A stretch of 64,000 nt of DNA from Candidatus Methylomirabilota bacterium (GTDB taxonomy: Bacteria; Methylomirabilota; Methylomirabilia; Methylomirabilales; Methylomirabilaceae), in the NCBI GenBank assembly GCA_003104975.1, contig PQAM01000008.1, positions 62,001 to 126,000 on the forward strand, given 5' to 3'. The notes under the pieces were generated by a model. The model made no database searches. It saw only the letters and a program-made list of their open reading frames with translations, and was not told where the DNA came from. The translations under genes were made by a program, and so were the position numbers. Below, piece by piece: positions 1 to 64,000 of the stretch. Position 1 is the stretch's first letter; every line of letters begins with the position of its first letter.

Positions 1-1
1 C

Positions 2-679
2 GGATGGCTGTTGACCCGGCTGCTCTCCCTGCCGCTACCTCTGGCGGTGGGGGTTGTGCTGGTGGGTGCGGCGCCGGGTGGGACCGCATCGAACGTGATT
101 ACCTATCTGGCCAGGGGCGATGTAGCGCTCTCCATCACTTTGACCTCCCTCTCAACCATGCTGGCCGTGGTAATGACGCCGTTGCTCACCTGGTTGTACG
201 TCGGACAGTTGGTGGCTGTGCCGACCGGCGATATGCTGCTTAGCATCCTCAACATCATCCTGTTGCCAGTGGCGTGCGGCGTCGTTGTGAATACCCTTTG
301 GGGGTATCGACTCGGAGGGATCAAGCGGGTGTTCCCGCTCATATCAATCGCCGGCATCATCCTCATCATCGGGGCGATTGTTGCACTGAATCAGCCGCAG
401 CTTTCTGCGCTGGCACTCCCGGTCATCATCGCCGTGGTCCTGCACAACCTTGTGGGGCTGACCGGCGGATATCTCGCGCCAAAAGCGCTCGGCCTCGATT
501 CCACCATCTGCCGAACGATCGCCATTGAGGTCGGTATGCAAAATTCCGGGCTCGCCGTGGCGCTGGCCGTCAAATACTTCTCGCCGGCCGCGGCGCTCCC
601 CGGCGCCCTCTTCAGCATCTGGCACAACCTGTCAGGCGCGGCCCTGGCCAGTATCTGGTCCCGAACCAGCCGCCAGTGA
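2..679 (+). CDS. Bile acid:sodium symporter family transporter, C-terminal part
   Basis: The reading frame is open from the window edge, so the start lies outside. The visible 225 or so residues are almost entirely hydrophobic, with about seven membrane segments. An early PGGTASN stretch and a later EVGMQNSGLA stretch are typical of the BASS/SBF family of inner-membrane carriers, which move bile acids, 2-oxoacids or similar organic anions with sodium. The substrate cannot be read from the sequence. The next gene belongs to a restriction island, so there is no functional link downstream. Family call is firm; substrate unknown. Confidence 0.85.
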   Translation, partial: GWLLTRLLSLPLPLAVGVVLVGAAPGGTASNVITYLARGDVALSITLTSLSTMLAVVMTPLLTWLYVGQLVAVPTGDMLLSILNIILLPVACGVVVNTLWGYRLGGIKRVFPLISIAGIILIIGAIVALNQPQLSALALPVIIAVVLHNLVGLTGGYLAPKALGLDSTICRTIAIEVGMQNSGLAVALAVKYFSPAAALPGALFSIWHNLSGAALASIWSRTSRQ

Positions 680-785
680 TAGGCCCATCGATACGTCGTA
701 GTTTTTGCTTGCACTCCAGGCAACGAATAAGGTAGACCTCAGCAGAGATATGGGGTGAGGCACTCGGGGCAGAGGCGTTTTTATT

Positions 786-831
786 ACTGCCCCTCGCCCC
801 CATTTGGGGGAGAGGGCGAGGGTGAGGGGGA
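786..831. repeat. GC-rich palindromic repeat upstream of res
   Basis: The 160-base gap between the transporter and res holds a C-run/G-run palindrome. Bases 808-829 recur exactly, in inverted orientation, at 4761-4782 inside mod. This is the style of short dispersed palindrome found in many bacterial genomes. I see no separate promoter that I would defend. Confidence 0.7.
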
Positions 832-840
832 ACGCTCGGA

Positions 841-3501
841 GTGAGGAATCACCTACACCAGCGTCTTGCTCAGCGAGTGGACCAATGGCGAGGAGACGGG
901 TATCCTGTCCCGCCATATCCTGCGCTGGCCGAGATTCTTGAGTGGGCATACGAGGGCGAGACCGAAACCCTTCGTTTCCTGCGCCGCCCACAGCTTCAGG
1001 CGCTAGAGACCTACTGGTATCTTCGGCTTGTCGAAGGGACTCCCCACGTTTGCGATCTATACCGGCGCTTCTTCCAGAAGCAGTCTGAACTCCTCGATGC
1101 GCTTGGACTTGACAATCCTCGCATCAAAGAATTCGCCCTGGATGAGGGGATCAATGCCCTCTGGACGCGGATCAAGACGGACGACGGATTCGTCCGCGAT
1201 TTTCGGCTGGAATCGCTCCGCGAGACGCTCAGTCTTGACTACCCGAGCTACATCCTTGCCTTGGCGATGGGGGCCGGAAAGACCATTCTGATCGGCGCGA
1301 TCATTGCGACCGAGTTCGCGATGGCGCTGGAATACCGCCACGACCCTGACGCCCCTTTTGTGCAGAATGCCCTCGTCTTTGCTCCAGGTAAGACAATCAT
1401 CGAATCCTTACGCGAACTGGCCGAGATCCCGTACGAAAAAATCCTGCCGCCACGCCTGCACAAACCGTTTGCCGCCTCGGTCAAGCTGACCTTTACACGC
1501 GACGGGGAGAAGGACGTGCCGGTGATCCGAGGCAGCTTTTACAATGTTGTCGTGACCAATACCGAGAAGATCAGGATTCAGAAGGAGACGATCCGGAAGT
1601 CGGATATCGGCAACCTGTTCACGGCTGGGCGGGAGGATGAGGCCCGCGCCGAAATCGCCAACCTGCGTCTCCAGGGTATCGCCAGCCTCCCTCATCTGGC
1701 GGTCTTTTCCGACGAGGCCCACCATACCTATGGGCAGTCGCTTGATACCGAGTTGAAAAAGGTCCGCAAGACAGTTGATTATCTGGCTGCCAACACCAAC
1801 GTGATCTGTGTAGTCAACACGACCGGTACCCCCTATTTCCAGCGGCAGCCATTAAGGGATGTGGTCATCTGGTATGGTCTTTCGGCCGGTATCAAAGACG
1901 GTATCCTCAAGGACCTGGCCGGCAATATCCACGCTTACGATTTCTCAGGCGACGCCGAAACGTATGTCGCCCACGTCATCGAGGATTTCTTTCGAGACTA
2001 CGGCGATGTGCATCTGCCGAACGGCGCTCCCGCGAAGCTCGCCCTCTACTTCCCCCAGACCGCTGATCTCAAGGAACTCAAGCCAATTGTCGACCAGGCG
2101 CTGGTCAAGGTGGGCCAGAGCCCGACGCTCTGTCTCGTCAATACCTCCGATGAGACCATGACTAAACAGGCCGATATCGATGCCTTCAACCGGCTGAATG
2201 ATCCGATGGCCCCGCATCGGGTCATCCTTCTGGTGAACAAAGGGACCGAGGGGTGGAACTGTCCCAGTCTGTTTGCGTGTGCGCTGGCTCGCAAGCTGAA
2301 GACTTCCAATAACTTTGTCCTACAGGCGGCTACCCGCTGCCTGCGCCAGGTTCCGGGCAACAGCGCTAAGGCCCGCGTCTATCTTTCTACTGACAACTTC
2401 GGCGTCCTCGACCGGCAGTTGCAAGAGACCTACGGGGAAACCATCGCCGACCTCAACCGGTCCGGGCAGGAGACTCGTAGCGCGCGCATCGTCCTGCGCA
2501 AGCTCGATCTCCCGCCGCTCGTCGTCACACAACGGGTCCGCACCGTCGTCAGGAAAGAGGAAGTCGCCAAACCGTTGCGCCTTGAGCGTCCCGCCCGCAG
2601 CGCCGATAGACGGCTTAAGAAGACCGTCCATACCCTGGCCGACCAGCAAGCCACGCTGAGCGTATTGCGCCAAGTGGGCGACACGGTGACGATGGAGGCG
2701 GCTCCGGAGGCAACCGATCCCTATGCGGCCGCCGTAGACCTGGCGGCTCGGTATAGACTTGATCTATGGGAAATCTACCATGAGCTTCGGCGGCTGTATG
2801 GCACGGCGGATATTCCGACCGTCCATATCGAGGTCCTGGCCGGCCAGCTAGAAAAGCAGACCCGCTTCTACGAGGTTCACGAGGAACGGGTCGAAGTTGC
2901 GCTGGCCCTGGTGAAGCCCGATGGCTTCACGAAGGATACGGACAGCTCCGGCATAGAGGTCTATACGGCCGAGATCATCTACCCCAAAGACCGCGAGCGC
3001 CTGCTGCTGTCATGGGAAACGATGAAGAGCAATAACGGACACGATTTCGGCTTTCACTACAGTCCGTACGATTTCGACTCCAATCCTGAGAAAAGCTTCT
3101 TCGAGCAGGTGTTGGCGCACATGAATCTGCATCCCTCTGAAGTCGAGGATATCTATTTCACCGGAGCGCTTACCGATCCGGCCAAGACCGACTTCTTCAT
3201 CGAGTACAAAGACGACAAGGGAACGTGGCATCGCTACACACCCGATTTCATCGTCCGAAAGAAACCGAAACGGGGCGGGCAACCGGGAACGGGCAGGGTC
3301 TTCATCGTGGAGATCAAGCGCGAGCACGACCGCGCGCATCCGGTCGATGGCGAGAATGGCAGGAAGGCGATGGCACTGCGAAAGTGGGAAACACTGAATC
3401 CCGACCGGCTGAAGTATCAAATGATCTTCACTGACACTGATACCGTTCCCGCCGACGAGATGGGAATCGTGCGTAGGTTCGTCGAGGAGCCCTGTGCATG
3501 A
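841..3501 (+). CDS. res: Type III restriction enzyme, Res subunit (helicase-nuclease)
   Basis: ATP-dependent translocating and cleaving subunit of a type III restriction-modification system, working in complex with Mod. The GTG-initiated 886-residue protein has a Walker A motif MGAGKT at about residues 143-148 and a DEAH box at 291-294 (FSDEAHHTYG). A central helicase-C region contains NKGTEGWNCPSL. A C-terminal PD-(D/E)xK nuclease shows PD at 801-802 and EIK at 824-826. Length matches the family. The stop overlaps the mod start by four bases (ATGA), so the two are translationally coupled. The order Res then Mod is the reverse of the usual order. A palindromic repeat lies directly upstream, so the exact start is less certain than the function. 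Confidence 0.93.
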   Translation: MRNHLHQRLAQRVDQWRGDGYPVPPYPALAEILEWAYEGETETLRFLRRPQLQALETYWYLRLVEGTPHVCDLYRRFFQKQSELLDALGLDNPRIKEFALDEGINALWTRIKTDDGFVRDFRLESLRETLSLDYPSYILALAMGAGKTILIGAIIATEFAMALEYRHDPDAPFVQNALVFAPGKTIIESLRELAEIPYEKILPPRLHKPFAASVKLTFTRDGEKDVPVIRGSFYNVVVTNTEKIRIQKETIRKSDIGNLFTAGREDEARAEIANLRLQGIASLPHLAVFSDEAHHTYGQSLDTELKKVRKTVDYLAANTNVICVVNTTGTPYFQRQPLRDVVIWYGLSAGIKDGILKDLAGNIHAYDFSGDAETYVAHVIEDFFRDYGDVHLPNGAPAKLALYFPQTADLKELKPIVDQALVKVGQSPTLCLVNTSDETMTKQADIDAFNRLNDPMAPHRVILLVNKGTEGWNCPSLFACALARKLKTSNNFVLQAATRCLRQVPGNSAKARVYLSTDNFGVLDRQLQETYGETIADLNRSGQETRSARIVLRKLDLPPLVVTQRVRTVVRKEEVAKPLRLERPARSADRRLKKTVHTLADQQATLSVLRQVGDTVTMEAAPEATDPYAAAVDLAARYRLDLWEIYHELRRLYGTADIPTVHIEVLAGQLEKQTRFYEVHEERVEVALALVKPDGFTKDTDSSGIEVYTAEIIYPKDRERLLLSWETMKSNNGHDFGFHYSPYDFDSNPEKSFFEQVLAHMNLHPSEVEDIYFTGALTDPAKTDFFIEYKDDKGTWHRYTPDFIVRKKPKRGGQPGTGRVFIVEIKREHDRAHPVDGENGRKAMALRKWETLNPDRLKYQMIFTDTDTVPADEMGIVRRFVEEPCA

Positions 3502-3530
3502 GCGCCAAAATCCCGATCGACCGCGATAAG
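3482..3530 (+). repeat. 49-bp direct repeat, copy A (res/mod junction)
   Basis: Covers the last codons of res and the first eleven codons of mod. Copy B at 6623-6671 covers the leader and first codons of mntA. The copies match at 42 of 49 positions by eye, and three of the mismatches are synonymous third-base changes in the shared KIPIDRDK codons. The repeat brackets mod plus the protease gene. Confidence 0.85.
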
Positions 3531-5621
3531 AAAACGGAGGTCAAGATCACGTCTGCCAAGGGTCGGCCGATGCTCACGTGGGTAGGCAAGCGACCGCTGT
3601 CGCACGTCACGGCCTTCCCGGCTCAGCATGTGGAAACGTTCGACCCTGTAGGGGCAGGGCTTGCCCGGCCCGGGGCGCAGCAAGCAGCGCCCCTACAGGA
3701 TTCAACGATTTGGCGCGACTGGCCCACCACTTACCCGAAGGGCGGCCTCCTCTTCCATGGCGACAACAAAGAGGTATTGGCGCACCTGCTCGCCAACGGC
3801 TTCCGCGGCAAGGTGAACCTGATCTACATCGACCCGCCTTTCGATTCCGGCGCCGACTACGTCCGCAAGGTTTCCCTGCGCGGCGTCAAGGGTACGGCAA
3901 AGATCGACGGCGAGAGCTATACCATCGGCGAACAGATCCAGTACACCGACATCTGGGCTAACGACAACTACCTCCAGTTCATGTATGAGCGGTTGTTGCT
4001 GTTGAAGGAGTTGCTGGCCGAGGATGGAAGTATCTACTTGCACTGCGATGCAGCAAGAAGCTACCTGTTGCGATGTCTCCTCGACGAGGTTTTCTGCGCC
4101 GACCACTTTCGCAACGAGATCGTTCGGGAGAAACAGCGTGGCGGCAAACACCACGTCAAGAGGTCACTTGGGTCGATTCACGACACGCTTTTCCACTATT
4201 CAAAAGGCGATCAGTTTACATGGAATGAATTCCGCAAAGAAGTCCCTGAGCGGGTACTCTTCGAGCGCTACCCGTACGAAGATGAGCAGGGCCGGTATGC
4301 TCTAGCAGACTGTACGAACTTCAAAGTTGACCGTCCGAATCTCACCTATGAATTTCTTAGTTTCTTGAGAACCTGGAAATGGACTAAAGAGGAGATGCAG
4401 CGGAAATACGAAGCGGGCGAGGTGGTACAAAGTGCGCCCGGCAACATTCCGCGCCGCAAAGTCCGTCCAAACGACGGGGATCTCGTTCAGAGTCTGTGGT
4501 ACGACGTACCGGACACTGAATCACATACTGACTATCCTACGGAGAAGTCACCCAAGTTGATTGAGAGGATCATAGAATTGTCTTCCAATACCGGTGATCT
4601 GGTTCTTGACTGCTTCATCGGCTCCGGGACCACGGCTGCTGTGGCACAGAAATTAGGCCGACGCTGGATCGGCTGCGACATCAACAAGGGGGCGATCCAG
4701 ATCACGGCTAAGCGATTGCAGACGATCATTGGCGAGCAGATCGAGACGCGGCGGAAGAGCCCCCTCACCCTCGCCCTCTCCCACGAGGGGAGAGGGGATT
4801 GTTCTTCGTCCCCCTTGACGGGGGAAGGCCGGGATGGGGGTGAGAAGTCGCCGGCGCAGATGGCGTTTACCGTTTGGCGCGTGAACGACTACGATCTCGC
4901 GATCCAGCACAACGAGGCCGTCAATCTGGCCTGCGAGCATATCGGCATCCAGCGCACCAGAACCGACCCTTTCTTCGACGGTACGCTGGGGAAATCCCTC
5001 GTCAAGATCATTCCCTTCGGCCATCCCCTCACGCCGCTCGATCTGGAGGAACTCAAACGCGAACTGGAGGCCCGACCCGACGAAGACCGACCCGTTACCT
5101 TGGTCTGTTTAGGCATGGAACTCGCCGCAAAGACCTGGATCGAGGACTGGAACAGGCTTCGTAAGCGGAAGAAAGACGAATTCTTGCACAAGCCCGAGGT
5201 CAACAAGATCGACGTCATTGAGCTTCGCACCGATCCCAAGTACGGCAAGTTCATCCGGCACGAGCTGGCCCGCGCGAAGATCAAGATCACGCGCGTAGGG
5301 GCGCGGCTAGCCGCGCCCAAGATCGTTGTGGAGATCGAAGACTTCATCTCCCCGACGATCATTGAACGGCTCGAACAGCAGGCAGGGATTCTCAAACCGA
5401 AGATCGATGACTGGCGCGCGATGGTGGACTGCGTGATGATCGACCCAGCCTACGACGGCAAGGTCTTCAATGTGGCGCTTTCCGATGTGCCGGAGAAAAA
5501 GACCGACCTTGTGACGGGTAAGTACGGGATCCCTGCCCCGAACGGCGAAACGACCGTCGCCGTCAAGGTCATCGACATGCTTGGCGAAGAGGTGCTGGTC
5601 ACGGTGCCGATGAAGAAATAA
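3498..5621 (+). CDS. mod: Type III DNA adenine methyltransferase, Mod subunit
   Basis: Site-specific amino-methyltransferase that gives target recognition and self-protection to the Res-Mod complex. DPPF (motif IV) lies at residues 112-115 and the SAM-binding FIGSGTT (motif I) begins at 373, the beta-class order expected for type III Mod. The region between them (about 4150-4560) is visibly richer in A+T and is probably the target-recognition domain. The first eight or so residues (IPIDRDK) copy the mntA start instead of a usual Mod start. At 707 residues the protein is lengthened by three in-frame palindromic insertions at 3647-3697, 4761-4844 and 5295-5318, together 53 codons. All preserve the frame, so the gene may still work. 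Activity is unknown. Confidence 0.92.
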   Translation: MSAKIPIDRDKKTEVKITSAKGRPMLTWVGKRPLSHVTAFPAQHVETFDPVGAGLARPGAQQAAPLQDSTIWRDWPTTYPKGGLLFHGDNKEVLAHLLANGFRGKVNLIYIDPPFDSGADYVRKVSLRGVKGTAKIDGESYTIGEQIQYTDIWANDNYLQFMYERLLLLKELLAEDGSIYLHCDAARSYLLRCLLDEVFCADHFRNEIVREKQRGGKHHVKRSLGSIHDTLFHYSKGDQFTWNEFRKEVPERVLFERYPYEDEQGRYALADCTNFKVDRPNLTYEFLSFLRTWKWTKEEMQRKYEAGEVVQSAPGNIPRRKVRPNDGDLVQSLWYDVPDTESHTDYPTEKSPKLIERIIELSSNTGDLVLDCFIGSGTTAAVAQKLGRRWIGCDINKGAIQITAKRLQTIIGEQIETRRKSPLTLALSHEGRGDCSSSPLTGEGRDGGEKSPAQMAFTVWRVNDYDLAIQHNEAVNLACEHIGIQRTRTDPFFDGTLGKSLVKIIPFGHPLTPLDLEELKRELEARPDEDRPVTLVCLGMELAAKTWIEDWNRLRKRKKDEFLHKPEVNKIDVIELRTDPKYGKFIRHELARAKIKITRVGARLAAPKIVVEIEDFISPTIIERLEQQAGILKPKIDDWRAMVDCVMIDPAYDGKVFNVALSDVPEKKTDLVTGKYGIPAPNGETTVAVKVIDMLGEEVLVTVPMKK
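3647..3697. repeat. In-frame palindromic element 1 inside mod
   Basis: Fifty-one bases (17 codons) bounded by the perfect 9-bp inverted repeat TGTAGGGGC / GCCCCTACA. It adds a GAGLARPGAQQAAP-like stretch just before the conserved WPTTYPKGG segment. Its left half resembles element 3. Confidence 0.8.
4761..4844. repeat. In-frame palindromic element 2 inside mod
   Basis: Eighty-four bases (28 codons) of C-runs and G-runs ending in CTCACCC / GGGTGAG arms, placed after motif I. The first 22 bases are the exact reverse complement of bases 808-829 upstream of res. It encodes a PLTLALSHEGRG-type linker. Confidence 0.8.
5295..5318. repeat. In-frame palindromic element 3 inside mod
   Basis: Twenty-four bases (8 codons). 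Positions 5299-5318 form a perfect 20-bp palindrome centred on CTAG, preceded by GTAG as in element 1. It encodes VGARLAAP inside the C-terminal domain. Confidence 0.75.
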
Positions 5622-5638
5622 GGGCTAGTATGAGCCCT
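5621..5638 (+). terminator. Small hairpin after mod
   Basis: AGGGCT and AGCCCT form a 6-bp stem with a 6-base loop starting at the mod stop codon. No T-run follows, so it is at best a weak terminator or an mRNA-end stabiliser. Confidence 0.3.
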
Positions 5639-5692
5639 ACACTTACACTCGCAGCATGATATTCGTTTCTACTGGTAAGGGGATCACCTCTA

Positions 5693-6601
5693 ATGCTTAT
5701 CGACGAGCAAATCAAAAAATGTGTAGCCTTCGTGTTGGTGGATGATACCGACCAAGAGAGTCGTATCGCAAAAAGGACGCCGAAAGCCACGGTATTTTTT
5801 GTGTGTGTTCCATTTGAAGAGGGTGCGTTCATCTATGCGGTTACCGCACGCCATGTTATAGATAGTGCGAGGCCTTACGACAGATTCTATGTCCGCGTGA
5901 ACACGAAAGATGGTGCATTTGAAGACGTAGAGACTCAAGCCAGTGGTTGGTTCTGCCACCCTACGACGGATGTTGCCGCAATTCCGGTAAACCTGCCACA
6001 AAAAAACTATGATTTGCTCCCACTCCCTTGTTCTATGTTGCTCACTACAGAGATAGTGGCAAAGCGTAAGGTCGGCGTAGGCGATGATGTCATCGCGGTG
6101 GGTTTGTACAGCAAGTATTTCGGCGTTACGAGAAATCAACCTATTGTGAGATTTGGACACGTTGCGTTGATGCCAGATGAGCAAATTCCACTCAAACTCT
6201 ATCCAGGAGAAAGCGGTCAACCTGTTCTTGGGGATGCCTATCTTCTTGAATTGCAATCTTGGGGAGGACAAAGTGGCAGTCCTGTCTTTGTATATTATCC
6301 AGCGGATCGGGAACTAAATCGTTTGAAGGTCCGTGGCGCAGGACCTGAGCTTCTCGGATTGATACACGGTCACCATGATCTGGATAAAAAGGTGAAGTTC
6401 ACCGGAGATTTTCCAGGAACAGCGAAAGTGCCGCTTAATGCAGGCATCGCAATTCTGATTCCGTCCCAGAAAATCAATGAACTTTTGATGGGGGATGAAC
6501 TGCTAGAGGATCGAAAAAGGCGTTACCAAGATCACAAGGCGCAGCAATTAGCAACGACGCCGGATTGTGCGGTATCCGATCAACCATCGCCAAAGATGTA
6601 A
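5693..6601 (+). CDS. Trypsin-like serine protease in restriction island
   Basis: A 302-residue protein with a plausible chymotrypsin-fold triad: His54 in TARHVID, Asp93 in TTDVAAI, and Ser194 in GGQSGSP. There is no signal peptide or membrane segment, so it should act in the cytoplasm, unlike most trypsin-fold proteases. It sits 70 bases after mod and before the mntA/hepT pair, inside the region bracketed by the 49-bp repeat. Base composition is clearly lower in GC than the housekeeping genes, which suggests transfer. A likely role is an effector or regulator attached to the restriction system. That is inference; the substrate is unknown. An inactive trypsin-fold binding module is the alternative. 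Confidence 0.8.
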   Translation: MLIDEQIKKCVAFVLVDDTDQESRIAKRTPKATVFFVCVPFEEGAFIYAVTARHVIDSARPYDRFYVRVNTKDGAFEDVETQASGWFCHPTTDVAAIPVNLPQKNYDLLPLPCSMLLTTEIVAKRKVGVGDDVIAVGLYSKYFGVTRNQPIVRFGHVALMPDEQIPLKLYPGESGQPVLGDAYLLELQSWGGQSGSPVFVYYPADRELNRLKVRGAGPELLGLIHGHHDLDKKVKFTGDFPGTAKVPLNAGIAILIPSQKINELLMGDELLEDRKRRYQDHKAQQLATTPDCAVSDQPSPKM

Positions 6602-6622
6602 TAGAGAACCCTGGTAAAGTCT

Positions 6623-6671
6623 TCGAGGAGCCCTGCGCATGAACCTCAAAATTCCGATCGATCGCGACAAG
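6623..6671 (+). repeat. 49-bp direct repeat, copy B (mntA start)
   Basis: Partner of 3482-3530. Here the repeated codons belong naturally to the nucleotidyltransferase, since IPIDRDKIAEF runs straight into its fold. Copy A therefore looks like the displaced one. Confidence 0.85.
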
Positions 6672-6941
6672 ATCGCTGAGTTCTGCCGCCGGTGGAAGAT
6701 CACCGAACTTTCCTTATTCGGATCGGTACTTCGCGACGACTTCCGCCCTGACAGTGACGTGGATGTCCTCGTCACATTTGCTGAAGACGCCCAATGGAGC
6801 CTGTTTGATCTGGTGGACATACAAGAAGAGCTGGGTCAGATATTGGGTCGGAAGGTTGACCTGACTGAAAAGAGAGGTCTCCGCAACCCGTTCCGGCGTT
6901 ATGAGATCCTCAGGACAAAGGAGGTAGTCTATGTCGGGTGA
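6639..6941 (+). CDS. mntA: MntA-like antitoxin nucleotidyltransferase
   Basis: A 100-residue minimal nucleotidyltransferase with the family signature GSVLRDDFRPDSDVDVLV, i.e. GS followed by the DxD metal-binding pair. In characterised MntA/HepT pairs this enzyme adds AMP groups to a tyrosine of the HEPN toxin and silences it. The end overlaps the next gene by 11 bases, the normal coupled arrangement. It lies at the tail of the restriction island, where it could act as an addiction or abortive-infection module. Confidence 0.88.
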   Translation: MNLKIPIDRDKIAEFCRRWKITELSLFGSVLRDDFRPDSDVDVLVTFAEDAQWSLFDLVDIQEELGQILGRKVDLTEKRGLRNPFRRYEILRTKEVVYVG

Positions 6942-7293
6942 AACCCGCGATCCCGCCTACCTCTGGGATATGCTGGAGGCCGCGAAAAAGATCGTGAGTT
7001 TTGCTCGAGATGTCACGCATGAACAGTATCGTGTCGATTTAAAACTTCAGGCGGCTGTTGAGCGTGAGATCAGTATCATCGGCGAGGCGGCTCGACGGAT
7101 CAGCGGTCCCTTCCGCAGCGCCCACCCAGAGATCCCGTGGCAGAAGATTATTGCTCAAAGAAACGTGATGGTACACGAGTACGGCGATGTCGACCACGAA
7201 CGCGTGTGGCAACTTGTTATCAACCACGTCCCACGTCTGATTGAGGATTTGACACCATTGATCCCGCCAATTCCTGAGCAGCCGAAGGAATAA
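6931..7293 (+). CDS. hepT: HepT-like HEPN toxin (DUF86)
   Basis: A 120-residue all-helical HEPN-domain protein. The conserved Rx4HxY ribonuclease motif is intact as RNVMVHEY near residue 79, including the tyrosine modified in HepT proteins. The ATG at 6931 follows a strong AAAGGAGG ribosome-binding site at 6917-6924, inside the end of mntA. Predicted to cut RNA when MntA is lost. Both partners look intact, so this pair should be functional. Confidence 0.9.
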   Translation: MSGETRDPAYLWDMLEAAKKIVSFARDVTHEQYRVDLKLQAAVEREISIIGEAARRISGPFRSAHPEIPWQKIIAQRNVMVHEYGDVDHERVWQLVINHVPRLIEDLTPLIPPIPEQPKE

Positions 7294-7317
7294 CCAATAC
7301 TTGATTGCGATAATACC

Positions 7318-7393
7318 CGTGACGTCATTCTCGCAGTCCTCAAACGGGAATCCATTGATTTTGCTGGATACCCGCTTTCGCGGGCATGACGGC
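7318..7393. repeat. Degenerate GTCATTC/GAATGAC-type palindromic repeat
   Basis: Converging stretches resembling GTCATTCTCGC and GGATACCCGCTTTCGCGGG with a final GCATGAC recall the very common bacterial palindrome with CCCGC-TTTCG-CGGG cores. It lies between convergent genes hepT and the AttH-like gene and may act as a bidirectional mRNA end. No gene is seen in 7294-7459. Confidence 0.55.
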
Positions 7394-7459
7394 TTATGTG
7401 TGCTAACTTTCGCAAGTAAGTACGAGGACCGACTCAACGAACAACTCATCCGGTTTCCT

Positions 7460-8587
7460 TCACAGCGGCTGGCGGAAGGGGGCGGCGTAGCCGGTCATTT
7501 CGAGATACCCGACTCCGGCGATCGGCCGGTCACCCGCAGTCCCCGAGATGGCGACCGACCCTTCCCAGTAGGTAACCATGGTGCTGCCGCGGGTATCCAG
7601 CTCCTGATCAGGGAATGCGGCCTGCACCGACAGGTCGAGGCGTCGGCCGGGGACCTGGACCCGCCACCGGATCGGGTATTTGCCGCCACTCTTCGGGCTC
7701 CGCCAGACCTCTTGCGGTGTCATTTTAAAGGCGTTCAGAGGCAGATGCTCGACTCGCCCGTCCGGATAGATCAGGCTGCCGCTGGAATGGGGGTCTGGTT
7801 GCCCATCCGTCAGTCGGAGCTGGTAGAGCATCAGGTCGGCGCCATCGTCGAGTTGGATCGCGAACCAGTCCCACCCGATCTGCGATTCTGTAAGCTGGTT
7901 GCTCCCGAATTCGTGATCCATCCAGGTTGAGCCGGTCACGGCCTGCCGCTTTCCGGAAAAGGTCAACGTGCCCTTAGTGGCCATCTTGGTAACTGAGTAG
8001 TAGTGGGAAGCGCGGCCCAGGCCTTCTGCTTTTTGACTCACGCCATCACTACCATGGATGGCGGGCGGTTTTGTCTGGGTCAGGGTGAGGTCGATCGCAT
8101 GCCCCTCTGCACTTGCGGTCAAGCGGTGAATCTTTCCATCTCCACTGGCCTCCCATGGGCCGTTCCAGATTCTGAACGCCCCTGTTGAGGCGCCGGCCGA
8201 ATCCAGGGCGCCGCGACTTCGGCGCTCCCAATAGTGAAAGCGGCGGTGCGTAAGGTCCGAAAGGGCGAAGTGAGCCAGGTGCAGGTCCCGGACCGCCCAA
8301 CGGGACCGGCTGTCGCCCCGAAGTGCCGGATCGACGCCGACCCGGAAGAAGGTCAGTTGATAACCGAACCGCTGTCCGTCGCCGGTCTGTAGATGGCCTG
8401 AATAGTACCACCACTCGGTTTTGTAATCGGGATGCGAGGCGTGGTCGCGCGGAAAGGCGAATCGATAGCCGGGAAGCGCCTGCCGGAAGGCTTGCCGGGC
8501 GATCGCGCCACTCCCGACGAAAAGGTCGAAAAGCATCACGACCGCAACGATCGCTCGCGTGGCCGTGTTCTCACGAACTCTCCTCAC
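7460..8587 (-). CDS. AttH/CrtC-like secreted lipocalin-fold protein
   Basis: A 375-residue protein starting with a charged then hydrophobic signal segment (about residues 10-30). The family hallmark YKTEWWYYSGHL is followed by SRWAVRDLHLAHFAL. This is the carotenoid 1,2-hydratase/AttH lipocalin family, often annotated as a predicted secreted hydrolase. It is the last gene of a three-gene minus-strand operon after an ABC ATPase and an FtsX-type permease, the partners AttH-type proteins usually have. It probably acts on, or carries, a lipophilic molecule in the periplasm. No specific reaction can be assigned. Confidence 0.82.
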   Translation of the reverse strand: MRRVRENTATRAIVAVVMLFDLFVGSGAIARQAFRQALPGYRFAFPRDHASHPDYKTEWWYYSGHLQTGDGQRFGYQLTFFRVGVDPALRGDSRSRWAVRDLHLAHFALSDLTHRRFHYWERRSRGALDSAGASTGAFRIWNGPWEASGDGKIHRLTASAEGHAIDLTLTQTKPPAIHGSDGVSQKAEGLGRASHYYSVTKMATKGTLTFSGKRQAVTGSTWMDHEFGSNQLTESQIGWDWFAIQLDDGADLMLYQLRLTDGQPDPHSSGSLIYPDGRVEHLPLNAFKMTPQEVWRSPKSGGKYPIRWRVQVPGRRLDLSVQAAFPDQELDTRGSTMVTYWEGSVAISGTAGDRPIAGVGYLEMTGYAAPFRQPL

Positions 8588-8618
8588 GCCTCACCCCTCA
8601 CGCCTCACCCTGTGCGCC

Positions 8619-11183
8619 TTACCCTTCAGACGAGACCGCCGCCGGGATGTCCAGGCGCGTCGCCTGTCGCGCAGGTAGATAGCCGGCCAGCAGGGCTGTG
8701 CCGAGTGCGATGATTGATGACTTCAGCACAACCCACCAGGAAAACTGGAACTGGATAGTCCAGCCGAACGACTGCTTGTTGATCACGTGAATCAGGATAA
8801 GCGACAGCGCGATACCGGCCGCCAAGCCGAGCAGTTCGGTCAACAGGCCAAGGAGTCCCGCTTCTCCCAGAATAATCCGCACAAGCTGCGCCTTCGTCGC
8901 CCCGACCGACCGCAGCACACCAATCTCCCGCCGACGACTCAACACCGAGGCCCACAACACATTAAAGACGCCGAGCACGCCCACCAGAACCGCAATCAGT
9001 TCCAGGGCGCGCGCCACGGCAAAGGTATTATCAAAGATCTCCAGGACTCTGGCCTTCAGCGCTCGATTCGAGTTGATCGCGACCGCGCCGCTTTCCCCCG
9101 CCAGCGCCAGAAGCTGTCGCCGCACGGCGGCCTCGTCGGCGTGTGGCTCAAGATAGATCGCCAGGATGTCGGCTCCGTTCTCGCCCCCCGCCCTGGTCCA
9201 GAGATCTCGATCCATGACCACCTTGCCGCCGTCGGTTGAGTAGTCATAAAATACCCCGGCAATCGGAAGCTGAACCCGGCCTGAGGGGAGATCGAGAGGC
9301 AACCGGTCCCCCTCGGTCAGCCCTCTGGACAACGCGAGGCTCTCCGAGATAATGATCCCTCCCTCAACCTTTGCGCGTCGAAGAATCGTCGCCGACTCCC
9401 CATTCCGGAACAGCAGTCTGCCGTAACGCGCGAGTACCTCGAAATCCCCCGCCGCGAACAGACCCTCTTGCCCCAATAGTTCGACCCGTGTGCCGATAAA
9501 TGGGTCAATGGCGGCGATGCCGGGAATCCGAGCCGCGCCCTCAATGAAACTGTCCGAAAGCCTGGCCTGGCTCCCCTTGATAAAGCGGGCAGCCGGCGAT
9601 ACGATGAGGTCCGCCCTGATCGTCTGTTCTACCCACAGCTCCACCGTCCGCCGGAAGCTGCCGATCATCAGGGTCAGCCCAACCAACATGGCGATAGCGG
9701 TCATCATGGCGGCGACCGCCACCGCACCTCGGCCGACCTGCGACGAAAGGTTGCCGGCCGCAAGTACGAGCAGGGGCGCCCGCCTTCCCCCGCAGAGGGC
9801 GTGAATGCCTGCGCCGGTCAGGCGTAAGAGTTGGGGGGTAAAGCACGCGACCCCGAAGATAAGACAGGCCAGGGAGAGATAGCCGAAAAGCGGCGCGCCG
9901 GCAACCGGACCGGGACGAGTCAGCAGGAACGCGGCAGTCAGCAGTACGAAACCACACAGGAGGGCGAGCGGGGAATGGCGTATCCAGGTTTTTTCAAAGG
10001 ACCCGATCTGCATGGCGTCCTTCGGCGCGATCCGGCCGGCCGCACAGGCCGGCACAAGGGAGGCCAGCAGCGCGCCGCCGCTTCCCAGCGCGAACGCCGT
10101 GAGCAGCAGGACCGGACCGACCTCGAGCTCTTCTACCCGGAGGTAGGCATAGAGGGATGACACGGTTGTTGAGACGGTCTGAAGGAGCGCCCGGCCGAGC
10201 AGCAGCCCGCCGCCGACGCCGAGCAGCGAGCCCAGGAGTCCCAGCGCCATGCCTTCGGTCGCAAAGAGCGCGGCCACCGCGCCCCGCGTGAGTCCGAGTG
10301 CACGGAGGATCCCGATCTGTCGCCGCCGCTCCAGGACTGAAAGGGAGACGGCATTGTAGACCAGAAAGAGACTGACCAGCAGCGCAATGGCGCTCAGGGC
10401 GGTCAGGTTGAGACGAAACGCCCGGAGCATCTTCTCCACCTGGCGGCCTCGCCGATCCGGTTGTTGGACGCTGAGATGCGGGGGAAGCCGTGTCGCCAGA
10501 CGCGCCCTGATCTCATCCAACGAAACCCGTTCATCGGTCACCACATCGATCCGATCAAGTCGCCCGATCTTGCCGAACGCCACCTGGGCGGCGGCAATGT
10601 CCAGGATCGCCATATTGCCGTCAAAGGCGCGGGCCGGCCCATGTGGGGCCAGCAGTCCCCTGATGGTGAACCGCTGTCGCCGCGGCCCGACCAGAAGCGT
10701 GAGGCGTCCGCCCTTCTGCAGTCCGTGCGCTTCGGCGAACGTCGCCGTGACAAAAATGGCGTCGGGACTGAGCAACTCCTCTATTGTCGGTGGACGGTCA
10801 TCATCAGCCAGACGGTATTCCCGAAACGGGTCTTCGGCAAACAGATCGACCCCGATGAGGAGAAGCGCTTCGCCCGGCGAGTCTGCAACGGCCGCCACCG
10901 TGTGCATAATCGGCGCGGCTGCCGACACCCCGTCCATCCGTTGCACCGCCGTCAGGAGCCGTTCATCGATGCCCGGTTCGCCGCCGGAGATCTCGATCGT
11001 GGTCCGTCCGGCCACCAGATCGATGGCCCGCGTAAACGAGCGCAGGACACTCTCGTTGGTTGCCTGGATTGCGGTAAAGGTGGCGATGCCGATGGCGACG
11101 CCCGTCACGGTCACCAGCATCCTGACTGGACTTATCCAAAAATGGCGAAGGATGGTGAGTCGTATGATCGACCAGATATGCAC
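8619..11183 (-). CDS. ABC transporter permease with two FtsX/MacB units
   Basis: The protein has about 854 residues and roughly ten membrane segments, in two repeats of helix-periplasmic domain-three helices, as in MacB-PCD/FtsX double permeases of lipoprotein, lipid or AttEFGH-type exporters. I place the start at the GTG at 11183 because it lies one base after the stop of the ATPase gene and gives an N-terminus HIWSIIRLTILRH that enters the first helix directly. The longer open frame to 11444 only runs over the ATPase gene. It forms a complex with the upstream ATPase. Confidence 0.85.
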   Translation of the reverse strand: MHIWSIIRLTILRHFWISPVRMLVTVTGVAIGIATFTAIQATNESVLRSFTRAIDLVAGRTTIEISGGEPGIDERLLTAVQRMDGVSAAAPIMHTVAAVADSPGEALLLIGVDLFAEDPFREYRLADDDRPPTIEELLSPDAIFVTATFAEAHGLQKGGRLTLLVGPRRQRFTIRGLLAPHGPARAFDGNMAILDIAAAQVAFGKIGRLDRIDVVTDERVSLDEIRARLATRLPPHLSVQQPDRRGRQVEKMLRAFRLNLTALSAIALLVSLFLVYNAVSLSVLERRRQIGILRALGLTRGAVAALFATEGMALGLLGSLLGVGGGLLLGRALLQTVSTTVSSLYAYLRVEELEVGPVLLLTAFALGSGGALLASLVPACAAGRIAPKDAMQIGSFEKTWIRHSPLALLCGFVLLTAAFLLTRPGPVAGAPLFGYLSLACLIFGVACFTPQLLRLTGAGIHALCGGRRAPLLVLAAGNLSSQVGRGAVAVAAMMTAIAMLVGLTLMIGSFRRTVELWVEQTIRADLIVSPAARFIKGSQARLSDSFIEGAARIPGIAAIDPFIGTRVELLGQEGLFAAGDFEVLARYGRLLFRNGESATILRRAKVEGGIIISESLALSRGLTEGDRLPLDLPSGRVQLPIAGVFYDYSTDGGKVVMDRDLWTRAGGENGADILAIYLEPHADEAAVRRQLLALAGESGAVAINSNRALKARVLEIFDNTFAVARALELIAVLVGVLGVFNVLWASVLSRRREIGVLRSVGATKAQLVRIILGEAGLLGLLTELLGLAAGIALSLILIHVINKQSFGWTIQFQFSWWVVLKSSIIALGTALLAGYLPARQATRLDIPAAVSSEG

Positions 11184-11184
11184 G

Positions 11185-11862
11185 TCAGGATTCCTCGAGT
11201 CCCGCCAGTCGTCCGTCACGAAGGTAGACGATCCGACCGGCCCTCCGCATCGCCTCTTGACTATGGGTGGCCAGGACAATCGTCTGTCCGTGATCTCGAT
11301 GCAACTCATCAAGCAGATCCAGGATCGCCTCACCCGCCACCGAGTCCAGGTTTCCGGTCGGTTCGTCGGCCAGGACAACACGCGGCCCGGCGACAATCGC
11401 CCGGGCGATCGCCACCCGCTGCTGTTCCCCGCCGGACAGCTCATGAGGCCAGTGCGCCGCGCGGTGGGTCAGACCGACCCGGCGCAGCCCCTGCTCGACG
11501 CGCGTTTCGATCTCGGCGTGGTGCAAGCCATCCAGCAGCAAGGGGAGAGCGACGTTTTCCCCGGCGGTCAGCGTCGGCAGCAGGTTGAAGAACTGATAGA
11601 CGATCCCGATCCGGCTTCGACGAAGCCGCGTGAGGCTATCGTCTGGCAGATCATCCAGGCGCTCTCTGTCCAGCCACACCTCGCCGGAGGTCGGCCGATC
11701 AATCCCGGCCATCAGGTTCAGAAGGGTACTCTTCCCGCAGCCGCTCGGTCCCACCAATGCGACGAATTCCCCTGGCCCTATGGTCAACGTCACCCGATCC
11801 AGGGCCCGTACCTCAACCGCACCCAGCGAATAGGTCTTTGATACCCGCTGAAGTCTGATCAC
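11185..11862 (-). CDS. ABC transporter ATP-binding protein, LolD/MacB type
   Basis: A complete nucleotide-binding domain: Walker A GPSGCGKST, Q-loop VYQFFNLLPTLTAGENV, signature LSGGEQQR, Walker B VVLADEPTGNLDS and H-loop THS. The closest general class is the LolD/MacB/FtsE group that drives FtsX-type permeases. A GTG at 11862 with GAGGGA six bases upstream gives the canonical start VIRLQRVSKTY. A TTG at 11904 would add 14 residues. Probably co-transcribed with the permease and the AttH-like gene. Confidence 0.88.
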   Translation of the reverse strand: MIRLQRVSKTYSLGAVEVRALDRVTLTIGPGEFVALVGPSGCGKSTLLNLMAGIDRPTSGEVWLDRERLDDLPDDSLTRLRRSRIGIVYQFFNLLPTLTAGENVALPLLLDGLHHAEIETRVEQGLRRVGLTHRAAHWPHELSGGEQQRVAIARAIVAGPRVVLADEPTGNLDSVAGEAILDLLDELHRDHGQTIVLATHSQEAMRRAGRIVYLRDGRLAGLEES

Positions 11863-12110
11863 CTCTAGTCCCTCACCCTGATCGGTATTAAGTACTCCCT
11901 TCAATCGTGTACGTGAACGGTGACGACGGTCAGGAGGGCCTCTCTATAATTAGTATCCCAAAATCGTGAGGCCTTTGGAAAGTGCGAAGGCAAATCTGAC
12001 GTCGAGTCCTTGACACGAACGACGAAAGAGTATAGATATAAGAATATTTGCAGATGCAATAATACGCATAGCTCATCGTCCGGGGTCCCGCACAAAAGCC
12101 GGAAATGGGA

Positions 12111-12145
12111 TTGACAAGGCTGCAGGCGAGGGGTATAGATACCCC
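12111..12145 (+). promoter_or_regulatory. Candidate promoter with dyad over the -10, for pal
   Basis: TTGACA at 12111-12116, a 17-base spacer, then TATAGA at 12134-12139. The -10 is embedded in a GGGGTAT-AG-ATACCCC dyad (12130-12145), which would suit an operator. The rest of the 440-base gap between the divergent ABC operon and pal holds a second, weaker TTGACA at 12010-12015 and no gene. Confidence 0.5.
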
Positions 12146-12310
12146 TGTTTTGGAAGAGTCCGATGAGATGTCGATCGTCATCGTTTCCGGTTCCGGCTGA
12201 GAATCGGAGGCCGTCGATCGGGTATTAGGAGCGTGAATGAGGGGTAAGGCGGCCGGCGCTGCGAGCCGCTCCGTCCCTCGAAACGTCGTGTACGGATGGG
12301 GGGGAGACAG

Positions 12311-12865
12311 ATGAAGAGATTGTGGAGACTCAAGAGTATTTCGACGATCGGATTGCTCGTGTCCGTCACACTTCTGCTTACCGGCTGCCCGAAACGGGCG
12401 GATCTCGGCGGCATGGATGGGACGTCACCCACCGCTCAATCCGAGGAAAAGGTGAAGCCTGCCCAACCGATTCAGGAACCGCCGGCGCCCGGGGCGCCAT
12501 CCGCGCAACAACCGACAACGGCCGGGAAGGAGTCACCGCTCAGGGATATCTTCTTCGATTTCGACAAATCGACGATCAGCGGAGACGCCATGACCAGTCT
12601 CCACGAGAACCTTCAGTGGTTCAACGCCAATCCAACCGCACAGATCACCATCGAAGGCCACTGTGACGAACGCGGGACGGCGGAATATAATCTGGCCCTG
12701 GGGGAACGACGGGCCAAGGCGGCCGGGGATTACCTGGTGGCGGCGGGCATTGGTGCCAAGCGCATCAAGATCGTGAGTTTCGGGAAAGAACGCCCGTTCG
12801 CTCCGGGTCACGATGAGTCGGCGTGGAAATGGAACCGGCGGGCGCATTTTGTCGTCAACGAATAG
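12311..12865 (+). CDS. pal: Peptidoglycan-associated lipoprotein (Pal/OmpA family)
   Basis: A 184-residue outer-membrane lipoprotein. The signal peptide ends in the lipobox LLTGC. A Pro/Ala-rich linker (residues 35-70) leads to an OmpA C-terminal peptidoglycan-binding domain with [22 protein letters not shown] and [12 protein letters not shown], the classical Pal signature. I start at 12311, seven bases after a GGGGGGAGA ribosome-binding site. An in-frame ATG at 12296 is less likely. It tethers the outer membrane to the wall. The tolB/tolA genes normally nearby are not in the window. The gene converges with the antiporter gene. Confidence 0.92.
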
Positions 12866-12876
12866 CGGTAACGCGA

Positions 12877-14199
12877 TCAGCGGAAGAAGACAAGGGTCGC
12901 CAGGAGAAAGAGAGGCAGGAGGATGCCGACGGTGTATTTGATGTACCCGAAGAACGAGGGCATCTTCACCCCGGCCTCCTCCGCGATCGCCTTGACCATA
13001 AAGTTCGGGCCGTTGCCGATATAGGTATTGGCCCCCATCGATACGGCGCCGACCGAGATCGCCGTCAGGAGCGTCTCGCCGCGCATGTCATCGGTAACGG
13101 CCTGCAGAAGCCGGTCAAGATGGGCCGATTCTGTCCCCATCAGGCCGCTGGCCATCGACGCAAAGGTCAGATAGGTCGGCGCGTTATCGAGAAAGCTCGA
13201 CAGGAGTCCCGTTACCCAAAAGAACTGCCATGGCTGCGTGAGCCCAAGTTCGGCTCCGCGTGATTCCAGAATCGCCAGCGCCGGGATCATCGTCGCGAAG
13301 ATCCCGGCGAAGATGACGGTCACCTCCACAATGGGGGACAGGGTAAAGCCGTTGGCGGCGCGCGTATCCCGGCGTGTCAGCAGCATGGACAGGCCTGCAA
13401 GGATACCCATTCCCACTATCTGCCCCCCCTTGCGCGCATGCTCGGACTGAAGACCGACCTGGGCGCCGAATCCCCCGATAACAAAGGCGACCGTGAGCAC
13501 ACCCAGCAAGAGTATGATGTTCACCCCCCCTTCAATACGGAGCCTATTCCCTATCTCAACCCCCGCCCTTGTCGCCGCATCGCGTGTCGTGCGCTCGGAT
13601 CGAAATCGACATCGATCCCATGCGTAGAAGATCACGAGCAGCGTTGTGATCATGGTGAGCCAGTGCGGCAGCAGTCGGATCGTCCACTCGAACGGCACCC
13701 CTCGGAGAAAGCCGAGAAAGAGCGGCGGATCGCCGAGGGGGGTCAGCATCCCGCCGATATTCGAGACGATGAAAATGAAGAAGATGACGACATGGACCTG
13801 ATGCCGGCGCCGCTCGTTCGCGTGAATGAGCGGACGAATCAGCAGCATCGAAGCGCCCGTCGTCCCGATAATATTTGAGAAGATCGCCCCCATCGCCAGA
13901 ACGAGGGTGTTGGTCACGGGTGTTCCGGGCAGTGACCCCCGCAGATAGATGCCGCCGGCGATGATAAACAGGGCCAACAGCAAAGCCATAAATGCTGCGT
14001 ACTCAATCCCCGTTTCGATGAGGCGTGAACGATCCAGCCAGAAGATGTACACGACGACGGGGAACGCGAAGAGGGCGCTGATGATCCCCTTATTGCGGTT
14101 GGATTCCCACCAGTGGGGAACCAGCAGCGGCAGGATCGCAATGGCCAGGAGTAACAGGGCGAATGGGGCTACCCAGACCAGTCCAAACTGATGATGCAA
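12877..14199 (-). CDS. NhaD/ArsB-superfamily sodium:proton antiporter-like permease
   Basis: A 440-residue integral membrane protein with about 12 helices. GAIFSNIIGTTGASMLLIRP and NIGGMLTPLGDPPLFLG are typical of the ion-transporter (NhaD, citrate, ArsB) superfamily, and the TPLGDPP loop points to the NhaD branch. It starts at TTG 14199 behind an AGGAGG site. Probably exchanges Na+ for H+ across the inner membrane; substrate is by family only. Confidence 0.8.
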   Translation of the reverse strand: MHHQFGLVWVAPFALLLLAIAILPLLVPHWWESNRNKGIISALFAFPVVVYIFWLDRSRLIETGIEYAAFMALLLALFIIAGGIYLRGSLPGTPVTNTLVLAMGAIFSNIIGTTGASMLLIRPLIHANERRRHQVHVVIFFIFIVSNIGGMLTPLGDPPLFLGFLRGVPFEWTIRLLPHWLTMITTLLVIFYAWDRCRFRSERTTRDAATRAGVEIGNRLRIEGGVNIILLLGVLTVAFVIGGFGAQVGLQSEHARKGGQIVGMGILAGLSMLLTRRDTRAANGFTLSPIVEVTVIFAGIFATMIPALAILESRGAELGLTQPWQFFWVTGLLSSFLDNAPTYLTFASMASGLMGTESAHLDRLLQAVTDDMRGETLLTAISVGAVSMGANTYIGNGPNFMVKAIAEEAGVKMPSFFGYIKYTVGILLPLFLLATLVFFR

Positions 14200-14364
14200 T
14201 GGCGTTCCACCCTCCTGCCGCGGTCATGGCGAAACCCTGCATGGCTGTGCGTACCGGTGCCGTCACGATCGCTGTGACGGGTCGGGTGACACCATACCAG
14301 AGTTGGCGTGAAAGTCAACGCGCTTCCGCTGCGCCCTGCGATGGTCTTATGGTATACTTTTTGT

Positions 14365-15390
14365 ATGGTGTTTGAGCAGTCTCAGCAGGACAACGAGGTC
14401 TTCACGGTCGCCCACCTCTCCGATCTCCATCTCACGTCACCGGTCGACGTCGAGATTCGCGATCTCCTTAACAAGCGTGCGCTGGGTTATCTGTCCTGGC
14501 GACTGAAGCGCCGTCACGAGTACGTACCCGAGATCGTGGCCGCCCTCTGCGACGATCTGAGCGGGCTGGCGCCGGATCATATTGTGATTACGGGCGACCT
14601 GACCCATCTCGGCCTCCCCAGTGAATGTCGACAAGCCGGACAATGGCTGCAGATGCTTGGCTCACCGACCGATGTCACCGTAGTCCCGGGCAACCACGAC
14701 GCCTACGTCAGGACCCCGTGGCAGGATACCCTCGCCCTGTGGGCGCCCTACATGGCCTCCGATCCCGGCCTGCAGACCGATGCGCGACAGGGGCCGGGCG
14801 GTTCGCTCTTTCCCAGTGTACGTAAGCGAGGACCGGTCGTACTGATCGGCGCGACCTCCGCACGTCCATCCGCCCCCTTTTTCGCGACAGGAAGTCTGGG
14901 GGTCGCCCAGATAGACAGACTCGGCGACGTCCTCGAACAGACCCACCGGCAGGGCCTGTTCAGAATGCTCCTCATCCACCATCCTCCTCTGTCTGCCATG
15001 ATCGGCTGGCGGAAACGACTCACCGACGGGGCCGCGTTGAGGGGGCTGCTTGCCCGGTACGGCGCGGAGATGGTGTTGCACGGACATGCCCATCGTTCGT
15101 CCGTGCGGTACCTGCCCAACGGGTCGGGCGCTATCCCTGTCGTGGGCGCCCCTTCCGCCTCCTCGCGTAGAGTCAAGGCCAAGCGGCGTGCGGCCTATTA
15201 CGTCTACGGGGTGCGTCCGTCCTCCTCCGGATGGGAGGTCTGTGCAACGGTACGCCGCTACTCCAGAGAAGATCGTTGTTTCGTGACGGGGGATCAGTGG
15301 ATGATACGGGTGCCGGGCGCAACGACGGGCTCAGTGGACGCGTCGATACACCCACACCGTCATCACGCCCAGCACGGCCAGCGGGCTTAG
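14365..15390 (+). CDS. Calcineurin-like metallophosphoesterase
   Basis: The protein carries all binuclear metal motifs: DLHL (D-x-H), GDLTH (GD), GNHD (GNH[DE]), then HHPP and GHAH. It is of the cyclic-nucleotide phosphodiesterase/UDP-diacylglucosamine hydrolase-like cytosolic class; substrate unknown. I favour ATG 14365; in-frame starts at 14308 or 14341 add residues that do not look like the family. The last 22 codons lie inside the 113-bp repeat and read antisense through a copy of the lptG 3' end, so the C-terminus is probably a read-through tail. Confidence 0.85.
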   Translation: MVFEQSQQDNEVFTVAHLSDLHLTSPVDVEIRDLLNKRALGYLSWRLKRRHEYVPEIVAALCDDLSGLAPDHIVITGDLTHLGLPSECRQAGQWLQMLGSPTDVTVVPGNHDAYVRTPWQDTLALWAPYMASDPGLQTDARQGPGGSLFPSVRKRGPVVLIGATSARPSAPFFATGSLGVAQIDRLGDVLEQTHRQGLFRMLLIHHPPLSAMIGWRKRLTDGAALRGLLARYGAEMVLHGHAHRSSVRYLPNGSGAIPVVGAPSASSRRVKAKRRAAYYVYGVRPSSSGWEVCATVRRYSREDRCFVTGDQWMIRVPGATTGSVDASIHPHRHHAQHGQRA

Positions 15391-15436
15391 GACGGTCAGC
15401 GGGGCATTGAGATGCCAGATGGCCCCGAGATGGGCC
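15324..15436 (+). repeat. 113-bp perfect direct repeat, copy 1
   Basis: Identical to 18186-18298. This copy contains the metallophosphoesterase stop and, on the minus strand, the last 35 codons of lptG without the rest of that gene. The two copies bracket 2,749 bases of unrelated DNA. Confidence 0.97.
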
Positions 15437-15486
15437 GCAGACTGATGCTTATTGATCCTTGTATAGGTAATGCACGGTATTGACGC

Positions 15487-15560
15487 CTCCGTTCCGTTCG
15501 TGGTGAGCTCGTCGAACCATGAACGGATAGGCCTTCGACAGGCTCAGGCTGAACGGATAG
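15487..15560. repeat. Dispersed palindromic repeat (GTGAGCTCGTCGAAC type)
   Basis: CGTTCGTGGTGAGC-TCGTCGAACCATGAACGG is followed by CCTTCGACAGGCTCAGG and another GAACGGAT. This resembles a palindromic intergenic element common across bacterial genomes. It lies in the 15437-15777 gap, which otherwise shows no gene. Confidence 0.65.
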
Positions 15561-15777
15561 GTATGTGGTTCGTATTGCATTACTTATGCAAACTTCAATG
15601 GGACAGCCCAACCTTGACCGACTCACGCGGCCCTGGTTCGCCGCGCTGCATACTGACGAAGGACCCTGTCCATACGTGCCTGCCAGCCCTCGCCTGTAGA
15701 CCTGAAATAGGCGACGACCTCCGGAGGACTATAGTTGGAGGCTGATGGTTCTTCTGACGTCGCTTGCAGCCGCTGAG

Positions 15778-16003
15778 TTAGGCATATATCAACCGTCCCT
15801 TAGGTTTCGGGACCGTGCGTCCGAGCTCCTGGGCGGTCTCAATCCATTCGCCAATGATAACCTCAACGTTCGCTAAGGCCTGTTTGTAAGTGGCACCATC
15901 AGCGGCACAGCCCGGCAACTCCGGCACTTCAGCAACGTAGGCCTCATCCTCATCGCTCCAGTAGATGATGATCTCGTACTTCCACTTACTTCTTACTTCG
16001 CAT
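15778..16003 (-). pseudogene. HicB-type antitoxin, frameshifted by a 7-bp tandem duplication
   Basis: From the ATG at 16003, behind a GGAGGTGAG site, the frame reads MRSKK and stops. Removing one of two adjacent AAGTAAG units restores MRSKWKYEIIIYW, then SDEDEAYVAEVPELPGCAADG and EWIETAQELGRTVPKPKGRLIYA, a textbook HicB antitoxin. No other start codon lies in the downstream frame. The lesion is a clean 7-bp tandem duplication, so inactivation is probably recent. Confidence 0.8.
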
Positions 16004-16268
16004 ACTCACCTCCAGCCAGACGATACTTTACCAGCATCCCGCGCACCTGTCGAACCTGATACGGTTTCGCGTAGCGTCCTCTGGCTTGTAGGTTCAAGAT
16101 TTCCGCCGCCCTCTGTGTCAATATAAGTGAGACACCTGCCCCCTTTCAATTAGAGTAGAGGGCGGGGAGGAGCACATAGCATGAGCGCCGAAACGATCAC
16201 CGCACCACAGAGCATCGCAGTCAGCCGCCCCGCAGAATCCGAGAGAGCAGCGCGTCGTACTTAGCCAT
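16004..16268 (-). pseudogene. HicA toxin remnant, middle replaced
   Basis: The N-terminal end is recognisable as MAKYDALLSRILRGG from 16268. The C-terminal end is recognisable as EILNLQARGRYAKPYQVRQVRG to LAGGEYAK, ending just before the hicB start. The middle, with the catalytic histidine, is absent and replaced by about 115 unrelated bases (roughly 16111-16225) that include the repeat at 16109-16150. The toxin is certainly dead. Confidence 0.75.
16109..16150. repeat. Short dispersed element (copy 1), inside hicA remnant
   Basis: The first 32 bases match 50442-50473 at 31 of 32 positions. The element contains GTGTC/GAGACAC-type inverted bases. It interrupts hicA here and separates MNT from HEPN remnants at the other locus, suggesting the end of a lost mobile element. 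Confidence 0.65.
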
Positions 16269-16455
16269 CTTTACGTCTTCATAACGGGGCAGCAGACCGT
16301 GATGAGTGACACGAATCCCAGCTACCTGCTTACTCTCGCCGACTGATCACGGCTTTCAGTGATTCCACCAAGGTAATTAATTCACGCTTCGTTCCTTAAC
16401 CGAACCTACGGCGGTGGGCCTTGATTAATGGAGTCGCCCCCTGAAGGCATGTATC
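16269..16455. other. Non-coding stretch with a TTCGTTCC-type repeat
   Basis: No convincing gene. Bases 16386-16410 carry a copy of the short repeat also found at 48678, 49423 and 50045 beside other toxin-antitoxin modules. Confidence 0.5.
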
Positions 16456-17085
16456 CTAATGCAGCGGCGTAACTACCACATCTCTTAGAAATCCCTCAAC
16501 TTCCTGTTTCAGAGCATCATCGAGAAACGATCGACTCCCCTTTGGGCTTCTCTCACTATAAGCGACATCGATCATGAATTTGGAAGATGAGTCAAGACAG
16601 ACAAAGCCGTGATTTGTCATTTCAAGGGTAACTCCAGGTGCCTTTGGATTGTCTCGTTCCTCGTAAACGCTGTCATATTGGGAACAGTAGCTTCCCCCGG
16701 AACCGAAAGGCGCCACCCTAAAACTAATGAGGCGAAAGCGGCCTCGGGTTAAATTGGCAAGAAAGAGTTTTTCGACAGCCTTCGGGAATTCCGTTGGAGA
16801 ATGAATGTTCTTCGCTGTCCACGGCGTTACGATAACCCCGGCACCGAAGGTATGATACTTTTCCATCTTTTCAGGAGAGACCTTGCTGAAGGTAACCGCA
16901 TCTTGACTGTGGTGTACGATGTACCAGTCTTTTCCTTGTGGCGGTAGTGCCGAATATCCGGTTCCACTAAATCGCATTGTCGGATCAGTCACAGGGCGGA
17001 TCGCGGGCTGCAGCGCGCAACTAGAACACACCATTGCAACGAGCCATACAAGCACCCGCTTGGTATTCTCGCTTACACGAGTCAT
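16456..17085 (-). CDS. Uncharacterised lipoprotein
   Basis: A 209-residue protein with a signal peptide and lipobox-like SSCAL ending near residue 24, so it should be a membrane-anchored lipoprotein. The rest is a soluble alpha/beta-looking domain with two internal cysteines and no motif I recognise. It begins directly at the stop of the upstream lipoprotein gene (no gap), so the two are one operon. GC content is lower than the flanks. Function unknown. Confidence 0.65.
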   Translation of the reverse strand: MTRVSENTKRVLVWLVAMVCSSCALQPAIRPVTDPTMRFSGTGYSALPPQGKDWYIVHHSQDAVTFSKVSPEKMEKYHTFGAGVIVTPWTAKNIHSPTEFPKAVEKLFLANLTRGRFRLISFRVAPFGSGGSYCSQYDSVYEERDNPKAPGVTLEMTNHGFVCLDSSSKFMIDVAYSERSPKGSRSFLDDALKQEVEGFLRDVVVTPLH

Positions 17086-17808
17086 TTACTGCCTCTCCTG
17101 TAACGGAAACGGTTTAAACAGATCAGCTACCATCTTATTCAGATTGTCCAGAAAATCCGGTTCAATAAGGCTGAAGAGGCTAGTCTCGTGGGTTAGGTTA
17201 CCCCAGAGCACTTCACCAGTCACTCCGTCTCTAAGCTCCACTTGCAGTGTGGCCCAACCGCTCGGTTCCTTATAGGGTACGAACAAGCCAGCGGTCAACA
17301 TGCCGATCAGAAGAGCTCGTCCGCCTTCGGCCAAGATATCCCCGGTAGAACGCTTAAGCACGCGGAGTTTAGCGAAGATGATACAACTCGCCCCGACTTT
17401 TTTTGCCAGCCCTGCGACTTCTGGAGCCTCGATTGATGTTGTACGAACCAAGTTATCATTCAGATTATTGTCAGCAGGGTCCTGGGCTGGTTCAAGCTTT
17501 ACTTCGAATCCACGGTGGGACAGCTCTGCAGCGACCAAATTACTCAGATTTTTAGCGTACTTCGCCGCCTCTTCCGGCAAATGTGTACCGGTGCTTTCAG
17601 AGGGGCCACGAATAACCACCACATCGGGAGGAGCCAGCATTGTGGTTTTAGCCGCTGCGATACGCTTCTTAAATTCAGGATGTTCGTGAACAGTCGCACC
17701 AGACGCGCAACCAAAGAGAATGAATAGGAATCCGGAGTACAGTCCAATGTGAATGAGACGGTTAGCGCGCCTATGCCAGGGCAACAGCTTTGCGAAAACA
17801 GCGCCCAT
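17086..17808 (-). CDS. Uncharacterised lipoprotein, possible envelope-assembly type
   Basis: A 240-residue protein with a basic N-terminus, hydrophobic segment and lipobox LFGCAS. The mature part has a soluble N-terminal domain (VVVIRGPSES, LVAAELSHRGFEVKLEP) and a C-terminal WATLQVELRDGVTGEVLWG stretch. This pattern recalls small outer-membrane lipoproteins that bind secretion or transport components, but I cannot name a family. First gene of a two-lipoprotein operon inside the segment bounded by the 113-bp repeats. Confidence 0.65.
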   Translation of the reverse strand: MGAVFAKLLPWHRRANRLIHIGLYSGFLFILFGCASGATVHEHPEFKKRIAAAKTTMLAPPDVVVIRGPSESTGTHLPEEAAKYAKNLSNLVAAELSHRGFEVKLEPAQDPADNNLNDNLVRTTSIEAPEVAGLAKKVGASCIIFAKLRVLKRSTGDILAEGGRALLIGMLTAGLFVPYKEPSGWATLQVELRDGVTGEVLWGNLTHETSLFSLIEPDFLDNLNKMVADLFKPFPLQERQ

Positions 17809-18185
17809 ATTCCGCTGGCTCCATAGATAGGACGGAGTGTTCTAAAAGTAGCTTGGCTTAAATTCGATCACGCTGATCTAGATAGCGTACCCCAATAATT
17901 CTCAACAGATACAAGATATTGCTGCTATTTCTTGGACTTGTCAATGGCATTTTAACACGAGTTATCACGGCAAAAGCCGATCAGTCTGATCCCATTATGG
18001 CCATCGGTGCGATTCCGCTGCTGGCCGCTAGCAACGACGCTCCGGCGCTCAGTCTATCGGCCAGCCTGAAGACTCAGCGCCTGCCCGATTCCTGGAACGT
18101 CCTCTCGTTCGGATAGCGGAACATGGGCCGACAAGGTAATGTTTTGTTAGAGTAAGTCAGCGCCGCTAAAGCTACTAAGCTCGAT
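17809..18185. other. Intergenic end of the inserted segment
   Basis: A plus-strand frame at 17919-18116 starts with a hydrophobic stretch, but it has no ribosome-binding site and no similarity I can see. I treat the stretch as non-coding. Confidence 0.5.
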
Positions 18186-18298
18186 GACGGGCTCAGTGGA
18201 CGCGTCGATACACCCACACCGTCATCACGCCCAGCACGGCCAGCGGGCTTAGGACGGTCAGCGGGGCATTGAGATGCCAGATGGCCCCGAGATGGGCC
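18186..18298 (+). repeat. 113-bp perfect direct repeat, copy 2
   Basis: Identical to 15324-15436. Here it is the natural 3' end of lptG (minus strand) plus seven bases beyond its stop codon. Confidence 0.97.
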
Positions 18299-19260
18299 AC
18301 AAAATGGCTGCCCAGATGATAGGTCGCGCCGATCAGCGATCCGTGCAGAATCCGCTTGCCGGCTGTCGCCTTCCGAAGGGGACCGAGGACAAAGGGGATC
18401 GCTACCAGCACCATCATCAGGGTCGACAGGGGCATTGTAAGCTGCTGCCAGAGCCGGATCTCCAGACGCGCCACGTCCTGACCGGTCTTTTTCAGGAAGG
18501 TGATATACTGACTGAGGGTCGAACGCGAGAGTACATCGGTAGGGAGGACCAGTATGTCCACCTGCGCCGGCGTGAGCGATCCGGCCCAGGGAAGCGTGGC
18601 CAACTGTTTCGATACGACCCCCTCCTCGCCCATCGTTCGTTGCACCACGTCCCTGAGTACCCACCGGTCCGAATCCTCTGGGTCGGCCTGCCCCGCCCAC
18701 GTCATCAGGCGTAACCGGTCGCGCTCGTCGAATTCATAGATCTCGACATCGGAAAGGATACGGCCGGGGAGCACCTTATGCACCCGGATGAATTGTCGCC
18801 CGTCGCGCGACCAGAAACCCTGCCTGGTATGGAGGGCGTCCGGCTTCGTAATCGCCCGAATACGGCGCATGTAGGCGAGTTGATCCGTGGACGGCGCCAC
18901 CCATTCCTGGATCCCCACTACCACAGCCATGAGGAGAATGCCGGTCGCGGTGACCGATACACCGATGCGCGTCGGCGAGGTGCCCAACGCCTGCATAGCG
19001 ATCAGTTCGTGGCTGCTTGCCAGCTCGCCCAGGCCGATGATGCTCCCCAACACGGCGGTCGCCGGCGCCAGCTCGATCATCCGGCTCGGTATCGTCAGGA
19101 CGACATTCAGAAACGCCTCGCCCAAGGTGTAGGTACCGCGACCTACCGAGTCCAGCTCGTTGACGAACGCTATGAGGCTGAAGATCGATAAGAGGACGGC
19201 CATCACCAACGCATACCCCCTGATGACCCTGAACCAGATATGGCGATCGATCGTACTCAT
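18193..19260 (-). CDS. lptG: LPS export permease LptG
   Basis: A 355-residue inner-membrane protein of the YjgP/YjgQ family with two N-terminal helices, a periplasmic beta-jellyroll and three to four C-terminal helices. It works with LptF and the LptB ATPase to extract lipopolysaccharide from the inner membrane. The start ATG at 19260 overlaps the lptF stop (ATGA), and MSTIDRHIWFRVIRGY is the usual LptG-type N-terminus. A longer frame to 19365 only overlaps lptF. Confidence 0.88.
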   Translation of the reverse strand: MSTIDRHIWFRVIRGYALVMAVLLSIFSLIAFVNELDSVGRGTYTLGEAFLNVVLTIPSRMIELAPATAVLGSIIGLGELASSHELIAMQALGTSPTRIGVSVTATGILLMAVVVGIQEWVAPSTDQLAYMRRIRAITKPDALHTRQGFWSRDGRQFIRVHKVLPGRILSDVEIYEFDERDRLRLMTWAGQADPEDSDRWVLRDVVQRTMGEEGVVSKQLATLPWAGSLTPAQVDILVLPTDVLSRSTLSQYITFLKKTGQDVARLEIRLWQQLTMPLSTLMMVLVAIPFVLGPLRKATAGKRILHGSLIGATYHLGSHFVAHLGAIWHLNAPLTVLSPLAVLGVMTVWVYRRVH

Positions 19261-20321
19261 GGATTCCGCATCCGTCCCCACAACAGGACTGCCACCACGA
19301 CCCCAAGGAGAAGATGGACCCACCAGACGCCCGGAATGGGGCCCACCACCCCCTTTTCTACCCATGTCTTTCCCATCATATTCAAGTTATAAAAGGTAGC
19401 GTAGCTCACAACCGATACGAACAACTTAGCATACTTACCCTGACGGGCCCTGGCATGGCTGAGGGGGAAGCCCAACAATCCCATCAGCAGCGCGGCCACC
19501 GGGGTCGAAAGCCGCCACTGAAACTCCGCAATGTCCTTAACCGAAGTTGAACCGGCCAACTGCCAGGTCGGGGCGGCCTTTCTCCGGTACTCCTCCGAGA
19601 GGGTCTGCGCCTTCTCCCACTCGAGGACTAACTGATCGGAGGTGGCCTGCCTGACCGCAGCCCGAGTCCGAGAGATCTCGTAGCTCACCGCCTCAGAACA
19701 GACCAATACGCGAGCGGCGCCCGGCTCCACCCGTTCAGGGTAATGGGCCTCTTCAGCCCAGACGAGCCGAATCAGATCGTCCGTGCGGGATTGGATGAAG
19801 ACCTTCTGCATGCGACCGCTGCTCTGGCCGCGCTGCTGAAAAAACAAGACCGTGCCGGAGGAGTTTTCGTAGAAGTGACCCGGTTGCATATCGTTCAGAT
19901 CGACATCTGCAGCCGCCTCGCGCTCCAGACGATAGCGGTTGTCGTTGGCCCATGGCCGCACATAGATGGACAGCAGGGCCACGATCGCCGCGATGACGAG
20001 CGATCCCACAAACACGATCCTTATGATCCGCGACGGACTGACACCGGAGCCAAAGAGCGCGGTCATCTCGGAATCGGTGTACAGACGTCCCAGCGTGACG
20101 ACAACCGACAGGTGCAATGCGACCGGCAGCAGGATCTCCAGCGCGACGGCAGCCCTGACCAGGACCAGCGGCAGAACGCTCTGGAAGGGCATGAGGCCGT
20201 CGGCGACCCGATTCATATACCGGACGGCGGTGAAGTTGGCAAACAGCAATAACAGCCCGCCACAGAAAATGATAAGAGGCTTGGCGATCTCGCGGGTCAG
20301 ATACCGATCGAGTATCAACAT
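19257..20321 (-). CDS. lptF: LPS export permease LptF
   Basis: A 354-residue partner of LptG. The N-terminus MLILDRYLTREIAKP, the SEMTALFGSGVSP loop and the C-terminal FPLSHARARQGKYAK stretch are characteristic of LptF. First gene of the lptF-lptG pair. Its presence means the organism makes lipopolysaccharide or a related glycolipid. It is divergent from the nucleotidyltransferase gene at 20468. Confidence 0.88.
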   Translation of the reverse strand: MLILDRYLTREIAKPLIIFCGGLLLLFANFTAVRYMNRVADGLMPFQSVLPLVLVRAAVALEILLPVALHLSVVVTLGRLYTDSEMTALFGSGVSPSRIIRIVFVGSLVIAAIVALLSIYVRPWANDNRYRLEREAAADVDLNDMQPGHFYENSSGTVLFFQQRGQSSGRMQKVFIQSRTDDLIRLVWAEEAHYPERVEPGAARVLVCSEAVSYEISRTRAAVRQATSDQLVLEWEKAQTLSEEYRRKAAPTWQLAGSTSVKDIAEFQWRLSTPVAALLMGLLGFPLSHARARQGKYAKLFVSVVSYATFYNLNMMGKTWVEKGVVGPIPGVWWVHLLLGVVVAVLLWGRMRNP

Positions 20322-20408
20322 GGGGCTCCATGAAATGTCGCACCTATCCGTTGCAAGGTGTGATATGGTATCGTACTATCGCCGGATCGCACAAGTCCGC
20401 TCTTTGTT

Positions 20409-20418
20409 GATATCACGG
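20409..20418. promoter_or_regulatory. GATATCACGG element, copy 1
   Basis: This ten-base string lies in the leader of the 20468 gene and recurs at 23332-23341 in the divergent promoter region of the acyl-AMP ligase and GNAT genes. It may be a shared operator of the lipid cluster, or chance. Confidence 0.25.
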
Positions 20419-20467
20419 TCAATGCCATGACAGGGGTATCCGTACGTAGGTTCGTAGGAGGATATGG

Positions 20468-21187
20468 ATGAGGGCCATCATATTGAGCGCTGGGCAGGGA
20501 CGACGCCTGCTCCCGCTGACAGTAGAGGTTCCGAAATGCCTGCTCCAGATCGGGGGCCACTCTCTGATTGAGCGGCAGATCGCCCACCTGATGAAGTGCG
20601 GCATCGATCAGGTGACGGTGGTGGTCGGTTTCGGCGCCGACAAGGTAGAGCAGGTCATATCCGGCCATTTCAGATCGGATCAGGTGACGACCCTGTACAA
20701 TCCCTTTTTTGCCGTCAGCGACAATCTGGCCAGTTGCTGGCTGGCTCGTCACCTGATGACGGAGGACTTTGTCCTCCTGAACGGGGACACGCTGTTCGAA
20801 CCGGCCATTTTTCAATCGCTCCTGGAGACCCCGCCCATGCCGGTCACGCTTGTTGTCGACCGCAAACCGGCGTACGATGCCGACGATATGAAGGTCATGG
20901 TGGAAGGACGCAAATTGCTCAGGGTCGGAAAGACCCTGAGGCCGGAACAGTCACATGGAGAATCGATCGGCATGACACTGTTTCGCGGAGATGGACCGGG
21001 TCTCTTCGCCGATGCGATTAATCGCGCGCTCCGACACCCTGATGCTTTGAGGCGCTGGTATCTCTCGGTCATCGATGAAATGGCGCAAGCGGGCCTGGTC
21101 TGGACCTGTCCCATCGAGGGTCTCAAGTGGGCTGAGATAGACTGTCTTGCCGACCTGGAAAATGCGCAAAGACATGTTGGCTTGTAA
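20468..21187 (+). CDS. Nucleotidyltransferase (sugar/alcohol-phosphate cytidylyltransferase type)
   Basis: A 239-residue single-domain Rossmann-like NTP transferase. ILSAGQGRRLLPLT is the nucleotide-binding loop, VEVPKCLL supplies the lysine, and LLNGDTLF supplies the metal aspartate. The NPFFAVSDNLASCWLARHLM segment resembles the N-terminal domain of CTP:inositol-1-phosphate cytidylyltransferases and related head-group activating enzymes. An AGGAGGA site precedes ATG 20468. Next to the ceramide genes it is a good candidate for making a CDP-alcohol head group. The alcohol is unknown. Confidence 0.75.
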   Translation: MRAIILSAGQGRRLLPLTVEVPKCLLQIGGHSLIERQIAHLMKCGIDQVTVVVGFGADKVEQVISGHFRSDQVTTLYNPFFAVSDNLASCWLARHLMTEDFVLLNGDTLFEPAIFQSLLETPPMPVTLVVDRKPAYDADDMKVMVEGRKLLRVGKTLRPEQSHGESIGMTLFRGDGPGLFADAINRALRHPDALRRWYLSVIDEMAQAGLVWTCPIEGLKWAEIDCLADLENAQRHVGL

Positions 21188-21214
21188 AGGGCGGCCCTCG
21201 ATCATCCGCCGTAT

Positions 21215-22015
21215 TTATGATTTTTTTGCCCCGGCGATTGCCTGTGCCAGCTCCCAATCGCTGACCGTATCGACGTCCAGCGCCGCCTCAGGGAATGGGA
21301 GCATAATGACGTCGATCGAGAGGTTCAGGCGCTGCGAGAGTCGAGCGAGCGCCTGACGAAGCGACAACCGGCCGCAGAGAAACCGCACGACTGTCACCCA
21401 GCCCAGCATCGAGATGAGTCGGACCGGCCTCTTGCGCAGCCCCTCCACGTGACTCCAGAACTGTATCAGCGCGCGTCCTCGCGCGGTTGAAAATGCGTAC
21501 AGGTTGCATCCGCAGACCCCGCCGTCTCGGAATCTGAGCACGGTGCGCCGCATGGTCGGATAGGCGTGTGCCACCAGATCGTAGGCGGCCAGCCCGACGA
21601 CAACATCCGCCCGACTCGCCCGCGCTGCCGCGCAAAAATAATCGATGACCTGGGCATGAAGCAGGGCGTGGTCCGCCGTCACCAGCAGAATCGGAGCATC
21701 CTCGGGCAACGACCGTATCACGGTGTACGCGCTGACGCTGGGCGTCGCGTGGGCCTCGTGCCATCCGATCGCACCGGACCCGACCAGGCGGCGAAGCTCA
21801 TCATTCGCCTCTACGGTGCGCCACTCAGGTCCGCACAGAATGCGCCGGTCGATCGCCTGCGCGTCGGCCAGCGCACCCAGCACGCGAAGAACCATGGGAA
21901 TCCCGTTGACGGGAACCAGCGCCTTGCACGAGACCTCCGCCATACGTGCGACCGGGTCGTCGGGCGCACGATCGCCGGCAAGCACAATCGCCGTGAACGG
22001 CTGCCCGATACTCAC
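21215..22015 (-). CDS. MobA-like NTP transferase domain protein
   Basis: A 266-residue protein with FTAIVLAGDRAPDDPVA and CKALVPVNGIPMVLRVLGAL, the nucleotide loop and lysine motif of MobA/CMP-sugar transferase-type enzymes, and VTADHALL as the metal motif. GTG start overlaps the stop of the upstream GNAT gene by four bases (GTGA), so the two are co-translated. Probably activates a small phosphorylated molecule for the same lipid pathway. It converges with the first nucleotidyltransferase gene. Confidence 0.72.
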   Translation of the reverse strand: MSIGQPFTAIVLAGDRAPDDPVARMAEVSCKALVPVNGIPMVLRVLGALADAQAIDRRILCGPEWRTVEANDELRRLVGSGAIGWHEAHATPSVSAYTVIRSLPEDAPILLVTADHALLHAQVIDYFCAAARASRADVVVGLAAYDLVAHAYPTMRRTVLRFRDGGVCGCNLYAFSTARGRALIQFWSHVEGLRKRPVRLISMLGWVTVVRFLCGRLSLRQALARLSQRLNLSIDVIMLPFPEAALDVDTVSDWELAQAIAGAKKS

Positions 22016-23214
22016 CGCAATGCCTTTTCATAGATCCGGTAGCGCTTATAGGGTGCGCCCCCGATCACGGCGAGCATATTTCGCATCGGCATATTGTCCT
22101 CCAGGATCCAGGAGAGTTCGACCTCTCGGATGCCGCGCCTGATGCCGTAGCCGCGTACGGCATCAACGAGCATGAAGGCCAGCGCGGTCCCCAGCGCGCT
22201 TCTTTGAAAACATTTGCGCACACCCATCAGCGCGACACGGGCTGTTGTCGGACGCTGCACCTTCAGTCGCCACAAGAGTTTCAGCCAGCCGAACGGCACC
22301 AACCGTCCGTCCAGATCGCGGATCGCCTCATTCAGATTCGGTAGCGCAACGATCATCCCGGCCGGGACCCCATCGACATCCGCGATCTGCACACACTCGT
22401 CCTCAACCAACAGGCGCAAGCTGTGCCCCAGATGTCGAAACTCCTCTTTTGTGAAGGGAATGAAACCCCAATTGTCCGACCAGGCATCCTCGAAGATCTC
22501 TTTGAGAATCCGCAACTCCTCGTTCATCGACGATCTGCGTAACGGACGGATCCGAACACAGTCGGCGGCCTTCCTGACGGCGGCCCTCATGAGCGCAGGT
22601 GGAACGAAATCGGTGGCGATACGATAGGCCAACAGATCCTTCGAGCCATGGTATCCCTCTGCAATAATTCGGTCGGCATAGTAGGGGCGGGCATGGCCCA
22701 TCATGATCATTGGAGGCGTATCGTACCCCTCCACAAGCAGGCCGCACTCCTGATTGATCGAGAGATTGAACGGACCCCGGACACGCGACATCCCCTGGTC
22801 ACGCAACCAGGTTTCCGCCGTGCCCAACAATGCGTGAAAGGTCTCCGCCTCATCCTCGGCTTCCAATAACCCGAAAAATCCGGTGGCATCCCGATACCGC
22901 TCCTCATATAATTCGTCAATCTGGGCGCTGATTCGCCCGACCGACCTGGCCCCCCGGAAGGCGAGCCAGAAACAGCAGCGTGCGTGCGCGAAATATGGAT
23001 TACGCCTGGAAAAGTGCTCCCGTCGCTCCATCAGTAAGGGAGGGACCCAGACCGGATCGTCGGCATAGAACGACGACGGGAGCTGAATGAACCGGCGCAG
23101 GTCGCGCGATCCGTGTACCGGTACAATGCGTACGGCTTCGGACGTTGTATGCACAGCAGGCGGTATGTCCCCGGGCAGCGTGGTGGAGTTCCGACCGGAC
23201 ACTATGTCACCCAT
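22012..23214 (-). CDS. GNAT-fold acyltransferase, candidate bacterial ceramide synthase
   Basis: A 400-residue protein with two acetyltransferase-like halves. FYADDPVWVPPLL, GPFNLSINQECGLLVEGYD and PPMIMMGHARPYY are hallmarks of a widespread family annotated as GNAT or 'dATP pyrophosphohydrolase'. As I recall, the Caulobacter ceramide synthase bCerS, which N-acylates the long-chain base product, has this kind of annotation. The neighbourhood here (serine palmitoyltransferase, CerR-like reductase, acyl-AMP ligase, ACP) matches that pathway. Family placement is sound; the ceramide-synthase role is inferred from context. Confidence 0.68.
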   Translation of the reverse strand: MGDIVSGRNSTTLPGDIPPAVHTTSEAVRIVPVHGSRDLRRFIQLPSSFYADDPVWVPPLLMERREHFSRRNPYFAHARCCFWLAFRGARSVGRISAQIDELYEERYRDATGFFGLLEAEDEAETFHALLGTAETWLRDQGMSRVRGPFNLSINQECGLLVEGYDTPPMIMMGHARPYYADRIIAEGYHGSKDLLAYRIATDFVPPALMRAAVRKAADCVRIRPLRRSSMNEELRILKEIFEDAWSDNWGFIPFTKEEFRHLGHSLRLLVEDECVQIADVDGVPAGMIVALPNLNEAIRDLDGRLVPFGWLKLLWRLKVQRPTTARVALMGVRKCFQRSALGTALAFMLVDAVRGYGIRRGIREVELSWILEDNMPMRNMLAVIGGAPYKRYRIYEKALR

Positions 23215-23702
23215 GCGGGGGTCGATCTATTCCCGTTTGGCAAATCGGCGCCTCCCCTTCGTTTTTTTGTTGCACAAAACCCCTTGGGTCTTGTATATAA
23301 TACCGTCCGCCTTTTCGGTGTGATAACGGTCGATATCACGGCTGACGCTGAATTTTACTATTATGCACGTTTACTGACGGCGTTCAACATCATCTTATGC
23401 GCGCTCCGGTAGACGGCACGACCGGCCGTGCTGCTGTACGCCACATCGGCGGGTAGGGGTATCGCAACGACGGTCTGTAACACATCTCGATGACCGGCTC
23501 TATCCGGGAGACTTACAGCGGCAGCGATCTGCCGCTTGTCGCGTTACGTGCGCCGCTCGGGTTGTGGTCTTACCGCTCGCAGTGGTTACGGTGACATGAA
23601 GTCGTTCTGCTCTTTTTTGAGCGGTGCGTAAAGAGCCTGACCGGCACTGAGGGGTTAGGGTTACCAGGTAACGTCGTTTTGCGTACAGGGGGTGTGGGGG
23701 GG
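23215..23702. promoter_or_regulatory. Divergent regulatory region between GNAT and acyl-AMP ligase genes
   Basis: This gap of nearly 490 bases holds no gene. It has TATAAT at 23296-23301, with TTGCAC at 23270-23275 (20-base spacer), reading toward the ligase. A GTGATA-N8-TATCAC dyad at 23320-23339 lies just downstream and overlaps the GATATCACGG string at 23332. A repressor site is plausible. Confidence 0.4.
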
Positions 23703-25529
23703 ATGACAACAGGACCGACGCCGACTGAGAATACCCTGCCGCTTCGGATTACAGGTTTCTCGACGCTGGCCGAGGCGCTGGATTACGCAGCCGGAGGAGA
23801 GACCGGATTTAACTTTTACGGAGACCGCGGGGAATTGTATGCGGTACTGCCGTATGCAGACCTTCGAGAGCAGGCGCGGTCGTTGGCGCGGCGCCTCATG
23901 AGCCTGCATCTCGAGCGCGGCGCTCGGGTTGCCATCGTGGCGGATACCGGTCCGGATTTTCCGCGTTTCTTTTTTGCATGTCAGTACGCCGGTCTGGTGC
24001 CTGTGCCGTTGTCGGCATCGCTGTTGATCAGCGGTCGTAAACGATATGTCACCCAACTCCGCGCACTGCTGGCCAATTGCCGTCCGTCCGTCGCCATGGC
24101 GCCGCCGGAATTCTTTCCTTTCCTGAGCGAGGCCGCCGACGGGCTGGCGTTGACGCACGTCGGTACACCGGAAACCTTTGATTGCCTGCCGGAAGCACCG
24201 GACGAGTTGGAGCCTTTGCGTCCTTCCGAGATGGCCTATCTTCAATACACCTCCGGCAGTACACGGTTTCCTCGCGGGGTGATGATTACCCAAACGGCGG
24301 TGCTTGCGAATCTGGAAGGGATTCTGCGGCAGGGCCTGCAGATCCGCCCCGGCGACCGTGCCGTGTCCTGGCTCCCTTTTTATCACGATATGGGGCTGGT
24401 GGGTTTCGTATTGGCGCCGATGGTCTGCCAGGTCTCCGTCGATTATTTGAAAACGCAGTCGTTTGCGATGCGACCACGATTATGGCTGTCATTGATGACA
24501 CAGACGAAGGCCACCATCTCATTCAGTCCGTCCTTCGGGTACGAGATGTGCGTGAGGCGGCTGCGGCGGGATGAGGGCGGCAGGTTCGACCTGAGCGCGT
24601 GGCGGGCCGCCGGAGTAGGCGCTGAAACTATTCGGCCAGGTGTCCTGCGGGAATTTGCGGAGGCGCTGGCGCCGAGCGGCTTCAGACCGAGCGCATTTGT
24701 GGCCTGTTACGGCATGGCAGAGGCCTCCCTCGCCGTCACTTTTGCGCCGATCGAGAAGGGCATCACCGTCGATCAGGTAGATCAGACCCTATTAGCCAGA
24801 TTCGGCGTCGCATCTCCCCTGAATGAGTGTGAGGCAGCGTCCGGCGCCGACAAGACGAACAGCAGTCGATTTGTCAATTGCGGCATCCCACTCTCCGGCG
24901 TCGAGGTCGAGGTGCGGGACGAACAGGGCCAGGTCCTGCCGGATCGTCACGCCGGCGTCATTTTCATTCGGGGCGCCAACGTCACGTCCGGTTACTTCGG
25001 CGATCCCGAAAAGACCCGAAAGGTCTTATCCTCGGACGGGTGGCTCGACACAGGCGATCTGGGGTATCTCGTGGACGGAAGCCTGGTCATTATCGGTCGC
25101 AAGAAGGATGTCATCATCGTCCACGGTCGAAACATCTGGCCCCAGGATCTGGAGCACCTCGCCGAGGAGTTGCCGGAGGTCAGACCGGGAGACGCGTGCG
25201 CATTCTCCGTAGAGGCGCCCGATCGGACTGAGTTGGCCGTGATGGTCCTTCACTGTCGCGAGACGGATACCGCAAAACAGGCCGACATCATCCGCCGACT
25301 ACAAGGATTGATCCGCGAATATTTCGCGCTCGACTGTTTCGTCGAATTGGTTCCGCCCCGCACCCTCCCTCGTACATCCTCCGGCAAGCTATCCCGCTCA
25401 AAGACCCGGGAAGAGTTCTTGGGTCGGAACGACCTGGCCGGTCTCTTTCACGGTCGAAACGGATTGAGTCTCCTCCGACCGACGCAGCCTGACCAGCAAG
25501 CGGACTCATGCGCGGCGTCGTCGCGCTGA
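23703..25529 (+). CDS. Fatty acyl-AMP ligase (FAAL-type adenylating enzyme)
   Basis: An ANL-superfamily enzyme of 608 residues. The P-loop YTSGSTRFPRG starts near residue 182. SWLPFYHDMGLVG is characteristic of fatty acyl-AMP ligases rather than CoA ligases, and CYGMAEASLA and DTGDLGYLVDG follow. It would activate a fatty acid as acyl-AMP and pass it to the ACP encoded downstream, supplying acyl chains for the sphingoid base or the ceramide amide. ATG 23703 follows a G-rich ribosome-binding site; TTG 23679 is an alternative. The end overlaps the next gene by 22 bases. Confidence 0.85.
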   Translation: MTTGPTPTENTLPLRITGFSTLAEALDYAAGGETGFNFYGDRGELYAVLPYADLREQARSLARRLMSLHLERGARVAIVADTGPDFPRFFFACQYAGLVPVPLSASLLISGRKRYVTQLRALLANCRPSVAMAPPEFFPFLSEAADGLALTHVGTPETFDCLPEAPDELEPLRPSEMAYLQYTSGSTRFPRGVMITQTAVLANLEGILRQGLQIRPGDRAVSWLPFYHDMGLVGFVLAPMVCQVSVDYLKTQSFAMRPRLWLSLMTQTKATISFSPSFGYEMCVRRLRRDEGGRFDLSAWRAAGVGAETIRPGVLREFAEALAPSGFRPSAFVACYGMAEASLAVTFAPIEKGITVDQVDQTLLARFGVASPLNECEAASGADKTNSSRFVNCGIPLSGVEVEVRDEQGQVLPDRHAGVIFIRGANVTSGYFGDPEKTRKVLSSDGWLDTGDLGYLVDGSLVIIGRKKDVIIVHGRNIWPQDLEHLAEELPEVRPGDACAFSVEAPDRTELAVMVLHCRETDTAKQADIIRRLQGLIREYFALDCFVELVPPRTLPRTSSGKLSRSKTREEFLGRNDLAGLFHGRNGLSLLRPTQPDQQADSCAASSR

Positions 25530-26446
25530 CGGGAGCCACTGGATTCATCGGAAGTGCCCTGGCTCGAAGACTGATAACAGAAGGATGGCGGGTACGCGCG
25601 CTCCGTCGTTCGCCAACCCCGTCGAGACATCTGGCTGCCTTCTCGCTGGAATGGGTGCAGGGAACGCTTGAGGATCGCGATTGTCTTGAGGGCCTGGTCG
25701 GCGATTCGGACGTTGTCATCCATTGTGCAGGCGTCCTCCGAGGAATGACCGAGGCCGACTTTTACCCAGTCAACGTCGAGGCGGTCTCTCGACTAGCCGC
25801 GATCGCCGCCAGCCGCCACCCCATACCCCGGTTTCTGCTCATCTCATCTCTGGCCGCCCGCGAACCCGCGTTGTCTCCCTATGCAGCCAGTAAACGGATG
25901 GGAGAGATCGCCCTCGCGACAGCGGGAGATCGGCTCCAATGGACCGCACTTCGTCCCCCGGCGGTCTACGGTCCGGGAGACCGCGAGCTACTACCGCTGC
26001 TGCGCCTGATGCTGCACGGGATCGCCCCCATACCGGGCCGCATAGATGCCAGATTCTCGCTGATCTATGTCGACGATCTGACGGAGGCCGCAATGAGATG
26101 GCTTGACGGCAAGGTCTGTGAGAGGCGCGCATTCGAGTTGGATGATGGGCACCCGCAGGGTTACTCATGGCATGAGGTGATCGAAACCTTCGAACGGCTC
26201 AGAGGAAAATGGGTCATTCGTTTCGAGATTCCGGAATCGCTATTGAACCTGATAGCCGGACTTAACAAGACGGCGGCTTCCGTGTTAAGATACGCTCCAA
26301 TGTTGACCCCGGCCAAGGTGCGGGAACTCAGGCACCCGAACTGGGTCTGCGACAACGCCCCGTTCCGCCGGGTGATCGACTGGACGCCACGGGTACATCT
26401 GGAAGAGGGGCTGCGGTTGACGCTCGGCCTTCAGGGTACCGAATGA
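25508..26446 (+). CDS. NAD(P)-dependent epimerase/reductase, CerR-like
   Basis: A 312-residue extended short-chain dehydrogenase. TGATGFIGSALARRL is the NAD(P) loop and YAASKRMGE carries the catalytic YxxxK. It begins inside the end of the ligase gene, so the two are co-translated. In bacterial ceramide clusters a protein of this type (CerR) reduces the oxidised ceramide at C3, and the position beside serine palmitoyltransferase and ACP fits. The enzyme family is certain; the substrate is inferred. Confidence 0.78.
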   Translation: MRGVVALTGATGFIGSALARRLITEGWRVRALRRSPTPSRHLAAFSLEWVQGTLEDRDCLEGLVGDSDVVIHCAGVLRGMTEADFYPVNVEAVSRLAAIAASRHPIPRFLLISSLAAREPALSPYAASKRMGEIALATAGDRLQWTALRPPAVYGPGDRELLPLLRLMLHGIAPIPGRIDARFSLIYVDDLTEAAMRWLDGKVCERRAFELDDGHPQGYSWHEVIETFERLRGKWVIRFEIPESLLNLIAGLNKTAASVLRYAPMLTPAKVRELRHPNWVCDNAPFRRVIDWTPRVHLEEGLRLTLGLQGTE

Positions 26447-26448
26447 TG

Positions 26449-26562
26449 AGTTTTTAGTTTCTAGTTTTGAGTTGCGAGCATAAATAGATGAGAAATCGCA
26501 TCGCCCGACCGACAGACAATTGGAACTGATCACTAACCACTAAAAACTAGAAACTGAAAACT
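26449..26562. repeat. Long inverted repeat between reductase and ACP genes
   Basis: AGTTTTTAGTTTCTAGTTTT at 26449-26468 pairs with 26543-26562 at 19 of 20 positions, with a 74-base loop. It is A+T-rich unlike its surroundings and occupies most of the 129-base gap. It could be an mRNA hairpin that sets a high ACP level, or a remnant inverted-repeat element. Confidence 0.6.
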
Positions 26563-26575
26563 TTCCGGTTCCCAC

Positions 26576-26827
26576 ATGGCCCACTACGACACGATACTGC
26601 CACAACTCTATGAGATCTTGAAACCGTTTGCGCAGGATGGGCAGACCCTTTCCGATGAGACAGACCTCGTCGCCGATCTGGATCTGGATTCGATGAAGGT
26701 CATGGAGGTTCTGCTCGAGGTGGAGGAACGATTCGACATCTCTATCCCGTTAAATGTCATCCCGGATGTGCGGACTATCCGGGATTTTGCCCGACAGATT
26801 GAACAACTGACGGAGCATCATCCGTGA
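26576..26827 (+). CDS. Acyl carrier protein
   Basis: An 83-residue acidic four-helix protein with the phosphopantetheine site DLDLDSMKV (Ser39). It is a second, pathway-specific ACP and not the AcpP of the fatty-acid operon. Its GTGA overlap with the following serine palmitoyltransferase gene matches known ACP-serine palmitoyltransferase pairs, in which the condensing enzyme takes its acyl group from ACP. Confidence 0.9.
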   Translation: MAHYDTILPQLYEILKPFAQDGQTLSDETDLVADLDLDSMKVMEVLLEVEERFDISIPLNVIPDVRTIRDFARQIEQLTEHHP

Positions 26828-28014
26828 CCCCCCTTCTGGACAAGTTCCGACAACTCGCCGACGCCCGTGAGGCGTTGACACAACTCAGCCAGGACCCCTT
26901 TCGGGTGACGATCGAACGGATTCTGTCGCCGACCGAAGCCGTCGTCAACGGCCGCCCCACGATCTTGGTAGGAACGAATAACTACCTCGGCTTGACCTTC
27001 GATCCCGAGTGCATAGCAGCGGCGGTCCAGGCAGTCCAGGAGCAGGGGACAGGTACGACCGGATCCAGAATGGCGAACGGCAGCTTCAACGGGCATCTCG
27101 CGTTAGAGCAGGAGTTGGCGGAATTTTTCGAACGTCGGTGGTGCAACGTCTTTTCAACCGGCTATCTGGCGAACTTGGGCGTCATTGCGGCGCTCACCGG
27201 CCCTGGTGATGTGATCCTGATCGACGCCGACTGCCATGCAAGCATCTATGACGGATGCCGGATGAGCGGAGCAGAGGTCATTCGATTCCGTCACAACGAT
27301 GTGGCCGATCTTGATAAGCGCCTCATGCGTTTAAAGGAACGCAGCACCAACACGCTGATCATTGTAGAGGGTTTGTACAGTATGCTCGGCGACCGAGCGA
27401 CGCTCGTGGAGATTGCAGCCGCCAAACGGGAGTACGGCGCCTACCTGCTGGTCGACGAGGCTCATTCGCTCGGAGTATTAGGAAGGCGCGGCCGAGGGTT
27501 GTCTGAGGAGGCCGGTGTCGAAGAAAGCGTCGATTTTATCGTCGGAACATTTAGTAAAAGCCTGGGTGCGACCGGCGGATTCTGCGTCTCGAATCACCCA
27601 GAGGTCGATCTGATCCGGTATGTCAGCCGCCCGTATATCTTCACCGCATCACCTTGCCCCTCGGTTGTCGCCTCCACACGAGCCGCACTGCATAAGCTTC
27701 GAACCGAGCCGAGGCTCCGCGTACGGCTCTGGGCCAATGCGCGGCGGTTATACGATGAGTTAAAGGGATTAGGGCTCAGGCTGGGTCCCGAACCCAGTCC
27801 GATCATTGCAGCCAGGTTCGGTCAGAAGGAAGAGACGATCGCCTTTTGGAACGGGCTCCTCGATCAGGGCGTCTATGTCAACATGATCTTGCCGCCGGCA
27901 GCCCCGGACGGCGGGAGCCTGCTGCGATGCAGCGTCAGCGCGGCACATACGCCGGACCAGATCGATCACATCTGCCGGGCCTTTGCGTCCGTAAAGACCG
28001 GGCTGACCCCGTAG
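26824..28014 (+). CDS. spt: Serine palmitoyltransferase (alpha-oxoamine synthase)
   Basis: A 396-residue PLP enzyme of the alpha-oxoamine synthase family. It condenses serine with an acyl thioester to 3-ketosphinganine in the cytoplasm. Motifs: NNYLG, GTGTTGSRMANGSFNGHLALE, DEAHSLGVLG and the PLP lysine K245 in GTFSKSLGATGG. Related enzymes (KBL, BioF, HemA) share the fold. The adjacent dedicated ACP, acyl-AMP ligase, CerR-like and GNAT genes favour serine palmitoyltransferase over BioF, and there are no biotin genes nearby. Confidence 0.82.
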   Translation: MTPLLDKFRQLADAREALTQLSQDPFRVTIERILSPTEAVVNGRPTILVGTNNYLGLTFDPECIAAAVQAVQEQGTGTTGSRMANGSFNGHLALEQELAEFFERRWCNVFSTGYLANLGVIAALTGPGDVILIDADCHASIYDGCRMSGAEVIRFRHNDVADLDKRLMRLKERSTNTLIIVEGLYSMLGDRATLVEIAAAKREYGAYLLVDEAHSLGVLGRRGRGLSEEAGVEESVDFIVGTFSKSLGATGGFCVSNHPEVDLIRYVSRPYIFTASPCPSVVASTRAALHKLRTEPRLRVRLWANARRLYDELKGLGLRLGPEPSPIIAARFGQKEETIAFWNGLLDQGVYVNMILPPAAPDGGSLLRCSVSAAHTPDQIDHICRAFASVKTGLTP

Positions 28015-28194
28015 CGCCGCTCGGAATCATCGCGAAACAACGCTGCGGCTCTTCCGTAAACCTTAAGGGGCGTTTACGCATGTCGGTTGAACCCACCACT
28101 TATCAGATCAGCGACGTCAAGGGCGAGTGGTAGGCCGCTTCTATCTCCACCACAACCTGAAGAGCCGGTGTGGTATCGTGAGAGGAATTGCGTT
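28015..28194. other. Spacer with hairpin and a 17-codon frame
   Basis: CGTAAAC...GTTTACG (7-bp arms, about 10-base loop) lies near 28060. An ATG at 28081 opens a 17-codon frame ending in KGEW at 28134. No good ribosome-binding site precedes it, so I do not call it a gene. Confidence 0.3.
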
Positions 28195-29256
28195 ATGGCG
28201 CGAAGCCTGACTATCGGGCCTGATCGTATCCACGATGGCGGCGATTGCTACGTGATCGCCGAGATCGGCCACAACCACCAGGGCGACCTGGAAAAGGCCA
28301 AGGAGATGTTTCGCGTCGCCAAACAGTGCGGTGTGAACGCGGTCAAGCTACAGAAGCGCGACAATCGTTCGCTCTACACGTCGGCGATCTACAACATGCC
28401 GTACAATACCGAGCACAGCTTCGGCCCAACGTATGGAGCCCATCGTGAGGCGTTGGAGTTCGGGCGGGAGGAGTATTTCGAACTGAAACGCTACGCGAAC
28501 GATCTGCGGGTGACGATGTTTGCGACGGTATTTGACTTTGTGAGCGCCGACCTTCTGGCGGAACTGGATATGCCGGCCTTTAAGATCGCATCCGGGGATC
28601 TGAAGAATACACCGCTCCTCGCCCATGTGGCCAGGATCGGTAAGCCGATGATCGTCAGCACCGGCGGCGGCACCCTTGCGGATGTGCAGCGCGCGTACGA
28701 CACAATCATGCCCATCAATCCTCAACTGTGCCTCCTGCAATCGACGGCGAGTTACCCTGTCGAGCCCGAGGAGATGAACCTGCGCGTCATTCTCACCTAC
28801 CGCGAGCGATTCCCGGACGTCATCATCGGCCTCTCGGATCATCAAAACGGCATCGCTATGGCCCTCATAGCGAATGTGCTGGGCGCGCAGGTGATCGAGA
28901 AGCACTTTACCCTGAATCGCGCCTGGAAGGGCACGGATCACGCCTTTTCGCTGGAGCCGATCGGCCTGCAGAAACTGGTACGAGACCTGCACCGGGTACG
29001 CGCCGCATTAGGCGACGGGAACAAGCGGCCGATCCCCAGTGAAGAGAAACCGTTGTTCAAGATGGGTAAGAAACTCGTGGCAACTCGCGACTTACCGGCC
29101 GGCCACGTCCTGACACGCGAGGACCTTGCCATCAAATCGCCCAATGACGGTCTGCCACCCTATGAACTCGAGCATCTCATCGGGAGATCGCTCCTGCGCC
29201 ATCTGAATGCGGATGAGAATATCCTGTTTGAGGACGTGGCCGATACCGGACGATAA
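28195..29256 (+). CDS. neuB: NeuB-family nonulosonate (sialic acid-type) synthase
   Basis: A 353-residue enzyme that condenses phosphoenolpyruvate with a hexose or aminohexose to give a nine-carbon 2-keto acid. N-terminal TIM barrel with CYVIAEIGHNHQGDL and VNAVKLQKRDNRSLYT; the C-terminal SAF domain starts near VATRDLPAGHVLT. An AGAGGAA site precedes ATG 28195; the longer frame from 28087 lacks support. Neighbouring genes include a KdsC-like phosphatase and a CMP-sugar transferase, but no NeuC-type epimerase, so the sugar is probably not plain N-acetylneuraminate. Confidence 0.88.
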   Translation: MARSLTIGPDRIHDGGDCYVIAEIGHNHQGDLEKAKEMFRVAKQCGVNAVKLQKRDNRSLYTSAIYNMPYNTEHSFGPTYGAHREALEFGREEYFELKRYANDLRVTMFATVFDFVSADLLAELDMPAFKIASGDLKNTPLLAHVARIGKPMIVSTGGGTLADVQRAYDTIMPINPQLCLLQSTASYPVEPEEMNLRVILTYRERFPDVIIGLSDHQNGIAMALIANVLGAQVIEKHFTLNRAWKGTDHAFSLEPIGLQKLVRDLHRVRAALGDGNKRPIPSEEKPLFKMGKKLVATRDLPAGHVLTREDLAIKSPNDGLPPYELEHLIGRSLLRHLNADENILFEDVADTGR

Positions 29257-29855
29257 TGGACAGCACTCCCGCGCGCGAGGCCCGATCTAGCTCAGTGCCG
29301 CCGCATTCAGCTCTGAGAGCCAGCACTCCCGCGCGCGAGGCCCGATCGCTTGAGGAGCTGATCCGTGCGATCCGTTTGGTCGTCTTCGATTTCGACGGCG
29401 TGTTCACCGATAACACGGTCTATGTCTTCGAGGATGGCCGCGAGGCGGTGCGATGCTTCCGTGGCGACGGCATCGGGTTGCAGAAACTCGAACGGCTTGG
29501 GGTGGCGACGCTGATCATCTCTACCGAGACCAATCCGGTTGTTTCGGCGCGTAGCCGAAAACTGGGGATTCGTTGCGTGCAAGGATGTCACGATAAGCGC
29601 GCCGTGCTGGAATCTAACGTTCTGGATATGGGGCTGTCGTTGACACAGGTGGCCTTTGTCGGTAACGATATCAACGATCTACCGTGCCTTACGCGTGTCG
29701 TCCTGCCTATTGTCGTCCAGGATGCCCATCCGGATGTAATCCCCTACGCGCGGTATCAGACCAGTGTACGTGGCGGTTACGGGGCGGTGCGCGAGATCTG
29801 TGATCTCTTCGAACGGGTGCTGACGGCCCCGGTAACGGGAGTGATCCCTGAATGA
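29256..29855 (+). CDS. KdsC-like HAD phosphatase
   Basis: A 199-residue C0-type HAD phosphatase with nucleophile motif DFDGVFTDN (Asp45, Asp47), ISTETN and GNDINDLPCL. It would dephosphorylate the 9-phosphate (or 8-phosphate) ulosonate made by the upstream synthase. The start overlaps the neuB stop (TAATG) and the end overlaps the next gene (ATGA). The first 40 or so residues are unusual: a 27-base string at 29261-29287 recurs exactly at 29321-29347 (60-base period), giving STPAREARS twice before the fold begins. Confidence 0.85.
   Translation: MDSTPAREARSSSVPPHSALRASTPAREARSLEELIRAIRLVVFDFDGVFTDNTVYVFEDGREAVRCFRGDGIGLQKLERLGVATLIISTETNPVVSARSRKLGIRCVQGCHDKRAVLESNVLDMGLSLTQVAFVGNDINDLPCLTRVVLPIVVQDAHPDVIPYARYQTSVRGGYGAVREICDLFERVLTAPVTGVIPE
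29261..29347 (+). repeat. 60-bp-period duplication in the KdsC-like gene
   Basis: A 27-base exact repeat (29261-29287 and 29321-29347), in frame, rich in GCGCGCG. It encodes a low-complexity N-terminal extension that ordinary KdsC proteins lack. Confidence 0.9.
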
Positions 29856-30670
29856 TGCACGACCCGTTCAGTGTGAAGGACAAGATTGCAATCGTGACCG
29901 GTGGGCTCGGGCAGTTGGGTCGGCAGTTCAGCCTGGCGCTGGCAGACCGTGGAGCCAAGGTCGCCATCTTTGATATCCGGACCGAGCCACAGTGGATCAC
30001 CGAACGGTTCGGGGATCGGTCCGACGACGAGAACCTGATGTTTGTACGGGCCGATATCACATCGCGATGTTCGATTGAGGCCGGCCTGAGTCGAGTGAAC
30101 GCGAAATGGGGCATACCTCATGCGCTGATCAATAATGCGGCGCTTGATTCTCCGCCTCACGCACCGGTAGAGGAAAACGGGCCGTTTGAGGGCTACCCGG
30201 AAAGTTCGTGGGACACGGTCATCGAGGTCGGTCTGAAGGGGGCCTTCCTCTGCTGCCAGGTTGTAGGAGGACAGATTGCCGCAGCCGGTCGTGGTTCGGT
30301 CGTCAACGTCAGCTCCATTTATGGGATGGTCTCTCCTGATCAGCGTATCTATGAATATCGCCGTGCGGGCGGAACGCCGTTCTTCAAGCCGGTGTCCTAT
30401 TCCGCCTCCAAATCTGGGCTGTTCAACCTGACTCGCTACCTGGCGACCTATTGGGCAGATCGCAATGTACGGGTCAACATACTGACCCTGGGTGGGGTCT
30501 TCAACAACCAGGATGATCGGTTTCTTGCAAACTATTCCGCGCGCGTTCCACTGGGGCGACTGGCGCGCGAAGACGAATACAACGGGGCGATTGTCTTTCT
30601 GCTCTCCGACGCCTCGTCGTATATGACCGGGGCGAATGTCGTGATTGACGGCGGGTGGACAGCCTGGTGA
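29852..30670 (+). CDS. Short-chain dehydrogenase/reductase
   Basis: A 272-residue classical SDR: TGGLGQLGRQF cofactor loop, NNAAL, NVSSIYG serine, YSASKSGL with the YxxxK pair, and C-terminal VVIDGGWTAW. It overlaps the KdsC-like gene by four bases, so it is translated with it. Probably oxidises or reduces a sugar carbon in the acidic-sugar pathway. The substrate cannot be read from sequence. Confidence 0.85.
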   Translation: MMHDPFSVKDKIAIVTGGLGQLGRQFSLALADRGAKVAIFDIRTEPQWITERFGDRSDDENLMFVRADITSRCSIEAGLSRVNAKWGIPHALINNAALDSPPHAPVEENGPFEGYPESSWDTVIEVGLKGAFLCCQVVGGQIAAAGRGSVVNVSSIYGMVSPDQRIYEYRRAGGTPFFKPVSYSASKSGLFNLTRYLATYWADRNVRVNILTLGGVFNNQDDRFLANYSARVPLGRLAREDEYNGAIVFLLSDASSYMTGANVVIDGGWTAW

Positions 30671-30686
30671 GCAAGAGGAGATACAG

Positions 30687-32159
30687 ATGACGGAAAGGCT
30701 GTTCCCACCGGAGGTCCAGAACTGGATCGATGGACAGCAGCGCCCGGCCGCCTCGGCCCAGTGGTTTGACAAGGTCAACCCCGCTAACGGGACGTCGGCG
30801 TGTCGTGCGGCGCGGTCGCGGACAGAGGATGTGCATGAAGCCGTCAACGCCGCCAAGCGGGCTCACCCGGCGTGGGCGGATACCCCCCCTGTGCAGCGGG
30901 GCATGCTCCTGCATAAAATCGTCCTTGGCATGCAGGCCCGTCAGGTCGAGCTGGCCCGGATCGTTGCATGTGAGACCGGCAAGTCTTACAAGGATGCCTC
31001 TGCCGAAACCGGTGGGGCGATCGCGCTCGGGTTATTTTATGCCAGTGAGGGGCAGCGGCTGTACGGTCGCACAACCAGCAGCGGGATACCTGACCGGTTT
31101 GCCATGACGATCCGCCAGCCGATCGGTGTCGCAGGTCTGATCGTTCCGGCCAATACCCCGATCGCCAACCTGGCCTGGAAGATCTTTCCGGCCCTGGTCT
31201 GCGGCAATGCCGCCGTGGTGAAGGCCGCGGAAGACGCACCGGCGACCGCCTGGATGATCGGCCGGATCGCATGCGAGGCGGGGCTGCCGCCCGGGATACT
31301 CAACATCATCCAGGGATATGGAGAAGAGGCGGGCGCGCCGCTGGTGGCACATCCGGACGTCGGCGTCATCAGTTTCACCGGCTCGACGGCGGTCGGGCGC
31401 TCCATTCAGCGGGTTGCGGGCGAGCGGCTGGCGAAGGTCTCGCTTGAACTGGGGGGGAAGAACCCGTTCGTCGTCTGCGACGATGCCGATATGGAGAACG
31501 CCGTCGTCTGGGCGTTACGTTCGGCCTTCAGTAATGCCGGACAGCGTTGCGCGTCGGGAAGCCGGATCATCATCTTTGACGCAGTCTACGAACAGTTTCG
31601 TGACATGCTCGTGAACCGGACGAAGCAACTGAAGATTGGGCCGGGCGACGATGACGATTTCGGGCCGGTCATTACTGAGAAGCAGCTCAACCGCATGATC
31701 GGTACGGTCGACGCCGCACGTCAGAAGGGTGCAGTCATTCTCACCGGAGGGTACAGGCTGACCGATCCTGCGCATCGCGACGGCTTCTATATGGCGCCCA
31801 CGATCATCGAGAACGCGGGGACCCGCGACGATATCTCGACCATCGAGCTATTCGGCCCGATTACCTGCCTGTATCGTGTGGCAGACTTCGCCGAGGCCTT
31901 AGCCGTGGCGAACGATTCGCGATACGGGCTGACGGCCTGCATCCATACCCGCAACCTGCATCGGGCGCTCCAGTTTACGCAAAAGGTGCAGGCGGGCGTC
32001 GCCGTTGTGAATGCCGGCACCTATGGGAGCGAGCCTCACATGCCGTTCGGCGGTTTCAAGCAGTCGGGCAACGGCTCGCGTGAGCCCGGCACCGAGGCGC
32101 TGGACGTCTATTCGGAACTGAAAGATGTCTACATCAACATCGATCCTCATCAATTGTAG
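30687..32159 (+). CDS. NAD(P)-dependent aldehyde dehydrogenase
   Basis: A 490-residue aldehyde dehydrogenase. SFTGSTAVGRSIQ binds the cofactor, LELGGKNPFVVCDDAD carries the glutamate, and the catalytic cysteine is in SNAGQRCASGSRI. PFGGFKQSGNG is at the C-terminus. ATG 30687 has an AGAGGAGAT site. Placed between the SDR and the CMP-sugar transferase, it probably oxidises an aldehyde intermediate of a sugar to an acid, an unusual step for a nonulosonate cluster. Confidence 0.87.
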   Translation: MTERLFPPEVQNWIDGQQRPAASAQWFDKVNPANGTSACRAARSRTEDVHEAVNAAKRAHPAWADTPPVQRGMLLHKIVLGMQARQVELARIVACETGKSYKDASAETGGAIALGLFYASEGQRLYGRTTSSGIPDRFAMTIRQPIGVAGLIVPANTPIANLAWKIFPALVCGNAAVVKAAEDAPATAWMIGRIACEAGLPPGILNIIQGYGEEAGAPLVAHPDVGVISFTGSTAVGRSIQRVAGERLAKVSLELGGKNPFVVCDDADMENAVVWALRSAFSNAGQRCASGSRIIIFDAVYEQFRDMLVNRTKQLKIGPGDDDDFGPVITEKQLNRMIGTVDAARQKGAVILTGGYRLTDPAHRDGFYMAPTIIENAGTRDDISTIELFGPITCLYRVADFAEALAVANDSRYGLTACIHTRNLHRALQFTQKVQAGVAVVNAGTYGSEPHMPFGGFKQSGNGSREPGTEALDVYSELKDVYINIDPHQL

Positions 32160-32167
32160 TCGAATCG

Positions 32168-32944
32168 ATGTCGTCGTCAATTAAAACGCCCAGTATCGTC
32201 GCGCTGATCCCGGCGCGGGCCGGTTCCCAGCGGGTCCCGCATAAGAATATCAGACCGTTTGCCGGACACCCTTTGATCGCCTATACGATTACGGCCGCAC
32301 TGCACAGTACGATCTTTTCGGCGGTTGTGGTCTCAACGGATTCCGAACAGTACGCCGACATTGCGCGGTACTATGGTGCTGAAACACCGTGTCTGCGACC
32401 ATCCCAGTACGCCGGCGAGCTTTCGCCGGATATCGAATGGGTAGAATATACGCTACAGCGGCTCCGGCATGATGGTCGAGTATTCGACTGCTTCAGTATC
32501 TTGCGGCCGACTAGCCCGTTTCGTCACCCTGAGACTATCCGACGGGCGTGGCAGGAGTTCCTCAAAGAGAAGGGAGTGGATTCGCTCCGGGCGGTGGAAA
32601 AGTGCGTGAATCATCCGGGCAAAATGTGGGTCGTTCGGGGGAAACGGATGATGCCTCTATTGCCCCTCACTCCACCGGACCAGCCGTGGCACAGCAGCCA
32701 ATATCAATCGTTACCGGAGGTGTATGTCCAGAATGCCAGTCTCGAGATCGCGTGGACGCGGGTCGTGTTGGAGGAACGTATAATTGCGGGACATGTGGTG
32801 ATGCCGTTCTTTACGCAGGGCTACGAGGGCTTTGATGTGAATCGACCAATTGATTGGCGGATTGCGGAAGAGCTGGTGCAGAGTGGTCAGGCGAATCTGC
32901 CCCACGTACCCCATGCCCCGTACATCGCAAAGGATCACAGTTGA
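32168..32944 (+). CDS. Acylneuraminate cytidylyltransferase-like CMP-sugar synthase
   Basis: A 258-residue NeuA/KdsB-type enzyme: ALIPARAGSQRVPHKNIRPF and PLIAYTI form the CTP site, VVVSTDSEQYADIA follows, and LRPTSPFRHPETI is the second conserved block. It activates the 2-keto acid sugar with CTP for transfer. The stop overlaps the transketolase start by four bases (TTGA). Together with neuB this defines a pathway to a CMP-activated acidic sugar. Confidence 0.85.
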   Translation: MSSSIKTPSIVALIPARAGSQRVPHKNIRPFAGHPLIAYTITAALHSTIFSAVVVSTDSEQYADIARYYGAETPCLRPSQYAGELSPDIEWVEYTLQRLRHDGRVFDCFSILRPTSPFRHPETIRRAWQEFLKEKGVDSLRAVEKCVNHPGKMWVVRGKRMMPLLPLTPPDQPWHSSQYQSLPEVYVQNASLEIAWTRVVLEERIIAGHVVMPFFTQGYEGFDVNRPIDWRIAEELVQSGQANLPHVPHAPYIAKDHS

Positions 32945-34866
32945 TCAAGATTACGCTCATCCCCTTCGAGGAGTTCCAACGTGTTCGCGCCGCATCGATC
33001 AATCAATATGACCGGCTGGCGCTGATTGCCGACATGTGTCGAGCAAACACCTTGGCATCGGTCAAGCGTGCCGGATCCGGCCATCTCGGTTCCAGTCTCA
33101 GCGCGATGGACATTGTGGTATGGTTGTACTACGAAGAGATGAATACGGTGGCGTTCGGGTTCGATCATCGCGACCGCGACATCTATTTCTCTTCGAAGGG
33201 CCATGACGTACCTGGCCAGTACGCGGTCCTCTACTCTCTGGGTCTTCTTCCGAAAGATCAGTTCCTTAACCTGAGGCGATTGGCGGGGACGTGCGGACAT
33301 CCCGATGTCAGCACGCCTGGGATCGAAGCCAACACCGGTTCGCTGGGGATGGGGATCTCTAAGGCAAAAGGTATGGCGTTCGCCAAACGTCTGCGAGGCG
33401 ATCAGGGACACATCTTCGTGATGACGGGCGACGGTGAGCTGCAGGAAGGACAGATCTTCGAGGCGCTGCAAACGGCGGCTCATCAACGGATTGCGAATAT
33501 CAGTGTGGTTATTGACCACAATAAAGTCCAGTCCGACAAACCCGTCCGCAACATCTGCGACTTGGGCGATCTGGAAACCAAGTTGGGGGCGTTTGGGTGG
33601 TGCGTGGCCCGTTGCGACGGACACGACTTCATACAACTGGAAAAGGCCTTTGCGGAATTCAGGGCGATCACCGACAGGCCAACGATACTGATTGCCGATA
33701 CCATCAAGGGCCGAGGGGTCTCGTTTATGGAGCATCCGGCCGCCTTGAAGGCGGGCGGCGGCCTGTACTGCTGGCACTCTGGCGCTCCTGACGATCAGTC
33801 GTTCATGAAGGCCTACGCGGAGATTATTGCGCGCATCGAGGAACGCCTCGCTCGATCGGGCCAAGCACCGTTGATCCTGGAAGAAGTCCCGCTCGATCAG
33901 AAGGCGTCAAGCACCGTGTCCCGCGAATATGTGGCTGACGCCTTTGGCGAGGCACTACTCGACATTGCTGCTGAGCGAGAGGATCTTGTGGTGTTGGATG
34001 CCGATCTGGCCGCCGACTGTCGTATCCGTACCTTTGAGCGCAGATACCCTGAACGTTTTATCGAGAACGGGATTGCCGAGCAGGATATGGTCTCGATGGC
34101 GGGGGGGCTGGCGCTCCAGGGACTGCTGCCCGTGGTCAATACCTTTGGGGCATTTTTGGCGGCGCGGGCCAACGAGCAGATCTATAATAACGCGTGCGAG
34201 CAGACCAAGATCATCTACGTCTGTCACTACGCCGGGTTGATCCCGGCCGGGCCCGGACAGTCACACCAGAGCGTCAGGGACATCTCTCTTTGTGGGGCCC
34301 TTCCAGATCTTACGATCCTCCAGCCCTGTAATGCTCTTGAAACACGCATGGCCGTTCGGTATTGCGTCGAAGAGGCAGAGGAGAGCTGCGTATTGAGACT
34401 CATCATTGGCCCCTCGCCGCGCGCTATCGAATTGCCCGCGGACTATGCGCTGGAGCGTGGATGCGGTGTGACCTTGGTCGGTGGAAGCGACGCCGTCTTG
34501 TTCACATATGGACCGGTGATGCTTCACGAGGCATTATCGGCAGCCGAAATCTTGCGCAAGAGCAAGTGTGATGTGAAGGTGGTCAATATGCCGTGGATCA
34601 ACCGCGTCGACCCTGACTGGCTGCTGACCACCATTGGTACAAGCCACGCGATTTATGTACTGGAAGATCATGCGCCGGTGGGGGGATTAGGCGACACGCT
34701 TCTCAATACACTGGCGGCTTCCGGCCTGATGTCCGGGCGGCACTTCCAGAAGTTCGCCGTCGAGGGATACCCGGCGTGGGGAACACCGTCAGAGGTGCTA
34801 AGACATCATGGGTTGGATGGAGAATCACTCGCCGCGAGGATATTGAAGAGCAGTGATCATCGATAG
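32941..34866 (+). CDS. Transketolase-family enzyme (both halves in one chain)
   Basis: About 641 residues. The N-terminal thiamine-diphosphate half has KRAGSGHLGSSLSAMDI, GSLGMGISKAKG and GDGELQEGQIFEAL. The C-terminal half has the activating glutamate in FIENGIAEQDMVSMAGGLA. A TTG at 32941, overlapping the neuA-like stop, gives a natural N-terminus; the longer frame only overlaps that gene. A full transketolase embedded in a sugar cluster suggests that a two-carbon transfer makes an unusual sugar precursor. That role is inferred. Confidence 0.85.
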   Translation: MIKITLIPFEEFQRVRAASINQYDRLALIADMCRANTLASVKRAGSGHLGSSLSAMDIVVWLYYEEMNTVAFGFDHRDRDIYFSSKGHDVPGQYAVLYSLGLLPKDQFLNLRRLAGTCGHPDVSTPGIEANTGSLGMGISKAKGMAFAKRLRGDQGHIFVMTGDGELQEGQIFEALQTAAHQRIANISVVIDHNKVQSDKPVRNICDLGDLETKLGAFGWCVARCDGHDFIQLEKAFAEFRAITDRPTILIADTIKGRGVSFMEHPAALKAGGGLYCWHSGAPDDQSFMKAYAEIIARIEERLARSGQAPLILEEVPLDQKASSTVSREYVADAFGEALLDIAAEREDLVVLDADLAADCRIRTFERRYPERFIENGIAEQDMVSMAGGLALQGLLPVVNTFGAFLAARANEQIYNNACEQTKIIYVCHYAGLIPAGPGQSHQSVRDISLCGALPDLTILQPCNALETRMAVRYCVEEAEESCVLRLIIGPSPRAIELPADYALERGCGVTLVGGSDAVLFTYGPVMLHEALSAAEILRKSKCDVKVVNMPWINRVDPDWLLTTIGTSHAIYVLEDHAPVGGLGDTLLNTLAASGLMSGRHFQKFAVEGYPAWGTPSEVLRHHGLDGESLAARILKSSDHR

Positions 34867-34878
34867 TGGGGCTGGCAG

Positions 34879-36237
34879 ATGACGCCTCTCCTGATCATTC
34901 CGGTCGAGAACCAGGTCCGCGAGCTGGACGCCAAGCTGCTCGTCGCGGTCCTTGCCGCCCAGGAAGGCTGGACGAGCGTGATCGGATCGAAATGGTCTAT
35001 ACACGAACGGATCGGCCGTTTCCCCCCGAGCGTCTATATCGCCAAATCGTTCATCCAGCGAGACGTCAAAATGCTGGAGATTATGCGGCGGATCGGGCAC
35101 TATGTCATCGCATGGGATGAAGAGGCGGTCGTCACCTTCCCGCCGGAGATCTATTATGCCCGGCGCGTGGGCCGGGGTGCCCTCAACTTCGTGGACCTGC
35201 TGATAGCGTGGGGGGAGGAGAACCGCAACCTCCTTTACGGCCATCCGGAGTGCCGTCGTGAGACCGTCCACGTCCTCGGCAATCCGCGAGCAGACCTCCT
35301 GCGGCCTGAGATGCGTGAGCTCTTTCAGGACCAGGTGGACGAACTGCGGCAAGAGCACGACGATTTTATCCTTGTCAACACCAACTTCAACGCCGTCAAC
35401 TGCTATCTCAACACCTGGAACCTTCTCTATCTGGACCACGGGCAATGGGTGCCGGGGTACGGGGCAGTTGGGATGCCGGCGGAATATGTCAAGGGCCGCT
35501 TCGAGTACAAGCAGGCAACATTCGAGGCCTACCAGGCGTTGATCCCGGCGATCGCGCACGCGTTTCCAGACCGCCGCATCATCCTGAGACCTCACCCGTC
35601 AGAAAACCACGACCTCTGGCGAAAGCTCCTCGATGGGTATTCAAATGTCTCGGTGTGCGGTAAGGGCAATGTGGTGCCGTGGCTGATTGCTTGCGACTGT
35701 CTTATCCAAAGCGGCTGCACCACAGCCGTAGAAGGTTTTCTGCTCGGCACACGTATTGTGTCCTTTCTTCCTGTCGAGGATCGGGGCTACGAGTTTCGGC
35801 TTCCCAACGAGTTGGGAACACAGTGTCGTACGGAAGGCGAGGTGATTTCGGCCATCCGGGACCCTGCTCCCGATCGCGATCCCGGTGGCGCCCGCCGACG
35901 TCTCGTGAACCGTGCTATCTATGGGTTCGACGGCGATCTGGCATCTGCCAGACTGCTTACACTACTGTCCGGCCGCTCACCCCATGTGGGCCTGAGCCGC
36001 CTTCCGTCCCGCCTGTCCGGCATGATAGCAGCCGAGCGGCGGGCCATCAAAAAGCGAAAGCAAATGCGGGCCGGCGACCCTCGCTACAGTGCGGACTATC
36101 GACGGCAGCGTTTCCCACACCTGGATGCCTCAACCCTTCAGGAGCAGGCGGAGCGATTGCGGAGGATTACCGGGGTTCCGCGTCGGGTAGAGGTCAGGTG
36201 TCGGCATGAGGATATCTTCGAGGTTCGGACGGCATGA
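34879..36237 (+). CDS. Surface-carbohydrate biosynthesis protein (GT-B-like)
   Basis: A 452-residue soluble protein of the family annotated as surface carbohydrate biosynthesis protein, seen near nonulosonate and capsule genes. The C-terminal half resembles the GT-B/CDP-glycerol transferase fold: IILRPHPSEN and CDCLIQSGCTTAVEGFLLGT are typical donor-site segments. It begins 13 bases after the transketolase gene. Likely transfers the cluster's activated sugar. A strongly basic patch (RRAIKKRKQMR) near residue 390 could bind anionic membrane lipids. Confidence 0.65.
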   Translation: MTPLLIIPVENQVRELDAKLLVAVLAAQEGWTSVIGSKWSIHERIGRFPPSVYIAKSFIQRDVKMLEIMRRIGHYVIAWDEEAVVTFPPEIYYARRVGRGALNFVDLLIAWGEENRNLLYGHPECRRETVHVLGNPRADLLRPEMRELFQDQVDELRQEHDDFILVNTNFNAVNCYLNTWNLLYLDHGQWVPGYGAVGMPAEYVKGRFEYKQATFEAYQALIPAIAHAFPDRRIILRPHPSENHDLWRKLLDGYSNVSVCGKGNVVPWLIACDCLIQSGCTTAVEGFLLGTRIVSFLPVEDRGYEFRLPNELGTQCRTEGEVISAIRDPAPDRDPGGARRRLVNRAIYGFDGDLASARLLTLLSGRSPHVGLSRLPSRLSGMIAAERRAIKKRKQMRAGDPRYSADYRRQRFPHLDASTLQEQAERLRRITGVPRRVEVRCRHEDIFEVRTA

Positions 36238-36290
36238 ATCCTGCCCTCTGGAGCGGCAGCCTTTGAAGGCAGCCGAGATAAGGTGAGTAG

Positions 36291-36929
36291 ATGCCTCTCA
36301 TCAAGCGAGTAAAGAAGACCGTCGCGCGAGTGTGGCGCGGCAACCCTCCCTATCAGGAGAAGAGGCGCGGTGGCATGGACAACCGATGGGCCATGATCTC
36401 CGGTGAAATCTCTGCTGGGGACGGCACGCTGCTGGACCTGGGGTGTAACGTTGGGGTGTTCACACGCAAGGCGGCCGAGGCGGGACTGATCGCCCTCGGC
36501 ATCGATACCGACGCCGGAGTCGTCAAAAAGGCGCGCGCACTCCACCAAGACGTTCCGGGTTTGGGGTTCATGATCATGAATCTCGGTCCACGCGAGATCG
36601 CTCGACTGCCTGAGTTTGACGTGACGCTGTGCCTGTCGGTCCACCACTACTGGGCCAGACTGTTTGGTCTTGAGGTGTCCTGGGAGATGATACGGACGCT
36701 GCTGACCCATACCCGTAGCAAGCTCTTCTTCGAACCGGCGAGCATCCGGTCCAAATACAAGGAGAGCGCCCCGGACATCATAGACCTGGACCGAAACTCT
36801 ATCATCAACACCAACGTCACGGCCCTCCGTCGGGTGGCCCCAGCGGGTTACACAGTACGCTACCTTGGCGAGACGCCATGCATCGGAAAGGAGCCGTTTC
36901 GCCTCCTCTTCATAGCGGAGCGCGGGTGA
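36291..36929 (+). CDS. SAM-dependent methyltransferase
   Basis: A 212-residue class I methyltransferase with LLDLGCNVGVFTRKAAE as the SAM site and FDVTLCLSVHHYW as the acidic/aromatic post-motif. The basic N-terminus (KRVKKTVARVWRG) may sit on the membrane. It overlaps the following kinase gene (GTGA). Probably O- or N-methylates the glycan or lipid made by this cluster. Confidence 0.75.
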   Translation: MPLIKRVKKTVARVWRGNPPYQEKRRGGMDNRWAMISGEISAGDGTLLDLGCNVGVFTRKAAEAGLIALGIDTDAGVVKKARALHQDVPGLGFMIMNLGPREIARLPEFDVTLCLSVHHYWARLFGLEVSWEMIRTLLTHTRSKLFFEPASIRSKYKESAPDIIDLDRNSIINTNVTALRRVAPAGYTVRYLGETPCIGKEPFRLLFIAERG

Positions 36930-38047
36930 TCGAGTTTGCGCGCCTGCCTCGAGGACAACGCCTCGAAGCCTATGGGAGTCGGCAAGCGATGCAGGTACTC
37001 GAGGCGGTCGAGGGTTGCCTCGACCATTTTCTTCCCGCATCCAGGACTCCTCGGCGCTTTCGGCAATCGGGAGACTGGCTCATCAGTGAGGATCTGCTCC
37101 TTAACCGTCTCCGACTGTTTGGCCGGCGGTTTTCCGGCGTCGACCTCGACGTGCCGATCATTCCGTTGCAGAGTACCCTCTCCGGCCTGCGGCTGTGGCT
37201 CAGCGCACCGCGGATCGAGTCCCGTAGCCCCGCCGTTGCGGTGTTCCTCCGCTCACGCCTGCGTGCCTTCTACGGCGGTCAGGATCCCAAGACCCTGTGG
37301 ATCGCGCTCGGCCCTTTGGACGGCCAAGACCTCCAGCGCGCGAATATCGCCAGGGAACAGTTCGGCGGGGCCCCCGGCGTGCGAGTTCCACGCATCATCC
37401 ACGCGGATCTGGAAACGCAGCCGCCCTATATTTTGGAAGAGGCCATCACAGGCCGTCCCTTCGGTCTCTCTTCAGACTGGCCGCTGGTCTCAGAACGACT
37501 GTTGCCGGCCCTCTTTGCCTATTACAGCCGAAGTGGCATAGAGCAGCAACACGCTGCAAATCTGTATAACCGGCAACAGATCTTTACGGTCGTGGCCGGC
37601 CTCCTTGACGAGAACGATCCAGGTGTACAACGATTCCGGGAAGAGGTCGCAACGTGGCTCGCCTTCGGAGAATTGACCGTTCCAGTTGTGCTCGGCCACG
37701 GTGACCTGGCGAAAAGTAATCTCTTGGTGGGTCAGGATCGTACCCTTTTCGTACTCGACTGGGAACGCTGCAACACCCAGCCTGTAGCCGCCGATCTCAT
37801 CAAGCTGATCCAACAGTGTCCCCAATTACGTTCATCCATCGAACATTGGCTGTCTTGCGTTACCGACAAGCACACGGGCCTGCTGCCCTCCGCTCAGATC
37901 CGCCTCGCCGCTCTGGCCAAGTTAGCGACATATGTGGCATGGCAAACGCCTGACGATTACGACGCGCACGCCCGATCGAGTCGGGCCCAGAAGGCCAAGA
38001 AGGCGCGGGTATGGCTTCGCTTTGCCCGCAGCTTGGCGTGCGAATAA
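36926..38047 (+). CDS. Aminoglycoside phosphotransferase-fold kinase
   Basis: A protein of about 373 residues. The C-terminal two-thirds has the APH/choline-kinase catalytic signatures LGHGDLAKSNLLV (catalytic aspartate) and LFVLDWERC (metal aspartate). The family phosphorylates small molecules such as choline, homoserine, sugars and antibiotics. In a surface-glycolipid locus a head-group or sugar kinase is the best guess. The GTG start at 36926 overlaps the methyltransferase stop. Confidence 0.7.
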   Translation: MIEFARLPRGQRLEAYGSRQAMQVLEAVEGCLDHFLPASRTPRRFRQSGDWLISEDLLLNRLRLFGRRFSGVDLDVPIIPLQSTLSGLRLWLSAPRIESRSPAVAVFLRSRLRAFYGGQDPKTLWIALGPLDGQDLQRANIAREQFGGAPGVRVPRIIHADLETQPPYILEEAITGRPFGLSSDWPLVSERLLPALFAYYSRSGIEQQHAANLYNRQQIFTVVAGLLDENDPGVQRFREEVATWLAFGELTVPVVLGHGDLAKSNLLVGQDRTLFVLDWERCNTQPVAADLIKLIQQCPQLRSSIEHWLSCVTDKHTGLLPSAQIRLAALAKLATYVAWQTPDDYDAHARSSRAQKAKKARVWLRFARSLACE

Positions 38048-38202
38048 TCGGCCATACCGTCGTCCCATTCTGACCATCCCGCTCCGTTCCCTCACCAAAA
38101 ATCGTAGTGATTTCAGAGGATTGACCTAGAGAGGCCGCTGGCATCATATTAGTAGTAGCAATAGAATCGACAGGGCGCGCTTGCGGCGTTCTTTATGCGT
38201 AC

Positions 38203-39570
38203 GTGGTGCGTCATACCATAAGGTTCACGGTGGTTGGTGTTGCCATGGCGGGATATGCCAGTGAGCGACCTTGTGAGGTCTTGGGATCGGGTGCTCGGCC
38301 GTTTACGAAGGCCGTCATCGCGCTCTTCGTAGCCAGCCTGCGGGGCGGCGGCGCCCCGCGACAGACGGTAACCCTCGCGAACGCGTTTGCCGCACGGGGC
38401 CATGTTGTCCACCTCGTGGTCATCCAATCCGAAGGCTCACTGAGGCGGGCAGTCTCGCCTCATGTACGACTGGTGGCGCTCGACTCCCGACTGCTTCGCC
38501 TTCCGCTGGTCCGCAGCAATCGCCGCCTTCAGGTCGTAGCCAGTGTGTCCTCGTTGATCCGGTATCTGCGCCATGAGTGTCCCGATGTTCTGCTTGCCGC
38601 CGCCAGCCATGTTCATCGTGCCGCAGTATGGGCGCGCTGCCTGGCGCGTACGCATACCCGTCTTGTGCTGCGAGTCAGCAATCATCTGTCGCGCTCGGCG
38701 TGGAACACCAAAAGGTGGCCGCGACCGCTGTTACCGATATTGGCCAGGCTGTTGTATCCATGGGCCGATGGGTTCATCGCCAATTCGGAGGGTATCGCGC
38801 ACGATTTGTCGCGTGTCGTCGGGATCCCTCGTGAGCGGATCGTTGTTATCCCGAACCCGGTCGTGACGCCTGAGCTTGAGCAGCAGGCGCGAGTTCCCCT
38901 CGACCATCCCTGGTTCCGGACCGGCCAGCCGCTTGTAGTGCTCGGCGTCGGACGCCTGACTACTGCGAAAGACTTTCCTACACTGCTTCATGCCTTTGCG
39001 AAGGTGCGTGCGAGGCGCCCGGTCCGACTGATGATCCTTGGTGAAGGGAAGGCCCGTACACGGCTTGCCGCCCTCGCCGAACAACTTGGAATAGCCTCCG
39101 ACCTTGCGTTGCCGGGTTGGTTGGACAATCCGTATCCTTATATGGCGCATAGTGCTGTGTTCGCGCTCTCATCTGCCTGGGAGGGATTACCGAACGCGCT
39201 TATCGAGGCCATGGCCTGCGGCTGTCCGGTGGTGAGTACGGATTGTCCCGCCGGCCCGGCGGAGATTCTGGAGGGTGGTGTGTATGGACCCCTTGTGCCT
39301 GTCGGTGATGCCGCGGCCTTGGCGGCGGCTATTAAGTCGGTATTGGATAGCCCGCCTGATCGCGAGCGGTTGCGAGCGCGAGCGGGCCACTACCGCGTTG
39401 ATCACGCGGCGGAACGGTATCTCGAGGTACTGCTTGGTGTGACCGAAACCCCTCGGTCTCACGAACCTGTAGAAGGGGCGGCGAGACCCAAGGTCGGGGG
39501 CTCACCGACCGGGAACGCCACATCGGTACGTTCGCAGCCCGCAGCGCCCGTCGGCGCCCTTCGCTCGTAA
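38203..39570 (+). CDS. Glycosyltransferase family 4
   Basis: A 455-residue GT-B glycosyltransferase. The N-terminal acceptor domain has SLRGGGAPRQTVTLANAFAA. The C-terminal donor domain has GVGRLTTAKDFPTLLHAFA, LPGWLDNPYPYMAHS and SSAWEGLPNALIEAMACG, the EX7E-type nucleotide-sugar motif of GT4. The start could be 38203 (GTG) or 38245 (ATG); neither has a strong ribosome-binding site. The last 40 residues are low-complexity. Confidence 0.85.
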   Translation: MVRHTIRFTVVGVAMAGYASERPCEVLGSGARPFTKAVIALFVASLRGGGAPRQTVTLANAFAARGHVVHLVVIQSEGSLRRAVSPHVRLVALDSRLLRLPLVRSNRRLQVVASVSSLIRYLRHECPDVLLAAASHVHRAAVWARCLARTHTRLVLRVSNHLSRSAWNTKRWPRPLLPILARLLYPWADGFIANSEGIAHDLSRVVGIPRERIVVIPNPVVTPELEQQARVPLDHPWFRTGQPLVVLGVGRLTTAKDFPTLLHAFAKVRARRPVRLMILGEGKARTRLAALAEQLGIASDLALPGWLDNPYPYMAHSAVFALSSAWEGLPNALIEAMACGCPVVSTDCPAGPAEILEGGVYGPLVPVGDAAALAAAIKSVLDSPPDRERLRARAGHYRVDHAAERYLEVLLGVTETPRSHEPVEGAARPKVGGSPTGNATSVRSQPAAPVGALRS

Positions 39571-39579
39571 GGTGTCGAC

Positions 39580-40749
39580 ATGCGTATCGGTTTCCTCTTC
39601 AATCACTATTCGCCGCATCAGATGCCGCACGCGGCGCCCTACGCCTTTGAGCTCTCGCGCCGGCACCCGGAATTCGAGGTCATCATTGTCACCTCGACCG
39701 AGGTCGAGGTTGAGATGGCCAGGTCGATCGGCGCACTTTATCCGGGGCATCGCTGCATGCTCCTCCGACTCTATCCGGCCTGGTGGTATCGGCTGATCGA
39801 TCCGCTTGTGTCCTTGTTTGTATTCGGCCGCAAGACCCGCATCCTTAGAGACAATCTTGGCTTCTTCCGTAGTCTGGATGCCTTGGTATCGCCGGAACGA
39901 CATTGTCGGCGACTGCACACGGTGTACGGGCTAAAGGATCTGACGCTCATCCACACGCGGCATGGCGCCGGCGACCGCGAAGGGACACGAGATGAGGAGG
40001 TCGCGCTGTTCGATTTCGTGCTGTTGCCCGGACAGAAAAACGTCGACCGGTTGACCGCGATCGGGTGTCTGAAAGCGGGGCGTTACGCCGTAACCGGATA
40101 CCCGAAGTTCGAGGTGATTCGCGCCTGGGGTCGCGGACGGCGGCGGTTGTTCGATAATCCCAATCCGACGGTCGTCTACAATCCGCACTTTTACCAGCCT
40201 CTCTCCTCGTGGACCAGAATGGGACATGCGGTCCTCGACTTCTTTGTGGCCAATCCGCACTACAACCTGATATTCGCGCCGCACGCGGTGTTGTTTGAGC
40301 GCCGCTGGCGCCACCACGCCTCACTGTTCCCCCGATACAAAGGAGTCCCGAATATCCTCATCGATACGGACAGCCCGGCCTTATCGGATATGACCTATAC
40401 GCACGCCGCCGACATCTATCTGGGAGACGTGAGCAGCCAGATCTACGAGTTTCTCCTCGAACCGAGACCTTGTATCTTTCTGAACGCCCATAAGGTCGCG
40501 TGGCAGGACAATCCGCACTACGCCCATTGGCGCTTCGGACAGGTGATCGATGACGTGCCCCGCGATCTTGGCCCGGCGCTGGCGGCCGCTTCAGAAACCC
40601 ATCCGCAATTTCTGCCGGTACAACTGGCAGGGTTCGCCTATACTTTCCATGACGAGTCCGGAAGCACCGCGGCCGAGCGCGGCGCCGATGCTATTGCCAG
40701 GTTTTTGGTGACCGATTCACAGACCCACAAGACCCTCGCTGCCGTCTGA
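39580..40749 (+). CDS. CDP-glycerol glycerophosphotransferase-like protein
   Basis: A 389-residue GT-B-like protein. The C-terminal segment ADIYLGDVSSQIYEFLLEP followed by RPCIFLN matches the conserved D-x-SS-x(3)-[FE] block of the CDP-glycerol/CDP-ribitol phosphotransferase family, and VVYNPHF and IFAPHAVLF match the preceding strands. It lies nine bases after the GT4 gene. It would transfer an alcohol-phosphate from a CDP donor to a glycan or lipid, fitting the cytidylyltransferase genes in the same locus. Confidence 0.65.
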   Translation: MRIGFLFNHYSPHQMPHAAPYAFELSRRHPEFEVIIVTSTEVEVEMARSIGALYPGHRCMLLRLYPAWWYRLIDPLVSLFVFGRKTRILRDNLGFFRSLDALVSPERHCRRLHTVYGLKDLTLIHTRHGAGDREGTRDEEVALFDFVLLPGQKNVDRLTAIGCLKAGRYAVTGYPKFEVIRAWGRGRRRLFDNPNPTVVYNPHFYQPLSSWTRMGHAVLDFFVANPHYNLIFAPHAVLFERRWRHHASLFPRYKGVPNILIDTDSPALSDMTYTHAADIYLGDVSSQIYEFLLEPRPCIFLNAHKVAWQDNPHYAHWRFGQVIDDVPRDLGPALAAASETHPQFLPVQLAGFAYTFHDESGSTAAERGADAIARFLVTDSQTHKTLAAV

Positions 40750-41029
40750 CCGACCCGCTGCGGACCCATAGCAGACATTAGCGCCTCGTCAACATACGGC
40801 TGATGCGGCGACTCACATTCATGACTATCCCCCCGGATTATTGCCAAGAATTGCCGATATTACGCTATAATGTAGTATTTGTGATTCACTTCTTTGGGTA
40901 AGGTAGCCGGTGCGGAACAACCGTCGGACGGGTGGTACGGCGATGATACGCTCGCGACGACGGCGCTGCAAAGCCGGCCCCGAGGGCTTGTGCGTCAGTC
41001 GCGTGTACGTCTGACAGCTACGTGTTGCT
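40750..41029. promoter_or_regulatory. Gap with candidate promoter for the exporter operon
   Basis: TTGCCA at 40841-40846 and TATAAT at 40866-40871 (19-base spacer) read toward the ABC exporter gene. No gene is seen in this 280-base gap. Confidence 0.45.
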
Positions 41030-42787
41030 ATGCGGTTCTTGATTACCATCATTCGGAAATATCCCCGACGGAGCACGATCACGCTGATCTGCCTCCTGTT
41101 TGCCAGCATTGCGGAGGGGGTCGGACTCCTCATGCTGCTCCCCGTGCTCAGCATGGCGACCGACAACCAGCCCGCGGCCGGTTCCCATCTGTTCGGAGCG
41201 CAGCAGATGCTGACGCAGGCGCTCTCAGCCGTAGGACTGAAACCAACCGTCGGCACACTGCTGATCCTCATCGTCCTCTGTATATCGGTCAAGGCAGCAT
41301 TTGCTCTCTTGGCCAAGACCCAAGTGGGCTACACTGTGACGCACGTGGCCACCGATCTACGGCTCACCCTCTTGCGAACCCTGTTGGCTGCCCGGTGGGA
41401 GTATTACGTACGTCAACCGATCGGGAGCCTCGCCAACGCCGTAGGAACCGAGGCGATGCGGGCGTCTATGGCGTATTTCGAGGGTGCCAAGGCCATTACC
41501 TTACTCATTGAAGCCGTTGTATATGCAGGTGTGGCCCTCGTCGTGGCCCGTCAGGCGACCTTTGCATTTCTTATTCCCGGAGTACTGATCCTCTACGGGC
41601 TCAGCTACCTGGTCCGGAAGGCGCATCGGGCGGGAACACGTCAGACCAAGCTCTTGAAATCACTGGTCGCCGGCCTTACCGATAGCCTCCAATCGATCAA
41701 GCCGCTGAAGGCAATGGCTCGGGAAGAGCTGATCGGCCCGTCACTTCAGTCCAGCACCAAGCGGCTGAATCGGGCGTTTCAGCGAGAGGTGCTGAGCACC
41801 GAGCTTCTCAGCTCTTCCCAAGACCTGACCCTGGCGATCGTCGTCGTGGTCGGATTATACGTCACCCTGAGTCAGTGGAAGATGCCCCTCAATGTCGTGA
41901 TGGTGATGGTGATCCTGCTCGCGCGCATGCTGACCTTCCTGGCCAGAATGCAGCGGCAGTATCAGAAGGCGCGGACCCTGGAAAGCGCCTTCTGGTCGCT
42001 GCAAGCCGCGATCGACGGTGCAAGCCGCGATCGCGAAACAGAACCGGGCGGCCTCCCCCCCCACCTGGAACGGTCGCTGCGCCTGGAGAAGGTCACCTTC
42101 AGTTACGGAAACAAATACGTACTCCGGAATGCGTCGCTGACCGTTCCAGTGGGGTCATTTACCGTGATTATCGGTCCGTCGGGGGCCGGAAAGACGACGG
42201 TTGCCGATCTGCTCACAGGTCTGTTGCGTCCGCAGGAGGGTCGCACCTGGATCGACGATCTTTCCTTGGACCAGGTTGACCTGAGGCAGTGGCGGCGAAT
42301 GATCGGGTACGTCCCGCAAGAGCCGTTTCTCCTGCACGATACCGTGTTGCGGAATGTGACGCTCGGCGATCCCGAATTGAGCGAGGCCGATGCCGAGGCG
42401 GCACTGCGCGCCGCCGGCGCCTGGGACTTTGTTGCAGCGCAGTCCTCAGGGATCTACGCGTCGGTCGGGGAGCGCGGCACCGCACTATCAGGAGGCCAGC
42501 GACAACGCATCGCGATCGCCCGCGCATTGGCTCATCGGCCTAAGCTCTTAATCCTCGATGAGGTAACCAGCGCACTCGATCAGGAGAATACCGCGATCAT
42601 TTGCCGAACGTTGCGAGACCTTCGAGGTCGGCTCACTATTGTCGCCATCTCACATGAGGCGACCGTAGTGGGAAGCGGCGATAGGGTCTATCGGATACAC
42701 GACGGCGAGGCGTCATTGGTGACGAACGGTCATGAGCCGGTTTTTGCCCTGAGCGAACCGGCAGAACGATCAAAAGCTAATAGATGA
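41030..42787 (+). CDS. ABC exporter, fused permease-ATPase (MsbA-like)
   Basis: A 585-residue half-transporter. The membrane domain has about six helices (residues 15-310). The nucleotide-binding domain has GPSGAGKTT, IGYVPQEPFLLHDTVLRNV, LSGGQRQR and LLILDEVTSALD. The class includes flippases for lipid A, lipid-linked sugars and glycolipids. Position between the glycan and phospholipid-type genes suggests it flips the finished glycolipid across the inner membrane. Confidence 0.88.
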   Translation: MRFLITIIRKYPRRSTITLICLLFASIAEGVGLLMLLPVLSMATDNQPAAGSHLFGAQQMLTQALSAVGLKPTVGTLLILIVLCISVKAAFALLAKTQVGYTVTHVATDLRLTLLRTLLAARWEYYVRQPIGSLANAVGTEAMRASMAYFEGAKAITLLIEAVVYAGVALVVARQATFAFLIPGVLILYGLSYLVRKAHRAGTRQTKLLKSLVAGLTDSLQSIKPLKAMAREELIGPSLQSSTKRLNRAFQREVLSTELLSSSQDLTLAIVVVVGLYVTLSQWKMPLNVVMVMVILLARMLTFLARMQRQYQKARTLESAFWSLQAAIDGASRDRETEPGGLPPHLERSLRLEKVTFSYGNKYVLRNASLTVPVGSFTVIIGPSGAGKTTVADLLTGLLRPQEGRTWIDDLSLDQVDLRQWRRMIGYVPQEPFLLHDTVLRNVTLGDPELSEADAEAALRAAGAWDFVAAQSSGIYASVGERGTALSGGQRQRIAIARALAHRPKLLILDEVTSALDQENTAIICRTLRDLRGRLTIVAISHEATVVGSGDRVYRIHDGEASLVTNGHEPVFALSEPAERSKANR

Positions 42788-42840
42788 CGAACCCAGATGA
42801 ACGGGGCGGCAATCTATCCTCTGGGAGGATACGGTCGAGC

Positions 42841-42870
42841 TTGACGAGCCTACCCTGCGCATAGTATAAA
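42841..42870 (+). promoter_or_regulatory. Strong candidate promoter before the CDP-alcohol transferase
   Basis: TTGACG at 42841-42846, an 18-base spacer and TATAAA at 42865-42870. Transcription would begin near 42877, after the upstream ATG at 42874, which argues for translation from 42967. Confidence 0.6.
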
Positions 42871-42966
42871 TATATGTTTTTTCCAAGCCCTCCGACCGTC
42901 TCATCCGGTGTCGGGGTAAGAGCGGGGCGGCGTCCCGTATCCTCGGAAGTATACTCGTTTTACGTC

Positions 42967-44178
42967 ATGGCGATTTACGCTCACATACTCGGAGAGACTC
43001 CAGTCACACTCTGGGGGCTTTCATCTCGCGAGCGCTACCGGCGGGTATTGAAACCGGTCGGCGTAAGCGTGATGATGGACGATCTGTCTCTCCTTAAACC
43101 GGATGACTCTGTACTGATCGTCCGCGGAGATTATCTCGTGGATAGCCGCATACTCCAGGCCATGACTAAGTCATCCAATATCATGCTTGAGGTGCCGGTT
43201 GGGACCTCACGCGCGATCATCGCCGCTCACGTACCGGCCAACCTGGCAATACAGACACGGGCGGTCCTGGCTCTGGAGCGGAGCGTCACCACGCTGCCCT
43301 CCTCCGTTCGGATTGAGAAGTTGGGGGATCAGTTGTCCTCGTTTGATCCGCGGTTACGTAAATCGGAGCCCCCTTTTGCGAAACCGATCAAGCCCGACAC
43401 GAAACGGACGTTGGAAGAACGTTTGTTTGCGAGTTCCTACAAGAGCGTAACCGATCTGGTGACCAAATGGCTGTGGCCGTCTCCCGCCAAAAGCGCCGTG
43501 CGTCTATGCGTCGCCGCCGGGTTAAGGCCCAACCATGTCACAACGATCAGTTTGATATTGGTCTTGGCGGCCGCCGTCCTGTTCATGAAAGGTCTCTGCG
43601 GGTGGGGACTTGCCGCCGGATGGTTGATGACCTTTCTTGATACGGTTGACGGAAAGCTTGCCCGTGTGACCGTCACCAGCACCAGATTCGGGCACTTACT
43701 CGATCACCTTCTGGACCTGATCCACCCGCCCTTCTGGTACCTGCTATGGGGTCTTGGATTGGACGCTTTCACACCGGGCATTCCGTGGCTGAGTCTGCGA
43801 CTGGCGATCTGGGCGATCTTTATTGGTTACATTATCGGGCGTCTGGTTGAGGGCGTCTTCAGGAAGTGCCTTGGCGGGTTTGTAATCTTTTGCTGGCGTC
43901 CCATTGACTCGTATTTCAGACTGGTGACAGCCCGGCGCAACCCGAATATGATCCTTCTTACCGCAAGCCTGGTAGCGGGCAGGCCGGATCTTGGCTTGGT
44001 GGCTGTGACCGTATGGACCATATTGTCTTCGCTTGTGCTGCTGATGCGCCTCGGCGTCGCTGTGTATGCGCGCACACACGGACCGTTGCAATCCTGGTTG
44101 GCCGAGGCGACCGAACGCGGCAGCGGTCATTCCCTTGCCGTACGGCTCTTCACCAATCAGGTTGCCACTCCGCGATAA
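42967..44178 (+). CDS. CDP-alcohol phosphatidyltransferase with extra N-terminal domain
   Basis: About 403 residues from ATG 42967; an upstream ATG at 42874 lies before the predicted transcription start. The catalytic motif DGKLAR-x8-G-x3-D-x3-D is complete from residue 229 (TVDGKLARV through HLLDHLLD). The membrane part has about six helices. The N-terminal 170 residues are a soluble domain resembling a reduced nucleotidyltransferase, as in fused inositol-phosphate cytidylyltransferase/DIPP synthases. It joins a CDP-activated partner to an alcohol. With a lipid kinase and a Tam41-like CDP-lipid synthase downstream, the donor is probably a CDP-lipid. Confidence 0.82.
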   Translation: MAIYAHILGETPVTLWGLSSRERYRRVLKPVGVSVMMDDLSLLKPDDSVLIVRGDYLVDSRILQAMTKSSNIMLEVPVGTSRAIIAAHVPANLAIQTRAVLALERSVTTLPSSVRIEKLGDQLSSFDPRLRKSEPPFAKPIKPDTKRTLEERLFASSYKSVTDLVTKWLWPSPAKSAVRLCVAAGLRPNHVTTISLILVLAAAVLFMKGLCGWGLAAGWLMTFLDTVDGKLARVTVTSTRFGHLLDHLLDLIHPPFWYLLWGLGLDAFTPGIPWLSLRLAIWAIFIGYIIGRLVEGVFRKCLGGFVIFCWRPIDSYFRLVTARRNPNMILLTASLVAGRPDLGLVAVTVWTILSSLVLLMRLGVAVYARTHGPLQSWLAEATERGSGHSLAVRLFTNQVATPR

Positions 44179-44211
44179 CAAGCGGAGAATGAGGGGGGTA
44201 ACGTCTACGCG

Positions 44212-45258
44212 ATGTTGTATACCACAACACCGACCAGTGTGATGAGTGAAGCCGACCGTGCGTCTTGCGCCGGCCAGTTGCTGCCGGTTCGGCGTACGCG
44301 GCGGGTCGGTATCCTGATCAATCCAAAGAGCGGAAGGAATCGCGACGGACTGCACGGCCTCCTTCGCGTTCTGGAGCCGTACGAGACGGCGGTCTGCCAA
44401 TACGTTGTCGGTCCGGCGAGCGTGGCCGCCGCTCTTGCGGCCATGGCTGCGCAGAACGTGGATGTCGTGGGTATTTGTGGAGGGGACGGAACCGTCCAGG
44501 CCGCATTAACCGCCCTGTTGCACAACGGGCCCTTTACGGTACTGCCGTCCCTGGCGCTCATTGCCGGTGGGACCACCAATATGACCGCCGGCGATGTCGG
44601 CATGGAGGGTAAGCCGATACAGGCACTGGAGCGCCTGCTCGCCTGGGCGGAGGGGAGGGGACCGACCGCACAACTTGTCCGTCGGGCGGTCCTGCGGGTA
44701 GACGGCGGGACGGATAGCACGCCGCGGTTCGGGATGTTCTTCAGCGCGGCCGGCATTGCGCAAGTCACCCGAGTTCGACATGTGACCCGTCGGCGGGCCA
44801 AATCGAGACTGATGCGCGGCGCCGTGGGAACTGCCGTCACTGTAGGCCGGTATCTGTTGGGCCTTGCACTTCGACGCCGCGTCGTCGAGCCGACTCCAAT
44901 CACTGTTCGGTTGGATGACAAACCATACGAAACGCGCGACTACCTTGCGCTGTTCATTACCACCTTGGCGCGCCTGAATCCCGGCATACGCCCGTACTGG
45001 GGACGGGAAGACGGCCCGCTTAAATATACGGCGGTGGCCGATCAGCCGCAGGGTCTTCTGCGCGCGACGCCGGCATTACTGTCGGGGAGACCCAGTCGGC
45101 GCCTGATACCCGAGTCCGGGTACACAAGCCGGAACATCCATGAAGCCGTCCTGCAATTAAAGACGGCCTGTACGCTTGACGGACAAATTCTTATAAACCG
45201 GCCACCGCATTCGTTAACAGTGAGTTACGGAGGGGAGGTTGACTTTGTACGTGTCTGA
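44212..45258 (+). CDS. Diacylglycerol/sphingoid-type lipid kinase
   Basis: A 348-residue protein of the DAGK catalytic superfamily (DgkB, YegS, sphingosine and ceramide kinases). INPKSGRN is followed by the ATP-binding GGDGT at residues 90-94 and ALIAGGTTNMTAGDVG. It phosphorylates a lipid alcohol at the inner face of the membrane. It lies between the CDP-alcohol transferase and a desaturase and overlaps the latter. Given the ceramide genes 17 kb upstream, either diacylglycerol or ceramide/sphinganine is possible. Confidence 0.83.
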   Translation: MLYTTTPTSVMSEADRASCAGQLLPVRRTRRVGILINPKSGRNRDGLHGLLRVLEPYETAVCQYVVGPASVAAALAAMAAQNVDVVGICGGDGTVQAALTALLHNGPFTVLPSLALIAGGTTNMTAGDVGMEGKPIQALERLLAWAEGRGPTAQLVRRAVLRVDGGTDSTPRFGMFFSAAGIAQVTRVRHVTRRRAKSRLMRGAVGTAVTVGRYLLGLALRRRVVEPTPITVRLDDKPYETRDYLALFITTLARLNPGIRPYWGREDGPLKYTAVADQPQGLLRATPALLSGRPSRRLIPESGYTSRNIHEAVLQLKTACTLDGQILINRPPHSLTVSYGGEVDFVRV

Positions 45259-46396
45259 AAAAAGGGTGTCCTCGACGACCGTGGGGGGATCGAGATCGTC
45301 GGCCGCCGCTCTGTACGAGACCCCGGATTTTTCACGCCGGGAGATTAAGAAGCTGGTTCAGGATCTGTTCACGCCAAAGCCGCTGCTCTACTGGGCCGAC
45401 TTTCTCATTACGCTGTCTATCGGCTACGGCTTCGCCGCGATCTATCTGACGGCGCCGGCGTTCTCATGGATGCAGATCGGCGCTGGTCTGTTGTCCGGAC
45501 TGGCGTTGTTCAGGGTCGGCATCTTCATCCATGAACTGGTCCACAGAGAAGAGCCCTCCATGGTAGGATTTCATATCGTCTGGAATCTAATGTTCGGCAT
45601 ACCGTTTCTCCTTCATTCACTCCTGTACCGCAGTCACCTTGACCATCATCATCCCCGTAAGTTCGGCACCCCGGCCGAGGGAGAGTATCTGCCGCTGGGT
45701 TCGTCACCGATTCGGGAAACGCTGCTCTATCTTGCGCAGATTCCGGCTGTACCGCTCCTGGCCGCCTTCCGCTTCCTGATCCTGGTACCGCTGTCGTTTC
45801 TGTATCCGCCTTCTCGTCGATGGGTCCTGGAATCCTGGTCCTCATATACGATCAACCCGTACTATCGGCGCGTCATTCCTTCAACGGAACCCCTGGGGTT
45901 GTGGGCAATACTGGACCTGGCCTGCCTGCTGTGGTTGATGATCGTCATTGGGCTGATACTCACCGGAGTTGTCGCCTGGACAACGGTCGGATTGATTTAT
46001 GGCCTGTCGATCTGTACGATTGCGCTGAACTGGGTTCGGACCCTGGCGGCGCACCGGTTCATGAACACGGGCGGCAATATGACGTACGTGGAGCAGATTG
46101 AGGATTCTCTGACCATCGAGGGTCGTTCCTTGTTGACGCTGCTCCTGTTTCCTATCGGTTTACGGTATCATGCCCTGCATCACCTGTTTCCGTTGATGCC
46201 CTATCACTCCATGGGTGAGGCCCACCGCCGATTGATGACAGCCCTTCCGGACGATTCCCCGTACAAGAAGGGGATCTTCTCCGGTTTGTGCGCGGCGCTC
46301 CGCGAACTGCTGCGAAGCGCAAAAATGGCAGGCAAGACCGGACACAATCCGGTGGAAGAGTGGCGACACCCGGAAACCGCGACCTATGCGCGATAA
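45245..46396 (+). CDS. Membrane fatty-acid/sphingolipid desaturase or hydroxylase
   Basis: A di-iron membrane desaturase with all three histidine boxes: H96ELVH100, HLDHHH at 131-136 and HALHH at 309-313. About four membrane helices. The TTG at 45245 lies six bases after AGGGGAGG; TTG 45239 and GTG 45251 are alternatives. It overlaps the lipid kinase gene. It would introduce a double bond or hydroxyl into an acyl or long-chain-base chain of the lipid made here. Confidence 0.82.
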   Translation: MYVSEKRVSSTTVGGSRSSAAALYETPDFSRREIKKLVQDLFTPKPLLYWADFLITLSIGYGFAAIYLTAPAFSWMQIGAGLLSGLALFRVGIFIHELVHREEPSMVGFHIVWNLMFGIPFLLHSLLYRSHLDHHHPRKFGTPAEGEYLPLGSSPIRETLLYLAQIPAVPLLAAFRFLILVPLSFLYPPSRRWVLESWSSYTINPYYRRVIPSTEPLGLWAILDLACLLWLMIVIGLILTGVVAWTTVGLIYGLSICTIALNWVRTLAAHRFMNTGGNMTYVEQIEDSLTIEGRSLLTLLLFPIGLRYHALHHLFPLMPYHSMGEAHRRLMTALPDDSPYKKGIFSGLCAALRELLRSAKMAGKTGHNPVEEWRHPETATYAR

Positions 46397-47351
46397 ACCG
46401 CAAGAAGCGTGGAGGCAACTGACCTCCATCATCGAGCAAGAGAGCAGGCGACCCGTCACGCCTGGTACGCAGGCCTTGGCCGACGCGCTGATCAAGCGTT
46501 ATGAGGGGGTCGCGTCTGCGGTACTCGCCTACGGTTCCTGCTTCCGCAACCGGACGGATGAGGGGCTTGTCGATCTGTGTGTCGTGGTCGACGACTACCG
46601 AGCTCTTCCGGGGACCGTCTGGCAACAGTGGCTGCATAGGGTCCTGCCGCCCACGGTGTTTTACCTGGAGACCTCGCACGGCGGCCGCTCACTCCGAGCG
46701 AAGTACATCGTCATCTCACGTGAAGACCTCGAGCGCGGTGTCTCGCCACGCTGTTTCCATTCCTATCTCTGGGCACGGTTTGCCCAACCCACCGGGGTCG
46801 TATATGCTCGACATGAACACGATGCACGGCGGATCTATCCGGCCTTAGCCCGGGCCGTCGTCACATTCGTCGACCGCGTCCTGCCGATGCTGCCGTCGTC
46901 GTTCGATGCCCGCGAACTGTGGCAGCGGGGACTGCGCCTGACCTATGGCACCGAACTGCGGCCTGAACGGACGGACGCCGTCGCGCGACTGGTTGACGCC
47001 TCACGCGAGTACTACGAGCAGGTCACCCGCATCGCCATGGGCTGCACGCCGTTTGATGTCCGTCCGGTCGAAGAGGACCGGACGACCAGATATCATGCGG
47101 CCATACCCTTCGCCGACCGTTTCATCGCCGGCCTCGTCTGGCGAATTCGGACAATACACGGAAAATTCCTGAACGTGTTACGCCTGTTGAAAGGGTTGCT
47201 CACCTTTAAGAGCGGCAGGGACTACATCCTGTGGAAGATCGAACGGCATTCCGGCATACGGATCGAGATGCCGCCGTATTACGAGCGCTACCCATGGTTC
47301 GCGACGGCGCTAATTCTTGGCAGGCTCTACCGGCGCGGGGCGTTTCGGTAG
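46386..47351 (+). CDS. Tam41-like CTP:phosphatidate (CDP-lipid) cytidylyltransferase
   Basis: A 321-residue nucleotidyltransferase-fold protein whose block order matches mitochondrial Tam41 CDP-diacylglycerol synthase: YGS at 49-51, then DLCVVVDDY, then VFYLETSHGGRSLRAKYIVIS, then a tract ending FAQPTGVVY. The helical segment AVVTFVDRVLPMLPSSFDARELWQRGLRLTYG parallels the Tam41 segment after it. There is no CdsA-like membrane domain. It overlaps the desaturase gene by 11 bases. With the lipid kinase and CDP-alcohol transferase it would complete a route from lipid alcohol to phospholipid. The Tam41 assignment is from memory of the family. Confidence 0.7.
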   Translation: MRDKPQEAWRQLTSIIEQESRRPVTPGTQALADALIKRYEGVASAVLAYGSCFRNRTDEGLVDLCVVVDDYRALPGTVWQQWLHRVLPPTVFYLETSHGGRSLRAKYIVISREDLERGVSPRCFHSYLWARFAQPTGVVYARHEHDARRIYPALARAVVTFVDRVLPMLPSSFDARELWQRGLRLTYGTELRPERTDAVARLVDASREYYEQVTRIAMGCTPFDVRPVEEDRTTRYHAAIPFADRFIAGLVWRIRTIHGKFLNVLRLLKGLLTFKSGRDYILWKIERHSGIRIEMPPYYERYPWFATALILGRLYRRGAFR

Positions 47352-47374
47352 CAGCCCGTCAGCAAAGAGACGAC

Positions 47375-47887
47375 GTGAAGTCCTTCTTCGTTGGTTTCTG
47401 GTTCGTTTGCCTGCTGGTACTGTCGTGGAGCGGGGGCGCGCAGGCCCAGATTCAAGCGACCGAAGGTCCATGCGACCGCGGCGCGTCGACCGCCATCGAT
47501 GTTCGGGTGCATGGTGTCAGGAGCGATCGCGGGAATATCATGTTCGTCCTGTACGGCGATAACCCCGACGATTTCCTCGTGAAGGGCAAAAGGATTTTTA
47601 AACAACACTTCGCCGCAAAACGCGGAACCGTGGCATTCTGCATTGCCGTTTCGGCCGGTACCTATGCCGCCAGCGTCTACCACGATGAAAACGGGAATAA
47701 GAAACTTGACAGGAACTGGATCGGGATACCCGCCGAAGGCGCCGGCTTCTCGAACAATCCCACGCTTCTTGTAGGCCCACCCAGCCATGCGCAGGCGGCA
47801 TTTCAGGTTTCACACGGCCCCACACGCATCGACATCCAACTCAATTATTCGATCGTATCGGGACAACAAGGCTCGAACCGGCCGTAA
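47375..47887 (+). CDS. DUF2141 family exported protein
   Basis: A 170-residue protein from GTG 47375 with a signal peptide cleaved near AQA-QIQ, then a beta-sandwich domain typical of DUF2141: IMFVLYGDNPDDFL, GTYAASVYHDENGNKKLDRNW and GIPAEGAGFSNNP. It has no known enzymatic role and is periplasmic. It closes the lipid operon and may bind or chaperone the exported lipid. Confidence 0.8.
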   Translation: MKSFFVGFWFVCLLVLSWSGGAQAQIQATEGPCDRGASTAIDVRVHGVRSDRGNIMFVLYGDNPDDFLVKGKRIFKQHFAAKRGTVAFCIAVSAGTYAASVYHDENGNKKLDRNWIGIPAEGAGFSNNPTLLVGPPSHAQAAFQVSHGPTRIDIQLNYSIVSGQQGSNRP

Positions 47888-48016
47888 TCACAGGCTGATC
47901 GCATCAGGAGCCGACAATCGTCCGTCCCTCCATGGGCCCCTTATATGGGCTTCCCCTGTTTTGCGTCTCGTACTCGCGCCCCTGTTGCCGGATCAGGTGA
48001 TGTATTGCCCCCAGGG

Positions 48017-48472
48017 TTACCCGGGTGGACGCCTGCGGGATAACGCCTGAATCATCAGCCCAACAACAATAATATTGCCCAGCAGTGCCGCGAAGGACAG
48101 CCAGCTCTCGCCATACAACAGTTCGTAAATCTCAAACGGGATATAGATGCCGCCGCTCACGGCAGCAAACCACTCCGCCCAGCGCCTTTCCAGCCATAAA
48201 CCGTACGCCTCCACAAATCGTACTGACGCATATCCTGCAGCCAAAGCAGCCAGAGTCCGCAATCGCGAATCTGTAGCCTGAGCTGCGAACTCAAGAAAAA
48301 TACGCGGATACCGGCTGGCAGGATTGAGATGGAGGTGCCCTACCAGCCGCTCGGCGACCCATTGCGCATCATGATGAACGAACGACAGTACGCCGATGCC
48401 GGCCACAAGGACGAGCAGGCCCTTGGCGGCTTCAAGAAGGGCGACAGTGCGGAGGGTACCCGACGATTGCAT
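48017..48472 (-). CDS. DUF2127 family membrane protein
   Basis: A 151-residue protein with three to four membrane helices: ALLEAAKGLLVLVAGIG, then LAALAAGYASVRFVEAYGLWLERRWAEW, IYIPFEIYELL and a final helix. This layout fits the DUF2127 family of unknown function. It stands alone on the minus strand after the lipid operon. Confidence 0.75.
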   Translation of the reverse strand: MQSSGTLRTVALLEAAKGLLVLVAGIGVLSFVHHDAQWVAERLVGHLHLNPASRYPRIFLEFAAQATDSRLRTLAALAAGYASVRFVEAYGLWLERRWAEWFAAVSGGIYIPFEIYELLYGESWLSFAALLGNIIVVGLMIQALSRRRPPG

Positions 48473-48533
48473 GATTCCAGTTCGGAAAGGGTCTCGCCAT
48501 GGGATAGACGGACCGGATACACGCGCGTGGGGG

Positions 48534-48635
48534 CTATTTCATGAATATCGCATAGACAAATCCGGCAACAAGAAGGGCGATCAAGGCAATGAACGGAATG
48601 AACATCAACAGGTAGTCGCTGGGTTTGAAGCGCAT
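48534..48635 (-). CDS. Small single-span membrane protein (33 residues)
   Basis: ATG 48635 is preceded by CTGGAG six bases upstream. The product is a basic N-terminus (MRFKPSDY), one hydrophobic helix of about 22 residues and a short AIFMK tail. It ends 61 bases upstream of the DUF2127 start and could be co-transcribed with that gene. Function unknown; supported only by the site and the clean membrane-peptide composition. Confidence 0.5.
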   Translation of the reverse strand: MRFKPSDYLLMFIPFIALIALLVAGFVYAIFMK

Positions 48636-48677
48636 ATGATCTCCAGATCTGACATACCGCCACGATCATTAAGCCGA

Positions 48678-48703
48678 GTGTCGTTCCTCAACCCAGCTTA
48701 CCG
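48678..48703. repeat. TTCGTTCC/TCGTTCCTCAACCC repeat, copy at brnA end
   Basis: TCGTTCCTCAACCCAGC-type string. Related copies lie at 49423-49450, 50045-50073 and 16386-16410. Each lies at the edge of a small toxin-antitoxin module. Confidence 0.6.
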
Positions 48704-48705
48704 AG

Positions 48706-49005
48706 CTAACCGACGCGCCGTTGCTTGGCGCCCCCAGGTGAGCGCACAGCGAGCCGCGAGACCCTCGGCAGTTCTTCTCGGATCACTTGGCGCAATACGG
48801 CTTCCGTCACGGGAGACTCGCGCTTTCCCAGGAAGGCCTTGAGCGCCTCGTTCATCATGGTTTGATATCCGGTACCCGCGCGCTCCGCGCGAGCGCGGAA
48901 CTCATCGAGCACCGTGTTGTCGATATAAATCGTGATGCGTGTCTTACCCTTCGGAGCGATCAGCGCGCCTCGCTTACCCTTTGAAAAGTCGTACTCAGCC
49001 CTCAT
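48706..49005 (-). CDS. brnA: BrnA-like antitoxin
   Basis: A 99-residue DNA-binding antitoxin. The ribbon-helix-helix segment KTRITIYIDNTVLDEFRARAERAGTGYQTMMNEALKAFL is typical of BrnA. The basic C-terminal tail GGAKQRRVG may run into the adjacent repeat. It overlaps the toxin gene by 11 bases, toxin first, as usual for BrnTA. It neutralises BrnT and represses the operon. Confidence 0.85.
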   Translation of the reverse strand: MRAEYDFSKGKRGALIAPKGKTRITIYIDNTVLDEFRARAERAGTGYQTMMNEALKAFLGKRESPVTEAVLRQVIREELPRVSRLAVRSPGGAKQRRVG

Positions 49006-49261
49006 AGTTCGTTACCTCACGTCGCGTAGCACGGCGAGCCGAAATGAGCCGAATGTCCTCGCCGCGAAGCGTATACACAACAACCAATACGTGTCCCGCA
49101 CTCCCCATACCGACTGCGACGAATCGCTCTTCATCCGCCGAATCGGGATCCAATCGATGGATGGCGAGAGGATCGTAGAAGACGCCTTCCGCATCGGCAA
49201 AGGACACCCTGTGTTTCTTGAGATTGCTCGCGGCCTTTGTCGGATCGAATTGGAAGCGCAC
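48995..49261 (-). CDS. brnT: BrnT-like ribonuclease toxin
   Basis: An 88-residue RelE-fold toxin: FQFDPTKAASNLKKHRVSFADA, then ERFVAVGMGSAGHVLVVVYTLRGEDIRLISARRATRRE, the hallmark BrnT sequence with the conserved arginines. It looks intact. Forms an operon with brnA and should cleave RNA when free. Confidence 0.88.
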   Translation of the reverse strand: MRFQFDPTKAASNLKKHRVSFADAEGVFYDPLAIHRLDPDSADEERFVAVGMGSAGHVLVVVYTLRGEDIRLISARRATRREVTNYEG

Positions 49262-49480
49262 GGTCTAACTATATGTACGATATGCATACACGTCAAGAGA
49301 TTTCGTTACGGAGGCAACTGACAGAGTTGCAGGCCGGGATGAGTGAAGCGGGTCCCGCCAATCCGCTTTCTCCCACCGATCCGCCGCGACTTCCGACGAT
49401 CCCGCCAGGATCACTGGGTCGGGTGTCGTTCCTCAACCCAGCCTGCCGGACTGCAATGGGCAGTCTACTTGAACGAAATG
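49262..49480. repeat. Spacer carrying a TCGTTCC repeat copy (49423-49450)
   Basis: The 219-base gap between the BrnTA and HicAB modules holds no gene. Its repeat copy matches the one at 48678 over 21 of the first 22 bases (GTGTCGTTCCTCAACCCAGC and on). Confidence 0.55.
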
Positions 49481-49699
49481 TCATGCGGCGGCTTCGACTT
49501 CGATAAGCTCGCTGGATGAAGAGGGTTGCGGGATAGGCTGTCCGTCGGCCTTCAAGCCTTCCAGATGAAATTCGATTGCTTCCCGAATCAGGACTAATAC
49601 TTCGTCCTTCGATTCGCCAGCCGCAATACAACCCGGTAGGTCGGGTACATATGCTCCGAATGATGTAGGGCCTTTTTCAACAACCACAAGATAACGCAT
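49481..49699 (-). CDS. HicB-like antitoxin
   Basis: A 72-residue HicB-domain protein: MRYLVVVEKGPTSFGAYVPDLPGC and LIREAIEFHLEGLKADGQPIPQPSS. It appears intact. It lies ten bases after its partner toxin gene, which carries an amber codon. A HicB without a live toxin may persist as an orphan regulator. Confidence 0.85.
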   Translation of the reverse strand: MRYLVVVEKGPTSFGAYVPDLPGCIAAGESKDEVLVLIREAIEFHLEGLKADGQPIPQPSSSSELIEVEAAA

Positions 49700-49708
49700 G
49701 GCGACTCC

Positions 49709-49897
49709 TTACTTCTTGAGCCCCGCTTGTTTCAGTGCATGATGGAGCGTACCGGGAGGAACGTCCACGCTCGGTTTTCCCGAGACCGTCACAGTTCCAG
49801 GCTTAGTCGAGTGATGAAAGTGCCTGTGGCTGCCTTTCGTTCGAACTTGAAACTACCCGTCAGCCTCAAGCAGGGCAATGAGCTCTTTGACCTTCAC
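49709..49897 (-). pseudogene. HicA-like toxin with a nonsense codon
   Basis: From GTG 49897 the frame gives VKVKELIALLEADG, then TAG at 49853-49855, then FQVRTKGSHRHFHH, the catalytic-histidine region, to GTLHHALKQAGLKK. Relatives have tryptophan at that position, so a single TGG to TAG change explains the stop. The rest is intact, which suggests recent loss or tolerated readthrough. Confidence 0.82.
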
Positions 49898-50044
49898 AGC
49901 GACACGCTATAATCCTACCATGACGGGCCACTTGATTTCGAGATTGTATCTCATCATACCGTTTGAGCTTGTGAACGCTGCAAGCGAGTGAGAGCTTCGA
50001 TTCCGCCGCACGTTCCGGCGCAATCGCCACGGTTCTTGAGACGG

Positions 50045-50073
50045 GTTTCGTTCCTTGAGCCAGCCTGCAGGAC
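50045..50073. repeat. TTCGTTCC repeat copy, diverged
   Basis: Contains TTCGTTCCTTGAGCCAGCC, related to the copies at 48678 and 49423. It lies between the hicA remnant and the DUF2442 gene. The 49898-50079 gap holds no gene. Confidence 0.5.
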
Positions 50074-50079
50074 TACCTT

Positions 50080-50337
50080 CTATATTTCGGTCGTAACGAA
50101 CGGCGGTGTATGCCTCACACCGATGAGCCCGTCAATGGACAGGTCTTCATCCACATCCGGCCAGTGAATGCCGTAACCAGCCGGGGAGATCTCGAAGTGT
50201 TCCCTCTGCTGCTGCGTCGCGGTGCGCAAGCGTTCTGACTCACCAGCGACATCGATCTGATAATCCTTCCCGTCGACTCGCAGGTACATGATGGTTCCGG
50301 AGAAGGATACGTGCTGAATGTCGTGCGCTTTATCCAT
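50080..50337 (-). CDS. DUF2442 family small protein
   Basis: An 85-residue protein with IMYLRVDGKDYQIDV and FEISPAGYGIHWPDVDEDLSIDGLIG, the hallmark of DUF2442. The family is often paired with DUF4160 proteins in putative toxin-antitoxin modules; no DUF4160 partner is present. The upstream frame is continuous with the HEPN remnant, so the start at 50337 rests on ATG position and family length. Confidence 0.75.
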   Translation of the reverse strand: MDKAHDIQHVSFSGTIMYLRVDGKDYQIDVAGESERLRTATQQQREHFEISPAGYGIHWPDVDEDLSIDGLIGVRHTPPFVTTEI

Positions 50338-50440
50338 ATCTTTCCATCTTTCCCTCCTGCCAGGAGGAATGCCGCTTCTTCCAGGCTTTCCTCAGCCCGC
50401 CTCAGCCGGTACCGGATCAGCTCCCGCTTCTTTTCGTCGA
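50338..50440 (-). pseudogene. HEPN-domain fragment
   Basis: Reads DEKKRELIRYRLRRAEESLEEA, the start of a HEPN toxin of the kind that partners MNT nucleotidyltransferases. It has no start codon (GTCGAC where ATGGAC is expected) and runs in frame straight into the DUF2442 protein. The remaining two-thirds of the domain is missing. Confidence 0.65.
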
Positions 50441-50790
50441 CCCCTCTGTGTCAATATCAGTGAGACACCTGCCTCCCGTTCAATGACGCGGTACAGCGGC
50501 GATTCTCCAAGTGGCCCCTCTTCAATTTCCCGCCTGCCGAAAATGACGACGGAGATCAGGCAGTCATGTTCGAGATTGATCTTGAACACAATGTCATCGA
50601 TCTCAGACTCCGATATCGGATTGTACTCCTCAATCTCGATCATCACATCGATGTCGGAATCGGGTGCCGCCTCCCCACGCGCCTTTGAGCCGAATATACG
50701 AAAATCGAGAAGCTCGAACCGTTCCTCGAGCTCTCTCTTCAACTCCGAAAGTGCGGCCCGCTCATTATCTGACAACGCGATCGTGTTCAT
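50392..50790 (-). CDS. MNT-type nucleotidyltransferase (antitoxin-like), altered C-terminus
   Basis: A 132-residue open frame with the nucleotidyltransferase core FRIFGSKARGEAAPDSDIDVMIEIEEY and EHDCLISVVIFGRREIEEG. The natural family end comes just after SPLYRVIERE. Here the frame continues through the short repeat at 50442-50484 and into the HEPN remnant in a different frame, adding about 25 foreign residues. The catalytic GS and DxD motifs are intact, but the HEPN partner is gone. Confidence 0.78.
   Translation of the reverse strand: MNTIALSDNERAALSELKRELEERFELLDFRIFGSKARGEAAPDSDIDVMIEIEEYNPISESEIDDIVFKINLEHDCLISVVIFGRREIEEGPLGESPLYRVIEREAGVSLILTQRGRRKEAGADPVPAEAG
50442..50484. repeat. 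Short dispersed element (copy 2), at MNT/HEPN junction
   Basis: Matches 16109-16150 with one mismatch in the first 32 bases and one indel later. It sits precisely between MNT and the HEPN fragment, where the start of the HEPN gene should be. Confidence 0.65.
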
Positions 50791-50916
50791 AGGTACAGTG
50801 TAGGCCAGCGACCTTCTTTTTCAAATTCAAGAAGATGCGTCTGAACCATCCTTCCGTTCAGGTCCGACACTGGATCGCCTCGCCAAGCGATAGTTTTAAA
50901 TCATGCAGTCCCGCTC

Positions 50917-51354
50917 CTATCGTGGCCGTCGCGGGGGAAATCGCCGGTCCCACTCATTGACATACCCCGGCATACCCGGACGCCCTCTTCCGGGAACGTG
51001 CATGCTGAACCCAGGGATGCCGTTCCACTCCGGGTTGTAGCGCCGGATCAGGACATCTTCGGCGCGCGCCACTTCCCACATCCTTACAATTGCGAGAAAC
51101 CGGCAGGTGACTTCGTCAGGCGTGATTCCCGCACGATTTTCTACCTTTTTCAAATGGTCTCTCAGACGGGATCGAAGTTCTCGAGCCTGACCGACGTAGA
51201 CGGGCAGCCCACGTCGGAAAAGCACGTAGACGCCCGGTTGACGACCAGCTTCGGGTGCAGACAGCGGGTGTTCCGGACTGGCCTCCAGTGCGGTGCCCAA
51301 CTGGTCTTCATAAGCTTGATCAATGTCGAAGTGGAAGGTATGGTTATCACACAT
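50917..51354 (-). CDS. GIY-YIG restriction endonuclease, Eco29kI-like
   Basis: A 145-residue nuclease. GVYVLFRRGLPVYVGQA (residues 41-57) is the GIY-YIG motif. R63 and H67, E99 and N111 are well placed to complete the catalytic set. The sequence GIPGFSMHVPGRGRPGMPGYVNEWDRRFPP resembles Eco29kI-family type II restriction enzymes. It lies 22 bases after the methyltransferase gene on the same strand. Unlike Eco29kI, the partner methyltransferase here is the amino type. Confidence 0.82.
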   Translation of the reverse strand: MCDNHTFHFDIDQAYEDQLGTALEASPEHPLSAPEAGRQPGVYVLFRRGLPVYVGQARELRSRLRDHLKKVENRAGITPDEVTCRFLAIVRMWEVARAEDVLIRRYNPEWNGIPGFSMHVPGRGRPGMPGYVNEWDRRFPPRRPR

Positions 51355-51376
51355 GACAGAACGTGGCCATCCGGAA

Positions 51377-52828
51377 TTACCTCTTTCTCACAATGACGGC
51401 ACTTTCGTAGAGGGTTGCCTGGTTTCGTTCGCCTCGCCTCACAGCGGAGGTCGTGATGCTGGCGCCGACGCGCTTCGTGCGGATCTGCTGTACCCCCATC
51501 AGCTCGAACCCATTGTGACGGGCGATATCCGCAAGAACGAGGTCCGTCTTGATCTCGTGTCCCTGGATGATTGAATTCCCTATCACAACTACTCCTATAC
51601 CGCGTCGCGCCAAAGCTCGTTTCAATACGCGACAGAAGCGGTCGCAGTCGTTGAAGTAGGCCGTCACATAGTTGGCCCACCCAGGCCCACCGTACGGCCC
51701 CTTGTCCGTACGGGTCTGACGAAGTCTGGCAAGCGTGCGAGCTAACTCGGGGTGATCGAATTGCAAATCCAACGGCTTTGCGGAACGGACCGTCTGCCAG
51801 TACTTTCCGAAGTTGGCTTCCTCCAGTCGCCGTAATTCTTTCGGAGAAGCTACCAAGGAGAGCCAGAAGAGTTGAGGGCGCGTGTTGCGGACATAGTGAT
51901 AGTTATTCATATATGGGGGAGAGGTGACCATTAAATCCACGGAACACGCCGGTAACAGATCTTCTGTTTCCAGGAAATCGAGGTTGTAGACCTGCCCCTT
52001 TGCACTCGGAAGAGCTTCCACCCGCGGCTTGATCCATCGAATGTCGGACACCATATCGAAGAGCTTACGCAGAATCGTGGAGTGGACGTCCGCTTTCTCA
52101 ATGAGCGGCTTCCCGGCCCCTGGCCGGGAGCCCAGACTTGGCTCATACGTGTAATTGGAGAAGCTTACCATCACGGAGCCGAAGGCCACACGAAACAGGT
52201 CAGCAATATCCGGGTCCGGAATCTCTTCGGCGAAGTTGAGGAATGCGAGAACTTGCGCCTCAACGGAGGGGCTGAAGAACGGGATGCGCGTCTCGAACTC
52301 GGCTGGCCTCTGTACGCCACCCGGCTGGGCGGCTTCGGCGGCCAGTTTCTGGTACTCCAGACAGTATGCCTCCAACTTCTCCAGATCAAGCTTGGGTGAA
52401 TTCAGCTTGGCCTTACAAGCGAGGGCGGCATAGGGATTGATTTCGAAACCGAGGCAGTCGAATCCACTCAAGAGCGACTGGACCAGCGTCGTTCCGACAC
52501 CGGCAAATGGATCGAGGACGCGCGAGGTCGCGCGCCTCCTGCGATCCTTCAGAAAAGTCTCGAAGCAATCCTGAACGAATTGCGCAGAAAACCCGGCAAT
52601 CCACGGAACCCAGCGATGGAGCGGCTGTGTCTTATTGTCCGAAAACGCCGGATCGCGAAAACCATTTCCGGTTCTGACGTTCTCAACAAAATCAAAACCA
52701 AGCTGCCGACCGGCATGAGGACGTCCATAGGAGGCGGCCCCTTCCGAGAGCCTGCCCTCGGTCGGAATAACCTGCCGGTATGCAGACACCGGAGCCTTCC
52801 GGTCCACCCGTTTCCTTGTGCGTACCAT
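51377..52828 (-). CDS. DNA amino-methyltransferase (N4-cytosine or N6-adenine)
   Basis: About 483 residues. The SAM motif DPFAGVGTT comes first and the catalytic SPPYMNNYHY about 190 residues later, so the order is I then IV. SPPY favours N4-cytosine methylation but does not prove it. I use ATG 52828, nine bases after an AGAGGT site; GTG 52876 is an alternative. Protects DNA from the adjacent GIY-YIG nuclease. The gene is preceded by a trypsin-like protease gene on the same strand. Confidence 0.85.
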   Translation of the reverse strand: MVRTRKRVDRKAPVSAYRQVIPTEGRLSEGAASYGRPHAGRQLGFDFVENVRTGNGFRDPAFSDNKTQPLHRWVPWIAGFSAQFVQDCFETFLKDRRRRATSRVLDPFAGVGTTLVQSLLSGFDCLGFEINPYAALACKAKLNSPKLDLEKLEAYCLEYQKLAAEAAQPGGVQRPAEFETRIPFFSPSVEAQVLAFLNFAEEIPDPDIADLFRVAFGSVMVSFSNYTYEPSLGSRPGAGKPLIEKADVHSTILRKLFDMVSDIRWIKPRVEALPSAKGQVYNLDFLETEDLLPACSVDLMVTSPPYMNNYHYVRNTRPQLFWLSLVASPKELRRLEEANFGKYWQTVRSAKPLDLQFDHPELARTLARLRQTRTDKGPYGGPGWANYVTAYFNDCDRFCRVLKRALARRGIGVVVIGNSIIQGHEIKTDLVLADIARHNGFELMGVQQIRTKRVGASITTSAVRRGERNQATLYESAVIVRKR

Positions 52829-52938
52829 ACGGGAGTTACCTCTTGCGATCATGCGTCCGTTACCCCGAAGCAGCACAACACCGCGATCGCCTAAGAAACT
52901 CAGGTGCTTACGCCGGCTTCGTCAAGCTCTTCACCTCG

Positions 52939-53736
52939 TTAGACGGTATCTCGCCCCTCGAACGTCTCCGGCGCATGGCCGAGTGTGCTGACACGCATGA
53001 TCTCATACGCAGGCGTATGCTCAGCCACCAAACCGATGAGCGGGTAGGCTAGAGGACGCTCAAGCAGTACCGGGCCTCCGCTCATGCCGCCCAGGTCAAC
53101 GCCTACCGGAGGAATCGCAAAGCCATCAGTGACCATCCAGTACTCGCGTTCAAATTGACAGGCCAGGTGGTGCTCGCCGATACTCTTGACGCTGAGACGG
53201 AAGCCCAGACTTCGGAAATCATAGGCAGCCGGGCCTGGTTGGCGGCGCTGGAAAGCGGGGTACCCGGTGATGTGGACGAAGTCGCCAACAGCCGGACGTG
53301 GAGGGGGCCAACCGCATGTGGGTTCGAAGGTGGAGATGCCGATTAGCGCCACTTCCGCCTCTTCAAGTCGAAGGAACGCAATGTCAGCCTGTTCGTCCTC
53401 CCACACGATACGGTGCGCGGGCTCAAGGCTGGCGCGGCCAATCTGGAATACCACGCTTTCGCCGGTAGCCCTGCGGTCCATCCAGAACCGTACGACGTGT
53501 CGAGCCGTACCGAGATATGCCTTACCGTGAACTCGGAGGATGAAACAGCTTCCGTTTTGGATGACACCATCGGTAGCGGCAGGTGGGCCAACGAGTATGG
53601 CTGCAGTACGCTGAAAGACGAACTGGCCTATGGTCTTTCCGGCGGCCAGGATGCGGCGCTTGTCAATCATGGGAAGCTCCTCGAACGTCTCCGCCACGCC
53701 AGTCTCCTCCTGAAGCTGTCCATCGTTTGCGCACAC
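52939..53736 (-). CDS. Trypsin-like serine protease next to restriction genes
   Basis: A 265-residue trypsin-fold protein with triad residues His80 (GTARHVV), Asp118 (EQADIAF) and Ser219 (GGMSGGPVLL). No signal peptide, so cytoplasmic. It lies upstream of the methyltransferase and nuclease genes on the same strand and may share their transcript. It has the same fold and context as the protease at 5693-6601 but is divergent in sequence. A second possible start is the ATG at 53670. Function inferred only as defence-associated. Confidence 0.78.
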   Translation of the reverse strand: MCANDGQLQEETGVAETFEELPMIDKRRILAAGKTIGQFVFQRTAAILVGPPAATDGVIQNGSCFILRVHGKAYLGTARHVVRFWMDRRATGESVVFQIGRASLEPAHRIVWEDEQADIAFLRLEEAEVALIGISTFEPTCGWPPPRPAVGDFVHITGYPAFQRRQPGPAAYDFRSLGFRLSVKSIGEHHLACQFEREYWMVTDGFAIPPVGVDLGGMSGGPVLLERPLAYPLIGLVAEHTPAYEIMRVSTLGHAPETFEGRDTV

Positions 53737-53925
53737 TGGTCGACCTTGTGCCAGACTTTATCAGCCGATCCCCGATAAACAACACCTCGCACCCCCGGCA
53801 ATCGCAGCACCATTTCCACATCTTATGAAGCGAGTCTCAGACGAGTACCAAGGACAAACGCTGAACACGACTTTCACCTTATCAGATTCGATGTGAAAGT
53901 CAAAAGAGGTGACAGGATCAAAGGC
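53737..53925. other. Gap between restriction locus and comM
   Basis: No gene or repeat that I can support. It marks the switch from the accessory region to housekeeping genes. Confidence 0.5.
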
Positions 53926-55458
53926 TCACCACCCGGTGCGACGATCCAAGGTCCGGTATTGGATCGCTTCGGCCAGGTGGTCGGTCCGGATCGTCTCGTG
54001 GCCTTCGAGGTCGGCGATGGTGCGGGCCACCTTGAGGATCCGGTCGTGCGCCCGCGCGGACAGTCCGAGCCGCTCGATGGCGGCCTCCAGGAGCGCCTGG
54101 CCGTCGGACCCGATCGTACAGTGTCGTCGAATCTGCTTCACACCCATCTGGGCGTTACAGAAGGTCCGGGTTCGTCTGAATCGCTCCTGCTGCGCGGCCC
54201 TCGCCTGTTTGACCCGCGTCCGGACCTGCTCAGAGGACTCCCCCTGCGAATCGGTGGTCAGCTCCCGATACCGAAGCGGCGGGACGTCGAGGTGCAGGTC
54301 GATCCGGTCCAACAGCGGGCCGGAGATCCGGGATCGGTACCGCTGGATCTGCTGGGGGGAACAGGTACAGGGCCGTTGCGGGTCGGTGAAGAAGCCGCAT
54401 GGGCAGGGGTTCATGGCGGCGGCCAGCATGAAGCGGGCCGGGTAGGTGACGGAGGTCGCGGCGCGCGCGATGGTCACGTTACCGTCCTCCAGCGGCTGGC
54501 GCAACACCTCCAGGACCGACCGCTTGAACTCAGGTAGCTCGTCGAGAAAGAGGACACCGTGATGCGCCAGGCTCACCTCGCCGGGGCGCGGGTTCGTTCC
54601 GCCGCCGATCAGCCCGGCATCCGAGATGGTGTGGTGCGGCGATCGGAAGGGTCGCGTCGCCACCAAAGCCGTCCGGGACGGCACAAAGCCGCAGATGGAG
54701 TGGATCTTCGTCACCTCGATCGCCTCCTCCAAAATCAGGTCAGGCAGAATGGTGGCCAGCCGCTTGGCGAGCATTGTCTTGCCGGACCCTGGTGGGCCAA
54801 TGAGGAGGATGTTGTGGCCGCCGGCCGCCGCCACCTCCAGCGCTCGCTTCGCATGCGCCTGTCCCTTCACATCGGCCAGATCGACGCCGTAGCTGGCGTG
54901 CTGGGCAAAGACCTCCTGCAGGTCGACACATGTGGGCGGAATCGGCTGTGCGCCGTTCAGAAACTCCACCACCTGCGGAAGGGTCTCGACCCCGAAGACC
55001 TCAAGCCCCTCTACCACGGCCGCCTCGGGGGCGTTTTCTGTCGGCAGGATCATCCCGGCAAGTCGGCTGCGCGCGGCCGCGACCGCCATCGGCAGGGCGC
55101 CGGTGATCCCTCGGACACTGCCGTCCAGCGCCAGCTCACCCAACAGCAGATGGCTCTGGAGGCGGTCGGGCTTGATCAGGCCCATCGCCGCCAGAATGGC
55201 ACAGGCGATGGGGAGGTCGAAGCAGGCGCCCTCCTTCTTGACGTCGGCCGGCGCCAGGTTCACGGTGATCCGCCGGGCGGGAAAGTCGAATCCGCAGTTC
55301 TTGATAGCCGCCCTGACTCGGTCTCGGCTCTCCTTGACCGCGGCGTCCGGCAGTCCGACCATGTTGAAGTTGGGCAGTCCCTGGGCGATATCGACCTCGA
55401 CGTCCACCAGGTAGGCCTCGACGCCCGTTACTGCGCTCGATAGCACCTTGGCCAGCAT
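53926..55458 (-). CDS. comM: ComM/YifB-type Mg-chelatase-like AAA+ ATPase
   Basis: A 510-residue protein. An N-terminal Lon-like fold domain ([26 protein letters not shown]) precedes an AAA+ domain with Walker [11 protein letters not shown] and Walker [10 protein letters not shown], and a C-terminal Mg_chelatase_C segment. A cluster of cysteines ([15 protein letters not shown]) is conserved in the family. ComM is a hexameric helicase that aids branch migration during integration of transformed DNA. ATG 55458 gives the standard N-terminus MLAKVLS. Confidence 0.92.
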
Positions 55459-55468
55459 CGTCTCTCCC

Positions 55469-55858
55469 TTAAAAGATGGTGGTCCCCTCGCTGCTGAAGG
55501 CATCCCGGATCAGGAGGATCTCAGGCGCTCCTGCCTGGCCCCCGGGAAACGTAACCGCGACGACATCGAAGCGGCAGGCGGACCCGGACGATCGATGGCG
55601 CTGCAAGAACAGTTCCGCCACCTTGACGATCTGATGTTGCTTCCGTGGCGTGACCGAGGCCTGCGGCGGACCAAACTCGTTGGAGGTGCGGGTCTTCACC
55701 TCCACAAACACCAGTACGTCTTTCTCCTGCGCAATCAGATCGATCTCGCCCAGCGGGGTGACGTAGTTTTCGTGGAGGATGCGGAACCCTTTGGTCTGCA
55801 GATACGCCTTTGCCGCGCGCTCCCCTTCCGTTCCAAGCGCCGATCGCCCGGTTGTCAT
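55469..55858 (-). CDS. yraN: YraN family (UPF0102) putative endonuclease
   Basis: A 129-residue protein with a PD-(D/E)xK-like core: [37 protein letters not shown], then [15 protein letters not shown]. Conserved beside rnhB and rplS in many genomes; the role is still unclear. It lies ten bases before comM and is probably in the same transcript. Confidence 0.9.
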
Positions 55859-55871
55859 CGTTGGGTCTCCG

Positions 55872-56459
55872 TCATACGTATTCCCGAACGCCCTTGAAGC
55901 TCTTCCGGTGAATAGGGCTCACGCCGAATTGCGCAACAGCCGACAGATGTTCCGAGGTCCCGTACCCTTTATGTCGGCCGAAACCGTAGTGTGGAAGAGC
56001 CAGATCGTACGCCAGCATAATCCGGTCTCGGGCCACCTTGGCCAGAATGGATGCTGCCGAGATAGAGAAACAGAGACGGTCTCCGGAAGGGATCACTCGA
56101 TGAGGAATGGCGCAGCAGGGGGATTGGTTGCCGTCGATCAGGACGAAACCGGGGGGTGGATTCAAGGCGTCGATGGCGAGCTGCATCGCCAGCATGGTCG
56201 CCTGGAGGATATTAAGGGCATCGATCATCTCCTCCTGAACGACGCCGAAGCCCACGGCCGTCGCTTCGGCCCTGATCGCGGCATCGAGCTGCTCGCGCCG
56301 TCGCGCGCTGAGAAGTTTGGAGTCGCGCACCCCCTGAATCGCACAGGTCGGGGGCAGGATCACTGCGGCTGCGACGACAGGCCCGGCCAGCGACCCGCGC
56401 CCAACCTCATCAACCCCCGCGATAAGCCGATGTCCGTCAGCGCGAAGGCAGGCTTCCAC
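55872..56459 (-). CDS. rnhB: Ribonuclease HII
   Basis: Removes ribonucleotides and RNA primers from DNA. Active-site motif IAGVDEVGRGSLAGPV with the DE pair, DSKLLSARRRE, LIDGN and SISAASILAKVARDR. I propose GTG 56459, giving 195 residues and the normal spacing of about 14 residues before AGVDEVGRG. The frame is open back to 56585 over the rplS end, so the start is uncertain. Confidence 0.9.
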   Translation of the reverse strand: MEACLRADGHRLIAGVDEVGRGSLAGPVVAAAVILPPTCAIQGVRDSKLLSARRREQLDAAIRAEATAVGFGVVQEEMIDALNILQATMLAMQLAIDALNPPPGFVLIDGNQSPCCAIPHRVIPSGDRLCFSISAASILAKVARDRIMLAYDLALPHYGFGRHKGYGTSEHLSAVAQFGVSPIHRKSFKGVREYV

Positions 56460-56488
56460 CTCTCCAGGCGGCGACGCGGCGATCTTCG

Positions 56489-56836
56489 TTACGTCAGCTT
56501 GCGCTCGGAGATACGCGCAGCCTTGCCCCTCAGCTTTCGCAGGTAGTAGAGCTTGGCCCGACGAACACGACCCCGTCTGACGCACTCGACCTTCTCGATC
56601 ATGGGGGAATGGACAGGGAAGATACGCTCGACCCCGACACCGTAGGTCACCTTGCGGACCGTAAACGTGGCACCCAAGCCGCTCCCGCGTTTACGAATGA
56701 CGACCCCCTCAAATGCCTGGAGTCGTTCCTTATCCCCTTCCCGCACCTTCACCTGCACCTTGATCGTATCGCCCGGCGAAAAGCTGGGAATCTCCCCCTT
56801 CAACGAGGGTGTTTCGACGCTTCTGATGACATTCAT
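56489..56836 (-). CDS. rplS: 50S ribosomal protein L19
   Basis: A 115-residue protein with the canonical [44 protein letters not shown] and [14 protein letters not shown] segments. Lies downstream of trmD in the usual rpsP-rimM-trmD-rplS order. Confidence 0.96.
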
Positions 56837-56902
56837 GATTCAGCCTCCAACATATCAGGATATACGAGGTGCGCACATCGCGCCCGTTACACCTTCAGTT
56901 AC

Positions 56903-57643
56903 CTAACCGAACTCGTCCTCTTTTTCGATCTCCTCCAGAAGCCTGAGATCCTCTTCGCTCAAGGGTGCGTGCCGCAAAAGATCGGGCCGCCGCACCTTTG
57001 TGCGCCGAAGCGCCTCCTTCCGACGCCAGCGCCTGATCCGCTCGTGGTCGCCGGACAGCAGCACGTCCGGAACCGTACGCCCCTGCACACTCGGCGGCCG
57101 CGTGTAGTGGGGAAAGTCCAACAATGCGTCCACAAATGAATCATACCGAGCCGAGTCTTCATCGCCCAGTACGCCGGGTAGCAGCCGGATCACCGTATCC
57201 AGGAGCACGAGGGCCGGCAGCTCCCCACCCGTCAGGACGTAGTCACCGATGGAGATCTCATCGGGGGTCAGGAGCTCTCTCACCCGTTCGTCGAACCCCT
57301 CGTACCGGCCACAGATCAGCAGCAGGCGCTGGTGCTCGGCAAGCTCCTGGGCAATCGCCTGCTTGAATGGCCGACCCTGCGGGGTTAGGAGAATCAGATG
57401 GGTCTCTGACCCTTGGCGCACGCTCGTAACCGCCTCGAGGATCGGCTCGGGCTTGAGCACCATCCCGGCGCCGCCGCCGTACGGCCGATCGTCCACAACG
57501 GCGTGGCGATCATGGGCATAGCTTCGAAGGTCGTGAACGGTGATCTGTACGATGCTGCGCTGCTGCGCTCGCTTCAGGATGCTTTCCGACAGCGGCCCCT
57601 GAAAAAAACCAGGGAAGAGGGTCAGGATATCATACCGCCTCAG
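56903..57643 (-). CDS. trmD: tRNA (guanine37-N1)-methyltransferase, probable CTG start
   Basis: SPOUT-family methyltransferase that makes m1G37 and prevents frameshifts. Knot motifs include [26 protein letters not shown] and [19 protein letters not shown]. The frame upstream of the first GTG continues without a stop as [21 protein letters not shown], the normal TrmD N-terminus. Between the preceding stop and that sequence the only start-like codon is CTG at 57643-57641, ten bases after GGAGGGG. The gene thus overlaps rimM by 14 bases and gives the expected length of about 246 residues. Confidence 0.92.
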
Positions 57644-58154
57644 CTTCGATCATCCCCTCCAGGAGACGGACCACCATCATCCCCTGTGCAAGATCAACCC
57701 GTCTCACAACCTCTCTGGTCGCAGGCAGCAGCCATTCCGAACCTTCGCCACGGACGACGTACACGTCGTTGGCGCCCGTCTCCAGGATTTCGGCGATCTG
57801 TCCGAGCTCTCGCCCTTCTTCTGTCACGACTCGAAGGTCGATGAGATCGGCGTGATAATAACTCCCTTCTGGAAGGGTTGGGGCAGCCGATCTGGGAATG
57901 AGCAGTTCACGCCCGACCAGTTGCTCCGCGTGCTCAACGGTCTGCACGCCTCGCAACTGGACGATCCAGGCCGGGCCGGACCGCCGCACCCGCTCGACAG
58001 CGTACTCAGCGAGATCGCCCCCGGCGCGCTTGAGGTACAGGGGCGAGATCTCGGCGACCATCTCGATCGAGTCGGCGTACGGCTGGACCTTCAATTCCCC
58101 CTTGAGCCCCCACGCCTTGACCACCTTGCCCAGCGCGAGGTGCTGTTCGGCCAT
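57630..58154 (-). CDS. rimM: Ribosome maturation factor RimM
   Basis: A 174-residue two-domain 16S processing factor: [20 protein letters not shown] at the N-terminus and a PRC-barrel with [20 protein letters not shown], then [13 protein letters not shown]. Starts four bases after the khpA stop and overlaps trmD. Confidence 0.94.
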
Positions 58155-58157
58155 TCG

Positions 58158-58442
58158 CTATTCCAGGATCTCCAGAATCGCCCGGCGCTTTGACCTGGCG
58201 GCAATGGCGTGCAGTACGGTGCGCATCGCCTTGGCCGTCCGGCCTTGCTTTCCGATGACCCTGCCGACGTCGGAGGAGGCGACCCGCAGGCGGAGGACCA
58301 TTGCGTTGTCCTCTTCTGCCGTCTCGACGGTCACCTGATCCGGACTGTCCACCAGCGCCTTGGCCATCCGTTCCACCAGCTCTTTCAGCGCCAGTGCTTC
58401 CTCCATGGAACTCTGATTCGGAACCGACGGACCGCCTTCCAT
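58158..58442 (-). CDS. khpA: KH-domain RNA-binding protein KhpA
   Basis: A 94-residue single KH domain with ASSDVGRVIGKQGRTAKAMR (GxxG loop GKQG). Conserved between rpsP and rimM. ATG 58442 is preceded by GGAGG at ideal distance, so the 12-residue N-terminal extension is real despite a second ATG at 58406. Confidence 0.92.
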   Translation of the reverse strand: MEGGPSVPNQSSMEEALALKELVERMAKALVDSPDQVTVETAEEDNAMVLRLRVASSDVGRVIGKQGRTAKAMRTVLHAIAARSKRRAILEILE

Positions 58443-58481
58443 GTGTCCTCCTTCCGGCGCGTTGGCCTCACGACTTCTGCG

Positions 58482-58763
58482 TTACCGACCCTTGGCTGCG
58501 CCCTTCAGCTCGGCCAGTTGCCGCATGACACCGGCGCGCCGTAAGAGCTGCCGGGCGCTGTCGGTCGGCTCCGCACCCCGTTGCAGCCAATGTAGTGCGC
58601 GTTCGGCCTGCACAGAGAGCGCAGGCGGCTCTCCGTGAGGATCGTAGGTGCCCAGGGTCTCCAGCGCCTTGCCGCCCGCCGCGACGGGCTCGTCTCCCAC
58701 CACCAGGCGATAGAAGGGGTGCTTCTTTGCCCCCATCCGCCGCAATTTGATCTTGACTGCCAT
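58482..58763 (-). CDS. rpsP: 30S ribosomal protein S16
   Basis: A 93-residue protein: VKIKLRRMGAKKHPFYRLVVGD and LETLGTYDPHGEPP are diagnostic, followed by an alanine/leucine-rich tail. Lies between ffh and khpA. Confidence 0.95.
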   Translation of the reverse strand: MAVKIKLRRMGAKKHPFYRLVVGDEPVAAGGKALETLGTYDPHGEPPALSVQAERALHWLQRGAEPTDSARQLLRRAGVMRQLAELKGAAKGR

Positions 58764-58790
58764 CGTTATCTCCCTCTCATCGATCCGACT

Positions 58791-60134
58791 TCATACACCC
58801 ATGAAGGACCGAAGGCGCCTCGCCATTCTTGCCTTCGCCCCGCTACCCCCAGGCATGACATGTTTCATCAGTTTCCTGGCCTGGGTGAACTGTTTCAGCA
58901 TACGGTTCACGTCCGCCACCGATGTCCCGCTTCCGGCGGCAACCCGGCGGCGGCGGCTCCCATTCAGAATCTCGGGAACCTCCCGCTCCTTCCGCGTCAT
59001 GGAGTTGATAATCGCCTCGGCCTGCTTGAACTCCCGCTCTGCCGAAACGCTATCAGCCAGACCCTTGTGCCGCGACAACCCCGGGATCATCTCCATGACC
59101 TGATCGAGGGGTCCGATGTCCTTCAGTTGCTGGAGCTGCAGGCGGAAGTCTTCCAGCGTAAAGCCCTCGGCGCGAACCTTCCTGACCAACTCCTGGGCCT
59201 GTTTCTGATCGACCCTCGCCTGCGCCTTTTCCACAAGGGTCAGGATGTCGCCCATCCCGAGGATCCGGGACGCCAGTCGTTCGGGGTGGAACGGTTCCAG
59301 GGCGTCCGGTTTCTCGCCGACGCCGATGAACTTGATCGGCTTTCCCGTCACCGACCGGATCGAGAGTGCCGCGCCGCCTCGGGAATCACCATCCAACTTG
59401 GTCAGAATGAACCCGGTCAGGTCCAGATCCGCGTTGAACCGGAGGGCGGAGTTGACCGCATCCTGTCCGGTCATGGCGTCGGCCACCATCAGCCGTTCGG
59501 TCGGCGCGGTGGCCGCTGCGATCGCCACCAGCTCCTGCATCAGCGGCTCATCGATATGGAGCCGCCCGGAGGTGTCCAGAATGACCGGATTGTGCCCGCG
59601 CTCCTTCGCCAGCCGCCTCGCCTCCTGGCAGACCTGCAGCGCAGAGCCGGGTCCGGCGTAGACCGGGACGCTGAGGGCCCGTCCCAGGGTCTGAAGCTGC
59701 TCCCTGGCCGCCGGCCTGACCGTGTCTGCCGCCACCAGGAGCGGCGACCGCCCCTCCGACACGAACCATCGGGCCAGCTTGGCCGACGTCGTCGTCTTGC
59801 CGGAGCCATGCAGTCCGACCAGCATGATGGTCGTCGGGGGCTCGGACGCATAGGTCAGCGGGGCGCGTGTCTTGCCGAGCACCTCGACCAACTCTTCGTA
59901 GACGACCTTGACGACCTGTTGTCCGGGGGTCAGGCTCTCTAAGACGTCACGGCCGACAGCCCGCTCACGGACGCGCTCGATGAACCCCTTGACCACCTTG
60001 AAGTTGACATCGGCCTCGAGCAGCGCGAGCCGCACCTCTCGAAGCGCCTCGGCGATATTCTCCTCGCTGAGCCGCCCGTGGCCACGAAGCTTTTTCAGGA
60101 CCAGACCTAAACGTTCTGTAAGTCCTTCAAACAC
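58791..60134 (-). CDS. ffh: Signal recognition particle protein Ffh
   Basis: SRP54 GTPase. NG domain with GLHGSGKTTTSAKLA, DTSGRLHID and LTKLDGDSRGGAAL; methionine-rich M domain with DQVMEMIPGLSRHKG and RRRRVAAGSGTSVADVNRMLKQF. Works with 4.5S RNA to bring membrane proteins to the translocon. GTG 60134 yields the canonical MFEGLTERL; TTG 60143 adds three residues. Confidence 0.95.
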   Translation of the reverse strand: MFEGLTERLGLVLKKLRGHGRLSEENIAEALREVRLALLEADVNFKVVKGFIERVRERAVGRDVLESLTPGQQVVKVVYEELVEVLGKTRAPLTYASEPPTTIMLVGLHGSGKTTTSAKLARWFVSEGRSPLLVAADTVRPAAREQLQTLGRALSVPVYAGPGSALQVCQEARRLAKERGHNPVILDTSGRLHIDEPLMQELVAIAAATAPTERLMVADAMTGQDAVNSALRFNADLDLTGFILTKLDGDSRGGAALSIRSVTGKPIKFIGVGEKPDALEPFHPERLASRILGMGDILTLVEKAQARVDQKQAQELVRKVRAEGFTLEDFRLQLQQLKDIGPLDQVMEMIPGLSRHKGLADSVSAEREFKQAEAIINSMTRKEREVPEILNGSRRRRVAAGSGTSVADVNRMLKQFTQARKLMKHVMPGGSGAKARMARRLRSFMGV

Positions 60135-60203
60135 TTGATACAACTCCCTTCGTAGCGCTTAAAAATAGCCCCCTTGCCGCCCCTTGTCAAGGTTAAAACT
60201 GCA

Positions 60204-60725
60204 TCACGATGAGGACGCGTGTGGGAGTCGGATGACGACCGTCCCTGCCAGGATATCGTGCAGGGCACGTTTGTGGCGGCTACACGCAATCAGCAGAAAG
60301 CCGAGGCCAAACAGCAGAAACGAAAGCATCCATCCCTGCGCGCGAAGCCATGCCCTGCCATAGGTCATCTCCAGACCATCAAGTCGGATAACCTTGAGGC
60401 GGCAGAGCATCTTGCCAGGGGTCTGGCCGCACGATCCGATAAAGAGGGTAAAATAGGCCACCCCGCTCAACAGGACGATGGCGGCGCTGGTATACCCCGC
60501 CAACGCGATCACCTGATCATTGATCTCGCCACCCAACTGACCGCCGAGATAGATGGTGGTCAGTGCGGCAAAGGTCAGTGCGGTAGTGACCAGAAAGAGG
60601 CAGACACAATCGACAACCCACGCAGCCAGCCGAATCCAGAATCCGGCCCTGCGCACCTCAGGCTCTGCGATAATCTGTCCGCTGTCAATCGGTGCGGCAG
60701 GATCGCAGCACTCAACGTTACTCAC
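60204..60725 (-). CDS. RDD family membrane protein
   Basis: About 173 residues with three to four membrane helices. AGFWIRLAAWVVDCVCLFLV carries the RDD-type arginine and aspartate, and QTPGKMLCRLKVIRLDGLEMTYGRAWLR is the second conserved block. Start at GTG 60725 overlaps the zinc-ribbon gene end by eight bases. The function of the family is not settled; some members are ion antiporters. Confidence 0.82.
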   Translation of the reverse strand: MSNVECCDPAAPIDSGQIIAEPEVRRAGFWIRLAAWVVDCVCLFLVTTALTFAALTTIYLGGQLGGEINDQVIALAGYTSAAIVLLSGVAYFTLFIGSCGQTPGKMLCRLKVIRLDGLEMTYGRAWLRAQGWMLSFLLFGLGFLLIACSRHKRALHDILAGTVVIRLPHASSS

Positions 60726-60924
60726 CACCCCCCTGTCTTTGGAGCGTTGCCAGCGCGTCCGTAAACTTGAGTCCGCAACCTTCACACCGGCGGAAGAGGG
60801 GTAGGGGTTTGAGCATCTCGCCGAAGGGTCCCGAGGTCACGATAGAGTACATGATAGAGTAAATGAACGACGTCTTCGGCGGAAACTCCCGTTCCTGGTT
60901 GCACTTGGGGCAGTGGATCGCCAT
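60718..60924 (-). CDS. Small zinc-ribbon protein
   Basis: A 68-residue protein with two CxxC pairs (CPKCNQ, RRCEGCGLKF), suggesting one zinc ion. Co-translated with the RDD protein. No known role. Confidence 0.7.
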   Translation of the reverse strand: MAIHCPKCNQEREFPPKTSFIYSIMYSIVTSGPFGEMLKPLPLFRRCEGCGLKFTDALATLQRQGGGE

Positions 60925-60999
60925 CAGCCACTCCTTACAATAAATCGGCCGAATGTGTCAGTATACCGTGCTGGTTCGTATGATTGCGGTTCCGAGCCC

Positions 61000-61344
61000 T
61001 CAGCCCTTTCCCCCGGAAAACCGCGCGGCGAGCTTGCGTCCGTCCGGCGAGTTCGCCAGAATCAGCGTCGCGCTTCCACATGTGGGGCACACTGTCTGGC
61101 GAGTTGTTTGACGCCACAGGCTGTAGAGCAGGCCCGGAATGACGAGCGCCAACCACAACACAATCTCGATCGCGAATAAGCCTCTGGTCTTGGTTTGAGG
61201 TGTGTCGGTCTGCGCGCCGCAGGCGGTGCAGATCAAAGGCTGCTCAGAGCGTCTTGACGACCGTAACGATAAAAGGGCGCGCCCGCCCACCACTACGATC
61301 GCTATCAGTGCCAGTAACGGGACCAGCCAACGAAGCACTTCCAT
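61000..61344 (-). CDS. Membrane-anchored zinc-ribbon protein
   Basis: A 114-residue protein with an N-terminal helix, a CTACGAQ pair, a second helix (FAIEIVLWLALVIPGLLYSLW) and CPTCGS. The two cysteine pairs flank the helix, so the metal site is formed at one membrane face. Unknown function; same strand as the next two genes. Confidence 0.65.
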   Translation of the reverse strand: MEVLRWLVPLLALIAIVVVGGRALLSLRSSRRSEQPLICTACGAQTDTPQTKTRGLFAIEIVLWLALVIPGLLYSLWRQTTRQTVCPTCGSATLILANSPDGRKLAARFSGGKG

Positions 61345-61559
61345 CAGGGCATGCCTCCTTCACTCCAGTATGAGGTGGGATGGGCGTAACGGTCGCTCGA
61401 CCGTTCTGTATATCAATATTATCGCGACCCGTGAAATATCGAAGGATCATGGCGATTCTCTCGTCTTTGGGGGGAGTTGTCAAGGTGTGCGATGACCTCG
61501 TAGTGACCGGCCGCCATGACGGCAACCGCCGATCTTTTCTTGTCGACATGCGGTTGTGA
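61345..61559. other. Gap after the E1 genes
   Basis: No gene supported. A+T-rich spot near 61410-61440 could be a minus-strand promoter for the zinc-ribbon gene. Confidence 0.35.
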
Positions 61560-62573
61560 TCATGACGACACAAGCTGCCTGGCGGCGGCACAGATGCGCG
61601 ACGAATTTGGCAGTACCTGGTCTTCCAGACGGCGGGTATAGGGGATCGTCGTCTGCGTACAGACACGCGCGTACGTGCAGGTGAGACCCGCCTCCAACAC
61701 CACTGCCGACAATTCCCCCGAAAGGCCAAAGCCCTCATAGTCTTCGTCTACAACCAACAAACGCCCGGTTTGTGCGACCATATCACGAACGGCTGTCTTG
61801 TCCAACGGAGAGACGGTGCGCAGGTCCAGTACAGCCGCGGAGATACCTTCCGACTCAAGGGCCCGTGCCGCCTCTGTTGCGCGATGTACCCCCACGCCCA
61901 CGCTGACGATGGCGATGTCGCTCCCTGTCCGGCGCAGCACGGCCTTCCCGATGGGAAGGGGCTCCCACCTTTGAGGCACAGCCCCTTTTGCGCCCTCTAC
62001 AGGAACTTCGTACTGAACCGTCCGTCGGCCACCAGAACCGAGAAACTCCAGCCAGGTTTCCGAGAGGAGTTTGTGCTCGAGGAAGATCACCGGCCCATCG
62101 TGCTGCAGCGCAGCCAGCATCAGCCCCCCAGCATCGGCTGGCGTGGATGGAACCAGGACGGTGAGCCCCGGGATATGTGCCAGCCAGCCCCATAGCGACT
62201 GCTCGTGCTGTCCCCCGTCGCCGTACCCGCCGCCGCACGGTGCACGCACCACGACCGGCGCTGTCCATGTGCCGCCTGAAAACGTCTTGATCTTGGCGGC
62301 ATGGTTGAGCACGGCATCCATGCAGACCCCGAGAAAATCCACCATATAGACCTCTACCACCGGACGTAAACCGGCCATGGCCGCAGACACGGCGGCCCCC
62401 AGAAAGGCGCCTTCGCTGATGGGGGTTCCTCGAACCCGTGCGGGGCCGAATCGCGCCAGCAGGTCACGTCGCAGCAATGGGGTATCTTCGCCAAACACGA
62501 GAATGCGCGGGTCGTCTGCCATGGCCTGGGTAAGCGCATCATCAATGGCCTGTGTAAAACACATGGTCCTCAT
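61560..62573 (-). CDS. 2-oxoacid dehydrogenase E1 component, beta subunit
   Basis: A 337-residue transketolase-C-type subunit: RVRGTPISEGAFLGAAVSAAMAGLRPVVEVYMVDF, then GGGYGDGGQHEQSL and a C-terminal LDLRTVSPLDKTAV. Pairs with the alpha subunit to decarboxylate pyruvate, acetoin or a branched-chain 2-oxoacid with thiamine diphosphate. Overlaps the alpha gene by four bases. No E2 or E3 gene is in view. Confidence 0.86.
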   Translation of the reverse strand: MRTMCFTQAIDDALTQAMADDPRILVFGEDTPLLRRDLLARFGPARVRGTPISEGAFLGAAVSAAMAGLRPVVEVYMVDFLGVCMDAVLNHAAKIKTFSGGTWTAPVVVRAPCGGGYGDGGQHEQSLWGWLAHIPGLTVLVPSTPADAGGLMLAALQHDGPVIFLEHKLLSETWLEFLGSGGRRTVQYEVPVEGAKGAVPQRWEPLPIGKAVLRRTGSDIAIVSVGVGVHRATEAARALESEGISAAVLDLRTVSPLDKTAVRDMVAQTGRLLVVDEDYEGFGLSGELSAVVLEAGLTCTYARVCTQTTIPYTRRLEDQVLPNSSRICAAARQLVSS

Positions 62574-63604
62574 GGAGGTACCTGCGCCAGCGCAGTCGAG
62601 AGTACATCGCCGATCTCTTGTTCAACCCGCTCTTCCAGCTCCTGTAGGTGTGGCGGGTCGGACTGCATGGTGGTGCGTACCCGGCAGACCGGATCATGCG
62701 CCGAATCTCGACGCGGATCGCGCAATGTTGAGAGTACCGCTGCGCACACGGCCTTCAGACCTGCCAGTCGTTCGCGCCACGCCGCCCCGCCGGGACGCAA
62801 CAACGAACGCGTAAGCGGGCTAACGATAGTGGGTAGTTCTCTGAGCGGATCGCGCACGACCCTCAACAGATGAAAGCCCAAAAAGTGCCCTTCGATGTGC
62901 ACGCATCGCGCGTGTAAGAAGGTCGGTCCCCGGCCGGAACGGGCGCGTTCGATGGCCGAATGGGCAGCCTCCCACACGTCCGATACATTGCCGCCGTCAA
63001 CGTCGACGGCGGGGATACCCAATCCGCGGGCGCGTTCGATCACATTACCGGCGGTCACGGTGTCGGATTGAGTGGTGATGGCCCAGCCGTCGTCCTTGCA
63101 GATAAATAACACCGGCAACTGCCAGACTGATGCCAGGTTCATCGATTCCATCAACATCCCCTGGTTCACCGCCCCTTCGCCGAAGAAGGCCACGGCGATC
63201 GTGCCTGGGCGCTGGTATTGCGCCGCGAGTGCGAAACCAACGGCGGCCGGTCCGGTTGCGCCGACGATTCCGGAAGAAGCGGCCAGGTGCGCTTTCGACA
63301 ACAGGTGCATATGCCCGCCCATGCCGCCGCACAGTCCGTCAGGATAACCGAGCAGTTCACGCAGGATCAAGACGGGGTCGACGCCGCGCATAAGCAGCGC
63401 CGCAGTGCCCCGATGATCCAATGCCATGGCGTCGCCGTCCTGCAGTTGGCTCACAACGCCTGCGATGATCGCCTCTTCGCCCGTTCCCAGGTGCATCTCG
63501 CCCGAGATCAGGCCGTCATGCCAGAGCTTGGCAATGGCCTCTTCGAACAGACGACTTTTCAGCATAAGGGCATAGAGCGACCACAATTCGGGTGACATGA
63601 TCAC
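62570..63604 (-). CDS. 2-oxoacid dehydrogenase E1 component, alpha subunit
   Basis: A 344-residue alpha subunit. GHMHLLSKAHLAASSGIVGATGPAAVGFALA and FFGEGAVNQGMLMESMNLASVWQLPVLFICKDDGWAITT hold the thiamine diphosphate/Mg site. The GTG at 63604 overlaps the stop of the small exported-peptide gene; ATG 63598 is the alternative. Substrate: pyruvate or acetoin most likely, by family. Confidence 0.86.
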   Translation of the reverse strand: MIMSPELWSLYALMLKSRLFEEAIAKLWHDGLISGEMHLGTGEEAIIAGVVSQLQDGDAMALDHRGTAALLMRGVDPVLILRELLGYPDGLCGGMGGHMHLLSKAHLAASSGIVGATGPAAVGFALAAQYQRPGTIAVAFFGEGAVNQGMLMESMNLASVWQLPVLFICKDDGWAITTQSDTVTAGNVIERARGLGIPAVDVDGGNVSDVWEAAHSAIERARSGRGPTFLHARCVHIEGHFLGFHLLRVVRDPLRELPTIVSPLTRSLLRPGGAAWRERLAGLKAVCAAVLSTLRDPRRDSAHDPVCRVRTTMQSDPPHLQELEERVEQEIGDVLSTALAQVPP

Positions 63605-63732
63605 CTTTTCCGGAAGGCTCGGACCGATTCAGAGGTATGGGTGCCCCAGCCCTCATCCTGGGCGCCGACCTGTGCGACGATACACAGCGCGCCCAATCCC
63701 GCGATCAGCCCCCACCGGGTCCCCTTCCTCAT
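63601..63732 (-). CDS. Small exported peptide (43 residues), coupled to E1 alpha
   Basis: ATG 63732 follows AAGGGG. The product has a classical signal peptide (MRKGTRWGLIAGLGALCIV) with a VGA cleavage site, leaving about 19 residues: QDEGWGTHTSESVRAFRKR. Its TGA overlaps the GTG of the E1 alpha gene. No family recognised. It could be the truncated start of a longer secreted protein, or a true peptide whose translation drives the E1 genes. Confidence 0.5.
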   Translation of the reverse strand: MRKGTRWGLIAGLGALCIVAQVGAQDEGWGTHTSESVRAFRKR

Positions 63733-64000
63733 TTCGACCCCTTAGATTTTCAGCTGATTGATCTCCAGCATGAGCACAGGGCATCAGATGATCTTCTGTT
63801 ACACGAGAGGGCGAGGGGCGGCGGCCGGTGAGCCTATGAGCCGATCATGCTCCATGCCATGAGATAGGCATTTACTGACCTGTACTAACCGGCGCGAACC
63901 GCTCTCGCGCGCGCCTGGGATGAGCGCGCAGTTAGACGACGGGGTGTGACTTGGCGACGTCCAAGACCTTGAGATACAAGCGACACGACGAGTGTGTTCA
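63733..64000. other. Window end, no gene seen
   Basis: No open frame with a credible start. It may be the promoter region of the small-peptide/E1 operon. Confidence 0.4.

Follow-up and report, generated by a model that had tools for sequence, protein, structure and literature searches.

A Caulobacter-type phosphosphingolipid locus in a Methylomirabilota bacterium, with a Tam41-family protein as candidate CDP-ceramide synthase

Introduction

What lipid would a bacterium make with a Tam41-like nucleotidyltransferase whose gene is packed together with those of a lipid kinase, a desaturase and a CDP-alcohol phosphotransferase? The question is raised by a 64-kb window (the whole stretch of DNA that was analysed) from a Candidatus Methylomirabilota bacterium. 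A sequence-only reading had described a self-contained lipid operon, 42967-47887, possibly leading to a phosphosphingolipid through CDP-ceramide.

In Caulobacter crescentus, a related locus makes ceramide phosphoglycerate (CPG) and ceramide diphosphoglycerate (CPG2), and loss of CC_1161, the cpgC gene, abolishes both lipids and raises ceramide (PMC11324152). The CDP-ceramide idea was already published in 2024 for this protein (PMC11324152), while the mechanism by which CpgC takes ceramide-1-phosphate to CPG was termed unidentified in papers of 2025 and 2026 (PMC12275187, PMC13228409). Ceramide synthesis, the activities of CpgB and CpgD, and the requirement for cpgC have been shown by others in Caulobacter.

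Organization of the locus

Analysis of open reading frames, families and homology in the window confirms four genes where they had been placed, with Pfam support for the first three: (i) a CDP-alcohol phosphotransferase; (ii) a DAGK-type lipid kinase; (iii) a desaturase; and (iv) the Tam41-like gene (Table 1). They are tightly packed, and the overlaps seen earlier are real: 20 nt between kinase and desaturase, provided that the TTG start is correct, as well as 11 nt between the desaturase and the Tam41-like gene. The term "self-contained" was too narrow, as these cpg genes are a segment of a longer phosphosphingolipid locus (14308-47351). The gene at 47375-47887 encodes a secreted DUF2141 protein. 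In the longer locus, cpgA, cpgB and cpgC are accompanied by spt, acpR, aasR, cerR, cerS and cpgD, as well as by a second nucleotidyltransferase, a phosphoesterase and a second LptF/LptG pair. Its three nucleotidyltransferases are found at 20468, 21215 and 46386, and it is interrupted by a surface-sugar (surface-polysaccharide) block of 13 kb (28087-40749).

The corresponding Caulobacter region was located by means of published cpgD primer sequences. Ten genes of the locus match it, with identities of 28-60% and without change of order. The ceramide set (spt, acpR, aasR, cerR and cerS) is complete in the window, with 45-60% identity to that of Caulobacter (35% for CerR), and the orthologs of cpgB, cpgC, cpgA, cpgD and CC_1153 keep a conserved order. 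AcpR is also conserved in two relative genomes (G025 and G022). In tblastn with a threshold of E 1e-3, LptG2 did not match its Caulobacter counterpart, and its assignment is by family and position; among the ORFs of the window, no ortholog of LptC2 (CC_1168) or of the CC_1166-type flippase was noticed.

Table 1. Features of the phosphosphingolipid locus and its downstream neighbour (window positions)
Feature	Position	Strand	Evidence
Metallophosphoesterase, CC_1158 ortholog	14308..15390	+	PF00149; 40-42% identity to Caulobacter-region gene
LptG-type permease, second copy set (LptG2, CC_1155 type)	18193..19365	-	PF03739 E 8e-63; position conserved
LptF-type permease (LptF2, CC_1156 type)	19257..20321	-	PF03739 E 7e-68; weak tblastn match to Caulobacter
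CpgD, CTP:phosphoglycerate cytidylyltransferase (CC_1152)	20468..21187	+	49% identity to Caulobacter CpgD
Second MobA/CofC-like nucleotidyltransferase (CC_1153)	21215..22015	-	PF12804; 35% identity to Caulobacter
CerS, bacterial ceramide synthase (CC_1154), GNAT fold	22012..23214	-	45% identity to Caulobacter, full length
AasR, acyl-ACP synthetase (CC_1165)	23679..25529	+	PF00501; 45% identity to Caulobacter
CerR, ceramide reductase (CC_1164)	25508..26446	+	PF01370; 34-35% identity to Caulobacter
AcpR, dedicated acyl carrier protein (CC_1163)	26576..26827	+	83 aa ORF, DLDLDSM carrier motif, between cerR and spt
Spt, serine palmitoyltransferase (CC_1162)	26824..28014	+	60% identity to Caulobacter Spt over 391 aa
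MsbA-like ABC exporter, candidate flippase	41030..42787	+	PF00005/PF00664
CpgA, CDP-alcohol phosphotransferase (CC_1159)	42967..44178	+	PF01066 E 4e-11; 41% identity to Caulobacter
CpgB, ceramide kinase of DAGK family (CC_1160)	44212..45258	+	PF00781 E 8e-17; 29% identity to Caulobacter CpgB
Membrane fatty acid desaturase/hydroxylase	45239..46396	+	PF00487 E 2e-21; three His boxes
CpgC, Tam41-family nucleotidyltransferase, proposed CTP:ceramide-1-phosphate cytidylyltransferase (CC_1161)	46386..47351	+	Fold, family profile, 28% identity to Caulobacter
DUF2141 secreted protein	47375..47887	+	PF09912 E 8e-32

CpgC and the Tam41 family

As a single query, CpgC retrieves nothing useful from Pfam, NCBIfam or the PDB by sequence search, and a family profile is needed. 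The Tam41 model PF09139 has no match in the own genome, 46386-47351 included, a result that says no more than that this model is too narrow. Of the 73 CpgC homologs, 40 match it, some of them above the Pfam cut-off of 24 bits. A profile of the 73 homologs recovers yeast Tam41 by sequence, and the solved Tam41 6IG2 at E 1e-5. Tam41 is also the first structural match of the AlphaFold model of CpgC (pLDDT 92.6), in agreement with the sequence-only reading. The top five Foldseek matches in the PDB are all Tam41 proteins, yeast and bacterial (E 3e-11 to 3e-8, probability 1.00), with alignments of 285-297 columns that cover the full-length Tam41 fold; the TM-scores of 0.50-0.65 amount to a family-level match with domain shifts. 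Residues Y49-G50, D63, K106, R131 and Q134 are invariant (73/73 homologs), and S51 of the YGS motif is kept in 72. The second nucleotidyltransferase acid is absent, its position being occupied mostly by Y among the homologs and by C in the window protein; Tam41 is likewise reported to lack it. Judging by the modelled fold and by active-site conservation, CpgC belongs to the Tam41 family, a structural placement which is new here.

CpgC shares with Tam41 its fold and an active site with a single acid, and might simply be an ordinary member of the family, converting phosphatidate into CDP-diacylglycerol as a soluble backup of CdsA, so that its position in a sphingolipid locus would be incidental or would serve a glycerophospholipid donor; a Firmicutes Tam41 makes CDP-diacylglycerol, according to published work. 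We consider this very unlikely. The product of 46386-47351 is not a PF01148 protein (CdsA, an integral-membrane CTP transferase), and the genome search suggested earlier found a separate, normal cdsA elsewhere (G000:C2:45091-45861); hence, CpgC is not the housekeeping CDP-diacylglycerol synthase, and this was rejected as its main role. In addition, cpgC travels with the ceramide kinase (in 66 of 80 loci, a CpgB homolog was detected next to it), and in Caulobacter its loss has the sphingolipid phenotype described above (PMC11324152).

Headgroup enzymes and desaturase

CpgA has the membrane core of the PF01066 family and its complete motif (D-x2-D-G-x2-A-R-x8-G-x3-D-x3-D), invariant in 40 sequences. 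The extra N-terminal domain noticed earlier is degenerate and cytidylyltransferase-like, and the best Foldseek match of CpgA is AF2299. As for the kinase, the ceramide kinase activity of Caulobacter CpgB has been assayed in published work (PMC12275187).

In CpgD, the five residues published for catalysis and for the preference for 2-phospho-D-glycerate (R16, K26, D112, M147 and K161) are conserved in 28 of 28 sequences, the window protein included, and point to a glycerate headgroup. The surface-sugar block within the locus might instead suggest a Methylomirabilis lipid with a different headgroup, for which the same enzyme families were reused. This is quite unlikely, given that the window CpgD retains R16, K26 and D112 as well as the specificity residues M147 and K161, and that G025 keeps cpgD in uninterrupted order with the other genes of the locus.

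The desaturase, with His boxes HELVH, HLDHHH and HALHH, is the sole PF00487 gene of this genome. Homologs occur near cpgC in 9 of 80 loci, and the gene is a lineage-specific addition to the cluster. Orthology with CC_0202 was considered and not adopted, as Caulobacter has two PF00487 genes, either of which may be CC_0202.

Conservation across genomes

In the relative genome G025, the whole gene set is contiguous within 19 kb (2651872-2670685), with the MsbA-like exporter located between spt and cpgA. The order CerS-NTase-CpgD-LptF-LptG-phosphoesterase-CpgA-CpgB-CpgC recurs in Desulfobacterales, Nitrospirales, Rokubacteria, and alpha- and gammaproteobacteria. Such a locus is newly described here for Methylomirabilota, Nitrospirota and Desulfobacterota-type genomes. 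All eight genomes of the phylum with CpgC have CerS; two 99%-complete Methylomirabilis genomes (G030 and G032) have CerS and lack CpgC. The MsbA-like exporter has homologs close to cpgC in 20 of the 80 loci, with a median identity of 43%. The DUF2141 gene also lies downstream of cpgC in G025, G022, G033 and G034, an adjacency limited to Methylomirabilis. The homolog of CC_1167 at 39580-40749 (39-40% identity) was considered as a possible missing CDP-glycerate transferase and dropped: with occurrences in only 11 of 120 Caulobacterales genomes and clear matches in 4 Methylomirabilis genomes, it does not belong to the core genes.

Proposed pathway and significance

We hold with good confidence that the cluster represents the headgroup section of a Caulobacter-type phosphosphingolipid locus which would build an anionic outer-membrane sphingolipid, CpgC most likely making CDP-ceramide. 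The basis is gene content, order, orthology, the Tam41 and CDP-alcohol transferase folds, and conserved active sites. The following steps are proposed: (i) Spt, AcpR, AasR, CerS and CerR would make dihydroceramide; (ii) CpgB would phosphorylate it to ceramide-1-phosphate; (iii) soluble CpgC would, most likely, convert ceramide-1-phosphate into CDP-ceramide by transfer of CMP from CTP, and ceramide phosphoglycerate would derive from this activated form; (iv) CpgD would provide CDP-glycerate, the presumed donor with which CpgA would add a further phosphoglycerate; and (v) the lipid would reach the outer membrane via the second LptF/LptG pair, with the MsbA-like exporter probably taking part. The desaturase may modify the lipid chains.

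The dedicated route via CDP-ceramide that had been suggested from the sequence is thus well supported by its context, i.e. the ceramide pathway in the window, the conserved order, the Tam41 fold and the separate cdsA. For the CDP-ceramide step itself, a CTP:ceramide-1-phosphate cytidylyltransferase activity of CpgC is somewhat favoured. Since cpgA is dispensable for CPG in Caulobacter, the enzyme from CDP-ceramide to CPG lacks an assignment if CpgC makes CDP-ceramide, which counts against the proposed pathway. This missing enzyme, together with the fact that only CpgD among the three nucleotidyltransferases has a measured substrate (PMC12275187), speaks for a CpgC that acts, with CTP or some other nucleotide, not on ceramide-1-phosphate but on a different phosphate or on one formed later (e.g. 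phosphorylated CPG or a small phosphate). Such a role is nonetheless unlikely: Tam41 proteins work on lipid phosphates, and Caulobacter cpgC is needed before CPG, leaving ceramide-1-phosphate as the known upstream lipid phosphate (PMC11324152).

Other points counted against the proposed reading of the locus are that Caulobacter CpgC has no Pfam match and is 28% identical to the window protein, the range of the TM-scores, and the two genomes without CpgC.

If the proposal is true, CDP-ceramide is a genuine intermediate of biosynthesis. Sphingolipids would then possess an activated-lipid branch of their own, alongside that of CDP-diacylglycerol; it would use a Tam41 relative and extend over lineages of Methylomirabilota, Nitrospirota, Desulfobacterota type and proteobacteria. 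To our knowledge, CDP-ceramide has been demonstrated as an intermediate by nobody so far; the Tam41 placement offers a direct in vitro test of the step from ceramide-1-phosphate to ceramide phosphoglycerate. From the locus, one would further expect nitrite-dependent methane oxidisers, Nitrospirota and sulfate-reducer-type lineages to have anionic sphingolipids in the outer membrane; our literature search found no paper reporting them in Methylomirabilis.

Comparison with known systems

Three known systems can be compared with the window locus. The Caulobacter crescentus CPG/CPG2 locus (CC_1152-CC_1168) is collinear with it and has in common the ceramide genes, cpgA-cpgD, the CC_1153 and CC_1158 orthologs and the second LptF/LptG pair. 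The window locus differs in (i) an additional desaturase between cpgB and cpgC; (ii) an MsbA-like exporter where Caulobacter has the Wzx-like CC_1166 gene; (iii) an additional DUF2141 gene; and (iv) the internal surface-polysaccharide block.

Tam41/TAMM41, the mitochondrial CDP-diacylglycerol synthase, and the Firmicutes Tam41 (PDB 6IG2, 6IG4, 7ECD) resemble CpgC in having a nucleotidyltransferase domain and a C-terminal helical part, the YGS motif, a single catalytic aspartate, a conserved K and an R-F-x-Q/K-P segment. But identity is 14-16%, and the cpgC gene is linked to ceramide kinase and ceramide synthesis instead of cardiolipin genes.

Finally, AF2299 and IPCT-DIPPS (PDB 4O6N, 4MND) share with CpgA the membrane CDP-alcohol transferase core, the cytidylyltransferase-like N-terminal domain and the full catalytic motif, whereas a glycine-rich nucleotide loop is not recognisable in the N-terminal domain of CpgA, and the substrates differ.

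Organization of the locus

The four adjacent genes proposed in the sequence-only reading, which code for a CDP-alcohol transferase (CpgA), a lipid kinase (CpgB), a desaturase and a Tam41-like protein (CpgC), were all found in the window where that reading had placed them and in the order it gave. The genome containing the window has a size of 3.0 Mb. Directly 3' of cpgC, a gene for a DUF2141 secreted protein is present in every Methylomirabilis copy examined.

The same reading had described the cluster as self-contained, but it actually belongs to a larger phosphosphingolipid locus that reaches far upstream in the window. In a Rokubacteria contig, homologs of the cluster adjoin homologs of window genes situated 20-30 kb upstream; reading this neighbourhood as a pathway pointed to the Caulobacter phosphosphingolipid locus CC_1152-CC_1168. 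As a direct test, the published cpgD primer was used to search genomes of Caulobacterales. One retrieved genome contains exact matches to five of the eight published primers, and in its CpgD translation R16, K26 and D112 fall where the published numbering puts them. The window proteins follow the same order as this region, with 28-60% identity.

Features of the locus and identity of the window proteins to the Caulobacter region
Feature	Position	Strand	Identity	Remark
CpgD			49%	
CC_1153 ortholog			35%	
CerS			45%	
CC_1158 ortholog			42%	
Spt			60%	
CerR			35%	
AasR			45%	
AcpR	26576-26827	+		83 aa ORF
CpgA, CDP-alcohol transferase	42967-44178	+	41%	first in cluster
CpgB, lipid kinase	44212-45258	+	29%	second in cluster
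Desaturase	45239-46396	+		third in cluster
CpgC, Tam41-like	46386-47351	+	28%	fourth in cluster
DUF2141 secreted protein	47375-47887	+		after Tam41-like gene
Internally deleted cpgA, G033	L014:14619-15179			residues ~110-320 missing
Internally deleted cpgA, G034	L016:14435-14998			residues ~110-320 missing

In a related complete genome (G025), the locus genes are contiguous within 18.8 kb, whereas in the window a surface-sugar block (28087-40749), absent at that place in G025, lies between spt on one side and the exporter and cpgA on the other. This block includes genes for a NeuB-like synthase, an SDR, an aldehyde dehydrogenase, a CMP-sugar synthase-like protein, a transketolase, a methyltransferase, a kinase and a glycosyltransferase. 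The 389 aa protein encoded at 39580-40749 shares 39-40% identity with its Caulobacter homolog, whose gene takes the CC_1167 position; the window protein has no match in Pfam, shows a TagF-like look near its end, and has homologs of patchy occurrence in both Methylomirabilis and Caulobacterales.

Placement of CpgC in the Tam41 family

As a single sequence, CpgC gave no match to Pfam and NCBIfam models. Scanning GTDB genomes brought up 101 relatives; 80 of these loci were retained. Within the alignment of 73 homologs, 40 matched PF09139, the Tam41 model (best E 2.4e-10), and the family profile built from this alignment recovered Schizosaccharomyces pombe Tam41 (6IG2) with an E of 1.1e-5. The AlphaFold model obtained from the same alignment (pLDDT 92.6; pTM 0.91) had Tam41 as all of its top five matches in the PDB, including 6IG4, 6IG2 and the Firmicutes Tam41 7ECD. 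Residues Y49, G50, D63, K106, R131 and Q134 are invariant in the alignment. Where ordinary nucleotidyltransferases have their second acidic residue, most homologs carry Y and the window CpgC carries C. For Tam41, only one of the three nucleotidyltransferase acids has been reported, and CpgC likewise does without the second one. The structural comparison with Tam41 that the sequence-only reading had called for thus comes out in favour of its Tam41 assignment.

Likely donor and domains of CpgA

According to published genetics, CpgA is required for ceramide diphosphoglycerate (CPG2) and not for ceramide phosphoglycerate (CPG); because of this requirement, the donor of CpgA is likely to be the CDP-glycerate made by CpgD. 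CpgA shares the architecture of AF2299, so the additional domain at its N-terminus most probably represents a degenerate cytidylyltransferase-like domain rather than a novel one. In two related genomes (G033 and G034), cpgA has residues 1-109 fused in frame to residues 321-400 and lacks the CDP-alcohol transferase catalytic core; cpgB, the desaturase gene and cpgC are intact beside it, which agrees with cpgB and cpgC working independently of cpgA.

Conservation and spread

Homologs detected at ≤10 kb were counted in the 80 CpgC loci, many of which are shortened by contig ends: CpgB was detected in 66 loci, followed by CpgA (48), the phosphoesterase (47), CerS (46), CC_1153 (44), LptF (40), LptG (37), AasR (35), CpgD (31), Spt (28) and CerR (25). 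Glycerate is likely the headgroup across the phyla that carry the locus.

In the CpgC tree, the window groups with a Nitrospirae genome that has the desaturase too (support 100/100), and the Rokubacteria CpgC stands apart from it, beside a deltaproteobacterial MAG. This tree, together with the patchy presence of CpgC in the phylum (8/95 genomes), suggests that CpgC may have moved between phyla. Plasmids of Pseudomonas, Diaphorobacter, Roseomonas and Qipengyuania also carry CpgC homologs (29-38% identity), annotated as hypothetical protein (NZ_CP073662.1, NZ_CP097491.1, NZ_CP065408.1 and the Roseomonas plasmids).

CpgC was not detectable in two 99%-complete Methylomirabilis genomes (G030 and G032), which may reflect another headgroup or an assembly gap. 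Both have a CerS close to that of the window.

A proposed route through CDP-ceramide

In Caulobacter, CpgB and CpgD are assayed enzymes and cpgC is required for CPG (PMC12275187; PMC11324152). Acting on the product of the adjacent ceramide kinase, Tam41-type chemistry by CpgC would give CDP-ceramide, a role already proposed for CC_1161, the Caulobacter cpgC, from its InterPro domain (PMC11324152). The predicted structure and the conserved residues strengthen that proposal. The dedicated phosphosphingolipid route via CDP-ceramide suggested for this DNA is supported by the Caulobacter-like locus and by the Tam41 fold and residues of CpgC, and is largely known in kind: the known pathway is extended to a new phylum, and its open step gains a sharper, testable assignment.
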